Shown: positions 1 to 64,000 of the stretch, piece by piece | How positions within the stretch are numbered: position 1 is the stretch's first letter | How the letters are laid out: each line of letters begins with the position of its first letter | NCBI GenBank assembly: GCA_947177165.1 | Contig: CAMWTP010000010.1 | Span: 1 to 64,000, forward strand | Direction of reading: 5' to 3' | Origin: an uncultured Lachnospiraceae bacterium | Lineage (GTDB): Bacteria > Bacillota > Clostridia > Lachnospirales > Lachnospiraceae | Length of the DNA stretch: 64,000 bases | Program-made: the position numbers and the translations under genes | The notes under the pieces: generated by a model | Databases searched by the model: none | Told to the model about the DNA's origin: nothing | Seen by the model: the letters and a program-made list of their open reading frames with translations, nothing else

Positions 1-26
1 TAATATGAAGAAGAAGTTCTATTTTT

Positions 27-473
27 ATGGAAGATAATCTAACGAATAATAATAAAAGCTATTATTACAAGCATGTATCGCCCAAAATCGGCAGCAGGAA
101 AGTGCAGCAGATTGAACGCAGGGAAATATTGGCACTCCAAAAAGAAATTGCAGAGGACTTATCAGTATCAACCTGCAATACTGTTTTAAAGATGCTAAAG
201 GTAGTATTAAATGATGCGATACAAGATGCGGTTATAAGCAAGAGTCCTGCAGATGGTATAAAATCGCTGAAAGACACTGACACAAAAGCATCAGAGACAT
301 ATCACAGGGCATTAACGGAACAGGAGCAAAAGGACTTTATGCAGGAGATGGCGCAAGACTATTACTATGAGTTTGTTGCACTGCTTTTGTGTACAGGTAT
401 GAGGTCGGGCGATGCTTACGGTAAAATAAGACTAAAGTTAGACAAACCCAGTAAATACAAGGGTTTGAGCTGA
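27..473 (+). pseudogene. Tyrosine recombinase (integrase) fragment
   Basis: This is a remnant of a phage/ICE-type tyrosine integrase. The 148 residues cover the end of the SAM-like core-binding domain (about residues 15-75) and the start of the catalytic domain. The motif LLLCTGMRSGDA (about 120-131) matches the box around the first catalytic Arg. Homology then stops abruptly at GDAYG, and the rest (KIRLKLDKPSKYKGLS) is unrelated. The frame has a stop at 6-8 just upstream, so the N-terminal part is also missing or frameshifted. The HxxR and Tyr boxes are absent, so it cannot be active. It probably marks an old element border or a recombination junction. Confidence in the family is good; the history is inferred. 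Confidence 0.75.
443..467. repeat. Inverted repeat just after the integrase homology ends
   Basis: CAAACCC (443-449) and GGGTTTG (461-467) form a perfect 7-bp inverted repeat with an 11-nt centre. It lies about 25 bp past the point where integrase homology stops. Such a position would suit a recombination core or arm site, but no second copy was found by eye at the right end of the element. Confidence 0.3.
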
Positions 474-650
474 TTTAGTCCTTTCTCAAAATTGCAACGA
501 AGCAAGGTATTGACGGAGGCAGCGCTGTTTTTAATCAAATATCTCACAAATGTCCATGGCGCATCGGGGTTCCGGCGGGAATATATGTCATTGGGTAAAA
601 AAGGAGTGAAGATTGTTTTTCTGATGCAAAAATATATGGAAATTATTTAG

Positions 651-717
651 GCAGGACTAAATTGGCTCTCAAAACGGATATTCCGTTTGTACATTGCTGA
701 TCTGGTCCTGCTTTTTT
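651..717 (+). terminator. Terminator with a hairpin nested in its loop
   Basis: Arms 651-659 and 703-711 pair over 9 bp with one G-U pair and are followed by six T (712-717). The loop holds its own perfect 7-bp hairpin (672-678 with 682-688, three-base loop). It insulates the element genes starting at 742 from upstream transcription or acts as a leader attenuator. The 474-650 stretch before it holds no recognisable gene: one open frame continues after the integrase stop to 650 but matches nothing I know. Confidence 0.65.
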
Positions 718-741
718 GTTTGAAAGAAGGAGGATTCATAG

Positions 742-1137
742 ATGGGAATTACAAAGAGAGAGCTGATTGGGTTCTTTGACAGTCTGACAGAGTTAGTCAG
801 TGAAGAAAACCGAAAGGAGGCTGAGTTTTTAATACAGACATTTATGGATGGTTTTGAAAAAAGCTATCAGTATGAAACAACAAATTATACGGAAAAGGAA
901 ACAGTATTTTTTCCAGCCTGTTATGTGGCAGTATTGCCGGAGCCCATACAGCAGGAGATCAGGGAGGAAGTCAGCGCACGTCTGAAGGAGACCGGAAATT
1001 ACAGTCCTGAAAATGTGGAGCGTGCAATGGACTCGAAACTCTGTGACCTGGAGGAACTTCTGGATATTGAAAAGTATGCCGGAAAACTGGAAACACAGCA
1101 TACAAAAATGCAGGAAAGGAGCAGGGGAGGAAGATGA
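742..1137 (+). CDS. Hypothetical ICE protein (131 aa)
   Basis: I do not recognise this family. The start has a strong Shine-Dalgarno site (aaggagg) about 8 bases ahead. The protein is acidic, with no signal peptide or membrane segment, and looks mainly helical. It is the first gene of a tightly packed run: its TGA overlaps the ATG of the next gene (ATGA at 1134-1137), and that run leads into parM-like and parR-like genes. A role in element maintenance or its control is possible from position only. Confidence 0.7.
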   Translation: MGITKRELIGFFDSLTELVSEENRKEAEFLIQTFMDGFEKSYQYETTNYTEKETVFFPACYVAVLPEPIQQEIREEVSARLKETGNYSPENVERAMDSKLCDLEELLDIEKYAGKLETQHTKMQERSRGGR

Positions 1138-1454
1138 CAGCAGCAGATGGTCAGAATGCAGCGGCAGGGATCGGTGTCAGAATACAGAAACCTGGAAAGC
1201 GCAGGGAACTGACCGCCTTTGAAGTAAAGGTGGAAAAGGATATAAAGCAGTGTATGCAGTGCAGTTTTTTTTACGGCAGTAGCAGACAATGCATTGCGAA
1301 GGAGTGTGTAAAGAAGCTCCGACAGAAGGAGACCGTTAGAAACAGCCAGTGTGCGGGCTGTCCGTACAGGCAGTCTGAAAACTACTGCTTCCCCTGCATG
1401 AAGAAGATACTTGGAGGAAAGAAAGAGGAGGAAAAGAAAGACAATGATGGATAA
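1134..1454 (+). CDS. Small Cys-rich protein, possible zinc-ribbon
   Basis: This 106-residue protein is translationally coupled to the gene before it (ATGA) and overlaps the ParM-like gene after it. It has two CxxC pairs and further single Cys: CMQC near 39-42, two more Cys between 50 and 60, CAGC near 76-79, and CFPC near 88-91. This pattern suggests one or two zinc-binding ribbons. The C-terminus is a run of Lys and Glu. No catalytic motif was seen. Its place directly before a parMR-like pair suggests a DNA-binding or regulatory helper, but that is inference. Confidence 0.65.
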   Translation: MTAADGQNAAAGIGVRIQKPGKRRELTAFEVKVEKDIKQCMQCSFFYGSSRQCIAKECVKKLRQKETVRNSQCAGCPYRQSENYCFPCMKKILGGKKEEEKKDNDG

Positions 1455-2382
1455 GCATATTGAAGTGATCGGCATTGACCACGGCTGGTCAAACATGAAA
1501 ACAGTAAGCAGCATATTCACGACCGGGGTTAAGGAGATCACAACGGAACCGGCATTTTATGACAACGTTGTGGAATCCGGCGGTGTTTTTTACAAGGTTG
1601 GCGGAAAACGGCTTGAAGTACGGGATACAAAGGTGGAAAACGACAACTTTTACATTCTTACGCTGGCATCGGTGGCAAAGGAGCTGAACAGGCGCGGAAT
1701 GAGGGATGGAAACGTGCTCTTATCGGTCGGGCTCCCGCTCACCAGGTTTGGTGCGGAAAAGCAGGATTTCATAAGATACCTTTTAAGGGACAAAGAGGCA
1801 TGTTTCCGCTTTGAGAAAGTAAAATACCGTATCAGGATAGCAAGGGTGTCCGTATTCCCGCAGTGTTATGCGGCAGTGGCAGACCGCATCAGGACACTGC
1901 CGGAGCGTGCAGTGATCGTTGATATCGGGAGCTGGACGATAGACATCATGCCCATTTACCAGTATTATCCCAATGAACCGGAGTGTACCACAATTCCGCA
2001 GGGGCTGATCCGCTGCATGAGGGAGATTAATGAGGAGTGCGTGAGGCAGATCGGGCAGGAGCTTGACGAAAACATCATACAGGAGGTCATGGCTGGAGGA
2101 AAGGGCGTCCTGCCGCAGCAGTACATGGAAATCATAGAAGGATGCCTTGAAAAGTTTGCGGAGAAAGTCCTTAACATGCTGAAAGAGCACGGATATAACC
2201 TTGATGTGACACCGATTATCTTTGTAGGCGGGGGCGCGACGGTGATGAAGCTTTTCGGGCATACCGGCAGTGGGAATATACAGTACATTGAGGATATCAG
2301 GGCGAATGCAAAGGGGTACGAATATCTCGGCAGGGCATACCTTTTGTCGAACCGGAAAACAGTGGAGGCGGGGATCGGATGA
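1444..2382 (+). CDS. ParM/StbA-like actin-family segregation ATPase
   Basis: This 312-residue protein belongs to the actin-like ParM/StbA group, whose members polymerise to push DNA copies apart. Visible motifs are the first phosphate loop (VIGIDHGWSNMK, about residues 8-19), the second phosphate box DIGSWTID (about 160-167) and the adenosine box FVGGGA (about 260-265). I chose ATG 1444 because gaggagg at 1425-1431 sits at a workable distance; ATG 1447 or TTG 1411 are alternatives. The stop overlaps the next gene (ATGA at 2379-2382), which encodes a small ParR-like partner. The pair probably stabilises the excised circular form of the ICE. A centromere may be the repeat array at 8331-8510 or lie elsewhere. 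Confidence 0.85.
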   Translation: MMDKHIEVIGIDHGWSNMKTVSSIFTTGVKEITTEPAFYDNVVESGGVFYKVGGKRLEVRDTKVENDNFYILTLASVAKELNRRGMRDGNVLLSVGLPLTRFGAEKQDFIRYLLRDKEACFRFEKVKYRIRIARVSVFPQCYAAVADRIRTLPERAVIVDIGSWTIDIMPIYQYYPNEPECTTIPQGLIRCMREINEECVRQIGQELDENIIQEVMAGGKGVLPQQYMEIIEGCLEKFAEKVLNMLKEHGYNLDVTPIIFVGGGATVMKLFGHTGSGNIQYIEDIRANAKGYEYLGRAYLLSNRKTVEAGIG

Positions 2383-2792
2383 TGGCGAAACAGAGCATTA
2401 TCAAACATTGCCTGCGACTGAACATGCAGAATGAGCAGCACCAGAGGATACAGAAAGTGCTCGAGGGGCTGAATAAGGATATCCATAAATCTGAAAACCA
2501 GTTCATCATAAAGGCGGTAGATTTTTATATCCGGAGCTTTGAAGATGACGATATCATGGAAAAGCTGCACCGGAAGAAAAAGCCGGAATATGTCACAGTG
2601 GAAGCCCTTGAGGATATCCGGAGGGAGCTGGAAAGCAGCATGAAAGACGAGATGATACGCCTGCTTGGTACGGCCATTACGGGAGGCATCACGGTCAGGA
2701 CGGCTGGGGGCACCGGTCAGGACAGCCGCCGGGCGGAGGATCCGGAAGCGGACAATCCGTATATGACAGAAGCGGCAAACAGATGGGGATAG
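2379..2792 (+). CDS. ParR/StbB-like partner of the ParM protein
   Basis: This 137-residue protein is coupled to parM by an ATGA overlap. The N-terminal 50 residues (Arg/Lys-rich, with a short strand followed by two helices, and NQFIIKAVDFYI near 41-52) fit a ribbon-helix-helix DNA-binding fold, as in ParR and StbB. The C-terminal part is polar and low in complexity. In ParMRC systems the second protein binds iterated DNA sites and links them to the ParM filament. Family assignment rests on size, fold pattern and gene order rather than on a clear motif. Confidence 0.6.
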   Translation: MMAKQSIIKHCLRLNMQNEQHQRIQKVLEGLNKDIHKSENQFIIKAVDFYIRSFEDDDIMEKLHRKKKPEYVTVEALEDIRRELESSMKDEMIRLLGTAITGGITVRTAGGTGQDSRRAEDPEADNPYMTEAANRWG

Positions 2793-2807
2793 GGAGAAGG
2801 AGCGGCA

Positions 2808-2987
2808 ATGGCAGGGACTATTATAAGGAAAATCGGTATCGTGCTGGTTACGGTATTAAAGGTATTGCTGCAGATCATACTGTTTTTGTTCAAATTTAGC
2901 ATGACAGTAATGAAAGTGATACTGATACTGTTTACACTTGTGCTGAGGATATTTCTGGTCATGATGGGAGTATCCATAAGGGATTAG
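2808..2987 (+). CDS. Small hydrophobic membrane protein (59 aa)
   Basis: This short gene has an ATG with gagaaggag ahead (about 2793-2801). The product is almost wholly hydrophobic (Leu, Ile, Val, Phe), with Lys/Arg at intervals, giving one long or two short membrane helices. No known motif was seen. It is the last gene of the parMR-like run, followed by a hairpin at 3012-3037. Confidence 0.55.
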   Translation: MAGTIIRKIGIVLVTVLKVLLQIILFLFKFSMTVMKVILILFTLVLRIFLVMMGVSIRD

Positions 2988-3011
2988 GAAGGCATTAAGG
3001 CACCAACGGAG

Positions 3012-3041
3012 ATAACAGGCTGTTACAGGTCTGTTATTTTT
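3012..3041 (+). terminator. Short hairpin with T-rich tail
   Basis: ATAACAG (3012-3018) and CTGTTAT (3031-3037) form a perfect 7-bp stem followed by a T-rich run. It lies after the parMR-like run and probably ends it. The stem is weak, so partial read-through is possible. Confidence 0.45.
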
Positions 3042-3101
3042 GTGTATTATTGACTGTGTGCAGAATACGTTTGTCCGTCAGAGCCGGGGAGGAGAAAATA
3101 G

Positions 3102-3293
3102 TTGAAATATCATAAGAAATTTATTGCAGGGGACAGCCGTACAAAAGGCAGCCTCTTTTTTTACGCCCGTCCGCCACCGGATACGGGCTGTGGAAACTGT
3201 ATGAAACAGGACACATACAGTGATAGGTTTACACAGTTTCCTAAAGCAGACACATTCAAGGCAACAGTCCCAACATGGGACGTAAAAAATTAA
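3102..3293 (+). CDS. Doubtful small ORF (63 aa)
   Basis: A TTG start with ggggaggag about 8 bases upstream opens a 63-codon frame. The product has no recognised motif beyond a single CGNC. It may be a real small gene or just leader sequence of the next gene; the 2988-3315 gap contains nothing else I can name apart from the hairpin at 3012-3037. Confidence 0.25.
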   Translation: MKYHKKFIAGDSRTKGSLFFYARPPPDTGCGNCMKQDTYSDRFTQFPKADTFKATVPTWDVKN

Positions 3294-3315
3294 TGAAAAT
3301 AAAAAGGAGACGGAT

Positions 3316-5265
3316 ATGGGAAATCAGTTTAATTCAGGATACCTGAAAAAGCATAAGATCGCGTTTATTGCTGCCGCTGTCTTAATCGTTGTGCTGTTTA
3401 CAGTACTGATTGTGGCACGCTCTAATAAAGTGAAGCAGAACGGGCAGGAGGCAGCCATCGCCGAACAGGATACAGCAGCGGCGGGGCAGAATCATACGGA
3501 ACAGGAGGCCGCGGAAATGCAGGAGACCGCGACGGAACAGGAGACTGTGGCGCAGGATCATACGGAACAGGACATGCAAAAAAAGCAGTCCGGAGCAGAC
3601 AGGGAACAGCTTGCAGCCATGGATGCCTATCTTGGTGAGGCAGACCGGACGGTCATGGAAAACCAGGAAAGCCTTGCCAGGGCAGGCCTCATGCAGGCAG
3701 AAACACAGCAGATGCTCTCTGATTTTTCAGAGAGGATATCAGGAATGGAGGACAGCCTGTTATGCGTGGAGAACCTGATTGACAGGCATGCTGAAGGCCT
3801 TGCAGGCCAGAACGGGGAGATGGCAGCGTCCATTTCGGAGCTCGCCGCAGACGGGCAGGATACCATTTCACAGGTCAGGTCGCTTGGCTCATCAGTCTCA
3901 TCATTACTGTCTGACATTAAAACATCAGGCGCAGAGAATTTTGCATCGGCGTCAGGGAAACTGTCAGCCCTGCAGCAGTCGCTGTCAGAAGCGGAGAAAA
4001 GCACAAAGGAGTACCATGACAGCCTCACGAAAACAATCAGCCTCTTACAGAAAGAAAGCGGCGGGGAGCATAAGGAGATCGTGCTGGCCCTTGATGATGC
4101 ACGGAAGGAAACTGCCAGTGTGCTGGAAAAGGGATTTTCAGGGCTGGAATCACAGCTGGATCAGGAATACGGCGGACTGATGGAAAAAATGGGAACCCTC
4201 CATGACCAGATTACCAGCACGAGAAAGGACATTTCCGGACTTGTGGAAATGATTGAAGAGTCCGGCGAAGAGAGGCAGGAGGAGATCCGGAAGGCTTTTG
4301 CAGCAGTTACCGCATCGCTTGCGCAGATCAGGGCGGATTACGCTGATGCACGCCAGGAAATCAGTATCCTCATCAGGACGCTGGAGGAGACGGAGAACGC
4401 AAACCACGCAGAGACGCTTGCAGTGCTTTCCGCAATGGAAAGCAGCATGGCGGAAAGTTCCCTGAAAAATCTGGAAAATATCACGGCGTCGGTGCAGGGT
4501 ATGGAGCAGAATTTCTCTGCCACCATCAGCAGCATGCAGGGTGAGATGGAACAGGGATTTTCCGGCATGGGCAGTGAGCTGTCGCAGCTTTTGTCAGAAT
4601 ACAATGCTGCCATGATGGAACAGTTTGACCGTCTTGACAGGAGGATTGCAGACAGCGGGCAGGACAGCTTTGCACTGACAGCCGGCATGCGGGAAGAGAC
4701 GGCGCGGTATTTTTCGGAACTGGAAAGCAGGCTGGCGGAGCAGTCTGATCGTCTTGACCAGGGGATTGCCGAATGTAATAAGCTTCTTAATGAGATGGCG
4801 GACAGACATGACGTGGAGGACAGGCTGGACCAGCTGTATGAGGAGCTGCAGCAGGTTTTTCAGTATGTGAGTGATGGCAAAAGCAGACTGGCATCCGCAT
4901 TGCTCACAAAAGGAATTTCCATCAGGGAGGATGCCTCATTTGACGAGATTTACAGGGCGGTACTGGATATCCGGCAGGAAAACAGCACTGGTGACGGCAC
5001 TGGAACGGGAAACTTGGAAAATGGACAGAAGGAATCCGGGGAGTCCGCAGGGACGGCTCCGGAATCTGAACCAGCGGAGAGCGGAGAAAATACGGAAAAA
5101 TCTGAACCGGAGGAGACCGGGGAAAGCACGGAAAAATCTGAACCGGAGGAAGGAACCGAAGAATACACAGAAACTGACGAATCAAAGGAGGAGACCGAAG
5201 AAGAAACTTATGAATCAGGGGAGGAGAGCGAAACAGAAACACATCTGGAGGGCGTGCAGGAATAA
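3316..5265 (+). CDS. Membrane-anchored coiled-coil protein with Glu-rich tail
   Basis: This 649-residue protein has a short basic cytoplasmic start and one membrane helix (about 15-33). A very long Gln/Glu/Ser-rich helical region with heptad-like spacing follows (about 60-540). Near 520-550 is a motif of the form LLTKGISIREDASFDEI, like the 'AITAKGV..DATF' element often found near the ends of phage and ICE coiled-coil fibre proteins. The last 90 residues repeat Glu/Pro/Ser/Thr units (EKSEPEE occurs twice). I infer an extracellular or wall-spanning fibre, perhaps a mating-contact protein. No LPxTG anchor is present. The start has aaaaaggag about 7 bases ahead. Confidence 0.7.
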   Translation: MGNQFNSGYLKKHKIAFIAAAVLIVVLFTVLIVARSNKVKQNGQEAAIAEQDTAAAGQNHTEQEAAEMQETATEQETVAQDHTEQDMQKKQSGADREQLAAMDAYLGEADRTVMENQESLARAGLMQAETQQMLSDFSERISGMEDSLLCVENLIDRHAEGLAGQNGEMAASISELAADGQDTISQVRSLGSSVSSLLSDIKTSGAENFASASGKLSALQQSLSEAEKSTKEYHDSLTKTISLLQKESGGEHKEIVLALDDARKETASVLEKGFSGLESQLDQEYGGLMEKMGTLHDQITSTRKDISGLVEMIEESGEERQEEIRKAFAAVTASLAQIRADYADARQEISILIRTLEETENANHAETLAVLSAMESSMAESSLKNLENITASVQGMEQNFSATISSMQGEMEQGFSGMGSELSQLLSEYNAAMMEQFDRLDRRIADSGQDSFALTAGMREETARYFSELESRLAEQSDRLDQGIAECNKLLNEMADRHDVEDRLDQLYEELQQVFQYVSDGKSRLASALLTKGISIREDASFDEIYRAVLDIRQENSTGDGTGTGNLENGQKESGESAGTAPESEPAESGENTEKSEPEETGESTEKSEPEEGTEEYTETDESKEETEEETYESGEESETETHLEGVQE

Positions 5266-5459
5266 TGCCCCTCTTTAAGAATCCCGGAAACGCAGCAGCC
5301 AGGATCAGGTATTCTGTTGCTGTGTTCCGTATATATCAGCTGCAGTGTAAATTTACATTTTTATGGCGGAGCTGGAAAATCACCACGGCGGTTTACCGTG
5401 CAGAATGTCGCTGGTGCAGCAGGAATATTAACTGCTGTGCCAGTGGTGGAAAGGAATGA
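5265..5459 (+). CDS. Small Cys/Arg-rich ORF coupled on both sides (64 aa)
   Basis: The ATG overlaps the stop of the coiled-coil gene (taATG) and the TGA overlaps the ATG of the DUF5688 gene (ATGA at 5456-5459). This double overlap is the main support for translation. The product is basic and aromatic, with several Cys in the last third (RAECRWCSRNINCC). No family is recognised. It may serve mainly to carry ribosomes to the next gene. Confidence 0.4.
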   Translation: MPLFKNPGNAAARIRYSVAVFRIYQLQCKFTFLWRSWKITTAVYRAECRWCSRNINCCASGGKE

Positions 5460-6469
5460 AATTAAAAATGATGGATTATGAGATATTTAAAGAGCTTGTG
5501 AAAGAACAGTTTTTAAACTACCTGCCCGCAGAATTTAGGGATTTCGGGATAAGGCTGGAGACTGTCCACAAGACAAACGGGACGCTTGACGGGCTGGCTG
5601 TGGTTCCGCCGGCAGACAGGGCAGGGGAGGTATTGCCGACAGTTTATTTGGACCATATGTATGATGACTACGTGCTGGGTGAGGATTTCCGGCAGGCGCT
5701 GCAGAATGCGGCGGAGAAATGGGTTGAGGCCTATGAGAACGTCCCGGAAGCGTGCAGGGATTTCAGTCTTTCCGGCGCTGAAAAAAGGCTCATGATGGAG
5801 CTTGTCAATACGGAGAAGAACAGGGAGATGCTCGCAGGGATGCCGCACAGGGAATTCCATGATCTTTCCGTTATATACAGGCTTGTAACAGGCAGTGACA
5901 GCACGGCGGTGTATTCCTCAATGGTCAGCAGCAGCATGGCGGACCTGATGGGGATGGACGAACAGCAGCTGTATGAGGCGGCGTTTGCAAACACAAGGGA
6001 AATGTTCCCGACGGAAATAAAGACCATGACGGAGATCATGCGGGAGATCTTTATCTCGGAAGGAAATCCGGGGGAGCTTGCAGACCTGATGATCGGAGAG
6101 CCGGAACCCGTGGAGACACTGTATGTCATCACAAATGAGAAAAGGACATTCGGTGCGGCGGCCATGCTGTATGAGGACGGGATTCATGAGCTTGCAGAAA
6201 ATATTGGTACAGACCTGTATGTCCTTCCCTCGTCAATCCATGAAGTGATTGCAGTTTCCACCTCAATGGGCAGCGCGGAGGAGATGGCGCGCATGGTCCG
6301 TGAAGTCAATGCGGAGCAGGTCGGCCCCGAAGAACGTCTGTCCGACCAGGTTTATTTTTATGACAAAAACTTAAGACAGCTGGTTCCCGCGCTGGCAGCA
6401 CCGGACAGGCAGCTTAACGGGACTGCCGCACGAACGCAGCCAAAATGTGAAGCAGGCCGTTCAAGATAG
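5456..6469 (+). CDS. DUF5688 family protein
   Basis: This 337-residue protein matches DUF5688, a family common on mobile elements of Clostridia. Recognisable features are the N-terminal stretch with EQFLNYLPAEF, the VYLDHMYDDYVLGEDF segment near 65-80, and the central NEKRTFGAAAMLYEDGI near 225-241. The last includes the usual 'N..k..GA...y' block followed by a conserved region ending in DQVYFYDKN. No membrane segments are present. Function is unknown; it is part of a packed cluster with RadC and TOPRIM proteins. Confidence 0.8.
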   Translation: MKLKMMDYEIFKELVKEQFLNYLPAEFRDFGIRLETVHKTNGTLDGLAVVPPADRAGEVLPTVYLDHMYDDYVLGEDFRQALQNAAEKWVEAYENVPEACRDFSLSGAEKRLMMELVNTEKNREMLAGMPHREFHDLSVIYRLVTGSDSTAVYSSMVSSSMADLMGMDEQQLYEAAFANTREMFPTEIKTMTEIMREIFISEGNPGELADLMIGEPEPVETLYVITNEKRTFGAAAMLYEDGIHELAENIGTDLYVLPSSIHEVIAVSTSMGSAEEMARMVREVNAEQVGPEERLSDQVYFYDKNLRQLVPALAAPDRQLNGTAARTQPKCEAGRSR

Positions 6470-6477
6470 GAGTGCAG

Positions 6478-6618
6478 ATGGAAGGGGAAACAGGGACAGA
6501 AATAATGGTGAAAACACTGGAGGAGATTAAGGAAGTGATCCGGTCGTGTGATGGTGAGTTTATCATCCATGTGGAATTTGGAAAGGAGGACGGCGATGGG
6601 GGAAGGGTACAGCCTTGA
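6478..6618 (+). CDS. Small conserved-looking ICE protein (46 aa)
   Basis: The ATG follows gatagga, giving a usable Shine-Dalgarno. The 46-residue product contains EEIKEVIRSCDGEFIIHVEFG, written here only as the pattern 'EEIK.VI...DGEFIIHV', which I have seen in small proteins next to RadC in Clostridial elements. It overlaps the radC-like start by 23 bases. Function unknown. Confidence 0.55.
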   Translation: MEGETGTEIMVKTLEEIKEVIRSCDGEFIIHVEFGKEDGDGGRVQP

Positions 6619-7282
6619 CGTGGTATCAATCCGCCTGGTAAAGGATGCGCCCATCATGTCGGACTACAGGCTGGCCGGAGCGGAGGATGTTGCCACGCTG
6701 ATGGGAGACGTGTTAAGGGATCTTGACAGGGAGGTTGTCTGCGTCATCAACATGAAGGCGGACGGGACACCCATAAACTGTAATTTTGCAGGCATGGGAA
6801 CCGTAAACCGGAGTCTTGCATGCCCAAGGGAGCTATTCAAGAGCAGCATCCTGTCAAACGCAGCGATGATGATGCTGGTCCACAACCACCCATCGGGGAA
6901 CCTCAGCCCCTCGAAAGAGGACATTAACCTGACAGGTCAGCTGATCGTCCTCTGCGACATGATGGAGATACCCCTGGCAGACCATGTGATTGTCGGAGGG
7001 GACAGCGGCCAGTATTTCAGTTTCCTGAACAACGGGCTGATGCCGGACGTCCATAAAAAGGTTTACACGGACTGCAAAAGCCTGCAGTTTACGCCTGTGG
7101 GCAGTGGGCAGGGCAGTGAAAAAAACGGGCAGGAGGAAGCCTGCTGGAGCAGTAAGGTTCCCGCCCCGTCAACAAAGAAGAAAAGAACCGGCGTACCGGT
7201 TTCTCCGGACGTGGATGATAACGGGAAAAAAGCACAGTCTACGGCAGTTGCGGAAAGGAGCAGGAAGCATGGAACAAGGTAG
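6596..7282 (+). CDS. RadC-like JAB/MPN domain protein
   Basis: This 228-residue protein has the RadC/JAB metalloprotease-like fold: HNHPSG at residues 96-101 and a downstream Asp (ADHVIVGG, about 128-135) form the zinc site pattern H-x-H...D. It lacks the N-terminal helix-hairpin-helix of chromosomal RadC. I chose ATG 6596 because gaaaggagg lies about 6 bases ahead. The last 70 residues are Lys/Ser-rich and not conserved in the family. The stop overlaps the next gene by 14 bases. RadC-like proteins are frequent on ICEs and prophages; their exact job is unsettled. Confidence 0.85.
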   Translation: MGEGYSLDVVSIRLVKDAPIMSDYRLAGAEDVATLMGDVLRDLDREVVCVINMKADGTPINCNFAGMGTVNRSLACPRELFKSSILSNAAMMMLVHNHPSGNLSPSKEDINLTGQLIVLCDMMEIPLADHVIVGGDSGQYFSFLNNGLMPDVHKKVYTDCKSLQFTPVGSGQGSEKNGQEEACWSSKVPAPSTKKKRTGVPVSPDVDDNGKKAQSTAVAERSRKHGTR

Positions 7283-8306
7283 GTTCAGCAGCGAGGAGCT
7301 GCGTGCAGCAAAGGAGACAGACCTGTGTGATGTGGCAGGAAGGCTCGGCTACACCGTAAAGCGGATCGGACATTACCATACCCTGGAAGAGATGGATTCG
7401 ATGCGCATTTATAACCGGAGGAGCTGGTTTAGGTGGTCAAGGGAGCATGACAGCAGCGGGCGCGGCGGCTCGCAGATTGATTTTTTAAAAGAGTTTGCAG
7501 GCATGGGGACAAGGGAGGCGGTATTCTGGCTGCTTGATTTTGCAGGGTATGGCAGGGATGTACCGGGGACAGGCAGTTTGGGATTAAGGCACCAGGCGCA
7601 GACGGTATCCGGGGAAGGGAAAAAAGAATTTGTCCTCCCGGCGCCGTCAGGCGGTAGCAGTTATCTGTACCACTATCTGAATAATGAACGGGCGCTCGGC
7701 AGGGAAGTTGTTGACCGCTTTGTAAATGCAGGACTGGTTTATGAATCTGCAGGATTCCACAACGTTGTCTTTAAGGGAAACGACAAAGACGGGATTACCA
7801 GGTCTGCATATATGAGGGGCGTGCATGACAGGAACGGAAAATCTTTTAAATGTGACGTGGCAGGCAGCGACAAGAATTATGGCTTTAATATATTTCACGA
7901 AAAGAGCAGTGAGGTGATGGTATTTGAGGCTGCCATTGATGCAATGAGCTACGCGGATATGTTTCCCGGTCATGAAAAAAGCCTTGTTGCGCTGGGAATG
8001 CTGTGGGACGCGCCGCTTGCGACGTTCCTGTCGGAGCACCCGCAGGTGCAGTGCATTACATTCTGTCTTGACAATGACGCTCCCGGGCGGAAAGCATCGG
8101 AGTCACTCATGGAGAAATATTACGGAATGGGATTTGACGTAGGCGAAAAGCGCCCACCGGAACAGTACAAAGACTATAACGAATGGCTGAAGGCAGTCAG
8201 AAAACCAGTGTCCATGATCTGCAGGACAGAAAAGGCAGGAAATACTGTGGGCGCATCCAGTGGAACAAAAGCGGGAAAAACACAGTCTGCCGGGAGATGC
8301 CGTTAA
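7269..8306 (+). CDS. DUF3991/TOPRIM domain protein (primase-like)
   Basis: This 345-residue protein matches the DUF3991-TOPRIM family of mobile elements. The N-terminus (EELRAAKETDLCDVAGRLGY) and the segment around WFRWSREHDSSGRGGSQIDF are typical of the zinc-less primase-like front domain. The TOPRIM part has the Glu motif VFEAAIDAMSYA (about 218-229) and the acidic motif CLDNDAPGRKA (about 265-275). The last 50 residues are basic and variable. I chose ATG 7269, in frame with the domain; it overlaps the radC-like gene by 14 bases. It probably binds or primes transferred single-stranded DNA, by analogy with TOPRIM primases. Confidence 0.8.
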   Translation: MEQGRFSSEELRAAKETDLCDVAGRLGYTVKRIGHYHTLEEMDSMRIYNRRSWFRWSREHDSSGRGGSQIDFLKEFAGMGTREAVFWLLDFAGYGRDVPGTGSLGLRHQAQTVSGEGKKEFVLPAPSGGSSYLYHYLNNERALGREVVDRFVNAGLVYESAGFHNVVFKGNDKDGITRSAYMRGVHDRNGKSFKCDVAGSDKNYGFNIFHEKSSEVMVFEAAIDAMSYADMFPGHEKSLVALGMLWDAPLATFLSEHPQVQCITFCLDNDAPGRKASESLMEKYYGMGFDVGEKRPPEQYKDYNEWLKAVRKPVSMICRTEKAGNTVGASSGTKAGKTQSAGRCR

Positions 8307-8330
8307 AAAGTGCGGGCATTTATGAAAAGC

Positions 8331-8510
8331 GGTGTCAAAAAAAGACGGCATTTCGCGAATGTGCAGTCAGAAAACGGCGGCACTTTAAATTATATTTTTT
8401 CGGATTGGTTTTTCCAATAAAAAAGTGCAGTCAGAAAATGACAGTCTTTTAGAAAAATGCAGCCAGAAAATGACAGTCTTTTCCCAAAATGCAGCCAGAA
8501 AGTGGCGGCA
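8331..8510. repeat. Five repeats phased at 32 bp (iteron-like array)
   Basis: Repeat units of about 20 bp with the core TGCAG(T/C)CAGAAAAyGrC start at 8362, 8426, 8458 and 8490; a weaker copy is in register at about 8330. All starts differ by 32 or 64 bp, close to three helix turns, so the sites lie on one face of the DNA. Each unit is itself a short inverted repeat; the unit at 8426 has GTCA/TGAC and the unit at 8490 GCCA/TGGC, so both half sites changed together. The empty slot near 8394 is AT-rich with a small hairpin (ATTGG/CCAAT). The array sits between the TOPRIM gene and mobC and is probably a protein-binding array for relaxosome, partition or replication functions. Confidence 0.75.
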
Positions 8511-8529
8511 TATGTATATATAAGGGGTT

Positions 8530-8585
8530 TTAGGGGATTTTTCCCCTAACCAGTGCACTTTGTAATACAAAGTGCGTATCTGGCA
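8530..8585 (+). other. Candidate origin of transfer (oriT) hairpins
   Basis: Two perfect hairpins stand side by side: TTAGGGGA/TCCCCTAA (8530-8537 with 8542-8549) and GCACTTTGT/ACAAAGTGC (8555-8563 with 8567-8575). The second is followed by GTATCTGGC. MOBP relaxases typically nick a few bases past such an inverted repeat. The mobC-like and relaxase genes lie just downstream and no other intergenic gap nearby has comparable structure. The nick position is not claimed. The rest of the 8307-8741 gap holds the phased repeats and no convincing gene. Confidence 0.6.
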
Positions 8586-8741
8586 AATTCCCCCGGAATT
8601 TGAATTATGGTCCCGCGGTCTGGAAAAAGACACGGTTAAATGAGACAGACAGGAGCCCGCGATGGACAGACTCACGGGAGAATGAAAGGGTACGGTTAAA
8701 AGAAACGGGATCTGGCTGCATTCCCAAAAGGAAAACAGCCT

Positions 8742-9335
8742 GTGAACGAAAGGCATGGAGAGGAGGTGCGGCAGCTGGGCAGGGACAAAAATACAGGGAT
8801 GATGCCCGTGCAGGATGGCAGCGGGCTTGTATCCCTTATGGCGGATATTTTTCCAATGACGGCTGAAGAGGCAGACGTCCTTCTGGGATATGTGGAGGGA
8901 CACGGGTATGCGCTTGCAGGAAAGGACGGCAGGCTGTACCGCGGTGATATATGCGGACAGCCGGAGAAGACCAGCTGGGAGGAATACGATATAGAGGATT
9001 TGGTCGATGATGCCAATGAATGGAATTTTGAAATGATGCAGGATTCGGAGAGGCTGATGGATGAACTGGAATCTTATGATGACTACCAGCTGGTATCTGA
9101 AAGTTATGAAGCAATGCGCCGTGATGAAAAAATACTGGACGGCCTGTTTGACCGAACAAAATACGGAAAGGAACTGGAGGATATGGCAGTATGCATAGCA
9201 GACGGGATCATCAGCAGCCTCAGCGCGGGGAAGGATATTGACAGTGCCATCGGGCAGTTAAAGGAGGGGATTGCAGGAATGCGGGAAAATTCCGCGGAAA
9301 AGGAAAAAGGCACACAAAAAGGGAGAAAAAGATAG
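8742..9335 (+). CDS. Hypothetical ICE protein upstream of mobC (197 aa)
   Basis: No family is recognised with confidence. The GTG start has aaaagga about 9 bases ahead. Residues 25-70 contain the pattern 'MTAEEADVLLGYVEGHGYAL' and LYRGDICG, often seen in unnamed proteins beside mobC in Clostridial elements. The middle is very acidic (ESYDDYQLVSESYEAM) and the tail basic. It is soluble, with no membrane segments. It ends directly before mobC (stop at 9335, next ATG at 9336), so the two are surely co-translated, suggesting a relaxosome-associated role. Confidence 0.65.
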   Translation: MNERHGEEVRQLGRDKNTGMMPVQDGSGLVSLMADIFPMTAEEADVLLGYVEGHGYALAGKDGRLYRGDICGQPEKTSWEEYDIEDLVDDANEWNFEMMQDSERLMDELESYDDYQLVSESYEAMRRDEKILDGLFDRTKYGKELEDMAVCIADGIISSLSAGKDIDSAIGQLKEGIAGMRENSAEKEKGTQKGRKR

Positions 9336-9668
9336 ATGGCAGATAAAAAAAGAAACGTTATAAAACCTTTCCGTATGACACAGCATGAAGCGGAATACCT
9401 GAAAAAACAGGCGCAGGAAAAAGGGATGAAGGAATCAGAATACCTGCGGCTTCTGGTCACACAGCAGCCCAACGATTATCCGGAGATCCGCCTCCTCTTA
9501 AAGGAGCTCATCAACGAGGTCAATGCCATCGGGAACAACATCAACCAGATCACAAGGAATTACAATTCCAAGCTGTACCGCATCGAGGACAGGGAGCTTT
9601 TAACGGCTTACATGAAAAAGCTGAACCTGCTTGTCAAAGATGTGGTATCGGCGGTGGAAGGGATGTAG
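9336..9668 (+). CDS. mobC: MobC-like relaxosome accessory protein
   Basis: This 110-residue protein fits the MobC family. It has a ribbon-helix-helix start (NVIKPFRMTQHEAEYLKKQA) and the family's helical C-terminal half with NEVNAIGNNINQITRNYN (about 61-78) and a closing LVKDVVSAV. MobC proteins bind oriT and help open it for the relaxase. The candidate oriT lies about 800 bp upstream and the relaxase starts 78 bp downstream, which is the usual order. Confidence 0.85.
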   Translation: MADKKRNVIKPFRMTQHEAEYLKKQAQEKGMKESEYLRLLVTQQPNDYPEIRLLLKELINEVNAIGNNINQITRNYNSKLYRIEDRELLTAYMKKLNLLVKDVVSAVEGM

Positions 9669-9746
9669 TTATTTTCGCAGTTCATGGTGGTAAAAGATGT
9701 CTGTATATTAAAGGCCTGTTTGTGAGGAAGGGGGTGATAAAAAAGT

Positions 9747-11378
9747 TTGGCAATCAGCAAGATACTCTGCATCGGCAGCTGCGGTTCGGGATATCCGGGA
9801 AAACACCTGCGGCAGGCGCTGGACTATATCACAGCGCCTGAAAAGACCGGGAACGGGGAATGGGTGGCCGCCTTAAACTGCCAGAAGGATGATGTTTATG
9901 GCCAGATGCGGCGCACAAAGGCAGCTTTTGGGAAACTGGACAAAAGGCAGGGATACCACCTGATCATATCCTTTGTGGAAGGAGAGGTTGATGCCGGAAC
10001 TGCATTTGAGATTATAGGAAAGTTTGCAGACGAATATCTCGCGAAGGATTTCGAAGCGCTGTATGCGGTGCATGACAATACGGAGCATATACACGGGCAT
10101 GTGGTATTCAACAGCGTCAGTTTCCGTGACGGCAGAAAGTACCGCTATGAAAAGGGGGACTGGGCGGAAAAGATACAGCCTGTAGTGAACCGCCTCTGTG
10201 GGGAATATGGACTGTCCACGATTGACATTTCACCGGACATGGAAAAAAAGCCTGAAAAGTATAAGGAATGGAATGATTCAATAAATGGGAGCTTCCTATG
10301 GAAGGACATGATAAAGCGCGACATTGATGCGTGTATCTTGCAGTCCCCGTCGTATGAATCATTTTTATCCATGCTGTCGGGGCTGGGATATGCTGTAAAA
10401 AATGCGTATGAAAGAGACGGGAAATATCTTTCCATTAAGCCGGCGGGCATGGCACGCTTCAAACGGTGTAAAAGCCTCGGCGCTGATTATACAAGGGAGC
10501 GTATCAGGGAGAGGATCCTTACAGAAAACCTGTCACAGTACCGTCCGGAATCAAATCCTGCGCCTAAAATCATGTGGTGCAGGGTAAAAAGATGCCGCAG
10601 GACAAAGATGTCCGGCATACAGAAACGTTATTTTGCGAGGCTCTACCGGACAGGGCTGCTGAAAAAGAGGCCATACAGTCAGGCATGGAAATACCTCGAT
10701 GATATCCGTATGATGAAAAAGCTGCAGGAGGACTATCTGTTTTTAAACAAATATCACATCAACAGCACAGCGGACCTTTCTGACGCCGCAGATTCCATGC
10801 GAGGGAGAAAAAAGGAGGCATCACACAAAAGGAGACAGGCCTGTAAGGAGCGTGCCCGGTTCAGGCCGCTGTTTGATGCGGCGGACGAGATGAGGGAGCT
10901 GCAGGAGTGCGAGAACTGTTACAGCCGCGGCGGGACATTATTTGAGCCGGAGCATCAAAGATGGCAGGAATTAAACCGGATGCTGTCGGGGGAAGGATAC
11001 ACGCCGGAACGTATGGAATCCCTGCGGCAGCATTTTGATACCATGGTTGCGGCGGCCGGGAGGGAGGAGAGAAAAGCGGCGTGCGAAGAACGTACTGCAG
11101 CACGTATTTTAAAGGAATGCATGGCAGACAGTGCTTTAAGGAAAAAGGAAGAAAGGAGTGAAGCAGCTCCTCATCAGGAGATGGGAGGAACGGCCTGGCA
11201 TGACAGGTCATTGCGTGGTGCGCTGTCTGACAGTGAATCACCAGATGGCAGAAACGAAAGAACAGCCCGTCATGACAGGCTGTTTCATGATGCATTATAT
11301 GACAGCAGACCATCAGATAACAGGAAAAAACAGGATAAAGGGAAGGAGGCGTCAGAATGCAGGAGAGAAATGCGATGA
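9747..11378 (+). CDS. MOBP-type relaxase
   Basis: This 543-residue protein is the conjugative relaxase that cuts and covalently holds the transferred strand. The N-terminal 200 residues carry the relaxase/mobilisation nuclease domain: Tyr27 in LRQALDYIT is the likely catalytic Tyr, and H114-x-H116-x-H118 (HIHGHVVFNS) is the metal-binding three-His motif. HLIISF lies near 70-75. The C-terminal half is basic, helical and low in conservation. I accept the TTG start because ggaagggggtga lies about 9 bases ahead and the domain begins at once. The 3' end overlaps the next gene. Confidence 0.9.
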   Translation: MAISKILCIGSCGSGYPGKHLRQALDYITAPEKTGNGEWVAALNCQKDDVYGQMRRTKAAFGKLDKRQGYHLIISFVEGEVDAGTAFEIIGKFADEYLAKDFEALYAVHDNTEHIHGHVVFNSVSFRDGRKYRYEKGDWAEKIQPVVNRLCGEYGLSTIDISPDMEKKPEKYKEWNDSINGSFLWKDMIKRDIDACILQSPSYESFLSMLSGLGYAVKNAYERDGKYLSIKPAGMARFKRCKSLGADYTRERIRERILTENLSQYRPESNPAPKIMWCRVKRCRRTKMSGIQKRYFARLYRTGLLKKRPYSQAWKYLDDIRMMKKLQEDYLFLNKYHINSTADLSDAADSMRGRKKEASHKRRQACKERARFRPLFDAADEMRELQECENCYSRGGTLFEPEHQRWQELNRMLSGEGYTPERMESLRQHFDTMVAAAGREERKAACEERTAARILKECMADSALRKKEERSEAAPHQEMGGTAWHDRSLRGALSDSESPDGRNERTARHDRLFHDALYDSRPSDNRKKQDKGKEASECRREMR

Positions 11379-12529
11379 CAAATATGGACTTAAAAGTCTA
11401 CATGGAAAGCCTGAAAAATAACCCGCGTTTCACGGACGCAATGCTGTGTCTTGTGGAAGAAGATTTAAAGTTCGGGCTCACGCCGGAGGAGACGGAGGAA
11501 TATACGGCAAAAAAGCTTGATTACACGCAGATGAAGGTTTATTCACAGTGCCTGCGCAACGGTTACAGCCGTGACATCAGGGACATTATTACAGGAGACG
11601 GGCTGACCGGCGAGCAGATGGCGGTCGCGCTGGAATTTTATGAAAAGGGCGTGGCGGCTGAGACTGTAAAGGAGATCACCCGGAATACCAGTCAGACCGC
11701 CTTTGTAATGAAAAAGCTGTTTCAGGATGTGATGGAAAAGCTGGGTGACACACAGAAAAATACTGGTGCAGACGGGGCATATGCGGGGGAGCTTTTAGGG
11801 AAGATCAGGGAGACCGTAGAAAAGATAGAATATCAGGAAAAACGCTATGACGCGCTGAATGAAAAGTTAAAAGAGCTGCAGGCTGAAAAACAGGAGACTG
11901 CCGGACAGGAATACCTCCAGTCGCAGCTTGCCGACAGGGACAGGCTGCTCGAAAGCCAGCAGGACCAGATCAATGCTGCGAGGGCGGAGATCGCAAGGCT
12001 GAAAAATGAGATTGAAGTATCCGAAAAGGAAAGGCGTGTCATGGAAAGGAACAAAAACCTGGGCAGTCCCAATGAAAATGAAAACAGCAGCCCCTATGAA
12101 AATCCGACGGTGGAAAAACAGGCGGCAGGCAGAAATATTAATAAGGCAGCAGCCCCTGTTAATGACATGGCGCCACCAGACACGGATAATACGATGGCCC
12201 GGCACATGGAATACCGTGCAGCCCTGATTGATGAAAACGGCAGGATCATACAGATGGTTCCCATTGAGCGCATGGAAAAGAAAAAAGAAGGCGGAACCTT
12301 TGGCGCACTGTTTTCACGCCTGTTTTTTAAACGAAAAATGGATATCGTGAAGCTTGTGGCGGAAAGCGGGCTGGAAGCGGAACAGCTCGTGCAGGTCAGG
12401 AGTGCACTCGAAAAAGGACTGACAGAGAAACAGCTCATGGTGCTCATAAACTGCCGCCTTCCGTCAGAACAGATGGAGGAGATCATAGGGATTGCGGTTT
12501 ATGAAAACAGAATGAAGGCAATGGAATGA
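11357..12529 (+). CDS. Coiled-coil ICE protein of unknown function (390 aa)
   Basis: The N-terminal 100 residues form a compact helical domain containing LVEEDLKFGLTPEETEEY (about 28-45). A coiled coil spans about 150-225 and a disordered linker about 225-275. A final helical domain includes a Phe-rich stretch (ALFSRLFFKRK). It overlaps the relaxase by 22 bases; an alternative start is the ATG at 11375, which gives a neat ATGA overlap. A decayed second copy of its 5' part lies at 38446-38691. The function is unknown; its place between relaxase and PcfB suggests a link between relaxosome and secretion channel. Confidence 0.75.
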   Translation: MQERNAMTNMDLKVYMESLKNNPRFTDAMLCLVEEDLKFGLTPEETEEYTAKKLDYTQMKVYSQCLRNGYSRDIRDIITGDGLTGEQMAVALEFYEKGVAAETVKEITRNTSQTAFVMKKLFQDVMEKLGDTQKNTGADGAYAGELLGKIRETVEKIEYQEKRYDALNEKLKELQAEKQETAGQEYLQSQLADRDRLLESQQDQINAARAEIARLKNEIEVSEKERRVMERNKNLGSPNENENSSPYENPTVEKQAAGRNINKAAAPVNDMAPPDTDNTMARHMEYRAALIDENGRIIQMVPIERMEKKKEGGTFGALFSRLFFKRKMDIVKLVAESGLEAEQLVQVRSALEKGLTEKQLMVLINCRLPSEQMEEIIGIAVYENRMKAME

Positions 12530-12635
12530 CAGGATTTTATTTTGGAAAGTTAATTTCCCCATCTTTTTGCAGCTGGTTTTAACCAGGCAGAACAAAAGGA
12601 GTGTATGAAGATTTTATAGTAAGGAGTGAAGAAGA

Positions 12636-13097
12636 ATGGGACTTAATGCATTACAGCAGGCAGTGGAAAAGATCATCCACATGGGGGATATTCTGTCCGG
12701 CGCGGACAGGGAATACGTGGTGCAGTTTGCCTTCCAGACAGGCGACACGGAGCTGACGGAAAAGCTCCTTGACGAGCTGTCACAGCCGGAGGCGGACAGT
12801 GAGGCCGTATACAGCCGCTTTAACACCATGACGGATTTTAAGCCGGACTGGATCAGGAGCATCGAGAACCTGCTGGTATCCATTGAGATGTACCGGATAC
12901 AGGAAGAAAAAGCAGTACACACGCTGGCGGAGATCCTTTCTGCGTTCGGAATGGGGTTATCGGAACAGGAAGTGAAGGCACTGGCACCGGAGAAGATCCG
13001 GGATCATACAGCCGTCCTGAAAAATAATAAGGAAGGGGGACACCATCTTGGCGGAAGAGATACAGGAAGCGGTGCAGATCATACGTGTGGCTTATGA
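12636..13097 (+). CDS. Hypothetical helical ICE protein (153 aa)
   Basis: The start has aaggagtgaagaag ahead. The product is helical, soluble and acidic through residue 130, with no recognised domain. The last 20 residues come from the overlap with the next gene (50 bases) and are Gly/His-rich, so they may be unstructured. It is coupled to the PcfB-like gene and may act with it in substrate delivery. The 12530-12635 gap before it contains only a 6-bp stem (CTGGTT/AACCAG) without a T run. Confidence 0.65.
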   Translation: MGLNALQQAVEKIIHMGDILSGADREYVVQFAFQTGDTELTEKLLDELSQPEADSEAVYSRFNTMTDFKPDWIRSIENLLVSIEMYRIQEEKAVHTLAEILSAFGMGLSEQEVKALAPEKIRDHTAVLKNNKEGGHHLGGRDTGSGADHTCGL

Positions 13098-14220
13098 CGG
13101 GATTGATATCGCAATGAAGATCGGGAGCGGGACGCTTAACCAGGTGAAAAAGGCCTTTGACCTGATTGCGGCACTTCTTGACCGCGAAAAACTTGCAGGA
13201 AAGACAAACATGAGAAAGCTCCTGCTCAAAGGGGGAGACCTGCAGGTGCTGCAGTTTGCCACGGGGGATATGGAACAGATGGAAAAGCTGGCGAAAAAAT
13301 ACGGGATACTTTACAGCGCACTGCCGGATATCAACAAAAAGGACGGCATGAGTGAGATTCTTTTCCATACGGAGGCTGTCCCGCGGGTGAACATGATGCT
13401 CCAGAAATTAAAGACGGGCAGGATCGCCACCATTGACGATTACCTGAAAAACGGGGACGAAAAGGAGCTTGACAAAGTCCTTTCGGTCTTAAAGGGGCGT
13501 AAAAAGGGAAGCGGAAGCCTCCACACTGAAACATTGTCTGAACAGGAAAAAGCAGACGGACTGTCCAATGGTCTGTTAGAGAGGGCAGGACTTTATGCAG
13601 TTGAAAAGACAGATATCAGTGTGGAGGAGATTTCGGAGAAATTTAACATTACCACCGGGCAGGCGGGGGAGATTCTGGAAATGCTTGAAAACACAGGTGT
13701 GCTTAAAAGGACGGAAGAAGGGAGGTATCAGCCGGTTATAGACAAAAATGAGTTTGCGGAACGAATCAGCCGGTACAAAGAAATTTCCGGGCGGGTGCAG
13801 GCAGTGTCACAGGCGCAGAATAAAAACCTTTTAGATATTTCGATATCAAAACAGCTCATCGCGGAGGAGAATGACCATGCAGTGAAGACAAGGATTCCCG
13901 GCACATGGGGAGAAAACGCGAGATATCTCTGGATTGAAAAGGAAAAGGTTACGGAGATCCATTCAGGAAAGAGCATACTTACCAGTCTTGATAAGGATAA
14001 AGAATACAGGCTGTATTCCAGTGACAACAGGGTGGCCGGCACAATGAACGGCGGGCAGCTTTATGAGAACCATTATGACCGCGTGGAGGCGGAAGTGAGG
14101 AGACGCCATGCGGAGGCGAAGCAGAAAGCGGAGGCGCAGAAACGCCTTGCGGCTGCAGAGAGGAAAGCGGCGGCCGTGACGGGAAAACTGTCCGCATCTG
14201 CCGGGAGGCGCCTGCCATGA
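13048..14220 (+). CDS. PcfB/DUF3801-like conjugation protein
   Basis: This 390-residue protein resembles the PcfB family (DUF3801), found next to VirD4-type coupling proteins in Gram-positive conjugation systems. The N-terminal 125 residues contain the typical blocks: GSGTLNQVKKAFDLIAAL near 26-43, then a segment ending LKKLAKKYGILYS-like near 80-95, then TEAVPRVNMMLQKL. A Thr/Lys-rich linker, a winged-helix-like stretch (VEEISEKFNITTGQAGEIL, about 192-210) and a basic helical tail follow. The TTG start has aaggaaggggga ahead. It overlaps virD4 by 4 bases (ATGA). In pCF10, PcfB-type proteins are thought to help dock the substrate at the coupling protein. Confidence 0.75.
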   Translation: MAEEIQEAVQIIRVAYDGIDIAMKIGSGTLNQVKKAFDLIAALLDREKLAGKTNMRKLLLKGGDLQVLQFATGDMEQMEKLAKKYGILYSALPDINKKDGMSEILFHTEAVPRVNMMLQKLKTGRIATIDDYLKNGDEKELDKVLSVLKGRKKGSGSLHTETLSEQEKADGLSNGLLERAGLYAVEKTDISVEEISEKFNITTGQAGEILEMLENTGVLKRTEEGRYQPVIDKNEFAERISRYKEISGRVQAVSQAQNKNLLDISISKQLIAEENDHAVKTRIPGTWGENARYLWIEKEKVTEIHSGKSILTSLDKDKEYRLYSSDNRVAGTMNGGQLYENHYDRVEAEVRRRHAEAKQKAEAQKRLAAAERKAAAVTGKLSASAGRRLP

Positions 14221-15461
14221 CACCAAAGAAGAGGAAAGTATCACTGTGGCTTGTAATAACGGGGGCAGTTTTGAGCGGTTATGCGGGATACCTGTTAAAC
14301 GGGGCGTGGGAGCCGGGCATGGACCTGAATGCATTCCTTCTCTCTTTTAACCGTGTCTGTGCAGCGCCCTTTGCGGATTATTTTAACGGGACAACCTTAA
14401 AAGCTGTCACTGCGGCCCTCGTGGTCTATGGGATGGCCCTCTTAATGTACCTTACCAGCCAGAGGAACTTCATGCCGGGAAAGGAGTACGGCACGGCAAG
14501 GTTTGAAAGCCCGCAGGCAGTAAACAGGGCGCTTGCAGACAGGGATGAAGGGTTTAACCGGATACTGAGCCAGAACGTGAAGATGTCGCTGGACTTCCGG
14601 CGGCTGAAACTCAACGGGAATATTTTAATCTGCGGTGGTTCCGGCGCGGGAAAGACCTTTTACGAGGTAAAACCGAACCTGATGCAGATGCCGCACCACT
14701 GCTCCTTTATCTGTACCGATCCCAAGGGGGAGATCCTGCGCAGCTGCGGGCAGATGTTAAAGGATAACGGTTACAGCGTGAAGGTCATCAACCTGCTTGA
14801 GATGGAAAAGTCGGACTGCTACAATCCCTTTTCCTATATCCGTGAGGAGACGGACATCGTGAAGCTGATCACAAACTTAATATCCAACACCACACCGAAG
14901 GGAGCCACGCCGTCCGATCCGTTCTGGGAGAAGGCAGAGGGGCTCTTTTTACAGTCCATCTTCTATTACGTGTGGATGGAGGAGCCGCCTGCAAGGAGGA
15001 ACTTTGAGACCGTACTGAAGCTTTTAGGAGAAGCGGAGGTCACGGACCAGGACAGCCCGTCGAAGCTTGACCAGCGCATGAGGTTTTTAGAGGAGAACGG
15101 GAAACTCGGGGCTTCGCACCCGGCAGTCAAGCAGTACAACAAATGTATGCGCGGTGCGGGCGATACCGTCCGTTCCATCATTATATCCGCAAATTCCCGC
15201 CTTGCATTCCTCGAAAACAAACAGGTGCTGCGGATGCTTTCGCGGGACGACTTAAAGCTTGCGGAGCTGGGGACCGGCGTGGACGGGGACGGCGAGACAA
15301 AGAGCGCGCTGTTCTGCGTGATACCGGATTCCGACAAGTCCTACAACTTCATCATCGGCATGCTCTACACGCAGATTTTCCAGGAACTGTATTACCAGGC
15401 GGACTTTAATTGCGGCGGCAGGCTGCCGGTTCATGTGACATTCTTACTTGACGAGTTTGCG
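14217..15461 (+). CDS. virD4: VirD4/TraG coupling protein, 5' exon
   Basis: This is the first 415 codons of a type IV coupling protein split by a group II intron. Two membrane helices lie near residues 10-27 and 60-80. Walker A is GGSGAGKT (140-147) and Walker B is LLDEFA (about 410-415), exactly at the exon end. Joined to 18001-18999 the frame reads LLDEFA-NVALPDDY, a normal VirD4 sequence, giving 747 residues. Without splicing, the frame runs into the intron and stops after three codons (VRS), leaving a truncated ATPase. The protein couples the relaxosome to the secretion channel in the membrane. Confidence 0.92.
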
Positions 15462-16068
15462 GTGCGCTCGTAAGCGGAACCCATTTGTTCCGCGCGGGCT
15501 TGTTTGTAATCTATCTTTAGCAAGATAGTAGGTTCAATGTGAGGGTTTCATTTGAAGCCTAATTCCTATCATCAACCGACTTATCCAAGAGGGAAACCCG
15601 ACGGGGAGTATAGCATGTCGGTAACGGTGCTATTCAGCCAGTTATCGGGCTGTGAACGGGCATCAAGATGAAATGTCATGTATGAGGTTAAACAGCTACA
15701 CTGCTTAAATGACAGCCAGAGGGGCTTTATCGTCAGCACTGACGGAAGATAGCTATTATACGTCAGGCAGTGCAGGGTGTACGCAGAGTTTGCGAACTGC
15801 GTCTACACATCACATTCCGCACTGACCAGCCGCAATAAGCGGAAAACGGCGAACGTCATAGCCGACAACATGACACGCTTGTACAGACAAGTCTAAACGA
15901 GGATAGCCTAAACAGGAACGCTTACCATTTTAAGCTATGGCATACAGTGCCTGAATATCCTGCATGGCTACGGAGTCTCCATAGTAGTCCGAGGCGGTAA
16001 TACCGTTCACATGGCGAAGGGAGACAGCTATACGACTGAAATAATTTAGGAAAGGTGTGTGAGACACT

Positions 16069-17880
16069 ATGAGAAGTCCAAAGATTATTTTGGAGAATCT
16101 ACAGAAACACTCGAAAGAGGAAAACTACAAGTACGAGAGACTGTACAGGAACCTTTATAATGAGGATTTTTACTTGCAGGCTCTCCAAAACATCTACGCC
16201 AACAAAGGTGCAATGACACCCGGCATAGATGGGCTGACACTCGACGGTTATGGTAAAGAAAGAGTGGAGCGGATTATCCATGCGGTGAAAGACCACAGTT
16301 ATCAGCCGAACCCTGTCCGCAGACAGTATATCAAAAAGAAAAATGGAAAAATGAGACCGCTTGGGATATCGTCGTCAGACGACAAACTGGTGGAGGAAGT
16401 CATTAAGATGATTCTTGAAAGTATTTATGACCCGACATTCTCCAACTATTCCCACGGCTTCAGACCAGGCAGGAGCTGCCATACGGCACTCTTACAGTTA
16501 CAGCAGAATTTTACGGGTGTGAAATGGTTTGTGGAGGGGGATATAAAGTCGTACTTTGATACGATAGACCACCACAGCCTTATAAATATCCTGCGCAGGC
16601 GGATTAAAGATGAAGCCTTTATTGAGCTGATTTGGAAATTCCTCAATGCAGGGTATATGGAGAACTGGGAGTACAATGCCACTTTCAGCGGCATAGCCCA
16701 AGGCTCCGGCATCAGCCCAATCCTTGCTAACATCTACCTGAACGAGTTCGACCGATTCATGGAGGACTACAAAAAGGAGTTCGACAAAGGGACGGGCAGA
16801 AAGAGAAACAATGAATACACCAGAAAGCAGTCGCACCGCCAAAGGTGCAAAGCAAAAATCCGAAAGGAATGGGACAGCTACTCTGATATGGAAAAACAGC
16901 AGGCAGTACACCGCCTGTCAGAATTAAAGAGGGAGTTCCAGAAAATCCCTATGGGAGACCCAATGGACACAAGCTATAAGCGGATACAGTATGTGCGTTA
17001 CGCCGACGATTTTCTTATCGGAGTAATCGGAAGTAAAGAGGACGCTGAAAAGATAAAGTCAGATATTGGGAGATTTTTTGAGGAAACGCTGAAACTGGAA
17101 TTATCTGCGGAAAAGACACTCATCACGAACAGTGACGACAAAGCGAGGTTTCTCGGATATGACGTTACGGTATGCAACGACAGTGCGCTGAAAAAAGCCA
17201 AAGGAAAAGGGACAGTCAAAGCCTACACTGGCAAAATCAAGCTGTACCTGCCTAAAGAGAAATGGGTGGGGAAGCTGTTAAATTACGGTGTGCTGAAAAT
17301 CGTGTCAAGGGCAGGGGAAAAGGAAGTCTGGAAGCCGTTACATCGGAACGACTATATTTTCCTGCCAGTGCATGAAATGGTACGGAAATATAATGCACAG
17401 ATTCGGGGGATATACAATTACTACCGTCTTGCAAGCAATGTCTCCGTATTAAATAAGTTCCACTATGTCATGGAGTACAGCCTGTATAAAACCGTTGCGG
17501 CAAAATACCGTATCACAATGACAAAAGCAAAGCTCAAATATACCAAAAACAAAGAGTTTAAAGTGCCGTACAAAACACAGAAGGGTACAAAATATGCAGT
17601 CCTCTACAATGAGGGATTCCGCAGGGTGAAGTATGCCCTTGGGAGTTATGCAGACATCATACCCGAATATGAGCAGATGAACAAGCCGAAAGAACTGTTT
17701 TTCAGGTATAAGGCGAATGTCTGCGAAATGTGCGGCGTATATGTGCCAGCGGCTAAGGTGTATCAAGTAAAGAGTATGAGCGACCTTGATGTTAATACAG
17801 AATGGGGAGCGATTATGAACAAGAAGAAAAGAAAAACGCTTGTAGTGTGTGGAGACTGCTATGACAGAATCCATAAATAA
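16069..17880 (+). CDS. ltrA: Group II intron reverse transcriptase/maturase
   Basis: This 603-residue protein is the intron-encoded protein. The RT core has the QGSGISPILANIYL box (about 205-218) and YADD at 311-314; further RT blocks and LGYDV follow. Domain X (maturase) covers about 400-530. The C-terminal end looks like an HNH endonuclease domain: C552-x-x-C555 and C594-x-x-C597 are kept. However, the usual HH pair aligns with YQ (KVYQVKSM) and the usual CH after the last Cys is CY, so DNA cutting may be lost. It promotes splicing of its own intron and target-primed reverse transcription. Confidence 0.92.
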   Translation: MRSPKIILENLQKHSKEENYKYERLYRNLYNEDFYLQALQNIYANKGAMTPGIDGLTLDGYGKERVERIIHAVKDHSYQPNPVRRQYIKKKNGKMRPLGISSSDDKLVEEVIKMILESIYDPTFSNYSHGFRPGRSCHTALLQLQQNFTGVKWFVEGDIKSYFDTIDHHSLINILRRRIKDEAFIELIWKFLNAGYMENWEYNATFSGIAQGSGISPILANIYLNEFDRFMEDYKKEFDKGTGRKRNNEYTRKQSHRQRCKAKIRKEWDSYSDMEKQQAVHRLSELKREFQKIPMGDPMDTSYKRIQYVRYADDFLIGVIGSKEDAEKIKSDIGRFFEETLKLELSAEKTLITNSDDKARFLGYDVTVCNDSALKKAKGKGTVKAYTGKIKLYLPKEKWVGKLLNYGVLKIVSRAGEKEVWKPLHRNDYIFLPVHEMVRKYNAQIRGIYNYYRLASNVSVLNKFHYVMEYSLYKTVAAKYRITMTKAKLKYTKNKEFKVPYKTQKGTKYAVLYNEGFRRVKYALGSYADIIPEYEQMNKPKELFFRYKANVCEMCGVYVPAAKVYQVKSMSDLDVNTEWGAIMNKKKRKTLVVCGDCYDRIHK

Positions 17881-17905
17881 ATAACTGTAGAGGATGTATA
17901 GTGGG

Positions 17906-17939
17906 GAGCCGTATACATCGAGAGGTGTACGTGCGGTTC
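17906..17939 (+). ncRNA. Group II intron domain V
   Basis: This 34-nt hairpin begins GAGCCGTAT and ends GTGCGGTTC, with a GAGA-type tetraloop between complementary arms; it is the catalytic core of the intron RNA. Domain VI and the 3' splice site at 18000 lie just downstream. Confidence 0.9.
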
Positions 17940-18000
17940 CAGGGCGAGGGTTCGGAAACCTGCTGTCGTGAGACAGTAAGGCGCCGGATTCTTAGCCTAC

Positions 18001-18999
18001 AATGTCGCACTGCCCGATGACTACTGCTCCCTGCTGTCAACCATGCGGTCGAGGGAGATTTCGAGCATCATCATTATCCAGAATTTTGCCCAGTTAAAGG
18101 CGCTTTTCAAGGACACATGGGAGACCGTGCCAGGCAACTGCGACACATTTATTTATCTTGGCGGCAACGAGCAGAGCACGCACAAATATGTCTCGGAGCT
18201 GCTGGGGAAGGGCACGATCGACAAGAAATCAAGCGGCGAGACGAAGGGCAGGCAGGGAAGCTCCTCGCGCAATTATGACGTGCTGGGAAGGGAGCTGTTC
18301 ACGCCGGACGAGGTGCGCAAGCTGGACAACAGGAAATGCATCATTTTTATCCGTGGTTTTGATCCGGTCATGGACAACAAGTTTGTCCCGTTTTCCCACC
18401 CGGCATTTTCCCAGACGGCTGATGGTGGCGGAAAACCGTATGTGCATACACCGAAACAGGGAGGGGATGAGGCAAAGCCATACCAGCTGCTCACGAAGAA
18501 ATCACTTGCCTATTATGAGGAGCTGAAAAAAAAGGGCGGGAACGTGTACATTGACAGGCTGGAGTATGGGGAGCTGGGACTGCTCACGGAGCTGGAAATG
18601 AAAAAGCGGTTCCTGGGGCAGGGACAGCCGGGAGAAAATCCCCGTGCAGGGGAGGCGGACAGGAGCCGGAATATACAGAAAGTCTGTCTGGATAAGAAAG
18701 AATGCCGGACCAAAACGCCGGATACTGGAAAAATGCCTGCACAGCGTGAGGAGTACCGGGGACATCAGGGTGCGCAGAAAATCCCTGCACGGCGGGGGAA
18801 ACTGCCAGGGGATGATACCATCGTAAACCGGATGGCACAGTGGCGGTATACGCAGGAGCAGAGGGATGAGCTTCATAAGATGATGGATATGGGAATGCCG
18901 CAGGAGGATATTCTTTCTGTATTCTATCCGGAGACGGGGGCAGAAGAGATGCACAGGTTTCTGCTTGCATTCCAGTCAGGACGGGGGACAGGTGATTGA
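18001..18999 (+). CDS. virD4: VirD4/TraG coupling protein, 3' exon
   Basis: This exon supplies residues 416-747. It starts NVALPDDYCSLLSTMRSRE, followed by IIIIQNFAQLKALF, the region after Walker B in TraG/VirD4 proteins, and continues through CDTFIYLGGNE to the end of the ATPase domain. The last 120 residues are polar and repetitive in Arg, Gly and Lys, with a short helical end (DELHKMMDMGMPQEDIL). It is only translated as part of VirD4 after intron splicing; no good start and ribosome site stands at the exon start. Confidence 0.92.
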   Translation, partial: NVALPDDYCSLLSTMRSREISSIIIIQNFAQLKALFKDTWETVPGNCDTFIYLGGNEQSTHKYVSELLGKGTIDKKSSGETKGRQGSSSRNYDVLGRELFTPDEVRKLDNRKCIIFIRGFDPVMDNKFVPFSHPAFSQTADGGGKPYVHTPKQGGDEAKPYQLLTKKSLAYYEELKKKGGNVYIDRLEYGELGLLTELEMKKRFLGQGQPGENPRAGEADRSRNIQKVCLDKKECRTKTPDTGKMPAQREEYRGHQGAQKIPARRGKLPGDDTIVNRMAQWRYTQEQRDELHKMMDMGMPQEDILSVFYPETGAEEMHRFLLAFQSGRGTGD

Positions 19000-19175
19000 A
19001 TGTTCCTGCAGCCCTGCGGAGGGGGAGTTTCACTGGAGATAGAATTGGCAGGATTGGGTATTAGTGACTGTCATGAACGAAGTATCAGATATTTCAGAAT
19101 TACCAGCCGGTATCTGATTATCAGTAATTATGGGTGTGAAAACAGGCAGTTGAAAGTATTCAGTCCGTCTGTATT

Positions 19176-19342
19176 GGAAGGGGGCGGTTATAGCAAATCT
19201 GTCGGGGAAAGCCTGGCGGAACGGCACTGTGGTAGCTTCCGTATCGTACAGAACCAATAAATTTATATATGGAAAGGGGGCGGTTGCAGCACACCATGCC
19301 GGGGAAAGCCCGGCGGAACGGCACTGCGGGAGTTTACCGTAT
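19176..19342 (+). repeat. Tandem structured repeat before the pilin-like gene
   Basis: Two copies of a roughly 70-bp unit (19176-19244 and 19271-19342), 95 bp apart, share GGAArGGGGCGGTT, a central hairpin, then GGCGGAACGGCACTG and a closing CCGTAT. The central stem is GCCGGG/CCCGGC in copy 2 and GTCGGG/CCTGGC in copy 1, where two changes keep pairing as G-U pairs. Ends GGAAG/CTTCC can also pair in copy 1. The stretch 19000-19175 before it holds one hairpin (ATCAGATA/TATCTGAT, 19084-19118) and an unconvincing 86-codon frame. An RNA regulatory element or protein-binding leader is possible. Confidence 0.6.
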
Positions 19343-19371
19343 AAACAAAAAAATAAAAAGGAGAATGTTTT

Positions 19372-19731
19372 ATGCAGAGAAATCAGGTTACAACAAAGAA
19401 AGAGAACGGAAAAGGAAGATTTGGAAAGGCAAAAAAGTTTGTCACGGGAGCCTGCTGCGCGGGATATATGGCGTTTGCCTCCATGCCGGCGACGGTGTTT
19501 GCGGCATCTGCCGGCCCGGCCTCCATCACACAGCCGCTTGACAACCTCAAAACGATTGTGATCTCGGTCATCGGTGCAGTGGGAGTTATTATTCTTGCAA
19601 AGAATGTCATGGAGTTTGCGCAGGCGTACCAGCAGCAGGATTCCTCAACCATGAACTCAGCGTTGAAGGGAGTCGTGGCAGGAATCATGATGGCAGGCAT
19701 TTCGACAGTGCTCACATTCCTTGGATTTTAG
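19372..19731 (+). CDS. Maff2-family / VirB2-like small membrane protein
   Basis: This 119-residue protein fits the Maff2 family of mobile-element membrane proteins, which takes the place of the VirB2-type pilin gene. A basic N-terminus and a hydrophobic signal-like helix end at about AASAGPAS (residue 45). Two membrane helices follow (about 58-80 and 98-118) around a short polar loop (AYQQQDSS). The start has aaaggag about 8 bases ahead. It heads the channel gene set (VirB6-like, PrgI, VirB4) and is preceded by the tandem leader repeat. Abundant expression would suit a pilin-like subunit, but that is inference. Confidence 0.8.
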   Translation: MQRNQVTTKKENGKGRFGKAKKFVTGACCAGYMAFASMPATVFAASAGPASITQPLDNLKTIVISVIGAVGVIILAKNVMEFAQAYQQQDSSTMNSALKGVVAGIMMAGISTVLTFLGF

Positions 19732-19747
19732 GATATGTACAGAAAGG

Positions 19748-19774
19748 ACAGGCGTCTGAAACTGCCTGTTTTTT
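19748..19774 (+). terminator. Intrinsic terminator after the pilin-like gene
   Basis: ACAGGC (19748-19753) and GCCTGT (19764-19769) pair, followed by a run of T to 19774. Its position inside the transfer operon would give more pilin-like mRNA than downstream channel mRNA. Confidence 0.7.
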
Positions 19775-19785
19775 ATGCACACGGG

Positions 19786-19807
19786 CAGGGGAAAGGCTTT
19801 TCCCCTG
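19786..19807 (+). other. Stable hairpin before the virB6-like gene
   Basis: CAGGGGAAA and TTTCCCCTG form a perfect 9-bp stem with a four-base loop. No T run follows, so it is probably an RNA-stability or processing element, or an alternate partner of the terminator just upstream. Confidence 0.45.
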
Positions 19808-19863
19808 TTCAATTGAGCACGTCTTATAAAAAATCTCAGCCAGATTAAAGAGGAGGGAAACAA

Positions 19864-20706
19864 GTGGATATTTTTAAGCTCGGGGACAAGATCCTTGCAC
19901 TCCTGGAGATGGTGTTCGGTTTCTGGAACAGCCAGGTCGGGCTCGTATTCTCCATGCTGGGGCAGTCCCCCGTAAATTTTAAGGGCGGTGGGCCGTGGGC
20001 GGTGGTAGAAAGTGTGCAGCCGGTTTTTGTGGCGGTCGGCGCCTCGCTCGTGGTGTTGTTCTTCGTGATCGGGTTCTGTGCGGAGAGCGTGGACGTCAGG
20101 GAGGAGATGCGCTTTGAATCCATACTGCGCATGCTGATACGCCTGATCCTCGCAGAGTGGCTTGTTATCAACAACGTCACCATCATGAAGGCATTTTTTG
20201 CGACAATCGGAAATCTTGTAAATACGCTGTCGGCAGGCAGTTATACCACGCTTTCCATCGATCCCGCGCAGGCAGACGTCATCAGCGGGCTCGGGTTCGG
20301 GGAGAGCCTGATCATGCTGGTACTGGCGGCGCTTTTGAGCGTCATCGTCATTATCTGCGGCTTTTTCATGCTGTATACCGTATATTTCCGGTTCTTAAAG
20401 CTCATGGTCATCGTGCCGGTCGGTTCCATTGCCTTTTCAACGCTGGCAGGGAACCGCAGCGTGGCAAATACTGCGGCTTCCTACGCAAAGTATTTCCTGT
20501 CAGTGGTATTTGAGGCAGTGACGATGGCGCTCGCAGTCATGCTGTGCAATGCCTTCATCAGCTCGGGGCTGCCGTCATTTACGGGAAATTATGCGGACTG
20601 GGTAAAGACGCTGATCTATCTGTGCGAAATGACCTTTACCATCTCGCTGACGGTGGGAAGTGTCAAGGGTGCGCAGTCATTAACCAGCAGGGCGCTGGGA
20701 TTATAG
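19864..20706 (+). CDS. VirB6/TrbL-like conjugation membrane protein
   Basis: This 280-residue protein has about six membrane helices (near residues 55-75, 85-105, 145-180, 195-215, 225-245 and 258-275). It has the overall profile of the TrbL/VirB6-like channel proteins of Gram-positive ICEs. The motif FFVIGFCAESVDVREEMRFE (about 66-85) is typical of this Clostridial group. The GTG start has agaggaggg ahead. It likely forms part of the inner channel with PrgI and VirB4. Confidence 0.82.
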   Translation: MDIFKLGDKILALLEMVFGFWNSQVGLVFSMLGQSPVNFKGGGPWAVVESVQPVFVAVGASLVVLFFVIGFCAESVDVREEMRFESILRMLIRLILAEWLVINNVTIMKAFFATIGNLVNTLSAGSYTTLSIDPAQADVISGLGFGESLIMLVLAALLSVIVIICGFFMLYTVYFRFLKLMVIVPVGSIAFSTLAGNRSVANTAASYAKYFLSVVFEAVTMALAVMLCNAFISSGLPSFTGNYADWVKTLIYLCEMTFTISLTVGSVKGAQSLTSRALGL

Positions 20707-20717
20707 GAGGGAATTTA

Positions 20718-21140
20718 ATGGAGACAGGAATGCAGGATGCAGGGACAGTACTGGAATTTAAGACAGATTTTGGGACCGCGGAGCAGCTGGAGGTTGAAGC
20801 CGGCGCATGCCGGAACGATGGCAGCCTTTATGTGGCATTGACGGCGGTGGGTGACGGTTATCCGGAGCCTTACGGTAATCTGACGGTGAACCTTGAACAG
20901 AAAATACCGCCGTACTGTGCCTTTGTGGACACCAACAACATGCCGGAGGCGGAGGACTTCCTGGTAAATAACGGGATTGCTTCATTTACGGGGCTGGTGC
21001 AGGAGAGCGGTTACTGCACATATCCCCTTTACCAGTTTAATGCGGAAAAATTAAGGCGGCTTTGTCCCGGAGGCATGGCCGCATATGAACAGGAAAACGG
21101 ACTGGCAAAGAAACCGGCAAAAAAAGAAAAGTGCAGATAA
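20718..21140 (+). CDS. DUF4313-like protein
   Basis: This 140-residue soluble protein matches the DUF4313 pattern: an N-terminal strand pair with LYVALTAVGDGYPEPYGNLTVNL (only partly listed here) near 33-55, then CAFVDTNNMPEAEDFL and the Cys/Tyr-rich block ESGYCTYPLYQF. ATG 20718 follows taggagg. A role is not known; it is a regular member of these transfer operons between virB6-like and prgI. Confidence 0.7.
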   Translation: METGMQDAGTVLEFKTDFGTAEQLEVEAGACRNDGSLYVALTAVGDGYPEPYGNLTVNLEQKIPPYCAFVDTNNMPEAEDFLVNNGIASFTGLVQESGYCTYPLYQFNAEKLRRLCPGGMAAYEQENGLAKKPAKKEKCR

Positions 21141-21178
21141 AGTAGATTATTGAAAATCCAGTCATGGGGAGGTATTGA

Positions 21179-21556
21179 ATGGTTATTGAGATCAATAAGG
21201 ACATCGACCGTTACAAGGAGACGGTCATCATGGGACTGACAGCAAGGCAGCTTATCTTTTCAGTGCTGTCGGTAGCTGTAGGGGGCGGGATCATATTGTT
21301 TTTCTATCCCTTAATCGGCATGACGCCCAGCGTCTACCTGGCAATTCCGGCAGTTGCGCCGGTTGCATTGGGAGGGTTTTATTCCTTTAACGGAATGAAC
21401 TTTTATGAATACATGGGAAGAAAGCTGAGGATGCTTTTTGCAAACCGCCCGCTCGCCTATGTATCAACGGAAAACTGGGAGGTCATAAACGAAATCAGGG
21501 CACGGGAAACAGAGAGAAACAGCAGAAAAAAACAGGGAAAAGGAGAGCATTCATAA
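21179..21556 (+). CDS. prgI: PrgI family protein
   Basis: This 125-residue protein has the PrgI/VirB3-like layout: a short conserved start (VIEINKDIDRYKETV), two adjacent membrane helices (about 26-45 and 50-70) and a cytoplasmic tail with FNGMNFYEYM and RPLAYVS. PrgI proteins stand in the channel next to the VirB4 ATPase. The stop overlaps the next small gene (TAATG). Confidence 0.85.
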   Translation: MVIEINKDIDRYKETVIMGLTARQLIFSVLSVAVGGGIILFFYPLIGMTPSVYLAIPAVAPVALGGFYSFNGMNFYEYMGRKLRMLFANRPLAYVSTENWEVINEIRARETERNSRKKQGKGEHS

Positions 21557-21696
21557 TGAAAACAGCAGGAAAAAGGAAAACGAAGTTTTTTATAACTGCA
21601 GCAGTCCTGTCATTTGTGGCGGGCACTGCCGCGCTTATTTATAAGGTGAGGCACAGCAAAAGCCTGCATAAAGTCAAAAGACAGTACTGGCAGTAA
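21556..21696 (+). CDS. Small single-helix membrane protein (46 aa)
   Basis: The ATG overlaps the prgI stop codon. The 46 residues are a basic start, one membrane helix (about 11-28) and a basic tail. It is too small for family assignment; coupling with prgI supports translation. Confidence 0.55.
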   Translation: MKTAGKRKTKFFITAAVLSFVAGTAALIYKVRHSKSLHKVKRQYWQ

Positions 21697-21783
21697 ACAG
21701 CTATAACAGGGATGGTGTTTCAGACCTGAATCTGAAAAATCAAAAGTGAAATGGTTTTGAGCCATATGATGCAGGAAGTATGG

Positions 21784-21919
21784 CATTAGAAGGTTTCAGG
21801 ACTTCTCCATCTAATGGGTTTACAGGTTTATGCCAGGACTTTGGTGTAACAGTCAGTATGAGGCCGTATTAACTATTGTCTGATGCACTGGACGGCCTGT
21901 AAAACAGTCCGGTGCATCA
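21784..21919 (+). promoter_or_regulatory. Two hairpins in the 300-nt leader of virB4
   Basis: The gap 21697-21996 has no good gene. It carries a hairpin at 21784-21816 (CATTAGA/TCTAATG, with inner AGAAG/CTTCT as an alternative) and a stronger one at 21881-21919, where 13-base arms (TGATGCACTGGAC and its partner) pair with a single G-U pair. Neither is followed by a T run. The leader is unusually long for this packed operon, suggesting translation or processing control of virB4. Confidence 0.5.
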
Positions 21920-21996
21920 GGGCAGGCCATATATGTTTTAACAGGACAGGTTTATTATATTTTGTGATGCCGCAGGGCACGGATAAGGAGGCAGTA

Positions 21997-24363
21997 TTGG
22001 GATTATTTACAGACGGTTTTAAGGAGCTTAAAAAGGCGGACGAACCGCTTTACAGGACGCCAGCGTCCATACAGGAAACGATAGAGATCTTAAAGATTTC
22101 AGAAAGCGGCATTTTTGAGGTCTCAAAAAACAGGCACTCAAAATGCTACCGTTTCCAGGACATCAATTATACAACGGCCAACGAGGAGGAGCAGATCAGC
22201 ATCTTCGAGCGGTACTGCAGGTTTTTAAATTCGCTGGACGTGAATTTCAAGATTACGGTTAACAACAAGAACAAGGACATGGAGGAACTGCGCAGCAAGG
22301 TATTTCTGCAGCCGCAGCCGGACGGTTTTGATGATTACCGGGGCATCTACAATGACATCATGGAGCAGAAAATCCGTGAGGGCAGGCAGGGAATCCAGCA
22401 GGAGCGCTATCTTACCATCACCATTGAGCGCAAGAATTTTGAGGAGGCGAAAGCGCAGTTTGCAACCATCGAGGCATCGGTCCACAAGGCGTTTAACGAG
22501 CTGGGGGCGGGGATCGTGCCGCTTTCGGGGAATGATCGGATCAGGGTGCTGTATGACTATTACCACCTTGGGAAAGAGAACGGGTTTGACTTTGACATCA
22601 GGGAGGCGGAGAAAGTCGGGGCGGATTTCAGGAATGACCTGTGCAACGGGATGCTGCAGTTTTTCCCGGATTATTTCAGGGATGAAAATAAATTCTGCCG
22701 CGCGCTTTTTATCAAAAAATACCCGTCAAGCCTGTCTGACAGGTTTTTGAATGAGATTGTGTCCCTTCCAATCCATTCCGTCACCAGCATTGACATCGTA
22801 CCGATCCCGAAGGACATGACAACAAAAATCTTGCAGAAGAAATATCTCGGCATCGAGTCGGACATCATCAGGCAGCAGCGGGTGCGGAACAAAAACAATG
22901 ATTTTTCCTCGGAAATCTCCTACAACAAGCGTATCGAGAAAAAGGAGATTGAGGGCATCATGGACGACGTGAGGGAGAACGACCAGTGCCTCTTCTATGC
23001 AGCGGTGAACATGATCCTCATGGCAGACACGAAGGAGGAGCTCGACAGCATGACAAAGACGGTGGAGACCATCGGCAAGCGTCATTCCGTAACGATTGAG
23101 GAGCATTACCTGAAACAGAGGGAGTCGCTCAATACCGTACTCCCGATCGGCGTAAGACAGGTGGAAACCATGCGCACGATGCTGACGCAGAGCCTTGCGG
23201 CGCTCATGCCCTTTAACGTGCAGGAGTTAAATGATAAGGGCGGCAGTTATTACGGTATCAACCAGGTCAGTAAAAACATCAATATCGGGAACCGGAAAAA
23301 GCTGATCAACGGAAACGGCTTTGTGTTCGGCGTGCCCGGTTCCGGCAAGTCCTTTTTCTGCAAGATGGAGATGGGGAGCGTGTTTCTGGGCACGAAGGAC
23401 GAGATCATCATTATTGATCCCATGAATGAGTATTTCAATATCGCTCACACTTACGGAGGTACAGTGGTCAACATGAGCACCTATACGGAGAACTATGTCA
23501 ATCCCCTCGACATGGATGTGTGGAGCCTTGACTTAAACGACAGTAAGGGAATGATACGGGAGAAGGGTGAGTTCATGCTGGGGCTTTGTGAACAGTGCAT
23601 GGGCGAGGGGCTCAATTCCCGCCAGAAGTCCATTATTGACAGGTGTGTCAGAAAGCTTTATATTGACGTCGCAAAAAGCAGGGAAAAGCATATTCCCGTG
23701 ATGTCCGACTTTTATGATATCCTGATGGCACAGCCGGAGGAGGAGGCAGGCGACATCGCGCTTTCCCTTGAGCTGTTTGTCAACGGATCCCTGAATATTT
23801 TTAACCATCATACGAACGTTGACGTGGATAACCGCTTTACCGTTTACGGCATACGTGACCTTGGCACGGAACTCTCACCGGTCACGATGCTTGTCATGAT
23901 GGAGAGCATCCAGAACCGCATCATTGCAAACGGGAAACGGGGTATTGCAACATGGCTTTACATTGACGAATTTCATATTCTCTTAAATTCCGAGTATTCC
24001 GCAAAATATTTACAGCAGCTCTGGAAAAAAGTGCGGAAGCAGGGCGGTTTATGTACCGGCATCACGCAGAACATACTTGACCTGCTGCAGAATTATACCG
24101 CGACAACCATGCTTGCCAATTCCGAGTTTGTGGCGCTCTTAAAGCAGGCAAATACGGACAGTTCGCGTATGGCGGAGGTCATCGGCGTGTCGGAGGCGCA
24201 GCTGCAGTATGTCACAAACACCGAAAGCGGGAAGGGACTGTTGAAATGCGGGAATGTGGTCATACCTTTTGATAACACCATAGGAAAAGGGAGCAGGCTC
24301 TACAACCTGTATAATACCAATATCCACGAGATTGCGGAACAGGAAAGGAAGGACAGGTTTTAA
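21997..24363 (+). CDS. virB4: VirB4/TrsE-type conjugation ATPase
   Basis: This 788-residue protein is the VirB4 ATPase of the transfer channel. Walker A is GVPGSGKS (445-452) and Walker B is YIDEFH with D657-E658. The N-terminal block KCYRFQDINYTTANEEEQ and SLDVNFKITVNNKNKDM are characteristic of the TrsE-like group. I chose TTG 21997 since aaggagg ends 5 bases ahead and the family's start (GLF...ELKKADEPLY) begins there; the open frame extends upstream through a hairpin that is unlikely to be coding. It ends before a strong terminator. Confidence 0.9.
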   Translation: MGLFTDGFKELKKADEPLYRTPASIQETIEILKISESGIFEVSKNRHSKCYRFQDINYTTANEEEQISIFERYCRFLNSLDVNFKITVNNKNKDMEELRSKVFLQPQPDGFDDYRGIYNDIMEQKIREGRQGIQQERYLTITIERKNFEEAKAQFATIEASVHKAFNELGAGIVPLSGNDRIRVLYDYYHLGKENGFDFDIREAEKVGADFRNDLCNGMLQFFPDYFRDENKFCRALFIKKYPSSLSDRFLNEIVSLPIHSVTSIDIVPIPKDMTTKILQKKYLGIESDIIRQQRVRNKNNDFSSEISYNKRIEKKEIEGIMDDVRENDQCLFYAAVNMILMADTKEELDSMTKTVETIGKRHSVTIEEHYLKQRESLNTVLPIGVRQVETMRTMLTQSLAALMPFNVQELNDKGGSYYGINQVSKNINIGNRKKLINGNGFVFGVPGSGKSFFCKMEMGSVFLGTKDEIIIIDPMNEYFNIAHTYGGTVVNMSTYTENYVNPLDMDVWSLDLNDSKGMIREKGEFMLGLCEQCMGEGLNSRQKSIIDRCVRKLYIDVAKSREKHIPVMSDFYDILMAQPEEEAGDIALSLELFVNGSLNIFNHHTNVDVDNRFTVYGIRDLGTELSPVTMLVMMESIQNRIIANGKRGIATWLYIDEFHILLNSEYSAKYLQQLWKKVRKQGGLCTGITQNILDLLQNYTATTMLANSEFVALLKQANTDSSRMAEVIGVSEAQLQYVTNTESGKGLLKCGNVVIPFDNTIGKGSRLYNLYNTNIHEIAEQERKDRF

Positions 24364-24383
24364 CAGAATAACACACAGTTGAC

Positions 24384-24416
24384 AGCATCTAAGCCATAAA
24401 GGTTTAGGTGCTTTTT
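24384..24416 (+). terminator. Strong intrinsic terminator after virB4
   Basis: Arms 24384-24395 and 24401-24412 pair over 12 bp (two G-U pairs) with an ATAAA loop, followed by TTTT to 24416. It ends the channel gene run. Confidence 0.8.
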
Positions 24417-24450
24417 CTGTGCAGGCAGAAATTATTTGGAGGTGGCAGAA

Positions 24451-25281
24451 GTGGAAAAGACCATATTTAATGTAGTCTCGTACTCCGGGGGAAAGGATTC
24501 GACGGCGATGCTTCTTAAGATGATCGAGCAGGGAATGCAGATCGACTGCGTCCTGTTCTGTGACACGGGGCTGGAATTTCCCCAGATGTATGAACACATC
24601 GACAGGGTTGAGCGTGATACGGGCCTGGACATAACAAGGGTAAGGCCGGACATGCCCTTTGAGTACCTGATGTTTGACAAGCCCATAAAGAGGAGGGACA
24701 GTTCCCCGGTCAAAATAAAATACGGAGCTGGCATGACCGGGCACGGGTGGCCGGGACCAAAAATGCGGTGGTGCACCAGGGCGCTGAAAGACACGCCGAG
24801 GGAGCGCTTCCTGAAAGCATTCAGACCTTATTACGAGATGCGGTATTATGTGGGGATTGCGGCGGACGAGACAAAAAGGCTGGAGAGAAAGACCAACCAG
24901 AACCCGGCTCACGTACATCCGTTAGTGGAATGGGGAATGACGGAGGCGGACTGTCTTGAATACTGCTACAGTAAAGGATATGACTGGGGCGGGCTGTATG
25001 AGCTGTTTGACCGCGTATCATGCTGGTGCTGTCCGCTGCAGCCGCTGGAAGATTTAAGGAAACTGCGGGTGCATTTCCCTGAACTGTGGGAGCAGTTAAA
25101 GGGGTGGGACGACAGGAATTTCCGCACGTACAAGCCGGATTACACTGTCCGGGAGCTGGAGATGCGTTTCCAGTTTGAGGAGGAGTGCATACGCATGGGA
25201 AAACCGATACGTGGAAAAGAATTCATGGCAGAGCTGCGGGAGCGGCTTGACGCAGGCAGAGACGGCAGAAGGGAGGCGTGA
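24451..25281 (+). CDS. PP-loop PAPS reductase-like protein
   Basis: This 276-residue protein has the PP-loop SGGKDST at 12-18 and matches the phosphoadenosine-phosphosulphate reductase-like family carried by phages and ICEs. Two Cys-containing blocks, MRWCTR (about 108-113) and SCWCCP (about 192-197), may bind metal or sulphur. I chose GTG 24451 because ggagg at 24438-24442 is correctly spaced; TTG 24436 is less likely. It ends just before a methyltransferase gene. In mobile elements these proteins are suspected of nucleic-acid or nucleotide modification rather than sulphate reduction; this one is not linked to dnd genes here. Confidence 0.8.
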   Translation: MEKTIFNVVSYSGGKDSTAMLLKMIEQGMQIDCVLFCDTGLEFPQMYEHIDRVERDTGLDITRVRPDMPFEYLMFDKPIKRRDSSPVKIKYGAGMTGHGWPGPKMRWCTRALKDTPRERFLKAFRPYYEMRYYVGIAADETKRLERKTNQNPAHVHPLVEWGMTEADCLEYCYSKGYDWGGLYELFDRVSCWCCPLQPLEDLRKLRVHFPELWEQLKGWDDRNFRTYKPDYTVRELEMRFQFEEECIRMGKPIRGKEFMAELRERLDAGRDGRREA

Positions 25282-25297
25282 CAGCATTTTTAGCGTT

Positions 25298-26026
25298 ATG
25301 ACCGGATCAGACAAAGTTAATTCAGCTATATATGACAGGGGAAGGATAAGGCTCTGCCATGGTGATTTCCTGGATGTTGTAAAGGGGATGGACAGTGACA
25401 GTATAGACATGGTATTCACCGATCCGCCGTATGGACTGACAGGCGGCGGTATGAAAAGCGGGAAACTGGTCTACCCGGACAACGGGGTGTTCGGCAGCTG
25501 CGGGTTCGACACTGGCAGTATTGCGTTTGACGCGTGGATCCCGGAGGTTTACAGGGTGATGAAGAATGACAGGTACTTTTATGTGATGTCAAATGACAGG
25601 AACCTGTTTTCAATCCATGATGTCTGCACGGACAGCGGGTTTAAATTCTGTGAGCTGCTGGTGATGGACAAGAAGATGACCGTCCCGTCAGTATATTATC
25701 CCAAAAAGGCCGAGTTTATCCTGATGTACCGGAAAGGAAAATGCCGGAAAACGAGGTTTACGGGTGCGACAGTGATGGGGGCGGCGCTGCCGCGGGGGAA
25801 AGAAAAGCGCCACCCGACGGAGAAACCGGTATCCGTGATCAGCCACTTGATCAGGTGCTCCACATTTGAAAACGAACTGTGCCTCGATCCCTTCATGGGG
25901 AGCTGCCCTGCAGGGGAGGCGTGTATCATGACGGGACGGAGGTTTATCGGAAGCGAGATTGAACAGGAATGGTATGCAGTTTCACGGGACAGGATACCTG
26001 GGCTGCTGCAGACAGGAAAAGAATAA
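25298..26026 (+). CDS. DNA adenine/cytosine-N4 methyltransferase
   Basis: This 242-residue protein has DPPY at 42-45 (catalytic) and, near 207-212, DPFMGS, the AdoMet-binding motif. That order (catalytic first) is the beta class. HPTEKPVSVISHLIR lies between. ATG 25298 has a poor ribosome site; an ATT at 25286 behind gggagg is a possible true start. The upstream gene ends at 25281. No cognate endonuclease is visible, so it is an orphan methyltransferase that probably shields the ICE from host restriction. Confidence 0.88.
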   Translation: MTGSDKVNSAIYDRGRIRLCHGDFLDVVKGMDSDSIDMVFTDPPYGLTGGGMKSGKLVYPDNGVFGSCGFDTGSIAFDAWIPEVYRVMKNDRYFYVMSNDRNLFSIHDVCTDSGFKFCELLVMDKKMTVPSVYYPKKAEFILMYRKGKCRKTRFTGATVMGAALPRGKEKRHPTEKPVSVISHLIRCSTFENELCLDPFMGSCPAGEACIMTGRRFIGSEIEQEWYAVSRDRIPGLLQTGKE

Positions 26027-26074
26027 TCGGAAGGGGTGATTCAGCTGCAGGTCAGGAGAAAAACGGAGAAACCA

Positions 26075-28261
26075 ATGGTGATCCATACAAAGGAAAAAAC
26101 AAGGATCCATGCGCGGGGAAAACAGGAGACCAGGATCAAAGGGCGGAATTTGCTGACCATTACACGGTGTCCCGGAGTACCACGGAGCGTGGCGGCACAG
26201 GCAGCGTATGGCAGACAACGCGCGGAAACATTATTGTCAGCAAGGCACAAACGGAATATGGGGCACTGCAATCCGGGAGGCGGGGGACGTATCGGTCAAT
26301 CTTATGCAGCACAAAAACCAGTAAGAAAAAGAGGTTCCTCTGCCCTGCATATGGCAGGAACCGCCAGCGCAAAAACAGCTTTAGACCAGATGGAGGGAGG
26401 AGATGTATTTTATGACGCCTGCATGACTGCGGATTTTCTTGCAAAACCAGTAAGGAACACATCACAGCCGGTAAGGCGTGCAGGAAAGCGGATTAAAAAA
26501 GTCATCCAGTCTGACAACAGGGCATCCGGGAAAATACACACCAGCGATCTACCGGCTGAAAATATAAAGAATATCCGGCAGGTTGAGCGGTTTGCGCCCG
26601 GAATGGCGCGCAGGGTACAGCATCCGCCCACTGCACAGAATCTCTCTGTTTCCTGCATTCATAAAAGGGATGCAGGAGATACATTTTTACGCGGCGCAGG
26701 AAAGGAGACAGGAGCTTTATTTCCGAACAAAACGGGTTATGGTGTACAAACCGTGTCAGAAAAACCAGCGTGGGAAAATATGCAGGGATTGGCGGGGGAA
26801 GTTTCTGAAAGGACCGCAAAAGAAAGTGCTGCCAGGGCTGCAAAAAAGAATACACAAAAAACTGCACGCCGGACCGCCCATAAAGCTGTAAAAGAAACCA
26901 CCAGAAAGACTGCAAAAAAGGCATCGGAGGAGACGGCAAAAAAAGTGACAAGGGAGGCAGTGAAACAGACAATAAAGGTGACGGCATCTGCGGCGGGAAC
27001 AGCTGCATGCACTGCCACGACCGGCCTCCTTACAGGCATTGCGGCAGGGGAGGCGGCCGGCATCAAGCTGGACAGGCACGACATGAAGGTCTCCACGAAA
27101 AAGCGCATGATACAGCTCTATATTTCGAAGCTTAAGCAGGATGAAAACCACGACAGTATAGCAAAGGCAGTGAGGGATATCGTCCTGATGCGTTTTTTCA
27201 CAGCCGCAAAATATGTAACAAAATACACGGCGCTGTCCCTTGCGGGTGTGTTCCTGATGGTGGCATTTCTCACAGTCCCGGTGATATCCACGCTCGCAGT
27301 CATTTATAATTCGCCGCTTGCAGTCCTCTTCCCGTCCATCTCATCGGCGGAGCCTGTGCAGGAAGTATTGTCGGGGTACGTGGCGGAATTTAACAGGGAC
27401 ATAGAAAATGAGATGGGGAACACCAGCGGATATGACAGGTCTAAAAAAATATATGCAGGTTATGATGACAGCAGCGGTGTGCCGGATAACTTCTGCGATA
27501 TCCTTGCGGTCTACATGGTAAAGTATGGAAACGGCGATACTGCAACAGACATGACCGGCAGGGCAAAACAGAACCTGAAAAAAGTATTTGACGACATGTG
27601 CAGCTACGGCACATCCAGCGGGACAGAGACAGAGCAGGATGAAAACGGGAATGATGTTAATTACAAAGTAAAATATGTAAACGTGACACTCAGAACGTAC
27701 CAGGACATGATAACCGCATATGGCTTTGATGCCGGGGAGCAGGCGATGCTTGACGAGCTGATGAAACCGGAATATCTGGCATCCCCGGTCTATCAGGATA
27801 CAGGCAGCAGACAGGAATTAGATCCGGAGAGATACCATGCAGTCCTGGATGCGGTTTCTGATGCGAACGGGAGAAGGGTGCTGGAGTTTGCGCTGTCAAA
27901 GGTCGGATACCCGTACAGCCAGGCGCTCAGGGACGACGGGGAGCACTTTGACTGCAGTTCGTTTGCCTATTATGCATGGCGGCATGCAGGTGTGAGCATT
28001 TCCTACCAGGGCTCGTCAACAGCGGCCTATGAGGGAAAGCTCTGTTATGAAAATGACTGGCTGGTGCATTATGGCGACATGCAGCCGGGAGACCTCATTT
28101 TTTACAGCTATGAGACGAACGGGCGGTTCATGGATATCAGCCACGTTGCAATTTATGCAGGGGACGGCATGGTCGTGGAGGCGGCAAACAGACGTCTCGG
28201 CGTCGTATACCGTCCAATACAGGGAAAGGGCAGCATTGTCATGATCGGGAGGCCGAGATAA
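26075..28261 (+). CDS. NlpC/P60 cell-wall hydrolase with basic cytoplasmic domain
   Basis: This 728-residue protein is the conjugation peptidoglycan hydrolase. The first 330 residues are basic and low-complexity, including an Ala/Lys/Thr-rich repeat (TARRTAHKAVKETTRKTAKK near 267-286). One membrane helix lies near 383-410. The outer part begins with a CwlT-like region of unclear fold and ends in an NlpC/P60 domain with Cys627 (FDCSSF) and His690 (ISHVAIY) as catalytic residues. I prefer ATG 26075 behind ggaga; GTG 26036 is also open. It likely opens the wall for the channel, in the place of VirB1. Confidence 0.85.
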   Translation: MVIHTKEKTRIHARGKQETRIKGRNLLTITRCPGVPRSVAAQAAYGRQRAETLLSARHKRNMGHCNPGGGGRIGQSYAAQKPVRKRGSSALHMAGTASAKTALDQMEGGDVFYDACMTADFLAKPVRNTSQPVRRAGKRIKKVIQSDNRASGKIHTSDLPAENIKNIRQVERFAPGMARRVQHPPTAQNLSVSCIHKRDAGDTFLRGAGKETGALFPNKTGYGVQTVSEKPAWENMQGLAGEVSERTAKESAARAAKKNTQKTARRTAHKAVKETTRKTAKKASEETAKKVTREAVKQTIKVTASAAGTAACTATTGLLTGIAAGEAAGIKLDRHDMKVSTKKRMIQLYISKLKQDENHDSIAKAVRDIVLMRFFTAAKYVTKYTALSLAGVFLMVAFLTVPVISTLAVIYNSPLAVLFPSISSAEPVQEVLSGYVAEFNRDIENEMGNTSGYDRSKKIYAGYDDSSGVPDNFCDILAVYMVKYGNGDTATDMTGRAKQNLKKVFDDMCSYGTSSGTETEQDENGNDVNYKVKYVNVTLRTYQDMITAYGFDAGEQAMLDELMKPEYLASPVYQDTGSRQELDPERYHAVLDAVSDANGRRVLEFALSKVGYPYSQALRDDGEHFDCSSFAYYAWRHAGVSISYQGSSTAAYEGKLCYENDWLVHYGDMQPGDLIFYSYETNGRFMDISHVAIYAGDGMVVEAANRRLGVVYRPIQGKGSIVMIGRPR

Positions 28262-28275
28262 GAAATGTGTTTTCG

Positions 28276-28293
28276 TTCCCATAAGGGAATTTT
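28276..28293 (+). terminator. Weak hairpin-T terminator
   Basis: TTCCC-ATAA-GGGAA followed by TTTT lies 15 bases after the hydrolase stop. The 5-bp stem is weak. Confidence 0.3.
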
Positions 28294-28367
28294 GAAAGTG
28301 TTGGATGCAGTACAGCAGCTTTACGGCACAAGGAAATAAATTAATTTTAGAGAAGGAGAATTTGCAG

Positions 28368-28760
28368 ATGGCAGGGAAAGAAAACAGGAACAGGGATGCA
28401 TCCACGACAGAGATTATTAAAAATATGGAGTACCTGGTTAAACTGCTCCATAAGGAATGGGGGCGCAGCGGCAGGACTACGGCGGAGGCAGTCGTAAAAA
28501 CAGGCGATTTTCCCATGATTTCAAAAAGGACAGCCGCCGTCATTATGGAAAAACAGGAACGGCTTGAAACAGCGGAAATGACCTTTAAGCAGAGTATGGA
28601 GCTTTCGAGGGAGAACTTTATATTGCTGCGTCTTGCACGGAAAATAGAAAAAGCAGACAGGCGCGCAGCGAAAAACGGCGCTGACACAGAGATTTGTATT
28701 GAACTTGACAGGGAGGAGCACAGATTTCTTGTGAAAATCATGGGGATACAGGAGGGATAA
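28368..28760 (+). CDS. Hypothetical helical ICE protein (130 aa)
   Basis: The ATG follows gaaggag. The protein is soluble, highly charged and helical, with TTEIIKNMEYLVKLLHKEW near 13-31 and a strand-helix end (EICIELDREEHRFLVKI). No family is recognised. Its stop lies 3 bases before the start of the MT-A70 methyltransferase gene, so the two are probably translated together. Confidence 0.6.
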   Translation: MAGKENRNRDASTTEIIKNMEYLVKLLHKEWGRSGRTTAEAVVKTGDFPMISKRTAAVIMEKQERLETAEMTFKQSMELSRENFILLRLARKIEKADRRAAKNGADTEICIELDREEHRFLVKIMGIQEG

Positions 28761-28763
28761 ATA

Positions 28764-29342
28764 TTGGGAAAAAAGTACAAAGCGGTATACGCGGATCCGC
28801 CATGGGCTTACAAAGTCTACTCCAAAAAGGGCGAAGGGAGGAGTGCGGAAAACCATTACCATACCATGGATATTGAAGAGATACGGTCATTACCGGTGGA
28901 ATCTATTGCCGATGATGACTGTATCCTTTTTTTGTGGGTGACGTTTCCCTGCCTCCTGGAAGGGCTTTCGGTCATGAAAAGCTGGGGGTTTACCTACAAG
29001 ACCTGCGGCTTCAACTGGGTTAAGCGCAATAAGAAATCAGACACTTTCTTCATGGGGCTCGGTTTCTGGACACGCTCCAATTCCGAGCTCTGTCTTCTCG
29101 GCACACGGGGCAGGCCAAAGAGGGTGTCAAAGGCAGTCCCGCAGGTGTGTGATGCAAGGATTATGGAGCACAGCAGGAAGCCGGACGAGATCAGGGACAG
29201 GATCGTGGAATTATGCGGCGATGTCCCGAGGATAGAGCTGTTTGCAAGGCAGAGGCATGAGGGATGGGACTGCCTTGGTAATGAGATTGACGGAAAAGAT
29301 ATCAGGGATGCGATACGGGAGGTTATGGAATATGGGGGCTGA
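28764..29342 (+). CDS. MT-A70 family DNA N6-adenine methyltransferase
   Basis: This 192-residue protein has DPPW at 11-14, the catalytic motif of the MT-A70 family, followed by the conserved [14 protein letters not shown] block (about 32-45) and [12 protein letters not shown]. The C-terminal part holds [19 protein letters not shown] and [17 protein letters not shown], both standard for the family. The start is a TTG. The 3' end overlaps the giant gene by 11 bases. As an ICE-encoded orphan methylase it may protect transferred DNA or control element genes. Confidence 0.9.
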
Positions 29343-32300
29343 CAACAGGGTAAACATGCTTTATGACGAAGCGCTGCGCAGGGTTTCCGGCGGACAGGAG
29401 CAGTGGAGGGAGGCCTGTAAGCTTGCAGGGCAGCTGTACCGTTATGAGTTTGACAACATCCTCATGGTGTACATGCAGCGTCCGGAAGCCACACTTGCAG
29501 CTGACTATGACACGTGGAAGAAAGTCGGGCGGTATGTAAAACGCGGGAGCCGTGGAATCGCAGTCTTTCCATCAAGGGCGCTGAAAGCGGAAGTCCGTTA
29601 TGTATTTGACATCAGTGACACAGGGGGCCGGGAACAGGAACTGACATGGAGGCTTGACGGTTCCAGTATCCCGGCATATGCGGATTACTTACGAAATGAA
29701 GGCTCATGGAAAGAAAAAGCGGACAGCGGGAAAAGTCCCACGGAAAAAGAATCGGATCTGGAACTCATAAAATCCTTTACAGACGGGCAGATCAGAGTCA
29801 TAATGGAATCAGAGTTTACAGACAGAATTAGTAGGTTTGTGGATTCGACAGGTAAAAAAGGCAGGATTGCAGTGGAGCTGCTGACAAGGAGCGTCATGTC
29901 CGCAGTATATACAAGGTGCGGTTTTGAGATCCCGCCCAAAGTGCAGGACCTCTCCCTGATCAGGGAGTTTACTCCCGGGGAGGCAGCCTGCATGGGAAAC
30001 CTTGTAAGCGACATATCCTGTGAGGTGCTGAAAGGCATTGCAAGGGATTTGAAACAGACTGAAAAGAAGGAAAGGAGTGCTGCTTATGGAAGAAATACTG
30101 CTGACATACCACGAGGGGGAGGACGGGATGTTCTACCCGGATCTGGAACTCCCGGTGGAGAAAGTGTCAATGACAAAGCTGGGGAGGTTCGCATTCCGGG
30201 CGGCGGAATATCTGAGGGAGAACCACAAAGACCGCTACAAAACGCTGGTGCGTCTGGGAATGCTGGGAGAGACAATGCAGGCGCTGGAGGAGGAGGCTTA
30301 CAGAATGATGGAGCTTCTGGAAAGGGATTACCTGGAAAAGAACCCGCTGCAGGATCCGGAGTCCACAATGGAGATGTGGCAGCTGCGGGAACAGGCACGG
30401 ATGCAGGCGGAGGAGACCGTAATGTCGGAGATCGTGATGAAGTACCACTAAGCGGGGATGCGTCAGGGGAGGATGCGTTAAATGAAAATTCAGTAATGGA
30501 AACAGTATCAGACGGGGAAAAGGGAAGCTTCAGGCAGGCTTCCTTTTTCATTGCACCAGATGGCAGCGTGGGAATGCCCGAAAAAGCAGAATCTGTCCTC
30601 AACGTCCCCCGTGAGTGCATAAGACACGCACTCATGAGCGACAGCGGTTTTTCCTATGGAAAACGGAGGATTTATGAGACCTTCCATCAGACTTCCGGCA
30701 CGGCGGAGCGTATCAATGTGGTAAAAAGGCTGTACGGGGAGTCCGGGCGCTCCATTGAATGGAACGGGACGGCGCTGGGCTATGACACGTACTGTCCGGG
30801 AGGAATGCATTTTACATGGTCTGAAAATGGAACCGCCAGAGAGGGGTATGTAAACTGGGATGCCATTATTCGGGAGCTGGACGGGCTTGTCAGGTCAGGG
30901 GAATATTACGTCCCGCCCGCAGATTTTGATCCGGATAAAGTATCTTCCCGTCTCTGGCAGGAACCGGCAGACCAGTTTTTTAATGGATGTTTCTGGCAGG
31001 CGTTTCCCAACACCGCGTTAAAGGAAGTGATGCAGCAGGATATCCCCCTGAGCGATAAAATGCAGTTTGTGGAAAGGGTGTTTACGGATAAAGGCCTTAC
31101 TGTAAGGCGCATTTTTGAAAACCAGTATGGGAAGTGTGAAGTGGAACGCGACCGGGACGGTATCACCATTGATTTCCCGGACGGAGACGGGAAAAAGTGG
31201 CGGGCATCACTGGACTGGCAGGACTGCGCCGCATACATCAGCGACATGGTTTCATGCGGCGCGTACCATACAGAATGCAGCTATGCACAGTATGAAGGAA
31301 GTGATGCGGATAAAAAGGACAAAAAACAGGCGGACGGACTAAAGAAGTACACACAGGAATTTTTTGCAGAGACACCAGAAATAAGACAGCAGCGGCGTGT
31401 GGAACTGCTCAGGCACGTACTGGAATCTGCAGGGGCCGCCGGCATAAGCGCGGCATGGAACGGGGATTTCGACAAGGCTGCCATATGGAACGAAAACGGC
31501 GAGTGGCACGGCAGGCGCGCCTATGAATATATCGTGGAAAACTGTCCCGGATTAAAAATCTGCATCAGCAGGGAGGAGCTGGAGCAGTTCCGGCACGATG
31601 CCGCCGCAAGCCTCAACCTGAACAAGGAACGCTTCCTGTACAGGAAAAATCCTGTGGAAATACCAGACGTACCGGATAAGGATGATCTGAATGAGGAGCA
31701 GCTGTGGACCGGGAGACTGATGCGCTATTTCAGGGAAGAGCCCGGCTATACCGCGGTACAGACACTGGTCTATGATATTTTTACCACGAACCTTGACATG
31801 AAGATAAAGGCGGATTTCCTCGCCGACATATACGGCAGGCCGCATGAAGGATTTGCCAGGCTGGAGAAAACGGAAGGGACCGGCGACAGCATCAGGAGGG
31901 ACAGGGACGGCATAACTGTTTCCTATATAAAGCCGGATGGTACAACAGGGGAGCACAGGGCGGATTATGGGTACTGTGCGGCACTTGTCATGCGCATGAT
32001 CGAGGAAGATGAATATCTTGGCGAAGGCATTTATGAACGCTTCCAGGAGACGCCGCAGTCCTTCATGGCGGCGGACTGGTTCATGGAGATTTATCACAAA
32101 TATCAGGAAAAGATGGAGGCGGAACCAAACTTTACAGTGCTGCAGATGCCGGAAACGTGGGAAGATCCTAAAGTGTTATCGGAGACGGAAACGACCAAAA
32201 AATTTGAAACGGTGCAGTCTGATATTGCAGAAGCAGGAGAGACGGAAATAAGCCAGCCTGCAAGAACAGTATCAGGACAATCGGAGGCAGAGCCGGGACG

Positions 32301-35300
32301 GCCGGAGCCAGAACCAGCCGTGGAATCCTCAGCAATGCAGCCTGGCGCAGAATCAGAAAGTCCGGATTCCATGCATATAGAACCGCTTCCGCCGGAAAAC
32401 CAGCCATCAGGTGAGAATTTCCATTTTGATGGTTCCGACATAAAGAAGTCAAGCCTTCCAAAGGGCGGGAAGGCTGGCCAGAAAACCAGATACCAGTGGA
32501 ACGTGGAAGCTGTCAGACTTTTAAAGAAGATCGAATATGAGGAGCGTCCCGCCACACCGAAGGAGCAGAAGATTCTTGCGCGGTACGTTGGCTGGGGCGG
32601 TATCCCGCAGGCATTTGACGGAAAAAACGAAAACTGGCAGAAAGAATATGCAGAATTAAAAGAACTTCTCTCCGACGGGGAATACAGCGATGCCAGGGAT
32701 TCCGTCAACACGGCATTTTACACCGATCCCGCCATTACCGGCGCCATTCATGCAGCACTGAAACAGTTCGGCTTCAACGGCGGCAGTATCCTGGAGCCCG
32801 CGATGGGCACCGGGAACTTTTTCGGGAGCCTGCCCGGTGAATTTTCAGACAGCAGGCTCTATGGCGTGGAAAAAGACAGTATCTCAGGCAGGATTGCGAA
32901 ACTTCTCTATCCGAAAGCGGAGATCAGTATCTGCGGTTTTGAGGAGAAGCAGTATCCTGACAATTTTTTTGACGTGGCAGTCGGCAATGTGCCCTTTGGT
33001 GATTACAGCCTCCATGACAAAAGGTATGCAAAGCATAAATTCCGTATTCACGACTATTTTTTTGCAAAGACACTCGACAAGGTAAGGCCGGGAGGCATTG
33101 CCGCCCTTGTCACAAGCAAGGGGACGCTCGACAAGGCAAACCCTGCGGTACGGAAATATCTTGCTGAGCGCGCGGAGCTCCTCGGTGCCATCAGGCTCCC
33201 AAATACTGCATTCAGGGACAGTGCAGGAACAGACGTGACAAGCGACATCCTGTTTTTTCAGAAACGGGAGAAAAAGACTGTAATAGAGCCGGACTGGGTG
33301 TATCTTGGATATATAGACGACGGGATTCCGGTCAATTCCTATTTTGTGCAGCACCCTGAAATGATGCTCGGCACAATGGAGTATGACAGCCGCATGTTTG
33401 GAAACGGGAGTAAATATACCAGCTGCGTCAACCATGACGAAAGCTTTGACCTGAAAACGGCACTTGAAAAAGCAGTGGAAAATCTGGAAGGCCGAATCAC
33501 GGATGTCATTGGGCTTGTAGACGGTGAAGAAAAGACAGCGGACATCATAGATGCCAGCCCGGATGTGAAGAATTACACCCACACCTTTGTGGACGGAAAG
33601 CTCTATTACCGCGAAAATTCAGTCATGTACCGGAAGGAAGTCCCGGCAGCCATGGAGGAGAGAATCCGCCAGCTGGACGAAATCAGAAATGTCACAAGAC
33701 AGCTCATTTTCATTCAGACAAAGGGATGCAGCATGGAGGATTTAAAATTCCAGCAGGGGATACTGAATCAGAAATATGACGCTTATGTGGAGGAGTACGG
33801 ACCGCTCACGGGGCAGGGGAGCATGCGCGCCTTCCGCGACGACGCGGATTACCCGCTGCTGTGTTCCCTGGAGATTGTGGACAGTGACGGAAAGGTGGGG
33901 AAGGCAGACATGTTCCATAAGCAGACAATCCGTCCCAATATTACGCCGGACAGGGTGGACACGGCGGCAGAGGCGTTAAATGTCTCTGTCTGTGAATATG
34001 GAAGTGTCAATATCCCGTTCATGCTCAGCATTTATGAACCGGATATCAGCAGAGTGTCAGAAAATATCCCGGATCGGAATGCACTTTCTCCCGAAATGGA
34101 GGCAGAGCTGAAACGCGCCGTTTTAGTGAAGGAACTGGAAGGGCTTATTTTCGCTGATCCGGCAGAGTATGACAAAAATAATCCCTGTGCGGGGTGGAAG
34201 ACGGCAGATGAATACCTGTCAGGGAATGTGAGGGCAAAACTGCGGAAGGCGAGAACCCATGCACAGGAGAACGCGGAGCTGTTTGCGCCCAATGTGGAGG
34301 CGCTTGAAAAGGTGCAGCCCAAAGACCTTGACGCGTCGGAGATCGCAGTGAGGATCGGTACGGCATGGATCGAACCGGAGGATTACGAGGCATTTATCTA
34401 TGAACTGTTAAAGACACCCAGAAGGGCGCAGGCGTACCGGAGCCCGTTTAAAAGTTCCGGCATACAGGTACACTTAAACCCTTACAGCATGGACTGGTTC
34501 ATTGAGAACAAGTCGATGGACAAAAAGTCGATAGCGGCGTCGGAAACATACGGGACTTCAAGACTCGACGCCTACTCCATCTTTGAGGAGACGCTCAACC
34601 TGCGCACCGTGACCGTGCGCGACAGGGTTGAGGACGCAGACGGGAAGGTATCCTATGTCATCAATAAGAACGAGACCATGCTTGCAAGGGAAAAGCAGGA
34701 GCAGATGAAGGAGGCGTTTAAGGACTGGATCTTCCGTGATCAGGAAAGGAGGCAGAAATATGTAAAGTATTACAATGAAACCTTCAATAACATCAGGCTG
34801 CGCACGTATGATGGTTCGCACCTCACATTCCCGGGCATGAACCCGGAGATAAAGCTCCGCGACCACCAGAAAAATGCCATTGCAAGGATTCTATACGGAG
34901 GCAACACGCTCCTTGCGCACTGTGTCGGCGCGGGCAAGACCTTTACCATGATGGCGGCCTGCATGGAGCAGAAACGGCTCGGGCTTGCAAATAAAAATGC
35001 AATTGTGGTGCCAAAAGCGCTTGTCGGACAGACCGCAGGGGAGTTCATGCGTCTGTACCCGTCAGCAAATATCCTTGTTGCCACGGAGCGTGATTTTGAA
35101 AAGGACAGGCGCAGACAGTTCATATCGCGCATTGCAACAGGGGACTATGACTGCATCATCATGTCGCACTCGCAGTTTGAGAAGATTCCGGTCTCAAAAG
35201 AGCGCAGGGAGCGGATGCTGGACAGGCAGATTGAGGAACTTGCCAATGCGATTGAAATGACAAAGGAACAGAACGGGCAGCGGTGGACGGTCAAGCAGAT

Positions 35301-37389
35301 GGAAGGTCAGAAGAAAAAACTGGAGGCGCAGCTCAGGGAACTGCTGGACGAAGAGAGGAAAGACGACCTCATAAACTTTGAGGAGCTGGGCATCGACTCC
35401 GTCATGGTGGACGAGGCACATATGTTCAAAAACCTTGCCATCTTTTCTAAAATGAACAATGTCGCAGGCATTTCCAGTTCCGGTTCACAGAAGGCAATGG
35501 ACATGTTCTTCAAGTGCCAGTATATAACGGAGACCAGCGGGAACCGCGGGATTGTTTTTGCCACTGGCACGCCGGTATCAAATACGATCTGCGAGATGTA
35601 CGTCATGCAGCTCTACCTGCAGAAAGACGCGCTGGAACGCATGGGGATCCGCCATTTTGACACATGGGCTGCAAACTTCGGGGAAGTGACGACGGCGCTG
35701 GAGCTCACGGTTGAGGGCAACGGCTTCCGGTTAAAGAGCAGGTTTAACAGGTTTACGAATCTGCCGGAATTAATGAACACATTTAAAGAAACGGCGGATG
35801 TCATAACCTCCGACATGATAAGCCTGCCGGTGCCCAGACTGCGCGGCGCAAAACCCATCATCGTAAACAGTGAGCCGGGGTGGTTCGTGAAAAATGCCAT
35901 GGAGGATTTTGTCGTCAGGGCGGAGCGCATCAGGAACGGACAGGTCGATCCGCAGGAAGACAACTTTTTAAAGATCACCCATGAAGCAAGGCTGCTCGGA
36001 ACGGACGCAAGACTGCTTGAACGTGATGCACCGAATGATCCTGACAGTAAGCTGAATAAAGTGGCGGGGAACGTAGCGGCTGAATATTTTTCAGGGAATA
36101 AAGATGGAAAAACCGGCTGCCAGCTTATTTTTTCCGACATCGGCACACCGAAGGCTTCATGGAGCCCTGACTGGGAGGAAAAGTTTAAGAACGGGGAGAG
36201 GGAGTTTGATATTTACAATTATTTAAAGACGGAGCTTGTAAAGGCAGGAATCCCGGCGGGAGAAATCGCCTTCATACACGATGCCGCGACGGATGCACAG
36301 AGGGACATTCTTTTTAAGGAAATGCGCGCGGGAAAGAAAAAAATTCTCATCGGTTCCACCGATAAATGTGGGACAGGTGTAAATGTCCAGACACACCTGA
36401 CTGCGTTACACCATGTGGACTGCCCCTGGAAACCCTCATGTATCGAACAGAGGAACGGCCGGGGCATCCGGCAGGGGAATGAAAACGCGGAAATTGCGGA
36501 GTACCGCTATGTGACAAAGGGAACCTTTGATGCATACTCGTGGGCGCTGGTGGAAAACAAGCAGCGCTTTATCTCACAGGTCATGACGAGCAGGGCAGTC
36601 TCGCGCACCTGCGAGGATATCGACGAGGCGACGCTTTCCTACGCGGAAATCAAGGCCGTGGCTACCGGGAATCCCAGAATAAAGGAAAAGATGCAGCTTG
36701 AAAACGATGTGCAGCGCTTAAAAGTCCTAAAATCCAGCTATGACAGGCAGCACTATGCCCTCGAGGATAACATCATGATCCATTTCCCCAAAAAGATCAC
36801 GGAGGCACAGGGACGGCTTACCTGTATGCGTGAGGACATCGCAGCGGCGGAGGCGGCATTTCTGGCAGAGCCGGATTTTTCCATTACGGTAGGGAATAAA
36901 AGATACACGGAGCGTGCGGAGGGCGGCAGTGCAGTGATGGAGGCAGCCTGCGAATGTGAGAAGAAAGAGACTGTACATGCGGGAAAATACAGATGTTTTG
37001 AACTTTATCTGGAAAAGGATGCTTTCGGAAATAAAAGCATGATCCTGCGCGGAAGGACAGACCACCGGACAGACCTGTCGTCAAGCCCTGTGGGAAACAT
37101 GGTAAGGCTGGAGAATGTCGTAGAGGGCATGAAACAGACCGCAAAAGACCTAGAAATAAGGATTGAGCAGTACCAGCGCGACATGGAGCAGTCTAAACAG
37201 GAATATGGGAAACCGTTTTCGCAGGAAGCAGAGCTGACAGAAAAGCTTGCCCGACTGAATGAGCTAAATGCGGAGCTTGATCTTGAAAACGGGGCAGTGC
37301 AGGAGATTCCGGCAGAGATACCTACGCCAGAAAACGACAGGGCAGCGGAATCCGGGGTAAGATCTGGAATAAAGCAGCGGGGAAGATAG
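29332..37389 (+). CDS. Giant ArdC / methyltransferase / SNF2 helicase protein
   Basis: This 2685-residue protein is the large LtrC-like protein of Clostridial ICEs. In order: an ArdC-like N-terminal domain (about 5-90); a Gly/Asp/Ala-rich linker (about 250-375); four or so diverged repeats of an unnamed domain (RDRDGIT recurs, about 420-960); a DNA methyltransferase domain with [11 protein letters not shown] (from 1155) and GNVPF (1218-1222); and a SNF2-type helicase with GAGKT (1866-1870), DEAH (2027-2030) and QRNGRG (from 2373). A coiled coil closes it. I chose ATG 29332 behind gggagg. A tnpV-like gene lies inside the linker in another frame. A role in protecting or processing incoming DNA is inferred from the domains. 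Confidence 0.9.
30086..30451 (+). CDS. tnpV: TnpV-like protein nested inside the giant gene
   Basis: This 121-residue frame lies wholly within the giant gene, one frame shifted. It starts with ATG behind aaaggag at 9-base spacing. The product reads like the TnpV family: YPDLELP near 17-23, then [18 protein letters not shown] and [19 protein letters not shown], then a Met/Glu-rich helical end ([13 protein letters not shown]). The host frame here encodes only a Gly/Asp-rich linker with no fold, as expected if it is the overprinted one. TnpV proteins accompany Tn4451-type transposons and are frequent on ICEs; their function is unknown. No transposase gene is next to it. Confidence 0.75.
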
Positions 37390-37499
37390 AAGGACACAAA
37401 TTTTAAAGCATAATTAAGCTGTAACGCTTTTTGCCAGGTATAACGAAATCTGAAACACATTCATTTTTAAATGCAATTCATATTAATTATTTTCAGGAT

Positions 37500-37528
37500 G
37501 GGCAGTCCGAGGGAAAACAGAACTGCCC
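37500..37528 (+). other. Hairpin in the leader of the DUF6674 gene
   Basis: GGGCAGT and ACTGCCC pair over 7 bp just before the ribosome site of the next gene. The remaining 37390-37499 gap is AT-rich and shows nothing else. Confidence 0.35.
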
Positions 37529-37546
37529 GCCAGAAGGGAGAACAGG

Positions 37547-38434
37547 ATGGAAATGACAGCAGATACACAGCTCACAAACGACCAGCAGGTGATGGAGCTG
37601 ATTAAGTTATTAAACCAGAACAATTTAAAGGCAGCCGCCAACAATATATTTGAGATGACGGCGTATGTTGACGTCATGGAGAAAAAAATGGACTCCGTGA
37701 TCCAGGAGCTTGCGTCTGTAAAAGACCAGCTTCACAGAATGGAGGAGCGTAACGCAGAAAAAGGTCTGAAACAGGCAGTCCAGAGGGCAGTAGATAAACT
37801 GGGACAGTGTTATCATGCCGTGAAAGAAAAGATTTCAGGGGTAAAATCAGACATTAAGCAAAAGGCAGGAGAAATCGCGGCGGCGTTTAGGCAGAAAGGG
37901 AAAGAAGCCTTAAACAAGGCAGCGGAATTTCTCGGGATTAAGAAAAAACTGCAGGATATCAGGCAGAACGTGCAGAAGACCATAACAGAAGTGGATAAGA
38001 CAATCGTAAAGATAGACGCCTTCGGCATAGGCATGAGGGAAGCAGGACAGAAAATCGCCAACGCCTTCCGTGCCCTTGTTGATAAGCCTGAAAAAGAATA
38101 CGGGGAAAAGAACTTTTCTAAGACAGGACTGGTTAAGAAACCATTTGAGGCAAAAAGAAAGCTACTGTCCGGCATTTTAAAGTTCACCGACGCAGCCATA
38201 GAAAAAACAGAACAGCTTGCCGCAGATGTGAGACAGTATCAGGTGCATAAGGCAGGACAGGAGAAGGAAAAACGTACAAAAGTGGAAACAGTATTCCCAA
38301 ATTCATCTGCGGTGGAATCCGGATATCAGTATGGTGCAGATGCATTTGAAATGTCTGTAAATAATAATGCAGGAACAGTGATGGATTATAGGAAAAGAGC
38401 GGGAAATAATTTGACAACTGCAAAAAGCAGATAG
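37547..38434 (+). CDS. DUF6674-like ICE protein
   Basis: This 295-residue protein fits DUF6674, a family found at the end of Clostridial ICEs after the giant helicase gene. The N-terminal block LTNDQQVMELIKLL and NNLKAAANNIFEMTAYVDVME (only in part quoted) is characteristic, followed by helical, Lys-rich stretches (AVQRAVDKLGQCYHAVKEKI and others) and a polar tail. No membrane helix or catalytic motif is seen. It is the last intact element gene; the sequence then decays into the pseudogene at 38446. Confidence 0.75.
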   Translation: MEMTADTQLTNDQQVMELIKLLNQNNLKAAANNIFEMTAYVDVMEKKMDSVIQELASVKDQLHRMEERNAEKGLKQAVQRAVDKLGQCYHAVKEKISGVKSDIKQKAGEIAAAFRQKGKEALNKAAEFLGIKKKLQDIRQNVQKTITEVDKTIVKIDAFGIGMREAGQKIANAFRALVDKPEKEYGEKNFSKTGLVKKPFEAKRKLLSGILKFTDAAIEKTEQLAADVRQYQVHKAGQEKEKRTKVETVFPNSSAVESGYQYGADAFEMSVNNNAGTVMDYRKRAGNNLTTAKSR

Positions 38435-38445
38435 AGGGTATCGGA

Positions 38446-38691
38446 GTGCAGGAGAGAAACGTAATGCGAAGCTGTATCTCGTGGAAGAGGATGTGAAATT
38501 CGGGTTCACACCGAAGGCGGCAAAGGAGTATATTCGGCGCAAAATCATGGAAGATGATACAGGGGCATCTAGAAATGGAACATAGATATGACAGAGTGAT
38601 CGAGAAGTATGAAAGTCTTGCATCTGATGCTGTATATAGTAATATGACCGTTCTTACGAAGTGGAAGAAGCAAGCACTGAAAATCGTCTGA
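38446..38691 (+). pseudogene. Decayed partial copy of the gene at 11357
   Basis: GTGCAGGAGAGAAA here repeats the bases around the start of the 11357 gene, and the frame from 38451 reads EKRNAKLYLVEEDVKFGFTP, matching ERNA...MLCLVEEDLKFGLTP there with about 25 codons deleted. A second piece starting at ATG 38575 reads MEHRYDRVIEKYESL, like EKRYDALNEKLKEL in the coiled coil of the same gene. The remnant overlaps the 3' end of the lacI gene on the other strand by 38 bases, so the element border lies within or near it. Confidence 0.7.
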
Positions 38692-39679
38692 TCATTCTGG
38701 TTGAAATCTCGACCTTCGACGGATGGACAACTTTTGTGCCAATCTGCTCGATCAAAAGCTTTGCGGCAGTTGCACCAAGATAATGGCGTGGTACGTCCAT
38801 CGTGGTGAGCGATGGCTCAATGATTCGGCTCTCGGAGATATTGTCAAATCCGATGACTGAGATGTCCTCCGGAATCTTGTAACCATGGAGCATCAGGGCT
38901 TTCATCGCACCGATGGCAATGATGTCGTTGTCTGCAAAATAGCATCTGGCAAGCGTGTCATTTCTATCGATGATTTCGAGCATATCTGCCATGGCGGCTT
39001 CAATGGAGGGGGACAGTTTATGGATGATGGAACGGGATGGAGACATTCCGTTCTCCTTTACTGCCCGGAAATATCCTTCCTGTCTCTGTACAAAGTTTGG
39101 GATGGAATAACTGGACTGCAGATAGCCGGGCTGGTGCCGGGTTGTGCTGATCAGGTAATCTGTTGCGAGATAAGCCCCCTGGGAATTGTTGATGAGGACA
39201 CTGGTGCAGTCAAGGGAGTCAAAATATGTGTCCAGGAGAACCATCGGATATCCCAGCGAAAGGAACTGGCGGCATACCTCCTGGCGCATTTCCGTCCCGA
39301 CAAGAATGATGCCTGCACAGTCGGAAATGCGCAGGTCAGATAAGCAGTCAGCAAGAATATCCGCCTTCTCATAAAACTGCATCATCTTTACTGCAAAGTG
39401 TTCTTTCTGGCATTCGCTTTTCACCCCATCATACAGCTCATTAAAAATAGGGGAATAGGACAGGATGGCATTGTGTGTTTTGTAGAAAAGGATATAGATC
39501 GATCCATTGTGTCCACGGCTGTCCTTAATCCTAGTAAAGTCATATCCGAGCTCTTCCGCTGCTTTCAGGATTTTTGCGCGCGTTTCAGTACTGACACCAG
39601 CTTTGTTGTTTAGTGCCATAGAGACAGCAGTTGCAGATATGCCCAGTTTTTGGGCTAATTCTTTTGCAGTGACGGACAT
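38654..39679 (-). CDS. LacI-family transcription regulator
   Basis: This 341-residue protein is a typical LacI/GalR regulator. Its N-terminal HTH is VTAKELAQKLGISATAVSMALN (about 3-24, shown in part), with the hinge near 45-60, and the periplasmic-binding-like sensor follows to the end (FADNDIIAIGAMKALMLHGY and ISVIGFDNISESRIIEPSLTT are standard blocks). The start has aaggaggg ahead on the - strand. It diverges from the glycoside hydrolase at 40065, across an interval with repeated AATAAAGT boxes, and probably represses it in the absence of a sugar ligand. Its last codons overlap an ICE remnant, so its natural C-terminus may have been altered. Confidence 0.92.
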   Translation of the reverse strand: MSVTAKELAQKLGISATAVSMALNNKAGVSTETRAKILKAAEELGYDFTRIKDSRGHNGSIYILFYKTHNAILSYSPIFNELYDGVKSECQKEHFAVKMMQFYEKADILADCLSDLRISDCAGIILVGTEMRQEVCRQFLSLGYPMVLLDTYFDSLDCTSVLINNSQGAYLATDYLISTTRHQPGYLQSSYSIPNFVQRQEGYFRAVKENGMSPSRSIIHKLSPSIEAAMADMLEIIDRNDTLARCYFADNDIIAIGAMKALMLHGYKIPEDISVIGFDNISESRIIEPSLTTMDVPRHYLGATAAKLLIEQIGTKVVHPSKVEISTRMIRRFSVLASSTS

Positions 39680-39770
39680 GCTGGAACCCTCCTTATTATT
39701 TAAGTTTCATTCTCTGCTCATGACATCAATTTCTAATTTCATGATATCCTACAAATCAAAAGTTATCAAT

Positions 39771-39839
39771 AATAAAGTGAAAAATGAAGCAAACTTCACT
39801 TTATTTTGAATTGCAATAAAGTTTTTCCTATAATAAAGT
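39771..39839. promoter_or_regulatory. Operator-like AATAAAGT cluster
   Basis: The octamer AATAAAGT occurs at 39771, 39815 and 39832, and inverted at 39798-39805; the last three are 17 bp apart. 39771-39780 and 39796-39805 form a perfect 10-bp inverted repeat. The boxes overlap the promoter at 39806-39834 and sit between lacI and the hydrolase gene. They are likely binding sites of the LacI regulator or another local one. The rest of the 39680-40064 interval holds one doubtful small frame. Confidence 0.6.
39806..39834 (+). promoter_or_regulatory. Sigma-70-type promoter for the hydrolase gene
   Basis: TTGAAT (39806-39811) and TATAAT (39829-39834) are 17 bp apart. Two AATAAAGT boxes overlap the spacer and the -10, so occupancy should block transcription. 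Confidence 0.65.
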
Positions 39840-39865
39840 ATTTGTATCTGATTGGATGAGGAAAC

Positions 39866-40012
39866 ATGGCGGGTATGAAACTTGGCTTGTGGGATGAGGA
39901 AATATTTGATACGATAAAATGGAATCATGTCTTGCCCGGGATGGCGGAAGATACGCGCAGACAGAAGTATGACGGATATCAAAAAGCAGTCGTCATGATC
40001 AAAACTGTGTAA
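39866..40012 (+). CDS. Doubtful small ORF between promoter and hydrolase (48 aa)
   Basis: An ATG behind gatgagg opens a 48-codon frame ending 52 bases before the hydrolase start. The product (starts MAGMKLGLWDEEIFD) matches nothing I recognise. It may be a leader peptide or the end of a lost gene. Confidence 0.35.
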   Translation: MAGMKLGLWDEEIFDTIKWNHVLPGMAEDTRRQKYDGYQKAVVMIKTV

Positions 40013-40064
40013 AAAAGTTAAACCGGCATCAGACCGGGAAGCAACAGTAATGTGGAGGTACAGA

Positions 40065-41588
40065 ATGAGACAGTATGAATGTTATGAATTAAGATTAAAC
40101 GGCCCAGCACCTGATGACTTTGTCAGGGCAGATGTGCAGGGAAGTTTTGAAATGAACGGAAAAGAGATAACAGTAAAGGGGTTTTATGCAGGAGACAGTA
40201 CATATATCGTGCGCTATCTGCCGATGGAGTCGGGTGTGTGCAGGTACCGCATAACCGGAGTGGTCGAGACGGAGGGGGAGATTACCTGTGAACCAGCCGC
40301 TGACGGAATCCATGGCATGGTGCGCGCGAGGGATATGCATTTCCAGTACGAGGACGGCACTTATTTTTATCCGTTCGGCACGACAGTTTATGCACTGATG
40401 CACCAGGAGGATGTACTTGTGGAGGAGACGATGGAGAGTCTGAAGGCGGCTCCCTTTAATAAAGTGCGTTTCTGTGTATTTCCTAAGCACTATGATTTTA
40501 ATCACAATGAACCACCAGTCTATGCTTTTGAGAAGAAGGAGGACGGCAGCGGATGGGATGTGACACGTCCCTGCTTTGCCTTTTGGGAAAGGCTTGAGAG
40601 GATTCTGGTACAGATGGGGAAGATGGGCATACAGGCGGATCTGATCCTGTTCCATCCTTATGACCGGTGGGGATTTGCCACGATGCCGCAGGAGGATAAC
40701 CTGGTCTATCTGGATTATCTGATGCGCCGTCTTGCCGCGTTTCCGAATGTGTGGTGGAGTCTTGCAAACGAGTATGACCTTTGCGGGGCAAAGTCGGTGA
40801 AGGACTGGGAAGAGATCGAGGAGTATGTAGCGGAACAGGATGCGCATCATCATCTGTTGTCATGTCATAACTGTTTCAAAAACTGGGATTTTACCCGTCC
40901 GAATGTGACGCATGCAAGTATCCAGTCCAAGGTGCTGAATAAAGTTTCCGAGTGGCGCAGGCAGTACAACAAGCCGGTCGTGATCGATGAGTGCTGCTAT
41001 GAGGGAAATATCCAGCATATATGGGGCAGCATCTCGGGAAAAGAAATGGCAAACCGTTTCTGGCGTGTGGTTACGATGGGTGGATACTGCACGCACGGGG
41101 AGACTTTTCTGGATCCGGATCAGGAGATACTCTGGTGGAGCAGGGGCGGCAGGTTAAAAGGAGAGAGTCCGGCGCGTATTGCCTTTCTGCGCAAAATTGT
41201 GGAGGAGCTTCCAGGTCCGCTCGAACCGGCGGAGAACTGGATCGTGAAGATACTCCACATATCGCCGGAGGAGAAAGAACAACTGCGGCAACAGGCGGAT
41301 CCTTTTGTGAAGGCGATGCTGCAGATGGACAGTGGGGAACTGGCAGATTTCACTTCCAGTGAGTTTGTGTATCAGGGGCACTGCGGGGAGGACGCCTATC
41401 TGACTTTCTATGATCTGCGCACTTGTGCGGAGGATGTACTGGAACTTCCAGAGTCACACAAATACAGAGTGGAGTTGATTGACACATGGAATATGACCAG
41501 GACAGTGCTGCTGGAAAATGCGAGCGGCAGGACAAAGCTGTCGCTTTCGGGCAGGGAGGGAATGGCTGTTCTGGCAGTTAGAAAATAG
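40065..41588 (+). CDS. Clan GH-A glycoside hydrolase (DUF5060/DUF5605 type)
   Basis: This 507-residue protein has a DUF5060-like N-terminal beta domain (about 1-85), a TIM-barrel (about 90-380) and a C-terminal beta domain of DUF5605 type. Likely catalytic residues are Glu236 in WWSLANE (acid/base) and Glu309 in VVIDECC (nucleophile), the usual Asn-Glu and Glu arrangement of clan GH-A. No signal peptide is present, so it acts inside the cell. I chose ATG 40065 behind ggaggt. It is the only gene between the LacI operator cluster and the TetR/MATE pair. The substrate is unknown. Confidence 0.8.
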   Translation: MRQYECYELRLNGPAPDDFVRADVQGSFEMNGKEITVKGFYAGDSTYIVRYLPMESGVCRYRITGVVETEGEITCEPAADGIHGMVRARDMHFQYEDGTYFYPFGTTVYALMHQEDVLVEETMESLKAAPFNKVRFCVFPKHYDFNHNEPPVYAFEKKEDGSGWDVTRPCFAFWERLERILVQMGKMGIQADLILFHPYDRWGFATMPQEDNLVYLDYLMRRLAAFPNVWWSLANEYDLCGAKSVKDWEEIEEYVAEQDAHHHLLSCHNCFKNWDFTRPNVTHASIQSKVLNKVSEWRRQYNKPVVIDECCYEGNIQHIWGSISGKEMANRFWRVVTMGGYCTHGETFLDPDQEILWWSRGGRLKGESPARIAFLRKIVEELPGPLEPAENWIVKILHISPEEKEQLRQQADPFVKAMLQMDSGELADFTSSEFVYQGHCGEDAYLTFYDLRTCAEDVLELPESHKYRVELIDTWNMTRTVLLENASGRTKLSLSGREGMAVLAVRK

Positions 41589-41703
41589 CTGTTTTGCCAG
41601 TCCTGGATCGAACAGCAGTCAAAGAAATTGCGGAGTGATTACGCGGCTATAGGGACTGCAGATGGGTGACTGCTTTGTGTGTTCGCCAGGTGCATATAAG
41701 AAT

Positions 41704-42276
41704 TCAATACATAAGTGACAGCATTTGTTGGCAGAATGAAAACTGACGTGTCAGAAGATGAAGAAGTTCGTCTTCTGATTCACGGCAGTTGTTATTCAGC
41801 CATTTTTGCAACATGGCAGTCAGACCTGCAATAAAAAATGTCTGGCAGTAGTCATATTCTAAAAAACTGTTTATCTTGGATTGTTGTATGAATTTTTGCA
41901 GTCTCAGGTCAGAATATTGTAGCAACGCATAATCAAAGATTTTTGGTTGGTGCTTGTTGGAAAGATATATCCGGTAAAAATCCTGATGCTCTTTAATAAA
42001 AGCAAATAAATGTAAAAAGCGTTCCTGAAGCGAATAATCTTTTCCAGGAACAGTGAAAATGATTGTAAAATAGTGATACATATCAGATTCTATGCATTGC
42101 ATTAATTCATAAATGTCTTCATGATGCAAATAAAAAGTAGTTCGGTTGATGTTAGCCACATTGCAGATTTCTCTTACTGTAATTTTGGAAAGCTCTTTCT
42201 TTTTCATCATATCCAAAAAAGTATCTCGTATAAGTCTTTCTGTCTGTTGAAAACGCAAGTTATTTTTAGAATTCAT
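41704..42276 (-). CDS. TetR-family regulator
   Basis: This 190-residue protein has a TetR HTH at about 10-57, with KITVREICNVANINRTTFYLHH the recognition region (listed only in part), and a ligand domain with few conserved features. It diverges from the MATE exporter gene 147 bp away and probably represses it. The 41589-41703 gap after the hydrolase holds nothing clear. Confidence 0.88.
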   Translation of the reverse strand: MNSKNNLRFQQTERLIRDTFLDMMKKKELSKITVREICNVANINRTTFYLHHEDIYELMQCIESDMYHYFTIIFTVPGKDYSLQERFLHLFAFIKEHQDFYRIYLSNKHQPKIFDYALLQYSDLRLQKFIQQSKINSFLEYDYCQTFFIAGLTAMLQKWLNNNCRESEDELLHLLTRQFSFCQQMLSLMY

Positions 42277-42368
42277 GAATCCTCCATCTTGATAATATAT
42301 CTTTGCAGCAGGATGTCTTATATAAAAAATAATATCGATTAACTCAACACATGATGCTATATTGATGA

Positions 42369-42397
42369 TTGTACTACACTTAAATTCAATTTACAAT
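42369..42397 (+). promoter_or_regulatory. Promoter of the MATE gene
   Basis: TTGTAC and TACAAT are 17 bp apart. AATTC...GAATT around the -10 gives an inverted repeat that could be the TetR operator. Confidence 0.55.
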
Positions 42398-42422
42398 GGA
42401 ATTATAAAGGAGGACAACAGAC

Positions 42423-43766
42423 ATGAAAAAAAATGAACAATTGCTACAAAAAGGTTCTTTTATACAGATGGTAACGAATCTTTGTGTACCTACGATCGTG
42501 ATTATGCTGGTGATGGTCATTTACAATATGGCAGACACTTATTTTATCGGAAAGACAGGTGATCCTAGTAAAATTGCGGCAGTATCATTATGTGGTCCGA
42601 TATTTAGTATTTTATCCGGGCTTGGCACACTTCTCGGAAGTGGAGGTTGTACTGCAGTATCACTTGCTCTTGGTAAAAAGGAATACAATAAGATAAAATC
42701 ATATACCAGTTTATGCTGTTATGGCTCTCTGGCGATCGGGTTCATTTTTTCTGCTGCAGTACTTACAAATCTAAAAGGTATCAGCACTGCAATCGGGGCA
42801 AATGCTGATACGCTTGAGTATACTGGTACATATTTACGGATTCTGGCATTGGGAGGGCCTGTTATTTTATTTGGAAATGTTGTCAATAATCTGATACGCG
42901 CAGACGGCTCCGCAAAACAGGCTATGATATCTAATGGACTGGGAACAATTGTCAATATCATTTTGGATCCACTTTTGATTTTGGGATTTGAGATGGGAGT
43001 CGCCGGAGCAGCGGCCGCGACAGTGACCGGAAATATAATCAGTTTCCTGTATCTGTTTTGGTATATAAAGAAAAAGCAAACAGTATTTTCGCTGAGTATC
43101 AGGGATCTGTCTTTGAAAAAGGAGATAGTCCTGCCGATAGTGTCATTGGGACTTCCATTGGCATGCAGTACTATCATGATGAGTTTTTCCCATATGTTTA
43201 TGAATCATATACTGGCAGGATATGGATCTGTCACAGTAGCAGCAAGCGGAGTGGCAGGAAAAGTTTCGATGGTTGTATCCATGGTTGCCATGGGTGTGTG
43301 TATGGGGCTACAGCCTGCAATTTCGTATAACTACGGAGCAGGAGAATATAGCAGAATGTATAGGATCATGCGTAATCTTGGTATTATGACAATCATTGTA
43401 GGAAGCATACTGACAGCGGGATGCCTGATCGGAAAAAGATATCTGGTAGCTATGTTTATCGAACATGATGAAGTAATCAGGCTTGGGGAGGAGATGGTGG
43501 TGGCCTCCATGTTAATGGGGCCTTTTTATGGGCTTTATCAGCTATGCACTACGTTTTTGCAGTCCACAGGAAAGGCATCTTATGCTACGGTGGTGGCGCT
43601 GCTTGACAAAGGAATTATTTATTTGCCAATGCTCTTTGGGCTAAATGCATTATTTGGTTTAAATGGCGTAATCTATACAGCGCCGTTCACAGACATGTTG
43701 TCTTTGCTGGTGGGGGCAGTATTATGTTTGGTATGGAATAGGACACTTCGGGCGCCGTCTTGCTGA
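42423..43766 (+). CDS. MATE-family multidrug/cation antiporter
   Basis: This 447-residue protein has twelve membrane helices and MATE features: the start MVTNLCVPTIVIMLVMVIYNMADTYFIG (given only in part as IYNMADTYFIGK, about 38-49), LSGLGTLLGSGG, and the repeated half after residue 240 (LGLPLACSTIMMSFSHMFMN). It exports drugs or organic cations in exchange for Na+ or H+. A strong aaggagg lies ahead of the ATG. The last 94 bases run over the end of the AraC gene on the other strand. It and the TetR gene split the sugar region and may be a separate resistance module. Confidence 0.92.
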   Translation: MKKNEQLLQKGSFIQMVTNLCVPTIVIMLVMVIYNMADTYFIGKTGDPSKIAAVSLCGPIFSILSGLGTLLGSGGCTAVSLALGKKEYNKIKSYTSLCCYGSLAIGFIFSAAVLTNLKGISTAIGANADTLEYTGTYLRILALGGPVILFGNVVNNLIRADGSAKQAMISNGLGTIVNIILDPLLILGFEMGVAGAAAATVTGNIISFLYLFWYIKKKQTVFSLSIRDLSLKKEIVLPIVSLGLPLACSTIMMSFSHMFMNHILAGYGSVTVAASGVAGKVSMVVSMVAMGVCMGLQPAISYNYGAGEYSRMYRIMRNLGIMTIIVGSILTAGCLIGKRYLVAMFIEHDEVIRLGEEMVVASMLMGPFYGLYQLCTTFLQSTGKASYATVVALLDKGIIYLPMLFGLNALFGLNGVIYTAPFTDMLSLLVGAVLCLVWNRTLRAPSC

Positions 43767-44920
43767 CTTTTTTTACGGAATTCGCTTGGAGTCATTCCTT
43801 CCCATTTCCGGAAAATGGAACAAAAATAGCTTGGCGAAGAAAAGTTCAGCATTTCTCCAATCTCCACTACCGACTGGCTGCCAAATTCCAGCAGCCTCTT
43901 AGCTTCCTGGATCTTGCATTCCTGAATATAGGAAGAAATTGTTTTTCCTGTTTCTTTTTTAAAGCAGCTACATAGATAGCTGCAATTTTTTTGCAGTGAA
44001 GTCGCAATGTTTGTAGGCGTGGTCTTTTGGTATATATGAGCACGGATATAGCTATTGATCTGCAGTACCAGGGGTGAACGGGACGGAAGCCGAATTAAGT
44101 CACGTACTTGTATGGTATATTCGCGCATTAGGCGGACAAAAATATGGGCTAGGTCTGTTTCGGTGCAGGCATTTTGGATAGTTTGTATGAAGTCAGATAC
44201 AAGTTGTAAACAATAAGTTTGTTCTAATCCAGAGGACATAGCTATGTGAGCAACTAACATATTGGCTCCTAAGATGTAATTTCTCATCATCTTCAGCCGC
44301 TCGGGTCCTTCAGCAAGGGGAAGAAGATTTTGCGTTCTTAGTACATGATCGTTCAGGAATGTATTCAGTTCTTCAAGTTGTCCATATTTTACATAAGAAA
44401 GGAGCGAATTCTCAATCCAGTTGTTTTGTGGCTCTGTATATACAGGGGAAAATTCCTGTGTTAGCAATAACTTTTCCCAGCGAAAAGAAACTGAAGTCAC
44501 TGGGCGGTCGGATTCACCATTTAGGATGAAATCAAGGAACTGCAGGTTTTCGTGCAGAGTTGGAATATCGGAACGAATCGTAGAGGAAAAATATTTTATG
44601 AGGGGTTCTCGGTCTTTGGAACTGCGTCCAATGCGGGACAGGATTGCGTCTGCTTGTCGGAGAGAGCATTCAAGGGGGAGGACTGGACCAAGAAAAAGCA
44701 TCTCATTGGTCTCTTTCAGATAGAGTCCCCCAAAAAGCATTGTTTCGGGAGTGCTGCTACACCATAGTTCAGGAAGACTTTCTGGCAGGGTTGTAACCAG
44801 AATTAGAGGCAGGTTAAAGTTCTGAGGAGAAAACATGTGCAAAAGCTCCTTTTCTCGAAAAAGACAGATTGGAAGACGTACTGCGCGATAATAGCGTTCT
44901 AGGAAAAGTTTTATATTCAC
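43673..44920 (-). CDS. AraC-family regulator
   Basis: This 415-residue regulator has a C-terminal double-HTH AraC domain (about 300-395), with IATSLQKNCSYLCSCFKKETG and FSSPSYFCSIFRKWEGMTPSEFR as its two halves (listed in part). The N-terminal sensor domain (about 1-190) contains FGGLYL and LFLGPVLPL and resembles that of the second AraC protein at 57911. I chose GTG 44920 because tggagg lies about 7 bases ahead on the - strand; the open frame runs to 44974. It diverges from the esterase gene at 45069, which it probably activates. Its last 31 codons overlap the MATE gene antisense. Confidence 0.88.
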   Translation of the reverse strand: MNIKLFLERYYRAVRLPICLFREKELLHMFSPQNFNLPLILVTTLPESLPELWCSSTPETMLFGGLYLKETNEMLFLGPVLPLECSLRQADAILSRIGRSSKDREPLIKYFSSTIRSDIPTLHENLQFLDFILNGESDRPVTSVSFRWEKLLLTQEFSPVYTEPQNNWIENSLLSYVKYGQLEELNTFLNDHVLRTQNLLPLAEGPERLKMMRNYILGANMLVAHIAMSSGLEQTYCLQLVSDFIQTIQNACTETDLAHIFVRLMREYTIQVRDLIRLPSRSPLVLQINSYIRAHIYQKTTPTNIATSLQKNCSYLCSCFKKETGKTISSYIQECKIQEAKRLLEFGSQSVVEIGEMLNFSSPSYFCSIFRKWEGMTPSEFRKKSQQDGARSVLFHTKHNTAPTSKDNMSVNGAV

Positions 44921-45068
44921 TATGTAACCTCCATTTAATGTGAAATTAACAAAATAATATAAATATATTAACATAAATAAAAATATAATGATAGATACAA
45001 ATTGAAATTATAGATAAACTATGGAAATATAGCAGCGGAAAATACAAATATAGAAGGAGGATGCGCAG

Positions 45069-47096
45069 ATGGAAGAAAAAAGGTTATACATTCCTGAACT
45101 GGATGATTATTTTGCAGAACCTTATATTGATGAGGAGGAATGGAGAGATATACCGCTTAAACATTATTATGTACATGGCGGGTTTAGGGGGACTGAAATG
45201 AATGGGACAGAGGTGAGATTCTGTTTTTATTTCCCGGAAAAGGAAAATTATGAAGGAAGGTTTTATCAGTATGTTTCCCCGGCTCCAGAAGATGAACATG
45301 AGAGTGAACATTTGACAGGAGAGGATGATAAGATCAGCTTCTGTCTGACTCATGGTGCATATTATGTGGTGACAAATCAAGGCGGTTTTATCTTGAATCA
45401 GGGAGATCGTCTGTATCGATCCAGTGCAAATGGTGCAGAATTTAGCCGTAAGGTGGCACAGCGTATTTATGGATATAAACATAGACCTTATGGTTATATT
45501 TTTGGGGGCAGCGGCGGAAGTTTTAAAACTATGAGCTGCATAGAAATGACAAAAGGAATCTGGGACGGGGCGGTGCCCTATGTGCTTGCAAATCCGATGG
45601 CTGCACCAAATAACTTTTGTCCGCGGGTTCGTGTAATGCGTATGCTTGGCGAGGAAGGGATGAAGCGCCTGGTGGATGCGATGGAGCCGGGCGGGAGTGG
45701 TGATATTTATGAAGGGTTGGATGAAGAGCAGAGAGAAGCGTTGCAGGAGGCTACGCGGATGGGATTTCCAAAACGCGGATGGTTTTCCTGGCCGTTTATG
45801 GGAGATGGTGCGTTGATGGTACTGACGCCCAATATATATCAGATGTATCCTGCATATTTTGAAGACTTCTGGCTTCGTCCAGGGTATGAAGGCAGTAATC
45901 CAGTCAGCTCGGAAACGCGTGACCGTGTCTGTTTTAAAACCCAGGTAAAAGAACTGATTCAAAAAAAGAAAGTACAAGATACAAAAGAATTTACCAGTGT
46001 GGACAACAGCTGGATCAATACGATGACAGGAAATAATGAAACACCGCTTATCCGCATAGAAGAAATTCCACCTGAGGACGCATATCTTTATCATTGTCGT
46101 ATCAGAGTTTTGAGCGGTGAGGCAGCAGGGAAAGAAACCCCGATCGAAACTATAAAAGAGGATATCATTACGGTTAGCAGTGCTTTTGACGGAACCAACG
46201 GAAAGGATGCTCTGGAGAAACTTGCTGTTGGTGATGAAATTATGATTGATAATAGTGATTATCTGGCAATTCAGACATTTCAGCGTCATCAGTTACCGGA
46301 TGAGAGCTATCATGTATATGACCAGTACCGTGATTCAGAAGGAAATCCGAAATATCCGCAAGTTCCTATGCTGATAGCGCCGTTTATTGCCATGTCTGGC
46401 GGAGGGTGTATTCCAGATGGCAATATCCACGGGAAAGTAATTTGCGTTTGCAGCCTTTTAGATGAAAGCGCGTTTGCATGGCATGGAGACTGGTATCGCG
46501 ATGCGGTTAGGAAAGCAAAAGGCGGAGATGAAAGTGATTGTTTTCGTCTTTACTACAATGATCATTGCATTCATGACGATCGCGCAGGATATTTGGATGA
46601 TCCACAACATCAGGTGGATTATTTGGGAATTCTGCATCAGGCACTTCTGGACGTGGCGGACTGGTGTGAGAAAGGTATAGCACCACTTCCAACTACAAAT
46701 TATCGAGTGGTGGACGGACAGGTCGAAATTCCGCAAAGCGCAGGTGAACGGGGCGGGATCCAGCCAGTAGTAGAAGCATACGCAAATCGGGAAAAAAGCG
46801 TTACGGTAAAGGCAGGAGAGCCGGTGACATTTACTGCCAGAATTGAGGTGCCACATGGAGCTGGACAAGTGACTTCAGCAGCATGGGATTTTGAAAAAAC
46901 CGGAAATTTTGAAGAAGAGTTGGAACTGCACAAGGAAGAAGGAGGAAGAGTGGCAGAAGTAAAAACAGAACATATTTTTTGTGCTTGTGGGACATATTTC
47001 CCAGTGATTAAAGTGAAATCTAATAGAAAAGGCATAAAAGAGGATATTTTCACCCAGTGTAAAAATCTGGATAGAGTTCGGGTGGTCGTAGAGTAA
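45069..47096 (+). CDS. Putative alpha/beta-hydrolase esterase with PKD-like tail
   Basis: This 675-residue protein has an alpha/beta-hydrolase-like centre: Ser148 in YIFGGSGGS is the likely nucleophile, LLDESAFAWHGDWYR (about 464-478) holds a likely acid, and His502 in DHCIHDD the likely base. Residues from about 575 form a PKD/Ig-like beta domain (VTVKAGEPVTFTARIEVP, AAWDFEKTGNF, GTYFPVIKVKS). No signal peptide is seen. A paralogue lies at 61678. I could not tie it to a named family with certainty; tannase/feruloyl esterase-like is the nearest idea. It starts behind gaaggagg and is followed by a sugar symporter. Confidence 0.65.
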   Translation: MEEKRLYIPELDDYFAEPYIDEEEWRDIPLKHYYVHGGFRGTEMNGTEVRFCFYFPEKENYEGRFYQYVSPAPEDEHESEHLTGEDDKISFCLTHGAYYVVTNQGGFILNQGDRLYRSSANGAEFSRKVAQRIYGYKHRPYGYIFGGSGGSFKTMSCIEMTKGIWDGAVPYVLANPMAAPNNFCPRVRVMRMLGEEGMKRLVDAMEPGGSGDIYEGLDEEQREALQEATRMGFPKRGWFSWPFMGDGALMVLTPNIYQMYPAYFEDFWLRPGYEGSNPVSSETRDRVCFKTQVKELIQKKKVQDTKEFTSVDNSWINTMTGNNETPLIRIEEIPPEDAYLYHCRIRVLSGEAAGKETPIETIKEDIITVSSAFDGTNGKDALEKLAVGDEIMIDNSDYLAIQTFQRHQLPDESYHVYDQYRDSEGNPKYPQVPMLIAPFIAMSGGGCIPDGNIHGKVICVCSLLDESAFAWHGDWYRDAVRKAKGGDESDCFRLYYNDHCIHDDRAGYLDDPQHQVDYLGILHQALLDVADWCEKGIAPLPTTNYRVVDGQVEIPQSAGERGGIQPVVEAYANREKSVTVKAGEPVTFTARIEVPHGAGQVTSAAWDFEKTGNFEEELELHKEEGGRVAEVKTEHIFCACGTYFPVIKVKSNRKGIKEDIFTQCKNLDRVRVVVE

Positions 47097-47119
47097 AAAA
47101 GAAAGTGAGGAACCGTGTA

Positions 47120-48454
47120 ATGAACAATCAGAAAAAAGAGGACAATAAAGTTGGTTTGGGAAAGACACTTTTGTGGACCAGCAGTGCCACGTCCGTTGGT
47201 ATTACAGCATTACTGCTTATGCAGATATCTTTTTACTGCACGGACGTATTACAAATGCCGGCGGCATTGGTAGGAACGATATTTTTATTCAGCAAATTGT
47301 TTGATGCTGTCACTGATGTTGTGGCAGGTCTTATCATTGACCGCACAAAGACAAAATGGGGAAAAGGGCGTCCTTATGAAATATTTATGATTTTCCTATG
47401 GCTGTCTACATGGCTGCTGTTTTCCTGTCCGCCGCATTTTGGCATGGCTGCAAAATCGATCTGGGTATTCTTTATGTATACTTTTATGAATGCTGTCTGT
47501 GTCACTTTTTTGGATGGAAATAATGTGGTTTATATGATAAGGGCGTTCAAAACAAAAGAGCAACAGGCAAAAGTTACGGCGTTTAGCAGTTTCTTCACTA
47601 TGGCAGCTGCCATGATATTTAATATATTGTTTCCGGCAGCCATGGCAAAGGCTGGCACTTCTCCCGCAAATTGGAGCAGATTAGTTGGCTCTCTGGCAAT
47701 TCCCCTGACATTTGTTGGTATTTTGCGTATGCTCACGATTAAGGAACAGTATAACAATGAAGCTGATGTATCTCATGAAAAACTTCACATTAAAGATGTT
47801 CTTATTTTGGCGAAAGAAAACCGTCATGCAGTGATACTGCTGATTGCCAGTCTCTTGATTTCCCTTGTTACGGGTATGGGTGTTACTACATACTATTGGA
47901 GTCACATTATTGGAGATCTGTCTATGATGGGTATTGCTTCTCTTGGAACTATTTTGGGTGTTCCGCTTGCCTTTGTCATGCCAATGATGCGCAGGAAGAT
48001 GGGAATGAAGGGCATGTGTGTGTCTGGGATGATTTTTAGCGGTGTAGGATATATTCTGATGTTTATAGCAAATGATAATGTAGGACTTGTTATATTGGCT
48101 ACTGTTATGAGTACAGTTGGTTTGGTGCCTTGGAATATGATGTTTCCGATGTTCGTTGTTGATCTTGCCGATTATAATGAATCCAAGTGTATTTCTAGAA
48201 TGGAAGGAACGATGGGAGCAACTTTTGGTTTTGCGCGTAAGGCCGGAAGTGCCCTTGGCGGTTTTATTTTGGGAATTTTACTTCAGATTGGTGGTTTCAT
48301 CAGTGGGGCACAGCAACAGAGTGGAGCTGCTTTGATGACTATTCGTATTTCTGCAGGCATTGTTCCGCTGGTTGCTATAGTTGTTGTGGGGTTGATGATG
48401 CAGAGGTATACCCTGGACAAGGATCTTCCGGCAATCCATGATGTAGAGGATTAG
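47120..48454 (+). CDS. GPH-family sugar:cation symporter (MFS)
   Basis: This 444-residue protein has twelve membrane helices and the glycoside-pentoside-hexuronide (GPH) pattern: KLFDAVTDVVAGLIIDRTKTKWGKGRPYE (quoted here only as DAVTDVVAGLIIDRTKTKWG) near 47-70, and a matching segment PWNMMFPMFVVDLADYNE in the second half. It probably imports a glycoside or oligosaccharide with Na+ or H+. I chose ATG 47120. It is 23 bases from the esterase and forms a two-gene unit with it, ending before the long inverted repeat at 48517. Confidence 0.88.
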   Translation: MNNQKKEDNKVGLGKTLLWTSSATSVGITALLLMQISFYCTDVLQMPAALVGTIFLFSKLFDAVTDVVAGLIIDRTKTKWGKGRPYEIFMIFLWLSTWLLFSCPPHFGMAAKSIWVFFMYTFMNAVCVTFLDGNNVVYMIRAFKTKEQQAKVTAFSSFFTMAAAMIFNILFPAAMAKAGTSPANWSRLVGSLAIPLTFVGILRMLTIKEQYNNEADVSHEKLHIKDVLILAKENRHAVILLIASLLISLVTGMGVTTYYWSHIIGDLSMMGIASLGTILGVPLAFVMPMMRRKMGMKGMCVSGMIFSGVGYILMFIANDNVGLVILATVMSTVGLVPWNMMFPMFVVDLADYNESKCISRMEGTMGATFGFARKAGSALGGFILGILLQIGGFISGAQQQSGAALMTIRISAGIVPLVAIVVVGLMMQRYTLDKDLPAIHDVED

Positions 48455-48516
48455 AACTTTGTGAGCTGCTGAAAGAATCTATACTTTTATAAAAGAAATA
48501 AGATTTTTTATTAAAT

Positions 48517-48585
48517 ATTGGCGAACAGGAGTAAAAATTCAGTCTGATAAGAACATAAACTTAATATTTACCCCTGTTCGCCAAT
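48517..48585. repeat. Long inverted repeat between symporter and ABC operon
   Basis: Nineteen-base arms (48517-48535 and 48567-48585) match at 18 positions; the outer 13 bp (ATTGGCGAACAGG) are perfect. The loop is 31 nt and AT-rich. Without a T run of note it is not a classic terminator, but it may stop transcripts in either direction or bind a protein. The remainder of 48455-48670 shows no gene. Confidence 0.7.
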
Positions 48586-48670
48586 TTGTCGCTAGGCAGA
48601 AATACTGTGATCATTATAATTGAATCATAGCTAATTTATAATGACGTTTCAAGAAAATGGAGGAAAAAAG

Positions 48671-50446
48671 ATGAAAAGGAAAAGTAAAAGTAATTTGTTC
48701 CGAAAGCTTGTAGCAGCTACTATGGCAGCAGGCTGCATCATATCGCTTGCGGCGTGTGGCAACAGTGATTCCGGAGGAGGTGATGCGCTTACAATTACAT
48801 ATTGGTCTCCGAGGGGAGAGGACGCTTCTCATTATTCAGAGTACGAGGAAAATCCAATCATTAAGTATATTGAAGGAAACTATACCTTCAATGACAAGAA
48901 GCTTCATTTTGATTTTTTTATCGCACCGCCTGGATCAGAGTCTGAGGATTTTGCAACTCTGATCGGAACGGGTGACTACTGCGATGTCATGGATATGTCG
49001 ATGTCCGCCACAACTCCAGTGGAGTTGTATGAAGAAGACATTATATGGGATCTGACAGCTCTGGTTCCTGAGAATATGCCGAATTATATGGCTTTTCTGG
49101 AGGCAAATCCAGAGTGTGAAAGCTCCATATATAACATTGTTGACGGGGAAAAGAAAATTTTGCAGCTTCGTGGGTTTACTGATGAAATACAGGATAGTTT
49201 TCAGGGGTTCTGCTACCGCCGTGATTGGATTGCCAAATATGGCACAAATCCTCAGACCGGCGAGGCATTCAGTTATGGATTTACAGATGCAGATGATTCT
49301 GAGAGCTGGGAGGATGATGTGGTTTTCCCCAGTGGCGCTGATGAGCCGATATATATCAGCGATTGGGAGTGGATGTTTGAGATTTTTGAAAAAGCAATGG
49401 AAGAACAGGGTATTTCTGACGGTTATTGTTATAGTCCTTACTATTTAGGTTATATGCAGACTGGAGATCTTGCGACTGGGTTTGGCGGAGGAGCTCCTTA
49501 CTGGTATGAAGATAATGGTATCTGTATCAATGGTGTGACAACGGATAATTTCAGGGCATATCTGCAATGCATGAATACATGGTATCAAAAGGGGTGGATT
49601 GACAGCAATTTCGCGGAACATACAGGTGATATGTTCTTTGCTGTAGATCCGGCCAAGGTGTTCCAGGGAAAGGTAGGTCTCTGGCAGGGAAGAACATCTA
49701 CTGTAGGAACGCAAATCGATGCGGATGACGCATATACGGACGGGGCAGTTGTTTATGGATGCCGTCAGCCAATCAATGATATTTACGGCGGACCGGAACA
49801 GCAAAATACGGAACCAAACCATATGTACCAGTTTAGCAAAGTTCGCACAAGCGTAGTGCTTACCAAAAAAATGGATGAAGAGAAAGTGCTCGCATTCTTA
49901 AAATTTGCGGATTTTATGTTCTCGGAAGAGGGAATGCTTTTGCGGGGCGGTCTGAACAAAGAGCAATATGAATCCTGTCAGGATGAATTCTATACCAGAC
50001 TTGGACTGACGGAAGGGCTATATAGTGTTGTGGAAGAGGATGGCAGGAAGATTATTAAATATAACATAGATACTGCTGATACAGCCTATAATGCAGCTAC
50101 CCTTGACAGGATGCAGCCTGTTTTGCAGAAAGTTTCGGATGTGGATAAAGGATATGACCGTTATCTGAAACAGGCTATCGGAAGCTGGGATTATTATAAG
50201 AATACTGCAGCGCTGTCGGATGGCGTACTGAATGCAGTCAGTGTGGAGGATGCGAAAAGCATCACGAAGATACGTGCCAATTATGACCAGTTTCTTGCGA
50301 GGACAATTGCACCAATGATCAAAGGCAGCGGTTATGACATCTGGGATGATGCCTCATGGGAGCAGTTCATCAATGACGTAGATAAGTATCAGGCTGGCAC
50401 AGTAACTGAAATCTATCAGAAAGCCATAGATCTGATGGCACAATAA
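48671..50446 (+). CDS. ABC sugar-binding lipoprotein
   Basis: This 591-residue protein is an extracellular solute-binding protein. It has a basic start, a hydrophobic signal and a lipobox LAAC with Cys29. The mature part has the look of the LplA-type large binding proteins: WSPRGEDASHY at the start, then repeated Trp/Tyr-rich blocks, and FADFMFSEEGMLLRGGL near 415-431. I chose ATG 48671 behind ggagg. It works with the two permeases that follow, 21 and 1002 bases on. It binds oligosaccharides or complex sugars at the cell surface. Confidence 0.9.
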   Translation: MKRKSKSNLFRKLVAATMAAGCIISLAACGNSDSGGGDALTITYWSPRGEDASHYSEYEENPIIKYIEGNYTFNDKKLHFDFFIAPPGSESEDFATLIGTGDYCDVMDMSMSATTPVELYEEDIIWDLTALVPENMPNYMAFLEANPECESSIYNIVDGEKKILQLRGFTDEIQDSFQGFCYRRDWIAKYGTNPQTGEAFSYGFTDADDSESWEDDVVFPSGADEPIYISDWEWMFEIFEKAMEEQGISDGYCYSPYYLGYMQTGDLATGFGGGAPYWYEDNGICINGVTTDNFRAYLQCMNTWYQKGWIDSNFAEHTGDMFFAVDPAKVFQGKVGLWQGRTSTVGTQIDADDAYTDGAVVYGCRQPINDIYGGPEQQNTEPNHMYQFSKVRTSVVLTKKMDEEKVLAFLKFADFMFSEEGMLLRGGLNKEQYESCQDEFYTRLGLTEGLYSVVEEDGRKIIKYNIDTADTAYNAATLDRMQPVLQKVSDVDKGYDRYLKQAIGSWDYYKNTAALSDGVLNAVSVEDAKSITKIRANYDQFLARTIAPMIKGSGYDIWDDASWEQFINDVDKYQAGTVTEIYQKAIDLMAQ

Positions 50447-50467
50447 TATTGGAAAGAGGGTGGATAT

Positions 50468-51433
50468 ATGGGAAGAAGAAAAGATCAGCCCAGTACAGCT
50501 GCGATGCAGGTTAATTCAGGAAAACTAAGCTGGCGGGAGGATTTTAAGAAAAACGGGATTTTATACCTGATTTTTCTTCCGGTGCTGATGTGGGAAATAC
50601 TGTTTCATTATTTGCCGCTGCCTGGTATCCTGATGGCTTTTCAGGATTATAGTGTGTCGAAAGGGCTGTTTAAGAGTGACTGGGTAGGACTTTCCCATTT
50701 TGTGGATTTATTTACAGGCAGTGGATTTCCACTGGCATTCCGCAATACTGTGGCAATGGCGATTCTGAGTCTTACGGTTGGGTTTTCTGCATCTGTAATT
50801 TTTGCACTGATATTAACTACGTTTCCGCATAAACGTTTTCGCCGAGTGATCCAGTCGGCGAGCTATCTGCCGAATTTTGTATCGGCAGTAGTCATGTGTT
50901 CGCTTGCAATTGAGTTTTTGAGCGAGAAAGGAGCCATAACCCTGCTTTTATCCCTGTTTGGAGCAGACAAGCAGAACTGGCTGGCAAATCCGAATATTCC
51001 AGTATTCTGGGTAATCTATACATTTATCGGTATCTGGCAAGGCATGGGATGGGGTTCTATTATTTATGTTGCATCTATTTCCAATATCAGTGGGGAATTA
51101 CATGAAGCGGCAGCAATTGACGGTGCAAACAGGTTTCAGAGGATTCTGCATGTTACATTGCCGGGGATTCTGCCACTGGTCATCATGATGTGGACCATGA
51201 ACATTGGTGTTGTGTTTAAAATGGTGGGTAATAACATTCTGTTGCTCTATATGCCTCAGACTTATGATGTAGCGGACGTACTATCGACGTATACATACAG
51301 AATGTCTTTCGGAGTATCTTCTAATTACGGTTTGTCTACGGCTTCGGGACTATTCCAGTCAATCTTAGGTCTGATTTTGCTTGTAACATCGAACAGACTG
51401 AGCAAGCGCGCAACAAGTTACTCCCTGTTTTAA
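50468..51433 (+). CDS. ABC sugar permease, LplB type
   Basis: This 321-residue protein has six membrane helices and the EAA loop HEAAAIDGANRFQRILHVTLP (about 213-233, in part) that contacts the ATPase. It fits the LplB/PotB-like permeases of polysaccharide uptake. The gene is 15 bases before its partner permease. No ATPase gene is in the window; such systems usually share an MsmK-type ATPase encoded elsewhere. Confidence 0.92.
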   Translation: MGRRKDQPSTAAMQVNSGKLSWREDFKKNGILYLIFLPVLMWEILFHYLPLPGILMAFQDYSVSKGLFKSDWVGLSHFVDLFTGSGFPLAFRNTVAMAILSLTVGFSASVIFALILTTFPHKRFRRVIQSASYLPNFVSAVVMCSLAIEFLSEKGAITLLLSLFGADKQNWLANPNIPVFWVIYTFIGIWQGMGWGSIIYVASISNISGELHEAAAIDGANRFQRILHVTLPGILPLVIMMWTMNIGVVFKMVGNNILLLYMPQTYDVADVLSTYTYRMSFGVSSNYGLSTASGLFQSILGLILLVTSNRLSKRATSYSLF

Positions 51434-51448
51434 GAAAGGCGGTAAAAA

Positions 51449-52351
51449 ATGAGTGTAAAAAATAAACAGGCCAGAGAAGGAATGGTAGAGAGCAGCAGCC
51501 TTGGAGGGCATATAGCCAATATTATTCTGGGTGTGATCTTAGTGGCAATTGCATTTTGCAGTGTCGTTCCCATGTGGCATGTATTGATGGCATCGCTGTC
51601 AGATGGAAGAGCCCTGTTTGCCAAGGAAGGGCTGGTACTTTTTCCAGTCGGAGGATTTAATCTGGATGGATATAAGATGGTATTTCAAGATTCCGGTATC
51701 TTGCGTTCTTACGCAGTTACGATCTTTTATGTGGCTGCCACGGCGGGATTAGGACTTGTATTGAATGTTATGGGCGGATATGTGCTCAGTCAGAGCAGCA
51801 GACTAAAACCGTTCTTTATTGCAGTTCTTATGTTTGCGATGATGTTCAACGGCGGACTGATACCAACCTATATGGTTATAAATGGACTTGGTATGGTTGG
51901 AACTCCCTGGGCGGTCATTATTCCTGGCTGTACCAATGCAATGTTTATTATCATGGCCATGAACGCATTTCTCCAAGTGCCCCAGGCGACAGTGGAGGCA
52001 GCAAGAATAGATGGCGCAGGACATTTTAATCTGATGTTTCAGGTTATGCTTCCGCAGGCAAAAGGGATTATTTTGGTTACAGTGATCAATTCAGCACTGG
52101 GGGCATGGAATGCATGGTTCGAGGCGTCCATTTACCTTCCGAGACAACGTGACTGGTGGCCCTTACAGCTTGTGATCAGAGATTTGACTGCAAAAAATCA
52201 GGACTTCCTGAATTATGCGAACCCAGATTATAACCGTTATCTGATACAGTATGTTGTCATTGTGATTGCGACACTTCCAGTGCTGATCACCTTCCCATTC
52301 TTTCAAAAGAAGCTTGAGGAGAATATGGTGGTCGGCGCCGTGAAGGGTTAA
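51449..52351 (+). CDS. ABC sugar permease, YtcP/LplC type
   Basis: This 300-residue protein is the second permease, with six membrane helices and the EAA loop VEAARIDGAGHFNLMFQVMLPQ (about 181-202, in part). ALGAWNAWFEASIYL near 219-233 and the ending VVGAVKG are typical of the LplC/YtcP group. It pairs with the preceding permease in the membrane. It begins behind gaaaggcgg. Confidence 0.92.
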   Translation: MSVKNKQAREGMVESSSLGGHIANIILGVILVAIAFCSVVPMWHVLMASLSDGRALFAKEGLVLFPVGGFNLDGYKMVFQDSGILRSYAVTIFYVAATAGLGLVLNVMGGYVLSQSSRLKPFFIAVLMFAMMFNGGLIPTYMVINGLGMVGTPWAVIIPGCTNAMFIIMAMNAFLQVPQATVEAARIDGAGHFNLMFQVMLPQAKGIILVTVINSALGAWNAWFEASIYLPRQRDWWPLQLVIRDLTAKNQDFLNYANPDYNRYLIQYVVIVIATLPVLITFPFFQKKLEENMVVGAVKG

Positions 52352-52362
52352 GGCATTGTACA

Positions 52363-52396
52363 GGAAGTCTGCGTCTGTGCAGCATCCGCAGATTCC
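52363..52396 (+). other. Hairpin between permease and lipoprotein genes
   Basis: GGAA-G-TCTGCG pairs with CGCAGA-TTCC (one bulge). No T run follows; it may reduce or protect message between the transporter and enzyme parts of the operon. Confidence 0.4.
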
Positions 52397-52446
52397 CTGA
52401 ATCAATAAAAAGGAAAAAAGCTGTGCAGAAAGGTAGATGCATTGTA

Positions 52447-53979
52447 ATGAAAAGAAAACATATATCAGCAATCGTTTTATCAGTTGTACTTGGTATGTCC
52501 ACATTTCTTGGCGGATGTGGCAATCGTGAGGAAACAACAACAGCACCGGAGGAGAGTATCAAAACGGAGGAAGGAACCGAAAGCTCATCGGAAGTACGCG
52601 GTGAAGTGCAGATGTGGGACGGCTATTATGAGGATACCTCAACAGGACTTTTGAGCTTTATACATTTTTATGAGGACGGAACTTATTATGCCCAATATTT
52701 TGATGGCAGTGTGCTGGATGCTGGAACTTATCAGGTCTTGGAGGAAGAGATGGAATACAACGCAGATTCCGGAGCAGATGGCGATTTTGGAACGGAAGAT
52801 GACAATACAAAAGCAACAGCTTCCCAGGTTGTGGAGATGACTTCTTATCAATCCGGCACTGCGGTTAAAGTGGCTTTTATAGATGACCAATTGTGCGATA
52901 TGTCCCTTGGCGGTATGGCAAATCATCGAACACTGACACATAACGCAGATTACGTATATGATCCGGATGTAGATGAGACAGCCATTGAACTGTTTGTATT
53001 TTATGCAGACAATAACATAGGAAGTAACTTTATTTTAAGCCATAACAGGACATTTGTCGACGTGACAGGGGATACGTTTCAGGATGGAAGCTGGGAGATG
53101 ACGGAAGCAGGTACATATACACTTATTTATTCTGATGGTACAGAAGCAGTCCTAACGGTGGGGGCGGATGGCAGGAGTGCTATTCTTACAAAATCCGGAG
53201 GGGATGAACTGGCGCTGAAGAATACTTACGAGGAGGGTGATGATCTGTCCGGAGCAGTGATCCTGTCCCTTGTTGCAGAAGATGTTGAGGCAGGGCTTCC
53301 CATGGGAGTGGATCTCAGACTGGATTGTTATGGTGATAATACCTGCAAGCTGATTGTGGAAGTGTCACAGATAGGTGCTGAGATAGAAGCTGATCAGGGT
53401 ACGTACAGTGTAACAGAAAGTTATCAGTATACTTTTAATTTTGAAAATGCAGGGAATGTGGCAGGTACGCCTGATTACGCATCCGCAACGGAAAATAGTC
53501 TGGATGTAGCTGCAGTTTATAAGGCAGATATGGAGGTAGAATTTAATGGTTCCGTAACACCGCTTTCCATTGATTCGGAGTTAAAAGGAACCTATGTAAT
53601 GGGTGGTGCTGTGCAAGCGGCAGAAGTTGTGAATACGCTCACAGTAGACGATGCTGAGGTAGGACTTCCTATGGGAGTGAATCTCAGAATCGATATCTAC
53701 AGTGATGATACTTGTAAATTGATTGTGGAAGTGGCACAGTTAGGAGCAGAGCTGGAAGCAGATCAGGGAACCTGTACTCTGGATGAAACCAACTTCAAGT
53801 ATACCTTTGATTTTGAAAAGGCCGGAGAACTGATCAGTGAACCTGATTATGCATCTGCTACTGCTGAAGGTCTGGATATGACACTTGCATATAAAGCTGA
53901 AACAGAGGTAGAGTTCAACGGAACGTCAACACCTCTGAGTATTGACACTGTTTTGCAGGGAAGAATTGCAGCACAGTAA
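52447..53979 (+). CDS. Lipoprotein with a duplicated beta-rich domain
   Basis: This 510-residue protein has a signal peptide with lipobox LGGC (Cys24), an acidic Thr/Glu/Ser linker, then beta-rich sequence. Two copies of a domain of about 110 residues close it: each has the block GLPMGVxLRxDxY, then a CKLIVEV strand, then EADQGT, then an F-rich strand, then PDYASAT and STPLSID-like ends (about 280-385 and 395-505). I do not recognise the domain. Its place behind the binding protein and permeases suggests surface glycan capture, but it could be a structural lipoprotein. Confidence 0.75.
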   Translation: MKRKHISAIVLSVVLGMSTFLGGCGNREETTTAPEESIKTEEGTESSSEVRGEVQMWDGYYEDTSTGLLSFIHFYEDGTYYAQYFDGSVLDAGTYQVLEEEMEYNADSGADGDFGTEDDNTKATASQVVEMTSYQSGTAVKVAFIDDQLCDMSLGGMANHRTLTHNADYVYDPDVDETAIELFVFYADNNIGSNFILSHNRTFVDVTGDTFQDGSWEMTEAGTYTLIYSDGTEAVLTVGADGRSAILTKSGGDELALKNTYEEGDDLSGAVILSLVAEDVEAGLPMGVDLRLDCYGDNTCKLIVEVSQIGAEIEADQGTYSVTESYQYTFNFENAGNVAGTPDYASATENSLDVAAVYKADMEVEFNGSVTPLSIDSELKGTYVMGGAVQAAEVVNTLTVDDAEVGLPMGVNLRIDIYSDDTCKLIVEVAQLGAELEADQGTCTLDETNFKYTFDFEKAGELISEPDYASATAEGLDMTLAYKAETEVEFNGTSTPLSIDTVLQGRIAAQ

Positions 53980-54002
53980 AAGCGATAAAGGGATTTGTTG
54001 CT

Positions 54003-54042
54003 ATCTGCCGCAAAGAATTTGGAAGGAACCTTTGCGGCAGAT
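54003..54042. other. Perfect 13-bp hairpin between lipoprotein and GH43-like genes
   Basis: ATCTGCCGCAAAG (54003-54015) and CTTTGCGGCAGAT (54030-54042) are exact complements around a 14-nt loop. No T run follows on either strand, so it is more likely a processing or stability element that separates transporter and enzyme messages. Confidence 0.55.
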
Positions 54043-54070
54043 GACAAATAGGGGAAAGGTGGGCGGTATC

Positions 54071-55438
54071 ATGTTTTATAACATTGATATGGGCATTGGG
54101 CAGATTCTCGGAAAAGAACAGACCGCAGCTATATTTGACAGATTTTTACCGGAAATGAGGGCAAAAGTGGAAAGTCAGTCAGCTATCAGGGGCATGTCAA
54201 TTCGAAAGCTGGCTGAATATGCAAAGGGGGCAGTTCCAGAAAAAGTACTGGCGGCTATGGATGCGGAGCTGAGAAAAATACCAATCAACAGAGAGGAAGA
54301 AAATTCAGAAAAAGCGGCAGTGTGGCTGAACAGCCAGCCCCTGACTAGGGAAGCGGCTGAACAGATTGATTTTCCGATACAGGCAGCTGTTTATCCGGGC
54401 AGAACGTGGAGGGACACAAATGGAAGAAGGATACAGGCACATGGCGGCGCACTGTTTTATGAGGATGATACCTATTACTGGTATGGAGAAAATAAAGACC
54501 GCACAGATGGTATATGCAGTATCTGGACATGGGGCATTCGTGCTTATGTTTCCAAGGATTTATATAACTGGGAGGATAAAGGGCTGATCATAGAACCGAA
54601 CCTGACAAACCCACAGTCAAACCTTTATCCTACGGCACGAGTGGATCGTCCGCATATACTGAAATGTGAAAAGACAGGGAAGTATGTGTGCTGGCTTAAG
54701 CTTTCGGGGGATAGTGCCTGCTTTACAGTTCTTCAGGCAGATTCATTTTTGGGGCCTTACGAAATGACAGAAGAGAATTACCGTCCATTTGGAAGAATGG
54801 TTGGAGATTTCGACATTGTAAAAGGAGAGAATGGTAAAGCGTATCTTTTTATGGACAGTGGCCACGAAGGAATTATTGGTATGGAGTTATCTGAGGATTT
54901 TATTAAGGTTGAAAAAGACGTTTCCATACAATATGAAGGTTTGCATGCACCTTTTTGCCGGGAGGGGGTTGCCCTTTTTGAACGCAAAGGAAAGAAATAT
55001 ATGCTGACCAGTGGAATGAGTGGATATATTCCGAATAAAAGTGATTGCGCCTGTTCTGATAGCTGGACAAAAGGTTTTGTAAGTAGTGGAAATCCACATA
55101 TAGAAGATAAAACAAACTCATCTTACAATAGTCAGATTTCCCAGGTATTCAAGATACCCGGAAAAAAAGATCTGTATGTTTCCATCGCTGACCGATGGGT
55201 TCCGGATTATCCGGTGGATGCAGCCCGGGCGGATATGATAGAACGGGCGATAGCGGCGCATTATGAACCGGATAAGTATCAAGTGAGTCCTGCGGAAAAG
55301 CAGGATCTGATGAACAGTCCCATGTTGGAGAGTGCAAATACTTCTGCCGCGGATTATGTCTGGCTGCCGCTTACGTTTGATGGTGACAGGGTATACATAA
55401 AGTGGCAGGATAGTTGGAAACTTGAGGATTATGAATAA
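54071..55438 (+). CDS. GH43-like enzyme with N-terminal helical module
   Basis: This 455-residue protein has two parts. Residues 1-75 are a small helical module (IGQILGKEQTAAIF ... GMSIRKLAEYAKGAVPEKVL), which recurs at the C-terminus of the GH2 at 59443. Residues from about 110 form a GH43-like five-bladed propeller that starts RTWRDTNGRRIQAHGGALF and has YYWYGENKD, DRPHILK and GDFDIVKGENGKAYLF. It is closest in feel to galactan 1,3-beta-galactosidase-like GH43 members. No signal peptide. I chose ATG 54071; an in-frame ATG about 33 bases earlier is possible. Acts inside the cell on imported glycans. Confidence 0.78.
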   Translation: MFYNIDMGIGQILGKEQTAAIFDRFLPEMRAKVESQSAIRGMSIRKLAEYAKGAVPEKVLAAMDAELRKIPINREEENSEKAAVWLNSQPLTREAAEQIDFPIQAAVYPGRTWRDTNGRRIQAHGGALFYEDDTYYWYGENKDRTDGICSIWTWGIRAYVSKDLYNWEDKGLIIEPNLTNPQSNLYPTARVDRPHILKCEKTGKYVCWLKLSGDSACFTVLQADSFLGPYEMTEENYRPFGRMVGDFDIVKGENGKAYLFMDSGHEGIIGMELSEDFIKVEKDVSIQYEGLHAPFCREGVALFERKGKKYMLTSGMSGYIPNKSDCACSDSWTKGFVSSGNPHIEDKTNSSYNSQISQVFKIPGKKDLYVSIADRWVPDYPVDAARADMIERAIAAHYEPDKYQVSPAEKQDLMNSPMLESANTSAADYVWLPLTFDGDRVYIKWQDSWKLEDYE

Positions 55439-55458
55439 AGAAATTGGAGAGAACTGCC

Positions 55459-57891
55459 ATGAAAAAAATAGATTTTAACCATGAATGGATATTCACCCAG
55501 GAAGGAACCGACCGACGGGAGGAGGTGACACTTCCTCATGACGCGATGATCAATACAAATCGTAATCCCAACATGCACAATTATTTCCTGCTTGCGGGGT
55601 TTGAGGGCGGTAATTATATCTATACTAAAAAATATTTTGTACCAAAGGAATTCGAACAAAAAACACTGATTCTGGAATTTGAAGCGGTTTATTGTATGAG
55701 CACAGTATATGTAAATGGTAAATCGGTATATGAAAAACCATATGGATTTACACCTTTTCAGGTACTGCTAAATCCGCACTTGAAATATGACACTGAGAAT
55801 GAAATACGTGTAGAGGTCAATGTGCCAAAGGACGGGCATGGACGATGGTACACGGGTGGGGGAATTTACCGCCCGGTAACCCTCTATATAGGTGAAGAAC
55901 AATATATAGAGCTTTATGGTGTAAAAGTAACCACGCTCGATATTCATCCGGCAAAGCTGCGCGTAGATGTTGCGGTTCATGGAATGGGGCAGGTCTCAGT
56001 GGAAATTCACAAAGACGAAAAAACCGTTTTTTCCGGCAGTGCAGATGTGGAAAACGGAATTGCAAAAATTACGTTAACGATTCCAGATGCGAAGCTGTGG
56101 AGTGCGGAGACACCCGAACTGTATCAGGCAGTTGTCACCCTGACTCAGAATGAAAAAATCTGTGATAAAGTGATTGAGACGTTCGGTATCCGAACAATTG
56201 AGGTAAATCCGGAGAACGGACTTCTGATCAACGGAAAACCTACATTTCTGAGGGGCGGTTGTATCCACAATGACAACGGTGTGATCGGTGTCATTAATAA
56301 TGACGCAACAGAAATGCACAGGGCACTGATCTTGAAAAAGTCAGGATTTAATGCGCTTCGTTCTGCCCATCATCCTATGTCACGGAGTCTGATGAAGGCA
56401 TGTGATGAGGTAGGATTGTATGTCATGGACGAGGCGTTTGATTATTGGTATCGCCCCAAAGGGGGGAATCCACATTGCGGCGTATTTCTGGATACATTTC
56501 GTGAGGATACGAAAGCCATGGTACAGGATGCGTACAATCATCCTTGTGTTGTGCTCTATTCCATTGGGAATGAGATTCCTGAAGCCGGAAGTATGAAAGG
56601 AGTCCGCATCGGAAAGGAAATCGTGGATGTGATTCACAGCCTGGATACGACTCGTCTGACGACTCTTTGTCCAAGTGTACACTGGCTCAGGGAATATCTT
56701 GACGGAACGCCATATCTGACCGAGGATGAGGATATGTGGATGGCACAGAGTCCGGAGAATAAAGAAAGAGACTGGAAGCATTATATGAAAATCTTTATGG
56801 GTGCTGCAGCAAATATACCGGATAATGAGAAAAATCTCCCATATCCACCTACTTTGATCCAGATGGATGAAGAGGCTACTAAAAATCTTTATCCTTATCT
56901 GGACATCGCGGGCTACAATTATTATGAGGATAAATACGACGTACTGCACGAGCTTCATCCGGAACGAGTCCTGCTGGGGACTGAGACAAGGGGAGAGAGA
57001 ATTGTGGAAACCATGCGTTATGCCCGCAAGCACCCCTTTCTGATTGGCGATTTTATCTGGACATTGCAGGAACATCTGGGGGAAGCAAACTGCTGCAATA
57101 TCTCTTATGGTGCAAGACAACAGGAAAAGAGTCATTTGTCTGGCAAAGATTATCCATGGCTGATCAATTATGGCGGTACAATTGACCTGATCGGCACGAT
57201 ACTTCCATCTATCCATAAGTACGAATTTGCATGGGATGAGAAGAAAAGGGGACTGTATCTGGCGTCTCAGCCACCTGTTCATGGGGGGCTGGCGCCGGAT
57301 GTGGGCGGCTACAGGTGGACAGATACCGTGGAAGGCTGGACCTATGATGGCTATGAAGGGAAAGCAACCTGGATAGATGCATACACGGATGCATCTGAAG
57401 TTGAGGTATTTGTCAATGGAATCAGTGCTGGCAGAAGTGTGGTAAAGGATTATTTTGCGAAGGTTGCCTGTATATATGAGCCGGGGGAAGTGGTTGGTGT
57501 AGGCTATGACGCAGACGGACGGGAAATTTATCGGACCAGTATGAAGACAGCACACTGTGATACGATGATTACCGCAGTTCCAGATAAGACTATACTTTGG
57601 GCAGGGGAAGAGGATTTTTGCTTTATTGATGTGTCAGTTACGGATTTTGAGGGAACACTGAAATTGCTTCCGGAACGGAATATCAATATTCATGTGGAAG
57701 GCGAAGGCAGTATACAGGGATTTGGGAGTGCAAACCATTTGAATGTGGAAAAGTATAATCAGCGGCATCACACTACTTATCTGGGAAGGCTGCAGGCAGT
57801 CATCCGCAGTGGGAAAGACAGCGGGGAAATAAAGGTTACATTTTCCGGTGATGGCATGGCGGATACAGTGGTCAGGCTGCTGGTGAAATAG
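55459..57891 (+). CDS. GH2 family glycosidase (beta-galactosidase-like)
   Basis: This 810-residue protein is a GH2 enzyme: an N-terminal sugar-binding jelly-roll (about 1-150), an Ig-like domain (about 155-260), a TIM barrel (about 262-550) and C-terminal beta domains, the last resembling the DUF4982/GH2-C type. Glu372 in SIGNEIPE is the likely acid/base and Glu509 in LLGTETRG the likely nucleophile. The start blocks LPHDAMI and GGIYRPV are standard. No signal peptide. It is 20 bases behind the GH43-like gene. The ATG has ggaga about 9 bases ahead. Beta-galactosidase is the best guess, but GH2 also includes glucuronidases and mannosidases. Confidence 0.9.
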   Translation: MKKIDFNHEWIFTQEGTDRREEVTLPHDAMINTNRNPNMHNYFLLAGFEGGNYIYTKKYFVPKEFEQKTLILEFEAVYCMSTVYVNGKSVYEKPYGFTPFQVLLNPHLKYDTENEIRVEVNVPKDGHGRWYTGGGIYRPVTLYIGEEQYIELYGVKVTTLDIHPAKLRVDVAVHGMGQVSVEIHKDEKTVFSGSADVENGIAKITLTIPDAKLWSAETPELYQAVVTLTQNEKICDKVIETFGIRTIEVNPENGLLINGKPTFLRGGCIHNDNGVIGVINNDATEMHRALILKKSGFNALRSAHHPMSRSLMKACDEVGLYVMDEAFDYWYRPKGGNPHCGVFLDTFREDTKAMVQDAYNHPCVVLYSIGNEIPEAGSMKGVRIGKEIVDVIHSLDTTRLTTLCPSVHWLREYLDGTPYLTEDEDMWMAQSPENKERDWKHYMKIFMGAAANIPDNEKNLPYPPTLIQMDEEATKNLYPYLDIAGYNYYEDKYDVLHELHPERVLLGTETRGERIVETMRYARKHPFLIGDFIWTLQEHLGEANCCNISYGARQQEKSHLSGKDYPWLINYGGTIDLIGTILPSIHKYEFAWDEKKRGLYLASQPPVHGGLAPDVGGYRWTDTVEGWTYDGYEGKATWIDAYTDASEVEVFVNGISAGRSVVKDYFAKVACIYEPGEVVGVGYDADGREIYRTSMKTAHCDTMITAVPDKTILWAGEEDFCFIDVSVTDFEGTLKLLPERNINIHVEGEGSIQGFGSANHLNVEKYNQRHHTTYLGRLQAVIRSGKDSGEIKVTFSGDGMADTVVRLLVK

Positions 57892-57910
57892 GGGCATGGA
57901 GGAGTTGCTC

Positions 57911-59176
57911 ATGGGAAATTATCATGATAAATTAAAAAATTCTAATTTATTTGCAGGGATGGTTTACAGTGCATGTAAAATGGGGGCGTGGTGCTACAGT
58001 TATAACCGTAGGAATATGTTTTATTCTACATGTCCGAATCAGCAGGAATTTATGATGTTTTTTTCCATGAGCGGCTGTCTGGATTATATTTTCTCGGATG
58101 AAGTGGACACGACAAAACCGGTTTTTCTCAGCGATTCAATAGGGATGCTCTGGGTGGCGGATTATCTTTATCAGAATGAACAGCCGGATCTGGTTATAGT
58201 GATCGGGCCTGTATTTAACAGCAATTCTTCTGTTCGCGGAATCGAGGATTCCCTGAGGAGTCTGAACTTCTCCATTCAGGTGCGCAAAAATCTGCTTCAG
58301 ATTCTGCAGAAAGTGCCCATAGTGTCACTGGACATGATGTACCAGTATGCTTCCATGCTGCATTATACTGTGACGGAAGAGATTGTGACTTCCCGAGATT
58401 TTCAGTTTCAGCATTCCTGCCAGAATTCTGAGGAGGAGATGACATATGCATCAGTGGAGAGGGTTAGTATGGAAAGGGTGCGCATGTCTGAAGAGATGAT
58501 TCTGCAGATGATAAGGGAAGGGAATCAGGACTGTAAACGGTTGATGCGCGAGCAGGTAGTACTTGCCAGACCTGATGATTATCAGACTAAATCACCTCAG
58601 AGGGAGGATAAAAATACTGTTTTGATTTTTGCGGCGCTTTGTTCGAGGGCAGCCATGGAAGGCGGTTTGTCTCTCAGAACTGCCAAGAATATGGAGATTC
58701 AGTACATCACGGCGGTTGAACAGGCCAATGCAGTGACGGAGCTGATCAATATTCGGGAAAAGATGATGGAAGATTTTGCAGCACGGGTGCATGAGTGCAG
58801 GACTCATCCGGAGGTTTCCCGGGTGGTGCGGGATTGTTGTGATTATATCCAGAATAATCTGCTGGAACCATTGGAGCTTACGGATATTGCAAAAGAGGTG
58901 GGGTATACGGAATATTATCTGACCAAGAAGTTCTATAAGGAAATGGGTGTCCGTCTCTCTGATTATATTAAGGATGCCAGGATAGAGCTGGCGAAGATAT
59001 GGCTTGTGGCTACACAGAAAAGCATTGAGGAGATCAGTGATCAGATGTATTTTGGATCGAGGAGTTATTTTAGCAAGGTATTTCGTCAGAAAGTCGGCAT
59101 GACACCTGCAGCTTATAGGGGGCAGGTGGATGTGAACACGGATAGCAGGAAAGGCAGAAAGGAATGGAAAGAATGA
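57911..59176 (+). CDS. AraC-family regulator inside the sugar operon
   Basis: This 421-residue protein ends in an AraC double HTH (about 310-412): ELTDIAKEVGYTEYYLTKKFYKEMG and FGSRSYFSKVFRQKVGMTPAAYR (in part). The N-terminal sensor (about 1-160) contains VIVIGPVF, like FLGPVL in the AraC protein at 43673, so the two seem related. Cotranscription with its likely targets would give positive feedback. I chose ATG 57911 behind tggagg. Its TGA overlaps the next start (ATGA at 59173-59176). Confidence 0.9.
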   Translation: MGNYHDKLKNSNLFAGMVYSACKMGAWCYSYNRRNMFYSTCPNQQEFMMFFSMSGCLDYIFSDEVDTTKPVFLSDSIGMLWVADYLYQNEQPDLVIVIGPVFNSNSSVRGIEDSLRSLNFSIQVRKNLLQILQKVPIVSLDMMYQYASMLHYTVTEEIVTSRDFQFQHSCQNSEEEMTYASVERVSMERVRMSEEMILQMIREGNQDCKRLMREQVVLARPDDYQTKSPQREDKNTVLIFAALCSRAAMEGGLSLRTAKNMEIQYITAVEQANAVTELINIREKMMEDFAARVHECRTHPEVSRVVRDCCDYIQNNLLEPLELTDIAKEVGYTEYYLTKKFYKEMGVRLSDYIKDARIELAKIWLVATQKSIEEISDQMYFGSRSYFSKVFRQKVGMTPAAYRGQVDVNTDSRKGRKEWKE

Positions 59177-59397
59177 GATTGAAAAAAGACATAGACATTG
59201 TGAATTTCATGAAAGAAGTCAGTGAATGTGAAGGAAATGTTTTCTTTGAATCGCCCGAGGACAAGATTGACTTAAAATCCGTATTGTCACAGTATGTGTT
59301 TATCTCTATTCTTAATAATAAAAAGCTGATGGAGAGTGGTACGATTCGATGTGAGTCCTCGGACGATTTTGAGCATCTTGCATCATATCTGGAGTAA
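59173..59397 (+). CDS. HPr-like small protein lacking the active-site His
   Basis: This 74-residue protein fits the HPr fold: strand, helix (VNFMKEVSECEGN), two strands (VFFESPEDKIDLKSVLS, which aligns with the HPr 'VNAKSIM' region) and a final helix (DDFEHLASYLE). It lacks the GxHARPA loop with the phosphorylated His. It is translationally coupled to the AraC regulator, so it may act as a sensor or Crh-like signal partner in sugar control. An alternative start is ATG 59164. Confidence 0.6.
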   Translation: MRLKKDIDIVNFMKEVSECEGNVFFESPEDKIDLKSVLSQYVFISILNNKKLMESGTIRCESSDDFEHLASYLE

Positions 59398-59442
59398 AGA
59401 ACTGTTCCAGAGAAACATGAGGATAAAGAATGGAGGAGAGAA

Positions 59443-61662
59443 ATGAGAATCATAGAGAGTTTTAATGAAGATTGGAGTTTTGTCAAGGCGCCTGATCTGA
59501 ATGCAGCTCATTGCATGGAGTGGGAAAATGTAACATTGCCGCATACATGGAACAATGTCGACGGACAAGACGGTGGAAATGATTATTTCCGTGGTACTTG
59601 CATATATCTCAAAAAATTTGGGATGCCTCTTTCTGCGCATGATGGAGGCCGGGTCTTTTTGGAATTTAACGGGGCGGCTATGACAGCTTCCGTAACTGTA
59701 AATAATAAATGGCTGAAAACCCACGAAGGTGGTTATTCCACATTCAGGGTGGATATTACAGATGTATTGGAAGAAGAAAACCAGGTGTGTGTTGTTGTGG
59801 ACAATTCTGCAAACGACCGCGTATATCCTCAGAAAGCAGATTTTACATTTTACGGCGGACTGTACCGGGATGTAAATCTGATCTGTGTGCCGTCAAGTCA
59901 TTTTGAGCTGGAGAAGGATGGCACGCCAGGCATCAGGGTAACAGCGACGGTGAAAGGGAATGATGCCGAAATTGCCGTGGAAACATGGGTTTGCGGATCA
60001 GCAGAAAAGGTACGGTTTTCCATTGATGACAGTAGGACATTGGACGCATTAGTTAGGGATGGAAGGGCAAAGGCGGTCTTTGTTTTGGAGGATGTTCATT
60101 TATGGAATGGCACCAGAGATCCTTTTCTTTATCATGTAAAAGCGGAACTGTTTGTAGATGGCAGAATAGATGATTGTGTACAGACACGTTTCGGATGCCG
60201 TAGTTTTTCCATTGATGCGGAAAAAGGATTTATTTTAAACGGTAAACCATATCCTCTGCGCGGCGTTAGCCGACATCAGGATCGTGGGGGAGTGGGCAGC
60301 GCACTGACAGAGGAAATGCATCGGGAAGATATGAGGCTGATCAGGGAAATGGGTGCCAATACTATTCGGCTTGCCCATTACCAGCATGCACAGTATTTTT
60401 ATGATCTGGCAGATGAAGCTGGGATGATCGTGTGGGCTGAGATTCCTTATATTACGGAGCATATGGAAAATGGTCGGCAGAATACTCTGGACCAGATGCG
60501 GGAGCTCATTACCCAGTGTTATAATCACCCTTCTGTCGTCTGCTGGGGACTTTCCAATGAGATTACAGCTTCGGGCAATGTGACTGAGGATCTGATGGAA
60601 AACCACCGTCTTCTGAATGAACTATGCCACCACATGGACCAAACTCGTCCTACCACGATGGCGCATGTGTTCATGCTCGAGACGGACAGTCCTCTGATAG
60701 AGGTGTCGGACATCGGCAGCTATAACCTGTATTTTGGTTGGTATTTGGGAGAGCTTTCCCAGAATGAAAGTTTTTTCGATGAGTATCATAGTAAATTTCC
60801 GAATCGTGTTATAGGATTTTCTGAGTATGGAGCAGATGCGAATCCCAGGTACCAGGCCTCAGCGCCGGAGCGGGGAGATTATTCGGAAAGCTACCAGTGT
60901 GTATATCATGAACATATTTTGGAGTGTATTGAAAAAAGACCTTATCTTTGGGCAACTCATGTGTGGAATATGTTTGACTTTGCGGCGGATGGACGGGATG
61001 AAGGCGGTGCCCATGGTGTAAATCAGAAAGGACTGATAACCATGGACAGAAAGGTGAAAAAGGATGCTTTTTATCTGTACAAGGCGGCGTGGAGCAGCGA
61101 ACCGTTCGTGCATCTGTGTGGAAGCCGATATGTGGAGCGGTGTGAGGAGATAACGGAGGTGAAGGTATATTCCAACCAGCCAGAAGTGGAATTGTATGTG
61201 GATGGAATACTGTTTGGTAAGGCAGAGGGGAAACGTACCTTTGTATTTCATGTTCCTATTAGTGGTGTACACAAAATTGAGGCAAAAAGTGGAGAATTGG
61301 CCGACAGTATTCAGGTGTGCAGGGTGGAACAGCCCAACACGGGCTATCAGTTTGCCCAGGAAGGCGGTATTGTAAACTGGTTTGACAAGGAGGACTTTAA
61401 ACCTGGATATTTTTCTGTCAGGGATACCATAGGGGCATTGCAGTCACATCCCAAGGCAGGCGCTATCGTTGGAAAAATGATGGAAAAGGCCCGTGCCTCT
61501 CGGGGAGATGTGGCAAAGAGTACAGAAGGAAACCAGAATCTGCAGAGGATGATGGCAGGTATGAGTCTGGAGAGTCTGCTGAAACAGGCAAAAGGGGCAG
61601 TTACCGCAGAGCAGATCAAACAATTGAACGCCGCCTTGCAGCAGATTAAAAAAGAAGAATAA
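59443..61662 (+). CDS. GH2 family glycosidase with C-terminal helical module
   Basis: This 739-residue protein is a second GH2 enzyme: sugar-binding domain with LPHTWNNVDGQDGG and YFRGTC (about 30-55), Ig-like domain, barrel, and a beta domain. Glu373 in WGLSNEITAS is the likely acid/base and Glu461 in GFSEYGADA the likely nucleophile. From about 655 it carries the helical module (TIGALQSHPKAGAIV ... GMSLESLLKQAKGAVTAEQI) that is N-terminal in the GH43-like protein at 54071. The start follows ggaggag. No signal peptide. The likely activity is beta-galactosidase. Confidence 0.88.
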   Translation: MRIIESFNEDWSFVKAPDLNAAHCMEWENVTLPHTWNNVDGQDGGNDYFRGTCIYLKKFGMPLSAHDGGRVFLEFNGAAMTASVTVNNKWLKTHEGGYSTFRVDITDVLEEENQVCVVVDNSANDRVYPQKADFTFYGGLYRDVNLICVPSSHFELEKDGTPGIRVTATVKGNDAEIAVETWVCGSAEKVRFSIDDSRTLDALVRDGRAKAVFVLEDVHLWNGTRDPFLYHVKAELFVDGRIDDCVQTRFGCRSFSIDAEKGFILNGKPYPLRGVSRHQDRGGVGSALTEEMHREDMRLIREMGANTIRLAHYQHAQYFYDLADEAGMIVWAEIPYITEHMENGRQNTLDQMRELITQCYNHPSVVCWGLSNEITASGNVTEDLMENHRLLNELCHHMDQTRPTTMAHVFMLETDSPLIEVSDIGSYNLYFGWYLGELSQNESFFDEYHSKFPNRVIGFSEYGADANPRYQASAPERGDYSESYQCVYHEHILECIEKRPYLWATHVWNMFDFAADGRDEGGAHGVNQKGLITMDRKVKKDAFYLYKAAWSSEPFVHLCGSRYVERCEEITEVKVYSNQPEVELYVDGILFGKAEGKRTFVFHVPISGVHKIEAKSGELADSIQVCRVEQPNTGYQFAQEGGIVNWFDKEDFKPGYFSVRDTIGALQSHPKAGAIVGKMMEKARASRGDVAKSTEGNQNLQRMMAGMSLESLLKQAKGAVTAEQIKQLNAALQQIKKEE

Positions 61663-61677
61663 CAGGAGGGACTGACT

Positions 61678-63759
61678 ATGAAGGCAAAAGAGATATATGA
61701 TGCAAAACGGGATACAGCATATCAGGAGCCTTATGTGGATGTACAGGAATGGCGGGAACGGGATCTGGCTGACGGTACAAAGATTCCTTTTCTTTTTGTT
61801 CATGGAGGATTTCGGAATACAGGGGTGAAATTTAGTTTTTGCTTTCCGGAGAAAGAAAGCTATCGGGGGCGTTTTTTTCAATACCTTTCACCATTTCCAG
61901 GGCCAGACGAGGAGATGGCATCTCTGGACAGAGAGGGTGAGAATGACAAAATTGCTTTTGCGGTTTCTAATGGGGCGTATTATGTTGAGAGCAATATGGG
62001 TTCCACGCAGATGTTTGGCAGCAGACCGGACAGTACCATTGTCTACAAGTCGAGCGCGGCGGCGGCAGAGTATTCCCGTGTAAAGGCAGCAGAGATTTAT
62101 GGCTGCGACCGGCCGTTTGGCTATGTATATGGTGGCAGCGGCGGCGGCTACAAAGCTATGGCGTGCATTGAGAATACGAATGCGTGGGATGGGGCAGTGC
62201 CGTTTGTGATTGGCTCTCCTGTATCCCTGCCAAATACGATTACCATCCATGCACAGGGACAGAGAGTCCTGCGCCGTGTTTTTGGCAAGATTGTGGATGC
62301 GCTGGATGCCGGCGGAAGCGGTGATATGTATGCAGGACTGGATGAGGATGAGGCGGCCATGCTTAAAGAGATCACGGCGATGGGATTTTCACCCCAAATC
62401 TGGTTTGTTGAGGCTGGAGGAAAAATCGATGCGGGTTCGCTTCCTGTATTGATTCCTGGCGTGAAGATGGCTGATCCAGGGTATTTCAAAGACTTCTGGG
62501 AAGTGCCAGGTTATCTCGGGGCAGACGATAAAAGCAGTGCTGTCCGTGACCGCCTGCAGTTTCATGGAATTGTAAAAAGCGTGCATGTTCCGGGCAATAA
62601 CATTGAGAAAGGCATGTGCGCGGATAATATACATAGTGATGACCGTAACGGTGTGGATGACGCATGGAAGAAAATGCTGACAGATGGTCATGACGCATGG
62701 ATTGAGCTGGAAGAGGTTCCGACCGGGAAAAATCTGTATCTTGAGGGCGTCAACATTCATTTCGAGACAGGAGATGCAGCAGGAAAGCAGCTACTGCTGG
62801 GCAGTATAGAGGGAAAATGCCTGGTCATAGGCATGTGCTATGGGATGGATGATCTTCCGGGGGTGCTTTCCAAAGTAAAGCCGGGTGACAGGGTATTTCT
62901 GGATAATTCGGATTATATCGCAATACAGTCCTATTATCGCCATCAGGTACCCGAAGACACCAGCTTTTATGCGTGGGACCAGTTTCGGGATGAAAATGGG
63001 AGACCGATTCTGCCCCAGAGGAAGAATGTGATGGGATACAGCATGACAGGGACAGGAACCGTGCAGGATGGTAATATTCAGGGAAAAGTGATCGTGATAC
63101 AGGCACTGATGGATGAGTCCACCTGTCCATGGTGTGCGGACTGGTATCGCAGTAAGGTAATAGAGACAAAGGGCAGTGAGGAGAATTTTCGTCTGTATTA
63201 TATGGAGCGCTGTCTGCATGGGGATGAATCCTTACTGGAGAACAACATGGTTACGAACTATACAGGAGCTTTGCGTCAGGCGCTGCTGGATCTGTCTGAC
63301 TGGGTGGAGCATGGAAAAGAACCATTGCGGACCACTGGTTATCAGTATCGGGATGGTCAGATCATTTTGGCGGAGGATATTATCGACAGGCGGGGGATAC
63401 AGCCTAAGGTAACATTATTTGCCAATGGTGACAGATGTGCTCGTGTGAAGACTGGGGAAGTTGTGAATTTTACAGTAAAAGTGGAAGTGCCAGAGGGCGC
63501 TGGTCAAGTGACGGCGGTGGAATATGATTTTGAGGATAAATGGGTTCTGCCAGCTGAGAACATATATCCGGTGAAGGGAGTCTTTGAGCGTATATCGGAA
63601 AGTAATATTCAGGGAGCGGTTTCTTCCACTACATATGCATTTCAGAAAAAAGGAACCTATTTTGCTTCAGTGCGGGTAAAAGCAAATCGCCAAGGTGATT
63701 TGGAGAATCCCTTTACACAGGTAAAGAATATTGCCCGGGTAAGGGTAGTGGTGGAATAA
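61678..63759 (+). CDS. Putative esterase, paralogue of the 45069 gene
   Basis: This 693-residue protein matches the one at 45069 over its whole length. Ser154 in YVYGGSGGG, DES in ALMDESTCPWCADWYR and His514 in ERCLHGDE line up with the likely catalytic residues there. The C-terminal PKD-like domain is also kept (VNFTVKVEVPEGAGQVTAVEYDF, in part, then GTYFASVRVKANRQG). It is 15 bases behind the GH2 gene. No signal peptide. Two copies in two transcription units point to an important acyl-removing, or other, step in use of the same glycan. Confidence 0.65.
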   Translation: MKAKEIYDAKRDTAYQEPYVDVQEWRERDLADGTKIPFLFVHGGFRNTGVKFSFCFPEKESYRGRFFQYLSPFPGPDEEMASLDREGENDKIAFAVSNGAYYVESNMGSTQMFGSRPDSTIVYKSSAAAAEYSRVKAAEIYGCDRPFGYVYGGSGGGYKAMACIENTNAWDGAVPFVIGSPVSLPNTITIHAQGQRVLRRVFGKIVDALDAGGSGDMYAGLDEDEAAMLKEITAMGFSPQIWFVEAGGKIDAGSLPVLIPGVKMADPGYFKDFWEVPGYLGADDKSSAVRDRLQFHGIVKSVHVPGNNIEKGMCADNIHSDDRNGVDDAWKKMLTDGHDAWIELEEVPTGKNLYLEGVNIHFETGDAAGKQLLLGSIEGKCLVIGMCYGMDDLPGVLSKVKPGDRVFLDNSDYIAIQSYYRHQVPEDTSFYAWDQFRDENGRPILPQRKNVMGYSMTGTGTVQDGNIQGKVIVIQALMDESTCPWCADWYRSKVIETKGSEENFRLYYMERCLHGDESLLENNMVTNYTGALRQALLDLSDWVEHGKEPLRTTGYQYRDGQIILAEDIIDRRGIQPKVTLFANGDRCARVKTGEVVNFTVKVEVPEGAGQVTAVEYDFEDKWVLPAENIYPVKGVFERISESNIQGAVSSTTYAFQKKGTYFASVRVKANRQGDLENPFTQVKNIARVRVVVE

Positions 63760-63786
63760 TCAAATAGTAAATTTGGGGGGAACATT

Positions 63787-64000
63787 ATGTATCATTCTAT
63801 TTTGCCGGGACAGCTCTGGCTGGACACGAGTGGAAAGCGGATTCAGGCACACGGAGGTTCTGTCCTATACCAGAATGGAGTATATTACTGGTATGGGGAA
63901 AATAAGGAAAAAACTACTGGGAAAAATGGAATCTGGCACTGGGGAGTGAGATGTTATTCTTCGACAGATCTGTATAATTGGGAGGACAGAGGAATCATCA
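63787..64000 (+). CDS. GH43-like enzyme, cut by the window end
   Basis: The first 71 codons read WLDTSGKRIQAHGGSVLY, YYWYGENKEK and GVRCYSSTDLYNWEDRG, closely matching the catalytic start of the GH43-like protein at 54071. This one lacks the N-terminal helical module. The ATG follows a ggggg ribosome site 27 bases after the esterase stop, so it belongs to the same operon. Confidence 0.8.
   Translation, partial: MYHSILPGQLWLDTSGKRIQAHGGSVLYQNGVYYWYGENKEKTTGKNGIWHWGVRCYSSTDLYNWEDRGII

Follow-up and report, generated by a model that had tools for sequence, protein, structure and literature searches.

The window (the whole stretch of DNA that was analysed, 64,000 nucleotides) carries a giant helicase gene with a second gene, tnpV, nested in another of its reading frames (Table 1). 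A preliminary description of this DNA had read the inner frame as a TnpV-family protein with a start of its own, and the profile search bears this out: the frame encodes a TnpV over its full length (Pfam PF14198, E 7.5e-22, 77.8 bits against a cut-off of 27), with residues 8-117 of 121 aligned to profile positions 2-111 of 111. The start with its Shine-Dalgarno motif also stands, although the spacing to the ATG is 8 bases and not 9 as first given; a GTG at 30077 is an alternative start (124 codons, as compared to 121 from the ATG). tnpV sits in the helicase frame at offset +2 (position 1 of a helicase codon is position 3 of a TnpV codon), and the helicase frame is uninterrupted by stops across the whole overlap.

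Table 1. Features of the helicase-tnpV locus in the window
Feature	Positions	Strand	Basis or remark
Giant ICE helicase gene	29332..37389	+	ATG 29332 is the start common to relatives; ResIII and Helicase_C above Pfam cut-off
Helicase N-terminal domain, ArdC-N-like	29395..30066	+	match to own profile A3; Pfam ArdcN E 0.0013, below cut-off
tnpV Shine-Dalgarno AAAGGAG	30071..30077	+	sequence; ATG 8 bases further on
Nested tnpV gene	30086..30451	+	open frame, 121 codons + stop; PF14198 match; nested homologues in helicase loci
Helicase linker sharing bases with tnpV	30088..30450	+	helicase position 1 = TnpV position 3
Helicase core, ResIII match	34846..35433	+	Pfam, aa 1869-2064
Helicase C-terminal domain (Helicase_C)	36259..36477	+	Pfam, aa 2340-2412

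Called mechanically, the helicase ORF runs from TTG 29242 to 37389 (2,715 codons). Its core domains exceed the Pfam cut-offs (ResIII with 33.2 bits, Helicase_C with 32.3 bits); the N-terminus stays under the ArdcN cut-off (19.4 bits, cut-off 22.6) and does match our own profile A3, and the linker has no match in Pfam at E 0.01. The window tnpV is located on a mobile element with the gene set expected of an ICE, including conjugation genes for a relaxase (9747-11378), a coupling protein (14217-15473) and a TraG-like ATPase (21883-24363). The coupling-protein ORF aligns to positions 31-312 only of the T4SS-DNA_transf profile (468 positions), and the reverse transcriptase/maturase of a group II intron comes after it (16069-17880), which suggests that the intron is placed in the coupling-protein gene. 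Other genes include a PAPS-reductase-domain ORF inside the conjugation region (24436-25281), an MT-A70 methyltransferase gene (28764-29342) sharing 11 bases with the helicase start, and a DUF6674 gene (37547-38434) followed by genes for a LacI-type regulator, an apiosidase-like glycoside hydrolase and a MatE transporter (38654-43766), so the ICE-like part may end at about 38.4 kb. A DNA search for distant relatives in phages and plasmids, using window positions 29242-31342, gave no match.

Searching genome contigs with the TnpV protein, we found 13 loci, 12 of which are nested at the same offset. The host frames of these 12 close relatives span 684-2,875 codons from stop to stop, and TnpV identity goes from 84 down to 43%; the thirteenth (L020) is a free-standing TnpV with six stops in the +2 frame. 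Three loci (L019, L021 and L022) have an insertion directly before tnpV that leaves both frames open and brings a new site of type AAAAGGAG (L023, the sole locus from one scan of viral contigs, lies on a contig as long as that of L019 and was dropped as a copy). In surveys, 299 genomes of the family were searched with a TnpV alignment (120 genomes with a match) and 299 genomes with the Pfam TnpV profile (155 with a match), and loci were taken from at most the 30 best matches per search. The window's own genome has nine TnpV matches, including a second nested TnpV (L006, contig C171) whose host is a very different giant helicase, again at offset +2. A third helicase N-terminus in this genome (L118, contig C212) is ended by the contig edge.

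The N-terminal domain of the helicase was then used as the query, with one L006 protein and alignment A3 (26 rows), both built from nested loci, in 200 genomes (46 with a match), 246 genomes from the order (77) and 398 from the phylum (26); 36 further helicase-domain places were added, picked for divergence or for filling gaps. The pooled set contains 152 loci with the domain after removal of five copies (L090, L118, L127 and L150 are cut by contig ends), and a domain was called full if at least 200 of its 230 positions were present. Among full-domain loci found through the helicase domain, 93 of 97 have a nested TnpV. All search routes together give 123 of 127, which is not an unbiased count as the remaining 30 loci are the window itself or come from searches with TnpV or the L006 region. 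The four full-domain loci without TnpV are L114, L176, L192 and the non-giant L163, whose frame has 299 codons, and 3 of 21 partial-domain loci have a nested TnpV. Every TnpV that follows the helicase domain within 600 bases is contained in the helicase frame, always at offset +2 (126 of 126; 123 full-domain and 3 partial-domain loci), and no locus has one placed beside that frame. These counts include near-copies (e.g. L033 and L034 with identical TnpVs) and are not numbers of independent events. Nested loci among L115-L172 represent 17 family codes from the phylum to which the window belongs. Beyond the pooled count, named records add Cohnella and Virgibacillus (Bacilli), Anaerococcus (Tissierellia; its TnpV is weak, with 23 bits) and another place in Monoglobus (Clostridia).

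Stops in the TnpV frame of homologues, named in the preliminary description as counting against its reading, were looked for: 121 of the 126 nested TnpVs have no stop and align to 100 or more model positions, and five cover fewer than 100 (two of these score below 27 bits on our own models). The nesting itself is as first described, but it is not particular to this ICE, given the 93 of 97 full-domain relatives that share it. These counts point to tnpV-in-helicase as an old, conserved overlapping gene pair, found in nearly all full relatives examined. Four loci (L157, L182, L201 and L211) have very weak nested TnpVs at the same offset (20-29 bits on our own models), which are either fast evolving or decaying. 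In another four (L101, L102, L109 and L115), the helicase frame stops 12-41 codons past the TnpV stop with TnpV intact; these are broken or interrupted helicases, a layout indicating that the helicase is able to end there with TnpV kept intact.

We sorted TnpVs into nested ones (57, helicase frame open) and free-standing ones (50, helicase frame interrupted) and compared the two groups (the partial L007, L009 and L090 were set aside, and L114 has no TnpV). The +2 frame has no stops in the 57 nested TnpVs as compared to 2-13 (mean 5.96) in the 50 free-standing ones, and synonymous T that would make a stop (before AA, AG or GA) is found at 0 of 1,292 sites in nested and 298 of 1,132 in free-standing TnpVs; the zeros follow from the sorting and are circular, and only the clean separation of 0 from 2-13 is informative. 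Independent of the sorting, T is also rarer before other codons (567 of 2,581 nested, 1,058 of 2,455 free-standing). G at four-fold third bases is more frequent in nested TnpVs (0.549) than in free-standing TnpVs (0.273) or helicase N-termini (0.253-0.309). We then redrew the synonymous codons 500 times with the TnpV protein fixed, using the codon use of the helicases' N-termini (one locus with an N was omitted). The redraws contain 6-7 expected stops in the linker frame, as compared to none observed, and the mean fraction of stop-free draws is 0.0001 for 26 loci of the window type and 0.0007 for 30 other loci (locus maximum 0.006). With 6-7 stops expected and about 0.001 or fewer of the draws stop-free, a chance-open frame was judged unlikely.

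The same numbers bear on whether the linker frame is open by accident in a helicase that is really two genes flanking tnpV. Existing annotation offers some support: of five annotated places (in four records), one has TnpV together with an SNF2 gene that starts later, and at two the stretch shown has TnpV but no helicase. Against this, all 126 loci having both keep a single offset and no stop in the helicase frame across TnpV, the mean chance per locus of being stop-free is at most about 0.001, and on the single offset and the redraw statistics we consider a two-gene layout extremely unlikely. In detail, NZ_OY725736.1 has the place with TnpV and the later SNF2 gene and another with TnpV and no helicase in the stretch shown, NZ_CP051681.1 has TnpV and no helicase, and NC_013164.1 and NZ_CP033047.1 have the helicase and no TnpV (according to PLSDB tables, which omit pseudogenes and other features, so that a missing gene may be in the original record). 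The five places in these four records list TnpV or the full helicase and never both, which we regard as an annotation fault.

Codon-position differences tell which frame is held more tightly. In 19 pairs of window-type loci with 75-88% N-terminal identity, positions 1/2/3 of the helicase differ by 0.164/0.120/0.348 upstream of the overlap and by 0.330/0.166/0.113 within it: helicase position 1 (TnpV position 3) becomes the fastest and helicase position 3 (TnpV position 2) the slowest, the reverse of both flanks. The flip is also found in the other type and in other identity bins, and it makes TnpV the tighter frame. TnpV third positions differ nearly as much as upstream helicase third positions in the window type (0.330 vs 0.348), so constraint by the linker's own residues is mild there; in the other type the values are 0.255 and 0.397. 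The linker has about half the hydrophobic residues that TnpV would impose (FILMVWYC fraction of 0.125 and 0.108 in the two sets as compared to 0.19-0.21 in redraws), and the fraction falls in the lowest 5% of draws in 25 of 26 window-type loci and 28 of 30 other loci. Redraws and composition together indicate a linker held open and hydrophilic, as far as TnpV permits. Both frames thus look selected, and the linker is, on this codon-level evidence, a stop-free, hydrophilic imprint of TnpV. That TnpV is the constrained frame had been proposed at the outset, and the comparison of substitution patterns confirms it; the companion idea of the linker as a by-product is right in that TnpV is tighter but has to be amended, as the linker is not passive and has fewer hydrophobic residues than TnpV alone imposes. 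Codon use does not date the frames (0.068 vs 0.070, neither marked as older).

Could the TnpV frame be a conserved relic, its protein no longer made and the frame retained through selection on the linker alone? Within the overlap, TnpV positions 1 and 2 are slow and the slowest of all is helicase position 3, which is opposite to a linker-driven pattern, and 121 of 126 copies are stop-free over at least 100 model positions. Given these rates and this coverage, we judged a relic very unlikely.

As for how TnpV would be started, we defined a strict site as AGGAG or GGAGG with a spacing of 4-12 bases to an ATG of the TnpV frame (a looser motif, found in 57 of 57 nested and 43 of 50 free-standing TnpVs, was discarded as too permissive). 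A strict site is found in 82 of 126 nested and 30 of 50 free-standing TnpVs, and in 31 of 753 control windows taken in the same phase from the helicase sequence upstream; it is absent from 44 nested and 20 free-standing TnpVs. Internal initiation of TnpV is likely on the basis of these motifs. Before its domain begins, the TnpV frame already has an open stretch with a median length of 19 codons (at most 79; 11 in the window), which leaves room for entry by frameshifting, and internal Shine-Dalgarno sites can stimulate frameshifting. TnpV might then be made only as the end of a fusion of the N-terminal domain with TnpV, by a frameshift upstream of the ATG and with an early end of the helicase. 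The median of 19 open codons and the possible role of the internal sites as stimulators speak for such a fusion, but the excess of own sites over the controls, their similar frequency in free-standing TnpVs and the short open stretch in the window speak against it, and we regard it as improbable.

The two genes have a shared history. Distances between TnpVs and between helicase N-termini are correlated at 0.90 over 121 loci (best of 999 permutations: 0.083), and by this measure TnpV and the helicase N-terminus are co-inherited. All 11 inspected domain loci without TnpV (of 22 such) lack the Gly/Asp/Arg-rich linker; the segment after the domain is E/P/Q-rich in L114 and continues into further domains in others. 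The linker had first been explained by capture of a tnpV gene without breakage of the host frame, and the TnpV-less relatives without a linker are consistent with this; with a single offset across the family and co-inheritance, however, any capture is old. A local, recent capture was rejected, since the arrangement is family-wide and co-inherited. In Streptococcus suis ICEs, snf2 genes are reported to harbor inserted cargo that includes tnpV (PMC9815147), and these insertions are a possible lead for the capture route.

Trees of TnpV contain both nested and free-standing members (the trees are unrooted, with few columns and many weakly supported forks). A careful tree of 107 rows needs three changes between the nested and free-standing states, with free-standing groups of 16, 11 and 23 within a connected nested backbone, and a quick tree of 175 rows (leaving out L123 and rows under 90 residues) needs four, at least two of them forced by starred branches. 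With free-standing groups inside a nested backbone, escape from the nested state is possible, and the free-standing genes may have arisen in this way. Two histories fit these trees: one gain of nesting followed by at least two escapes, or ancestral nesting followed by several escapes. Under the second, tnpV would have been born, or at least diversified, overprinted in the helicase linker, with repeated escapes to transposons and mobilizable elements. The nested backbone and the forced branches speak for such an origin. Rooting within a free-standing group would instead give one nesting gain plus escapes, the columns are few and the forks weak, 29 of the 50 free-standing rows were chosen as best Pfam scorers and are a biased sample, and the inspected TnpV-less helicases have no linker, so that no linker to overprint is seen. 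Birth or diversification in the linker is therefore a serious candidate that we put at somewhat under an even chance. The wider proposal, that the TnpV family was ancestrally overprinted in the giant ICE helicase, that free-standing tnpV genes are repeated escapes and that the inner gene shaped the outer linker, is tentative in the same measure.

The reading that we prefer, and consider very probable, is a dual-coding linker with TnpV made from an internal start, the pair having formed by in-frame capture and been inherited as a unit. The helicase frame would be read through the overlap to give a stop-free, hydrophilic and probably disordered linker, and on the same mRNA ribosomes would start internally at the Shine-Dalgarno motif and ATG of tnpV to give TnpV, a small mobile-element accessory protein. 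A tnpV gene would have been captured in frame between the helicase N-terminal domain and the remainder before the sampled helicase lineages split (most simply in a single event), and the pair would have been handed down as a unit since. Nesting would couple the dose and transfer of TnpV to those of the helicase, so that TnpV is likely to assist the helicase in one DNA-processing step (excision, the relaxosome or processing on entry), as far as its placement can tell. More than 100 nested pairs, with free-standing genes as controls, make it possible to measure what double coding costs, how an inner gene shapes a linker and how a gene escapes from overprinting.

Similarity searches with TnpV gave no convincing match in PDB by sequence (best E 0.017) and one PHROGs family (1e-8) with function unassigned there. 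For free-standing TnpVs, we searched chosen neighboring ORFs (38 + 53 of the 184 found) against Pfam. The 38 ORFs, taken around 14 of the 16 free-standing loci that are closest to the window type, include Mob_Pre (6), ParB_N (5), ParM-like ALP_N (5) and Phage_integrase (4); among the 53 ORFs from 24 of the other 34 free loci, no Pfam family is found more than twice. Neighbors of L038, L040 and L042-L053 include ParM-like actin, ParB, Mob_Pre, NikA-like and integrase genes. These neighborhoods hint that free TnpV belongs to maintenance regions of plasmid-like or IME/mobilizable elements, and not with one partner.

Same-strand nested genes are known from bacteria and phages (korA in incC, comS in srfA, Rz1 in Rz). 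As in these pairs, tnpV is a small gene wholly within a larger one, in another frame and with its own start; unlike them, it has a host linker that is missing from the inspected relatives lacking the inner gene, and 93 of 97 full-domain relatives found through the helicase domain share the pair. To our knowledge, long same-strand nested genes with wide and deep conservation have rarely been documented in bacteria. Few overlapping genes are established in bacteria according to abstracts in the overprinting literature (PMC4683798, PMC2268670, PMC9927249), and the literature matches listed, consulted as excerpts (TnpV papers and overprinting papers, with subscription papers and preprints mostly outside), contain no report of a nested TnpV. 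The overprinted genes of E. coli, as summarized in those three sources, likewise give two products from one stretch of DNA (the second product being predicted for tnpV), but they are single loci in one species, whereas TnpV is widespread and has free-standing members. Tn4451 TnpV and its relatives belong to the same family by profile (PF14198) and are also on mobile elements. In the excerpt of PMC3158075, Tn4451 TnpV is postulated to be an excision helper by likeness to lambda Xis, and there it is one of separate transposon ORFs, whereas the window TnpV is nested in the frame of another gene.
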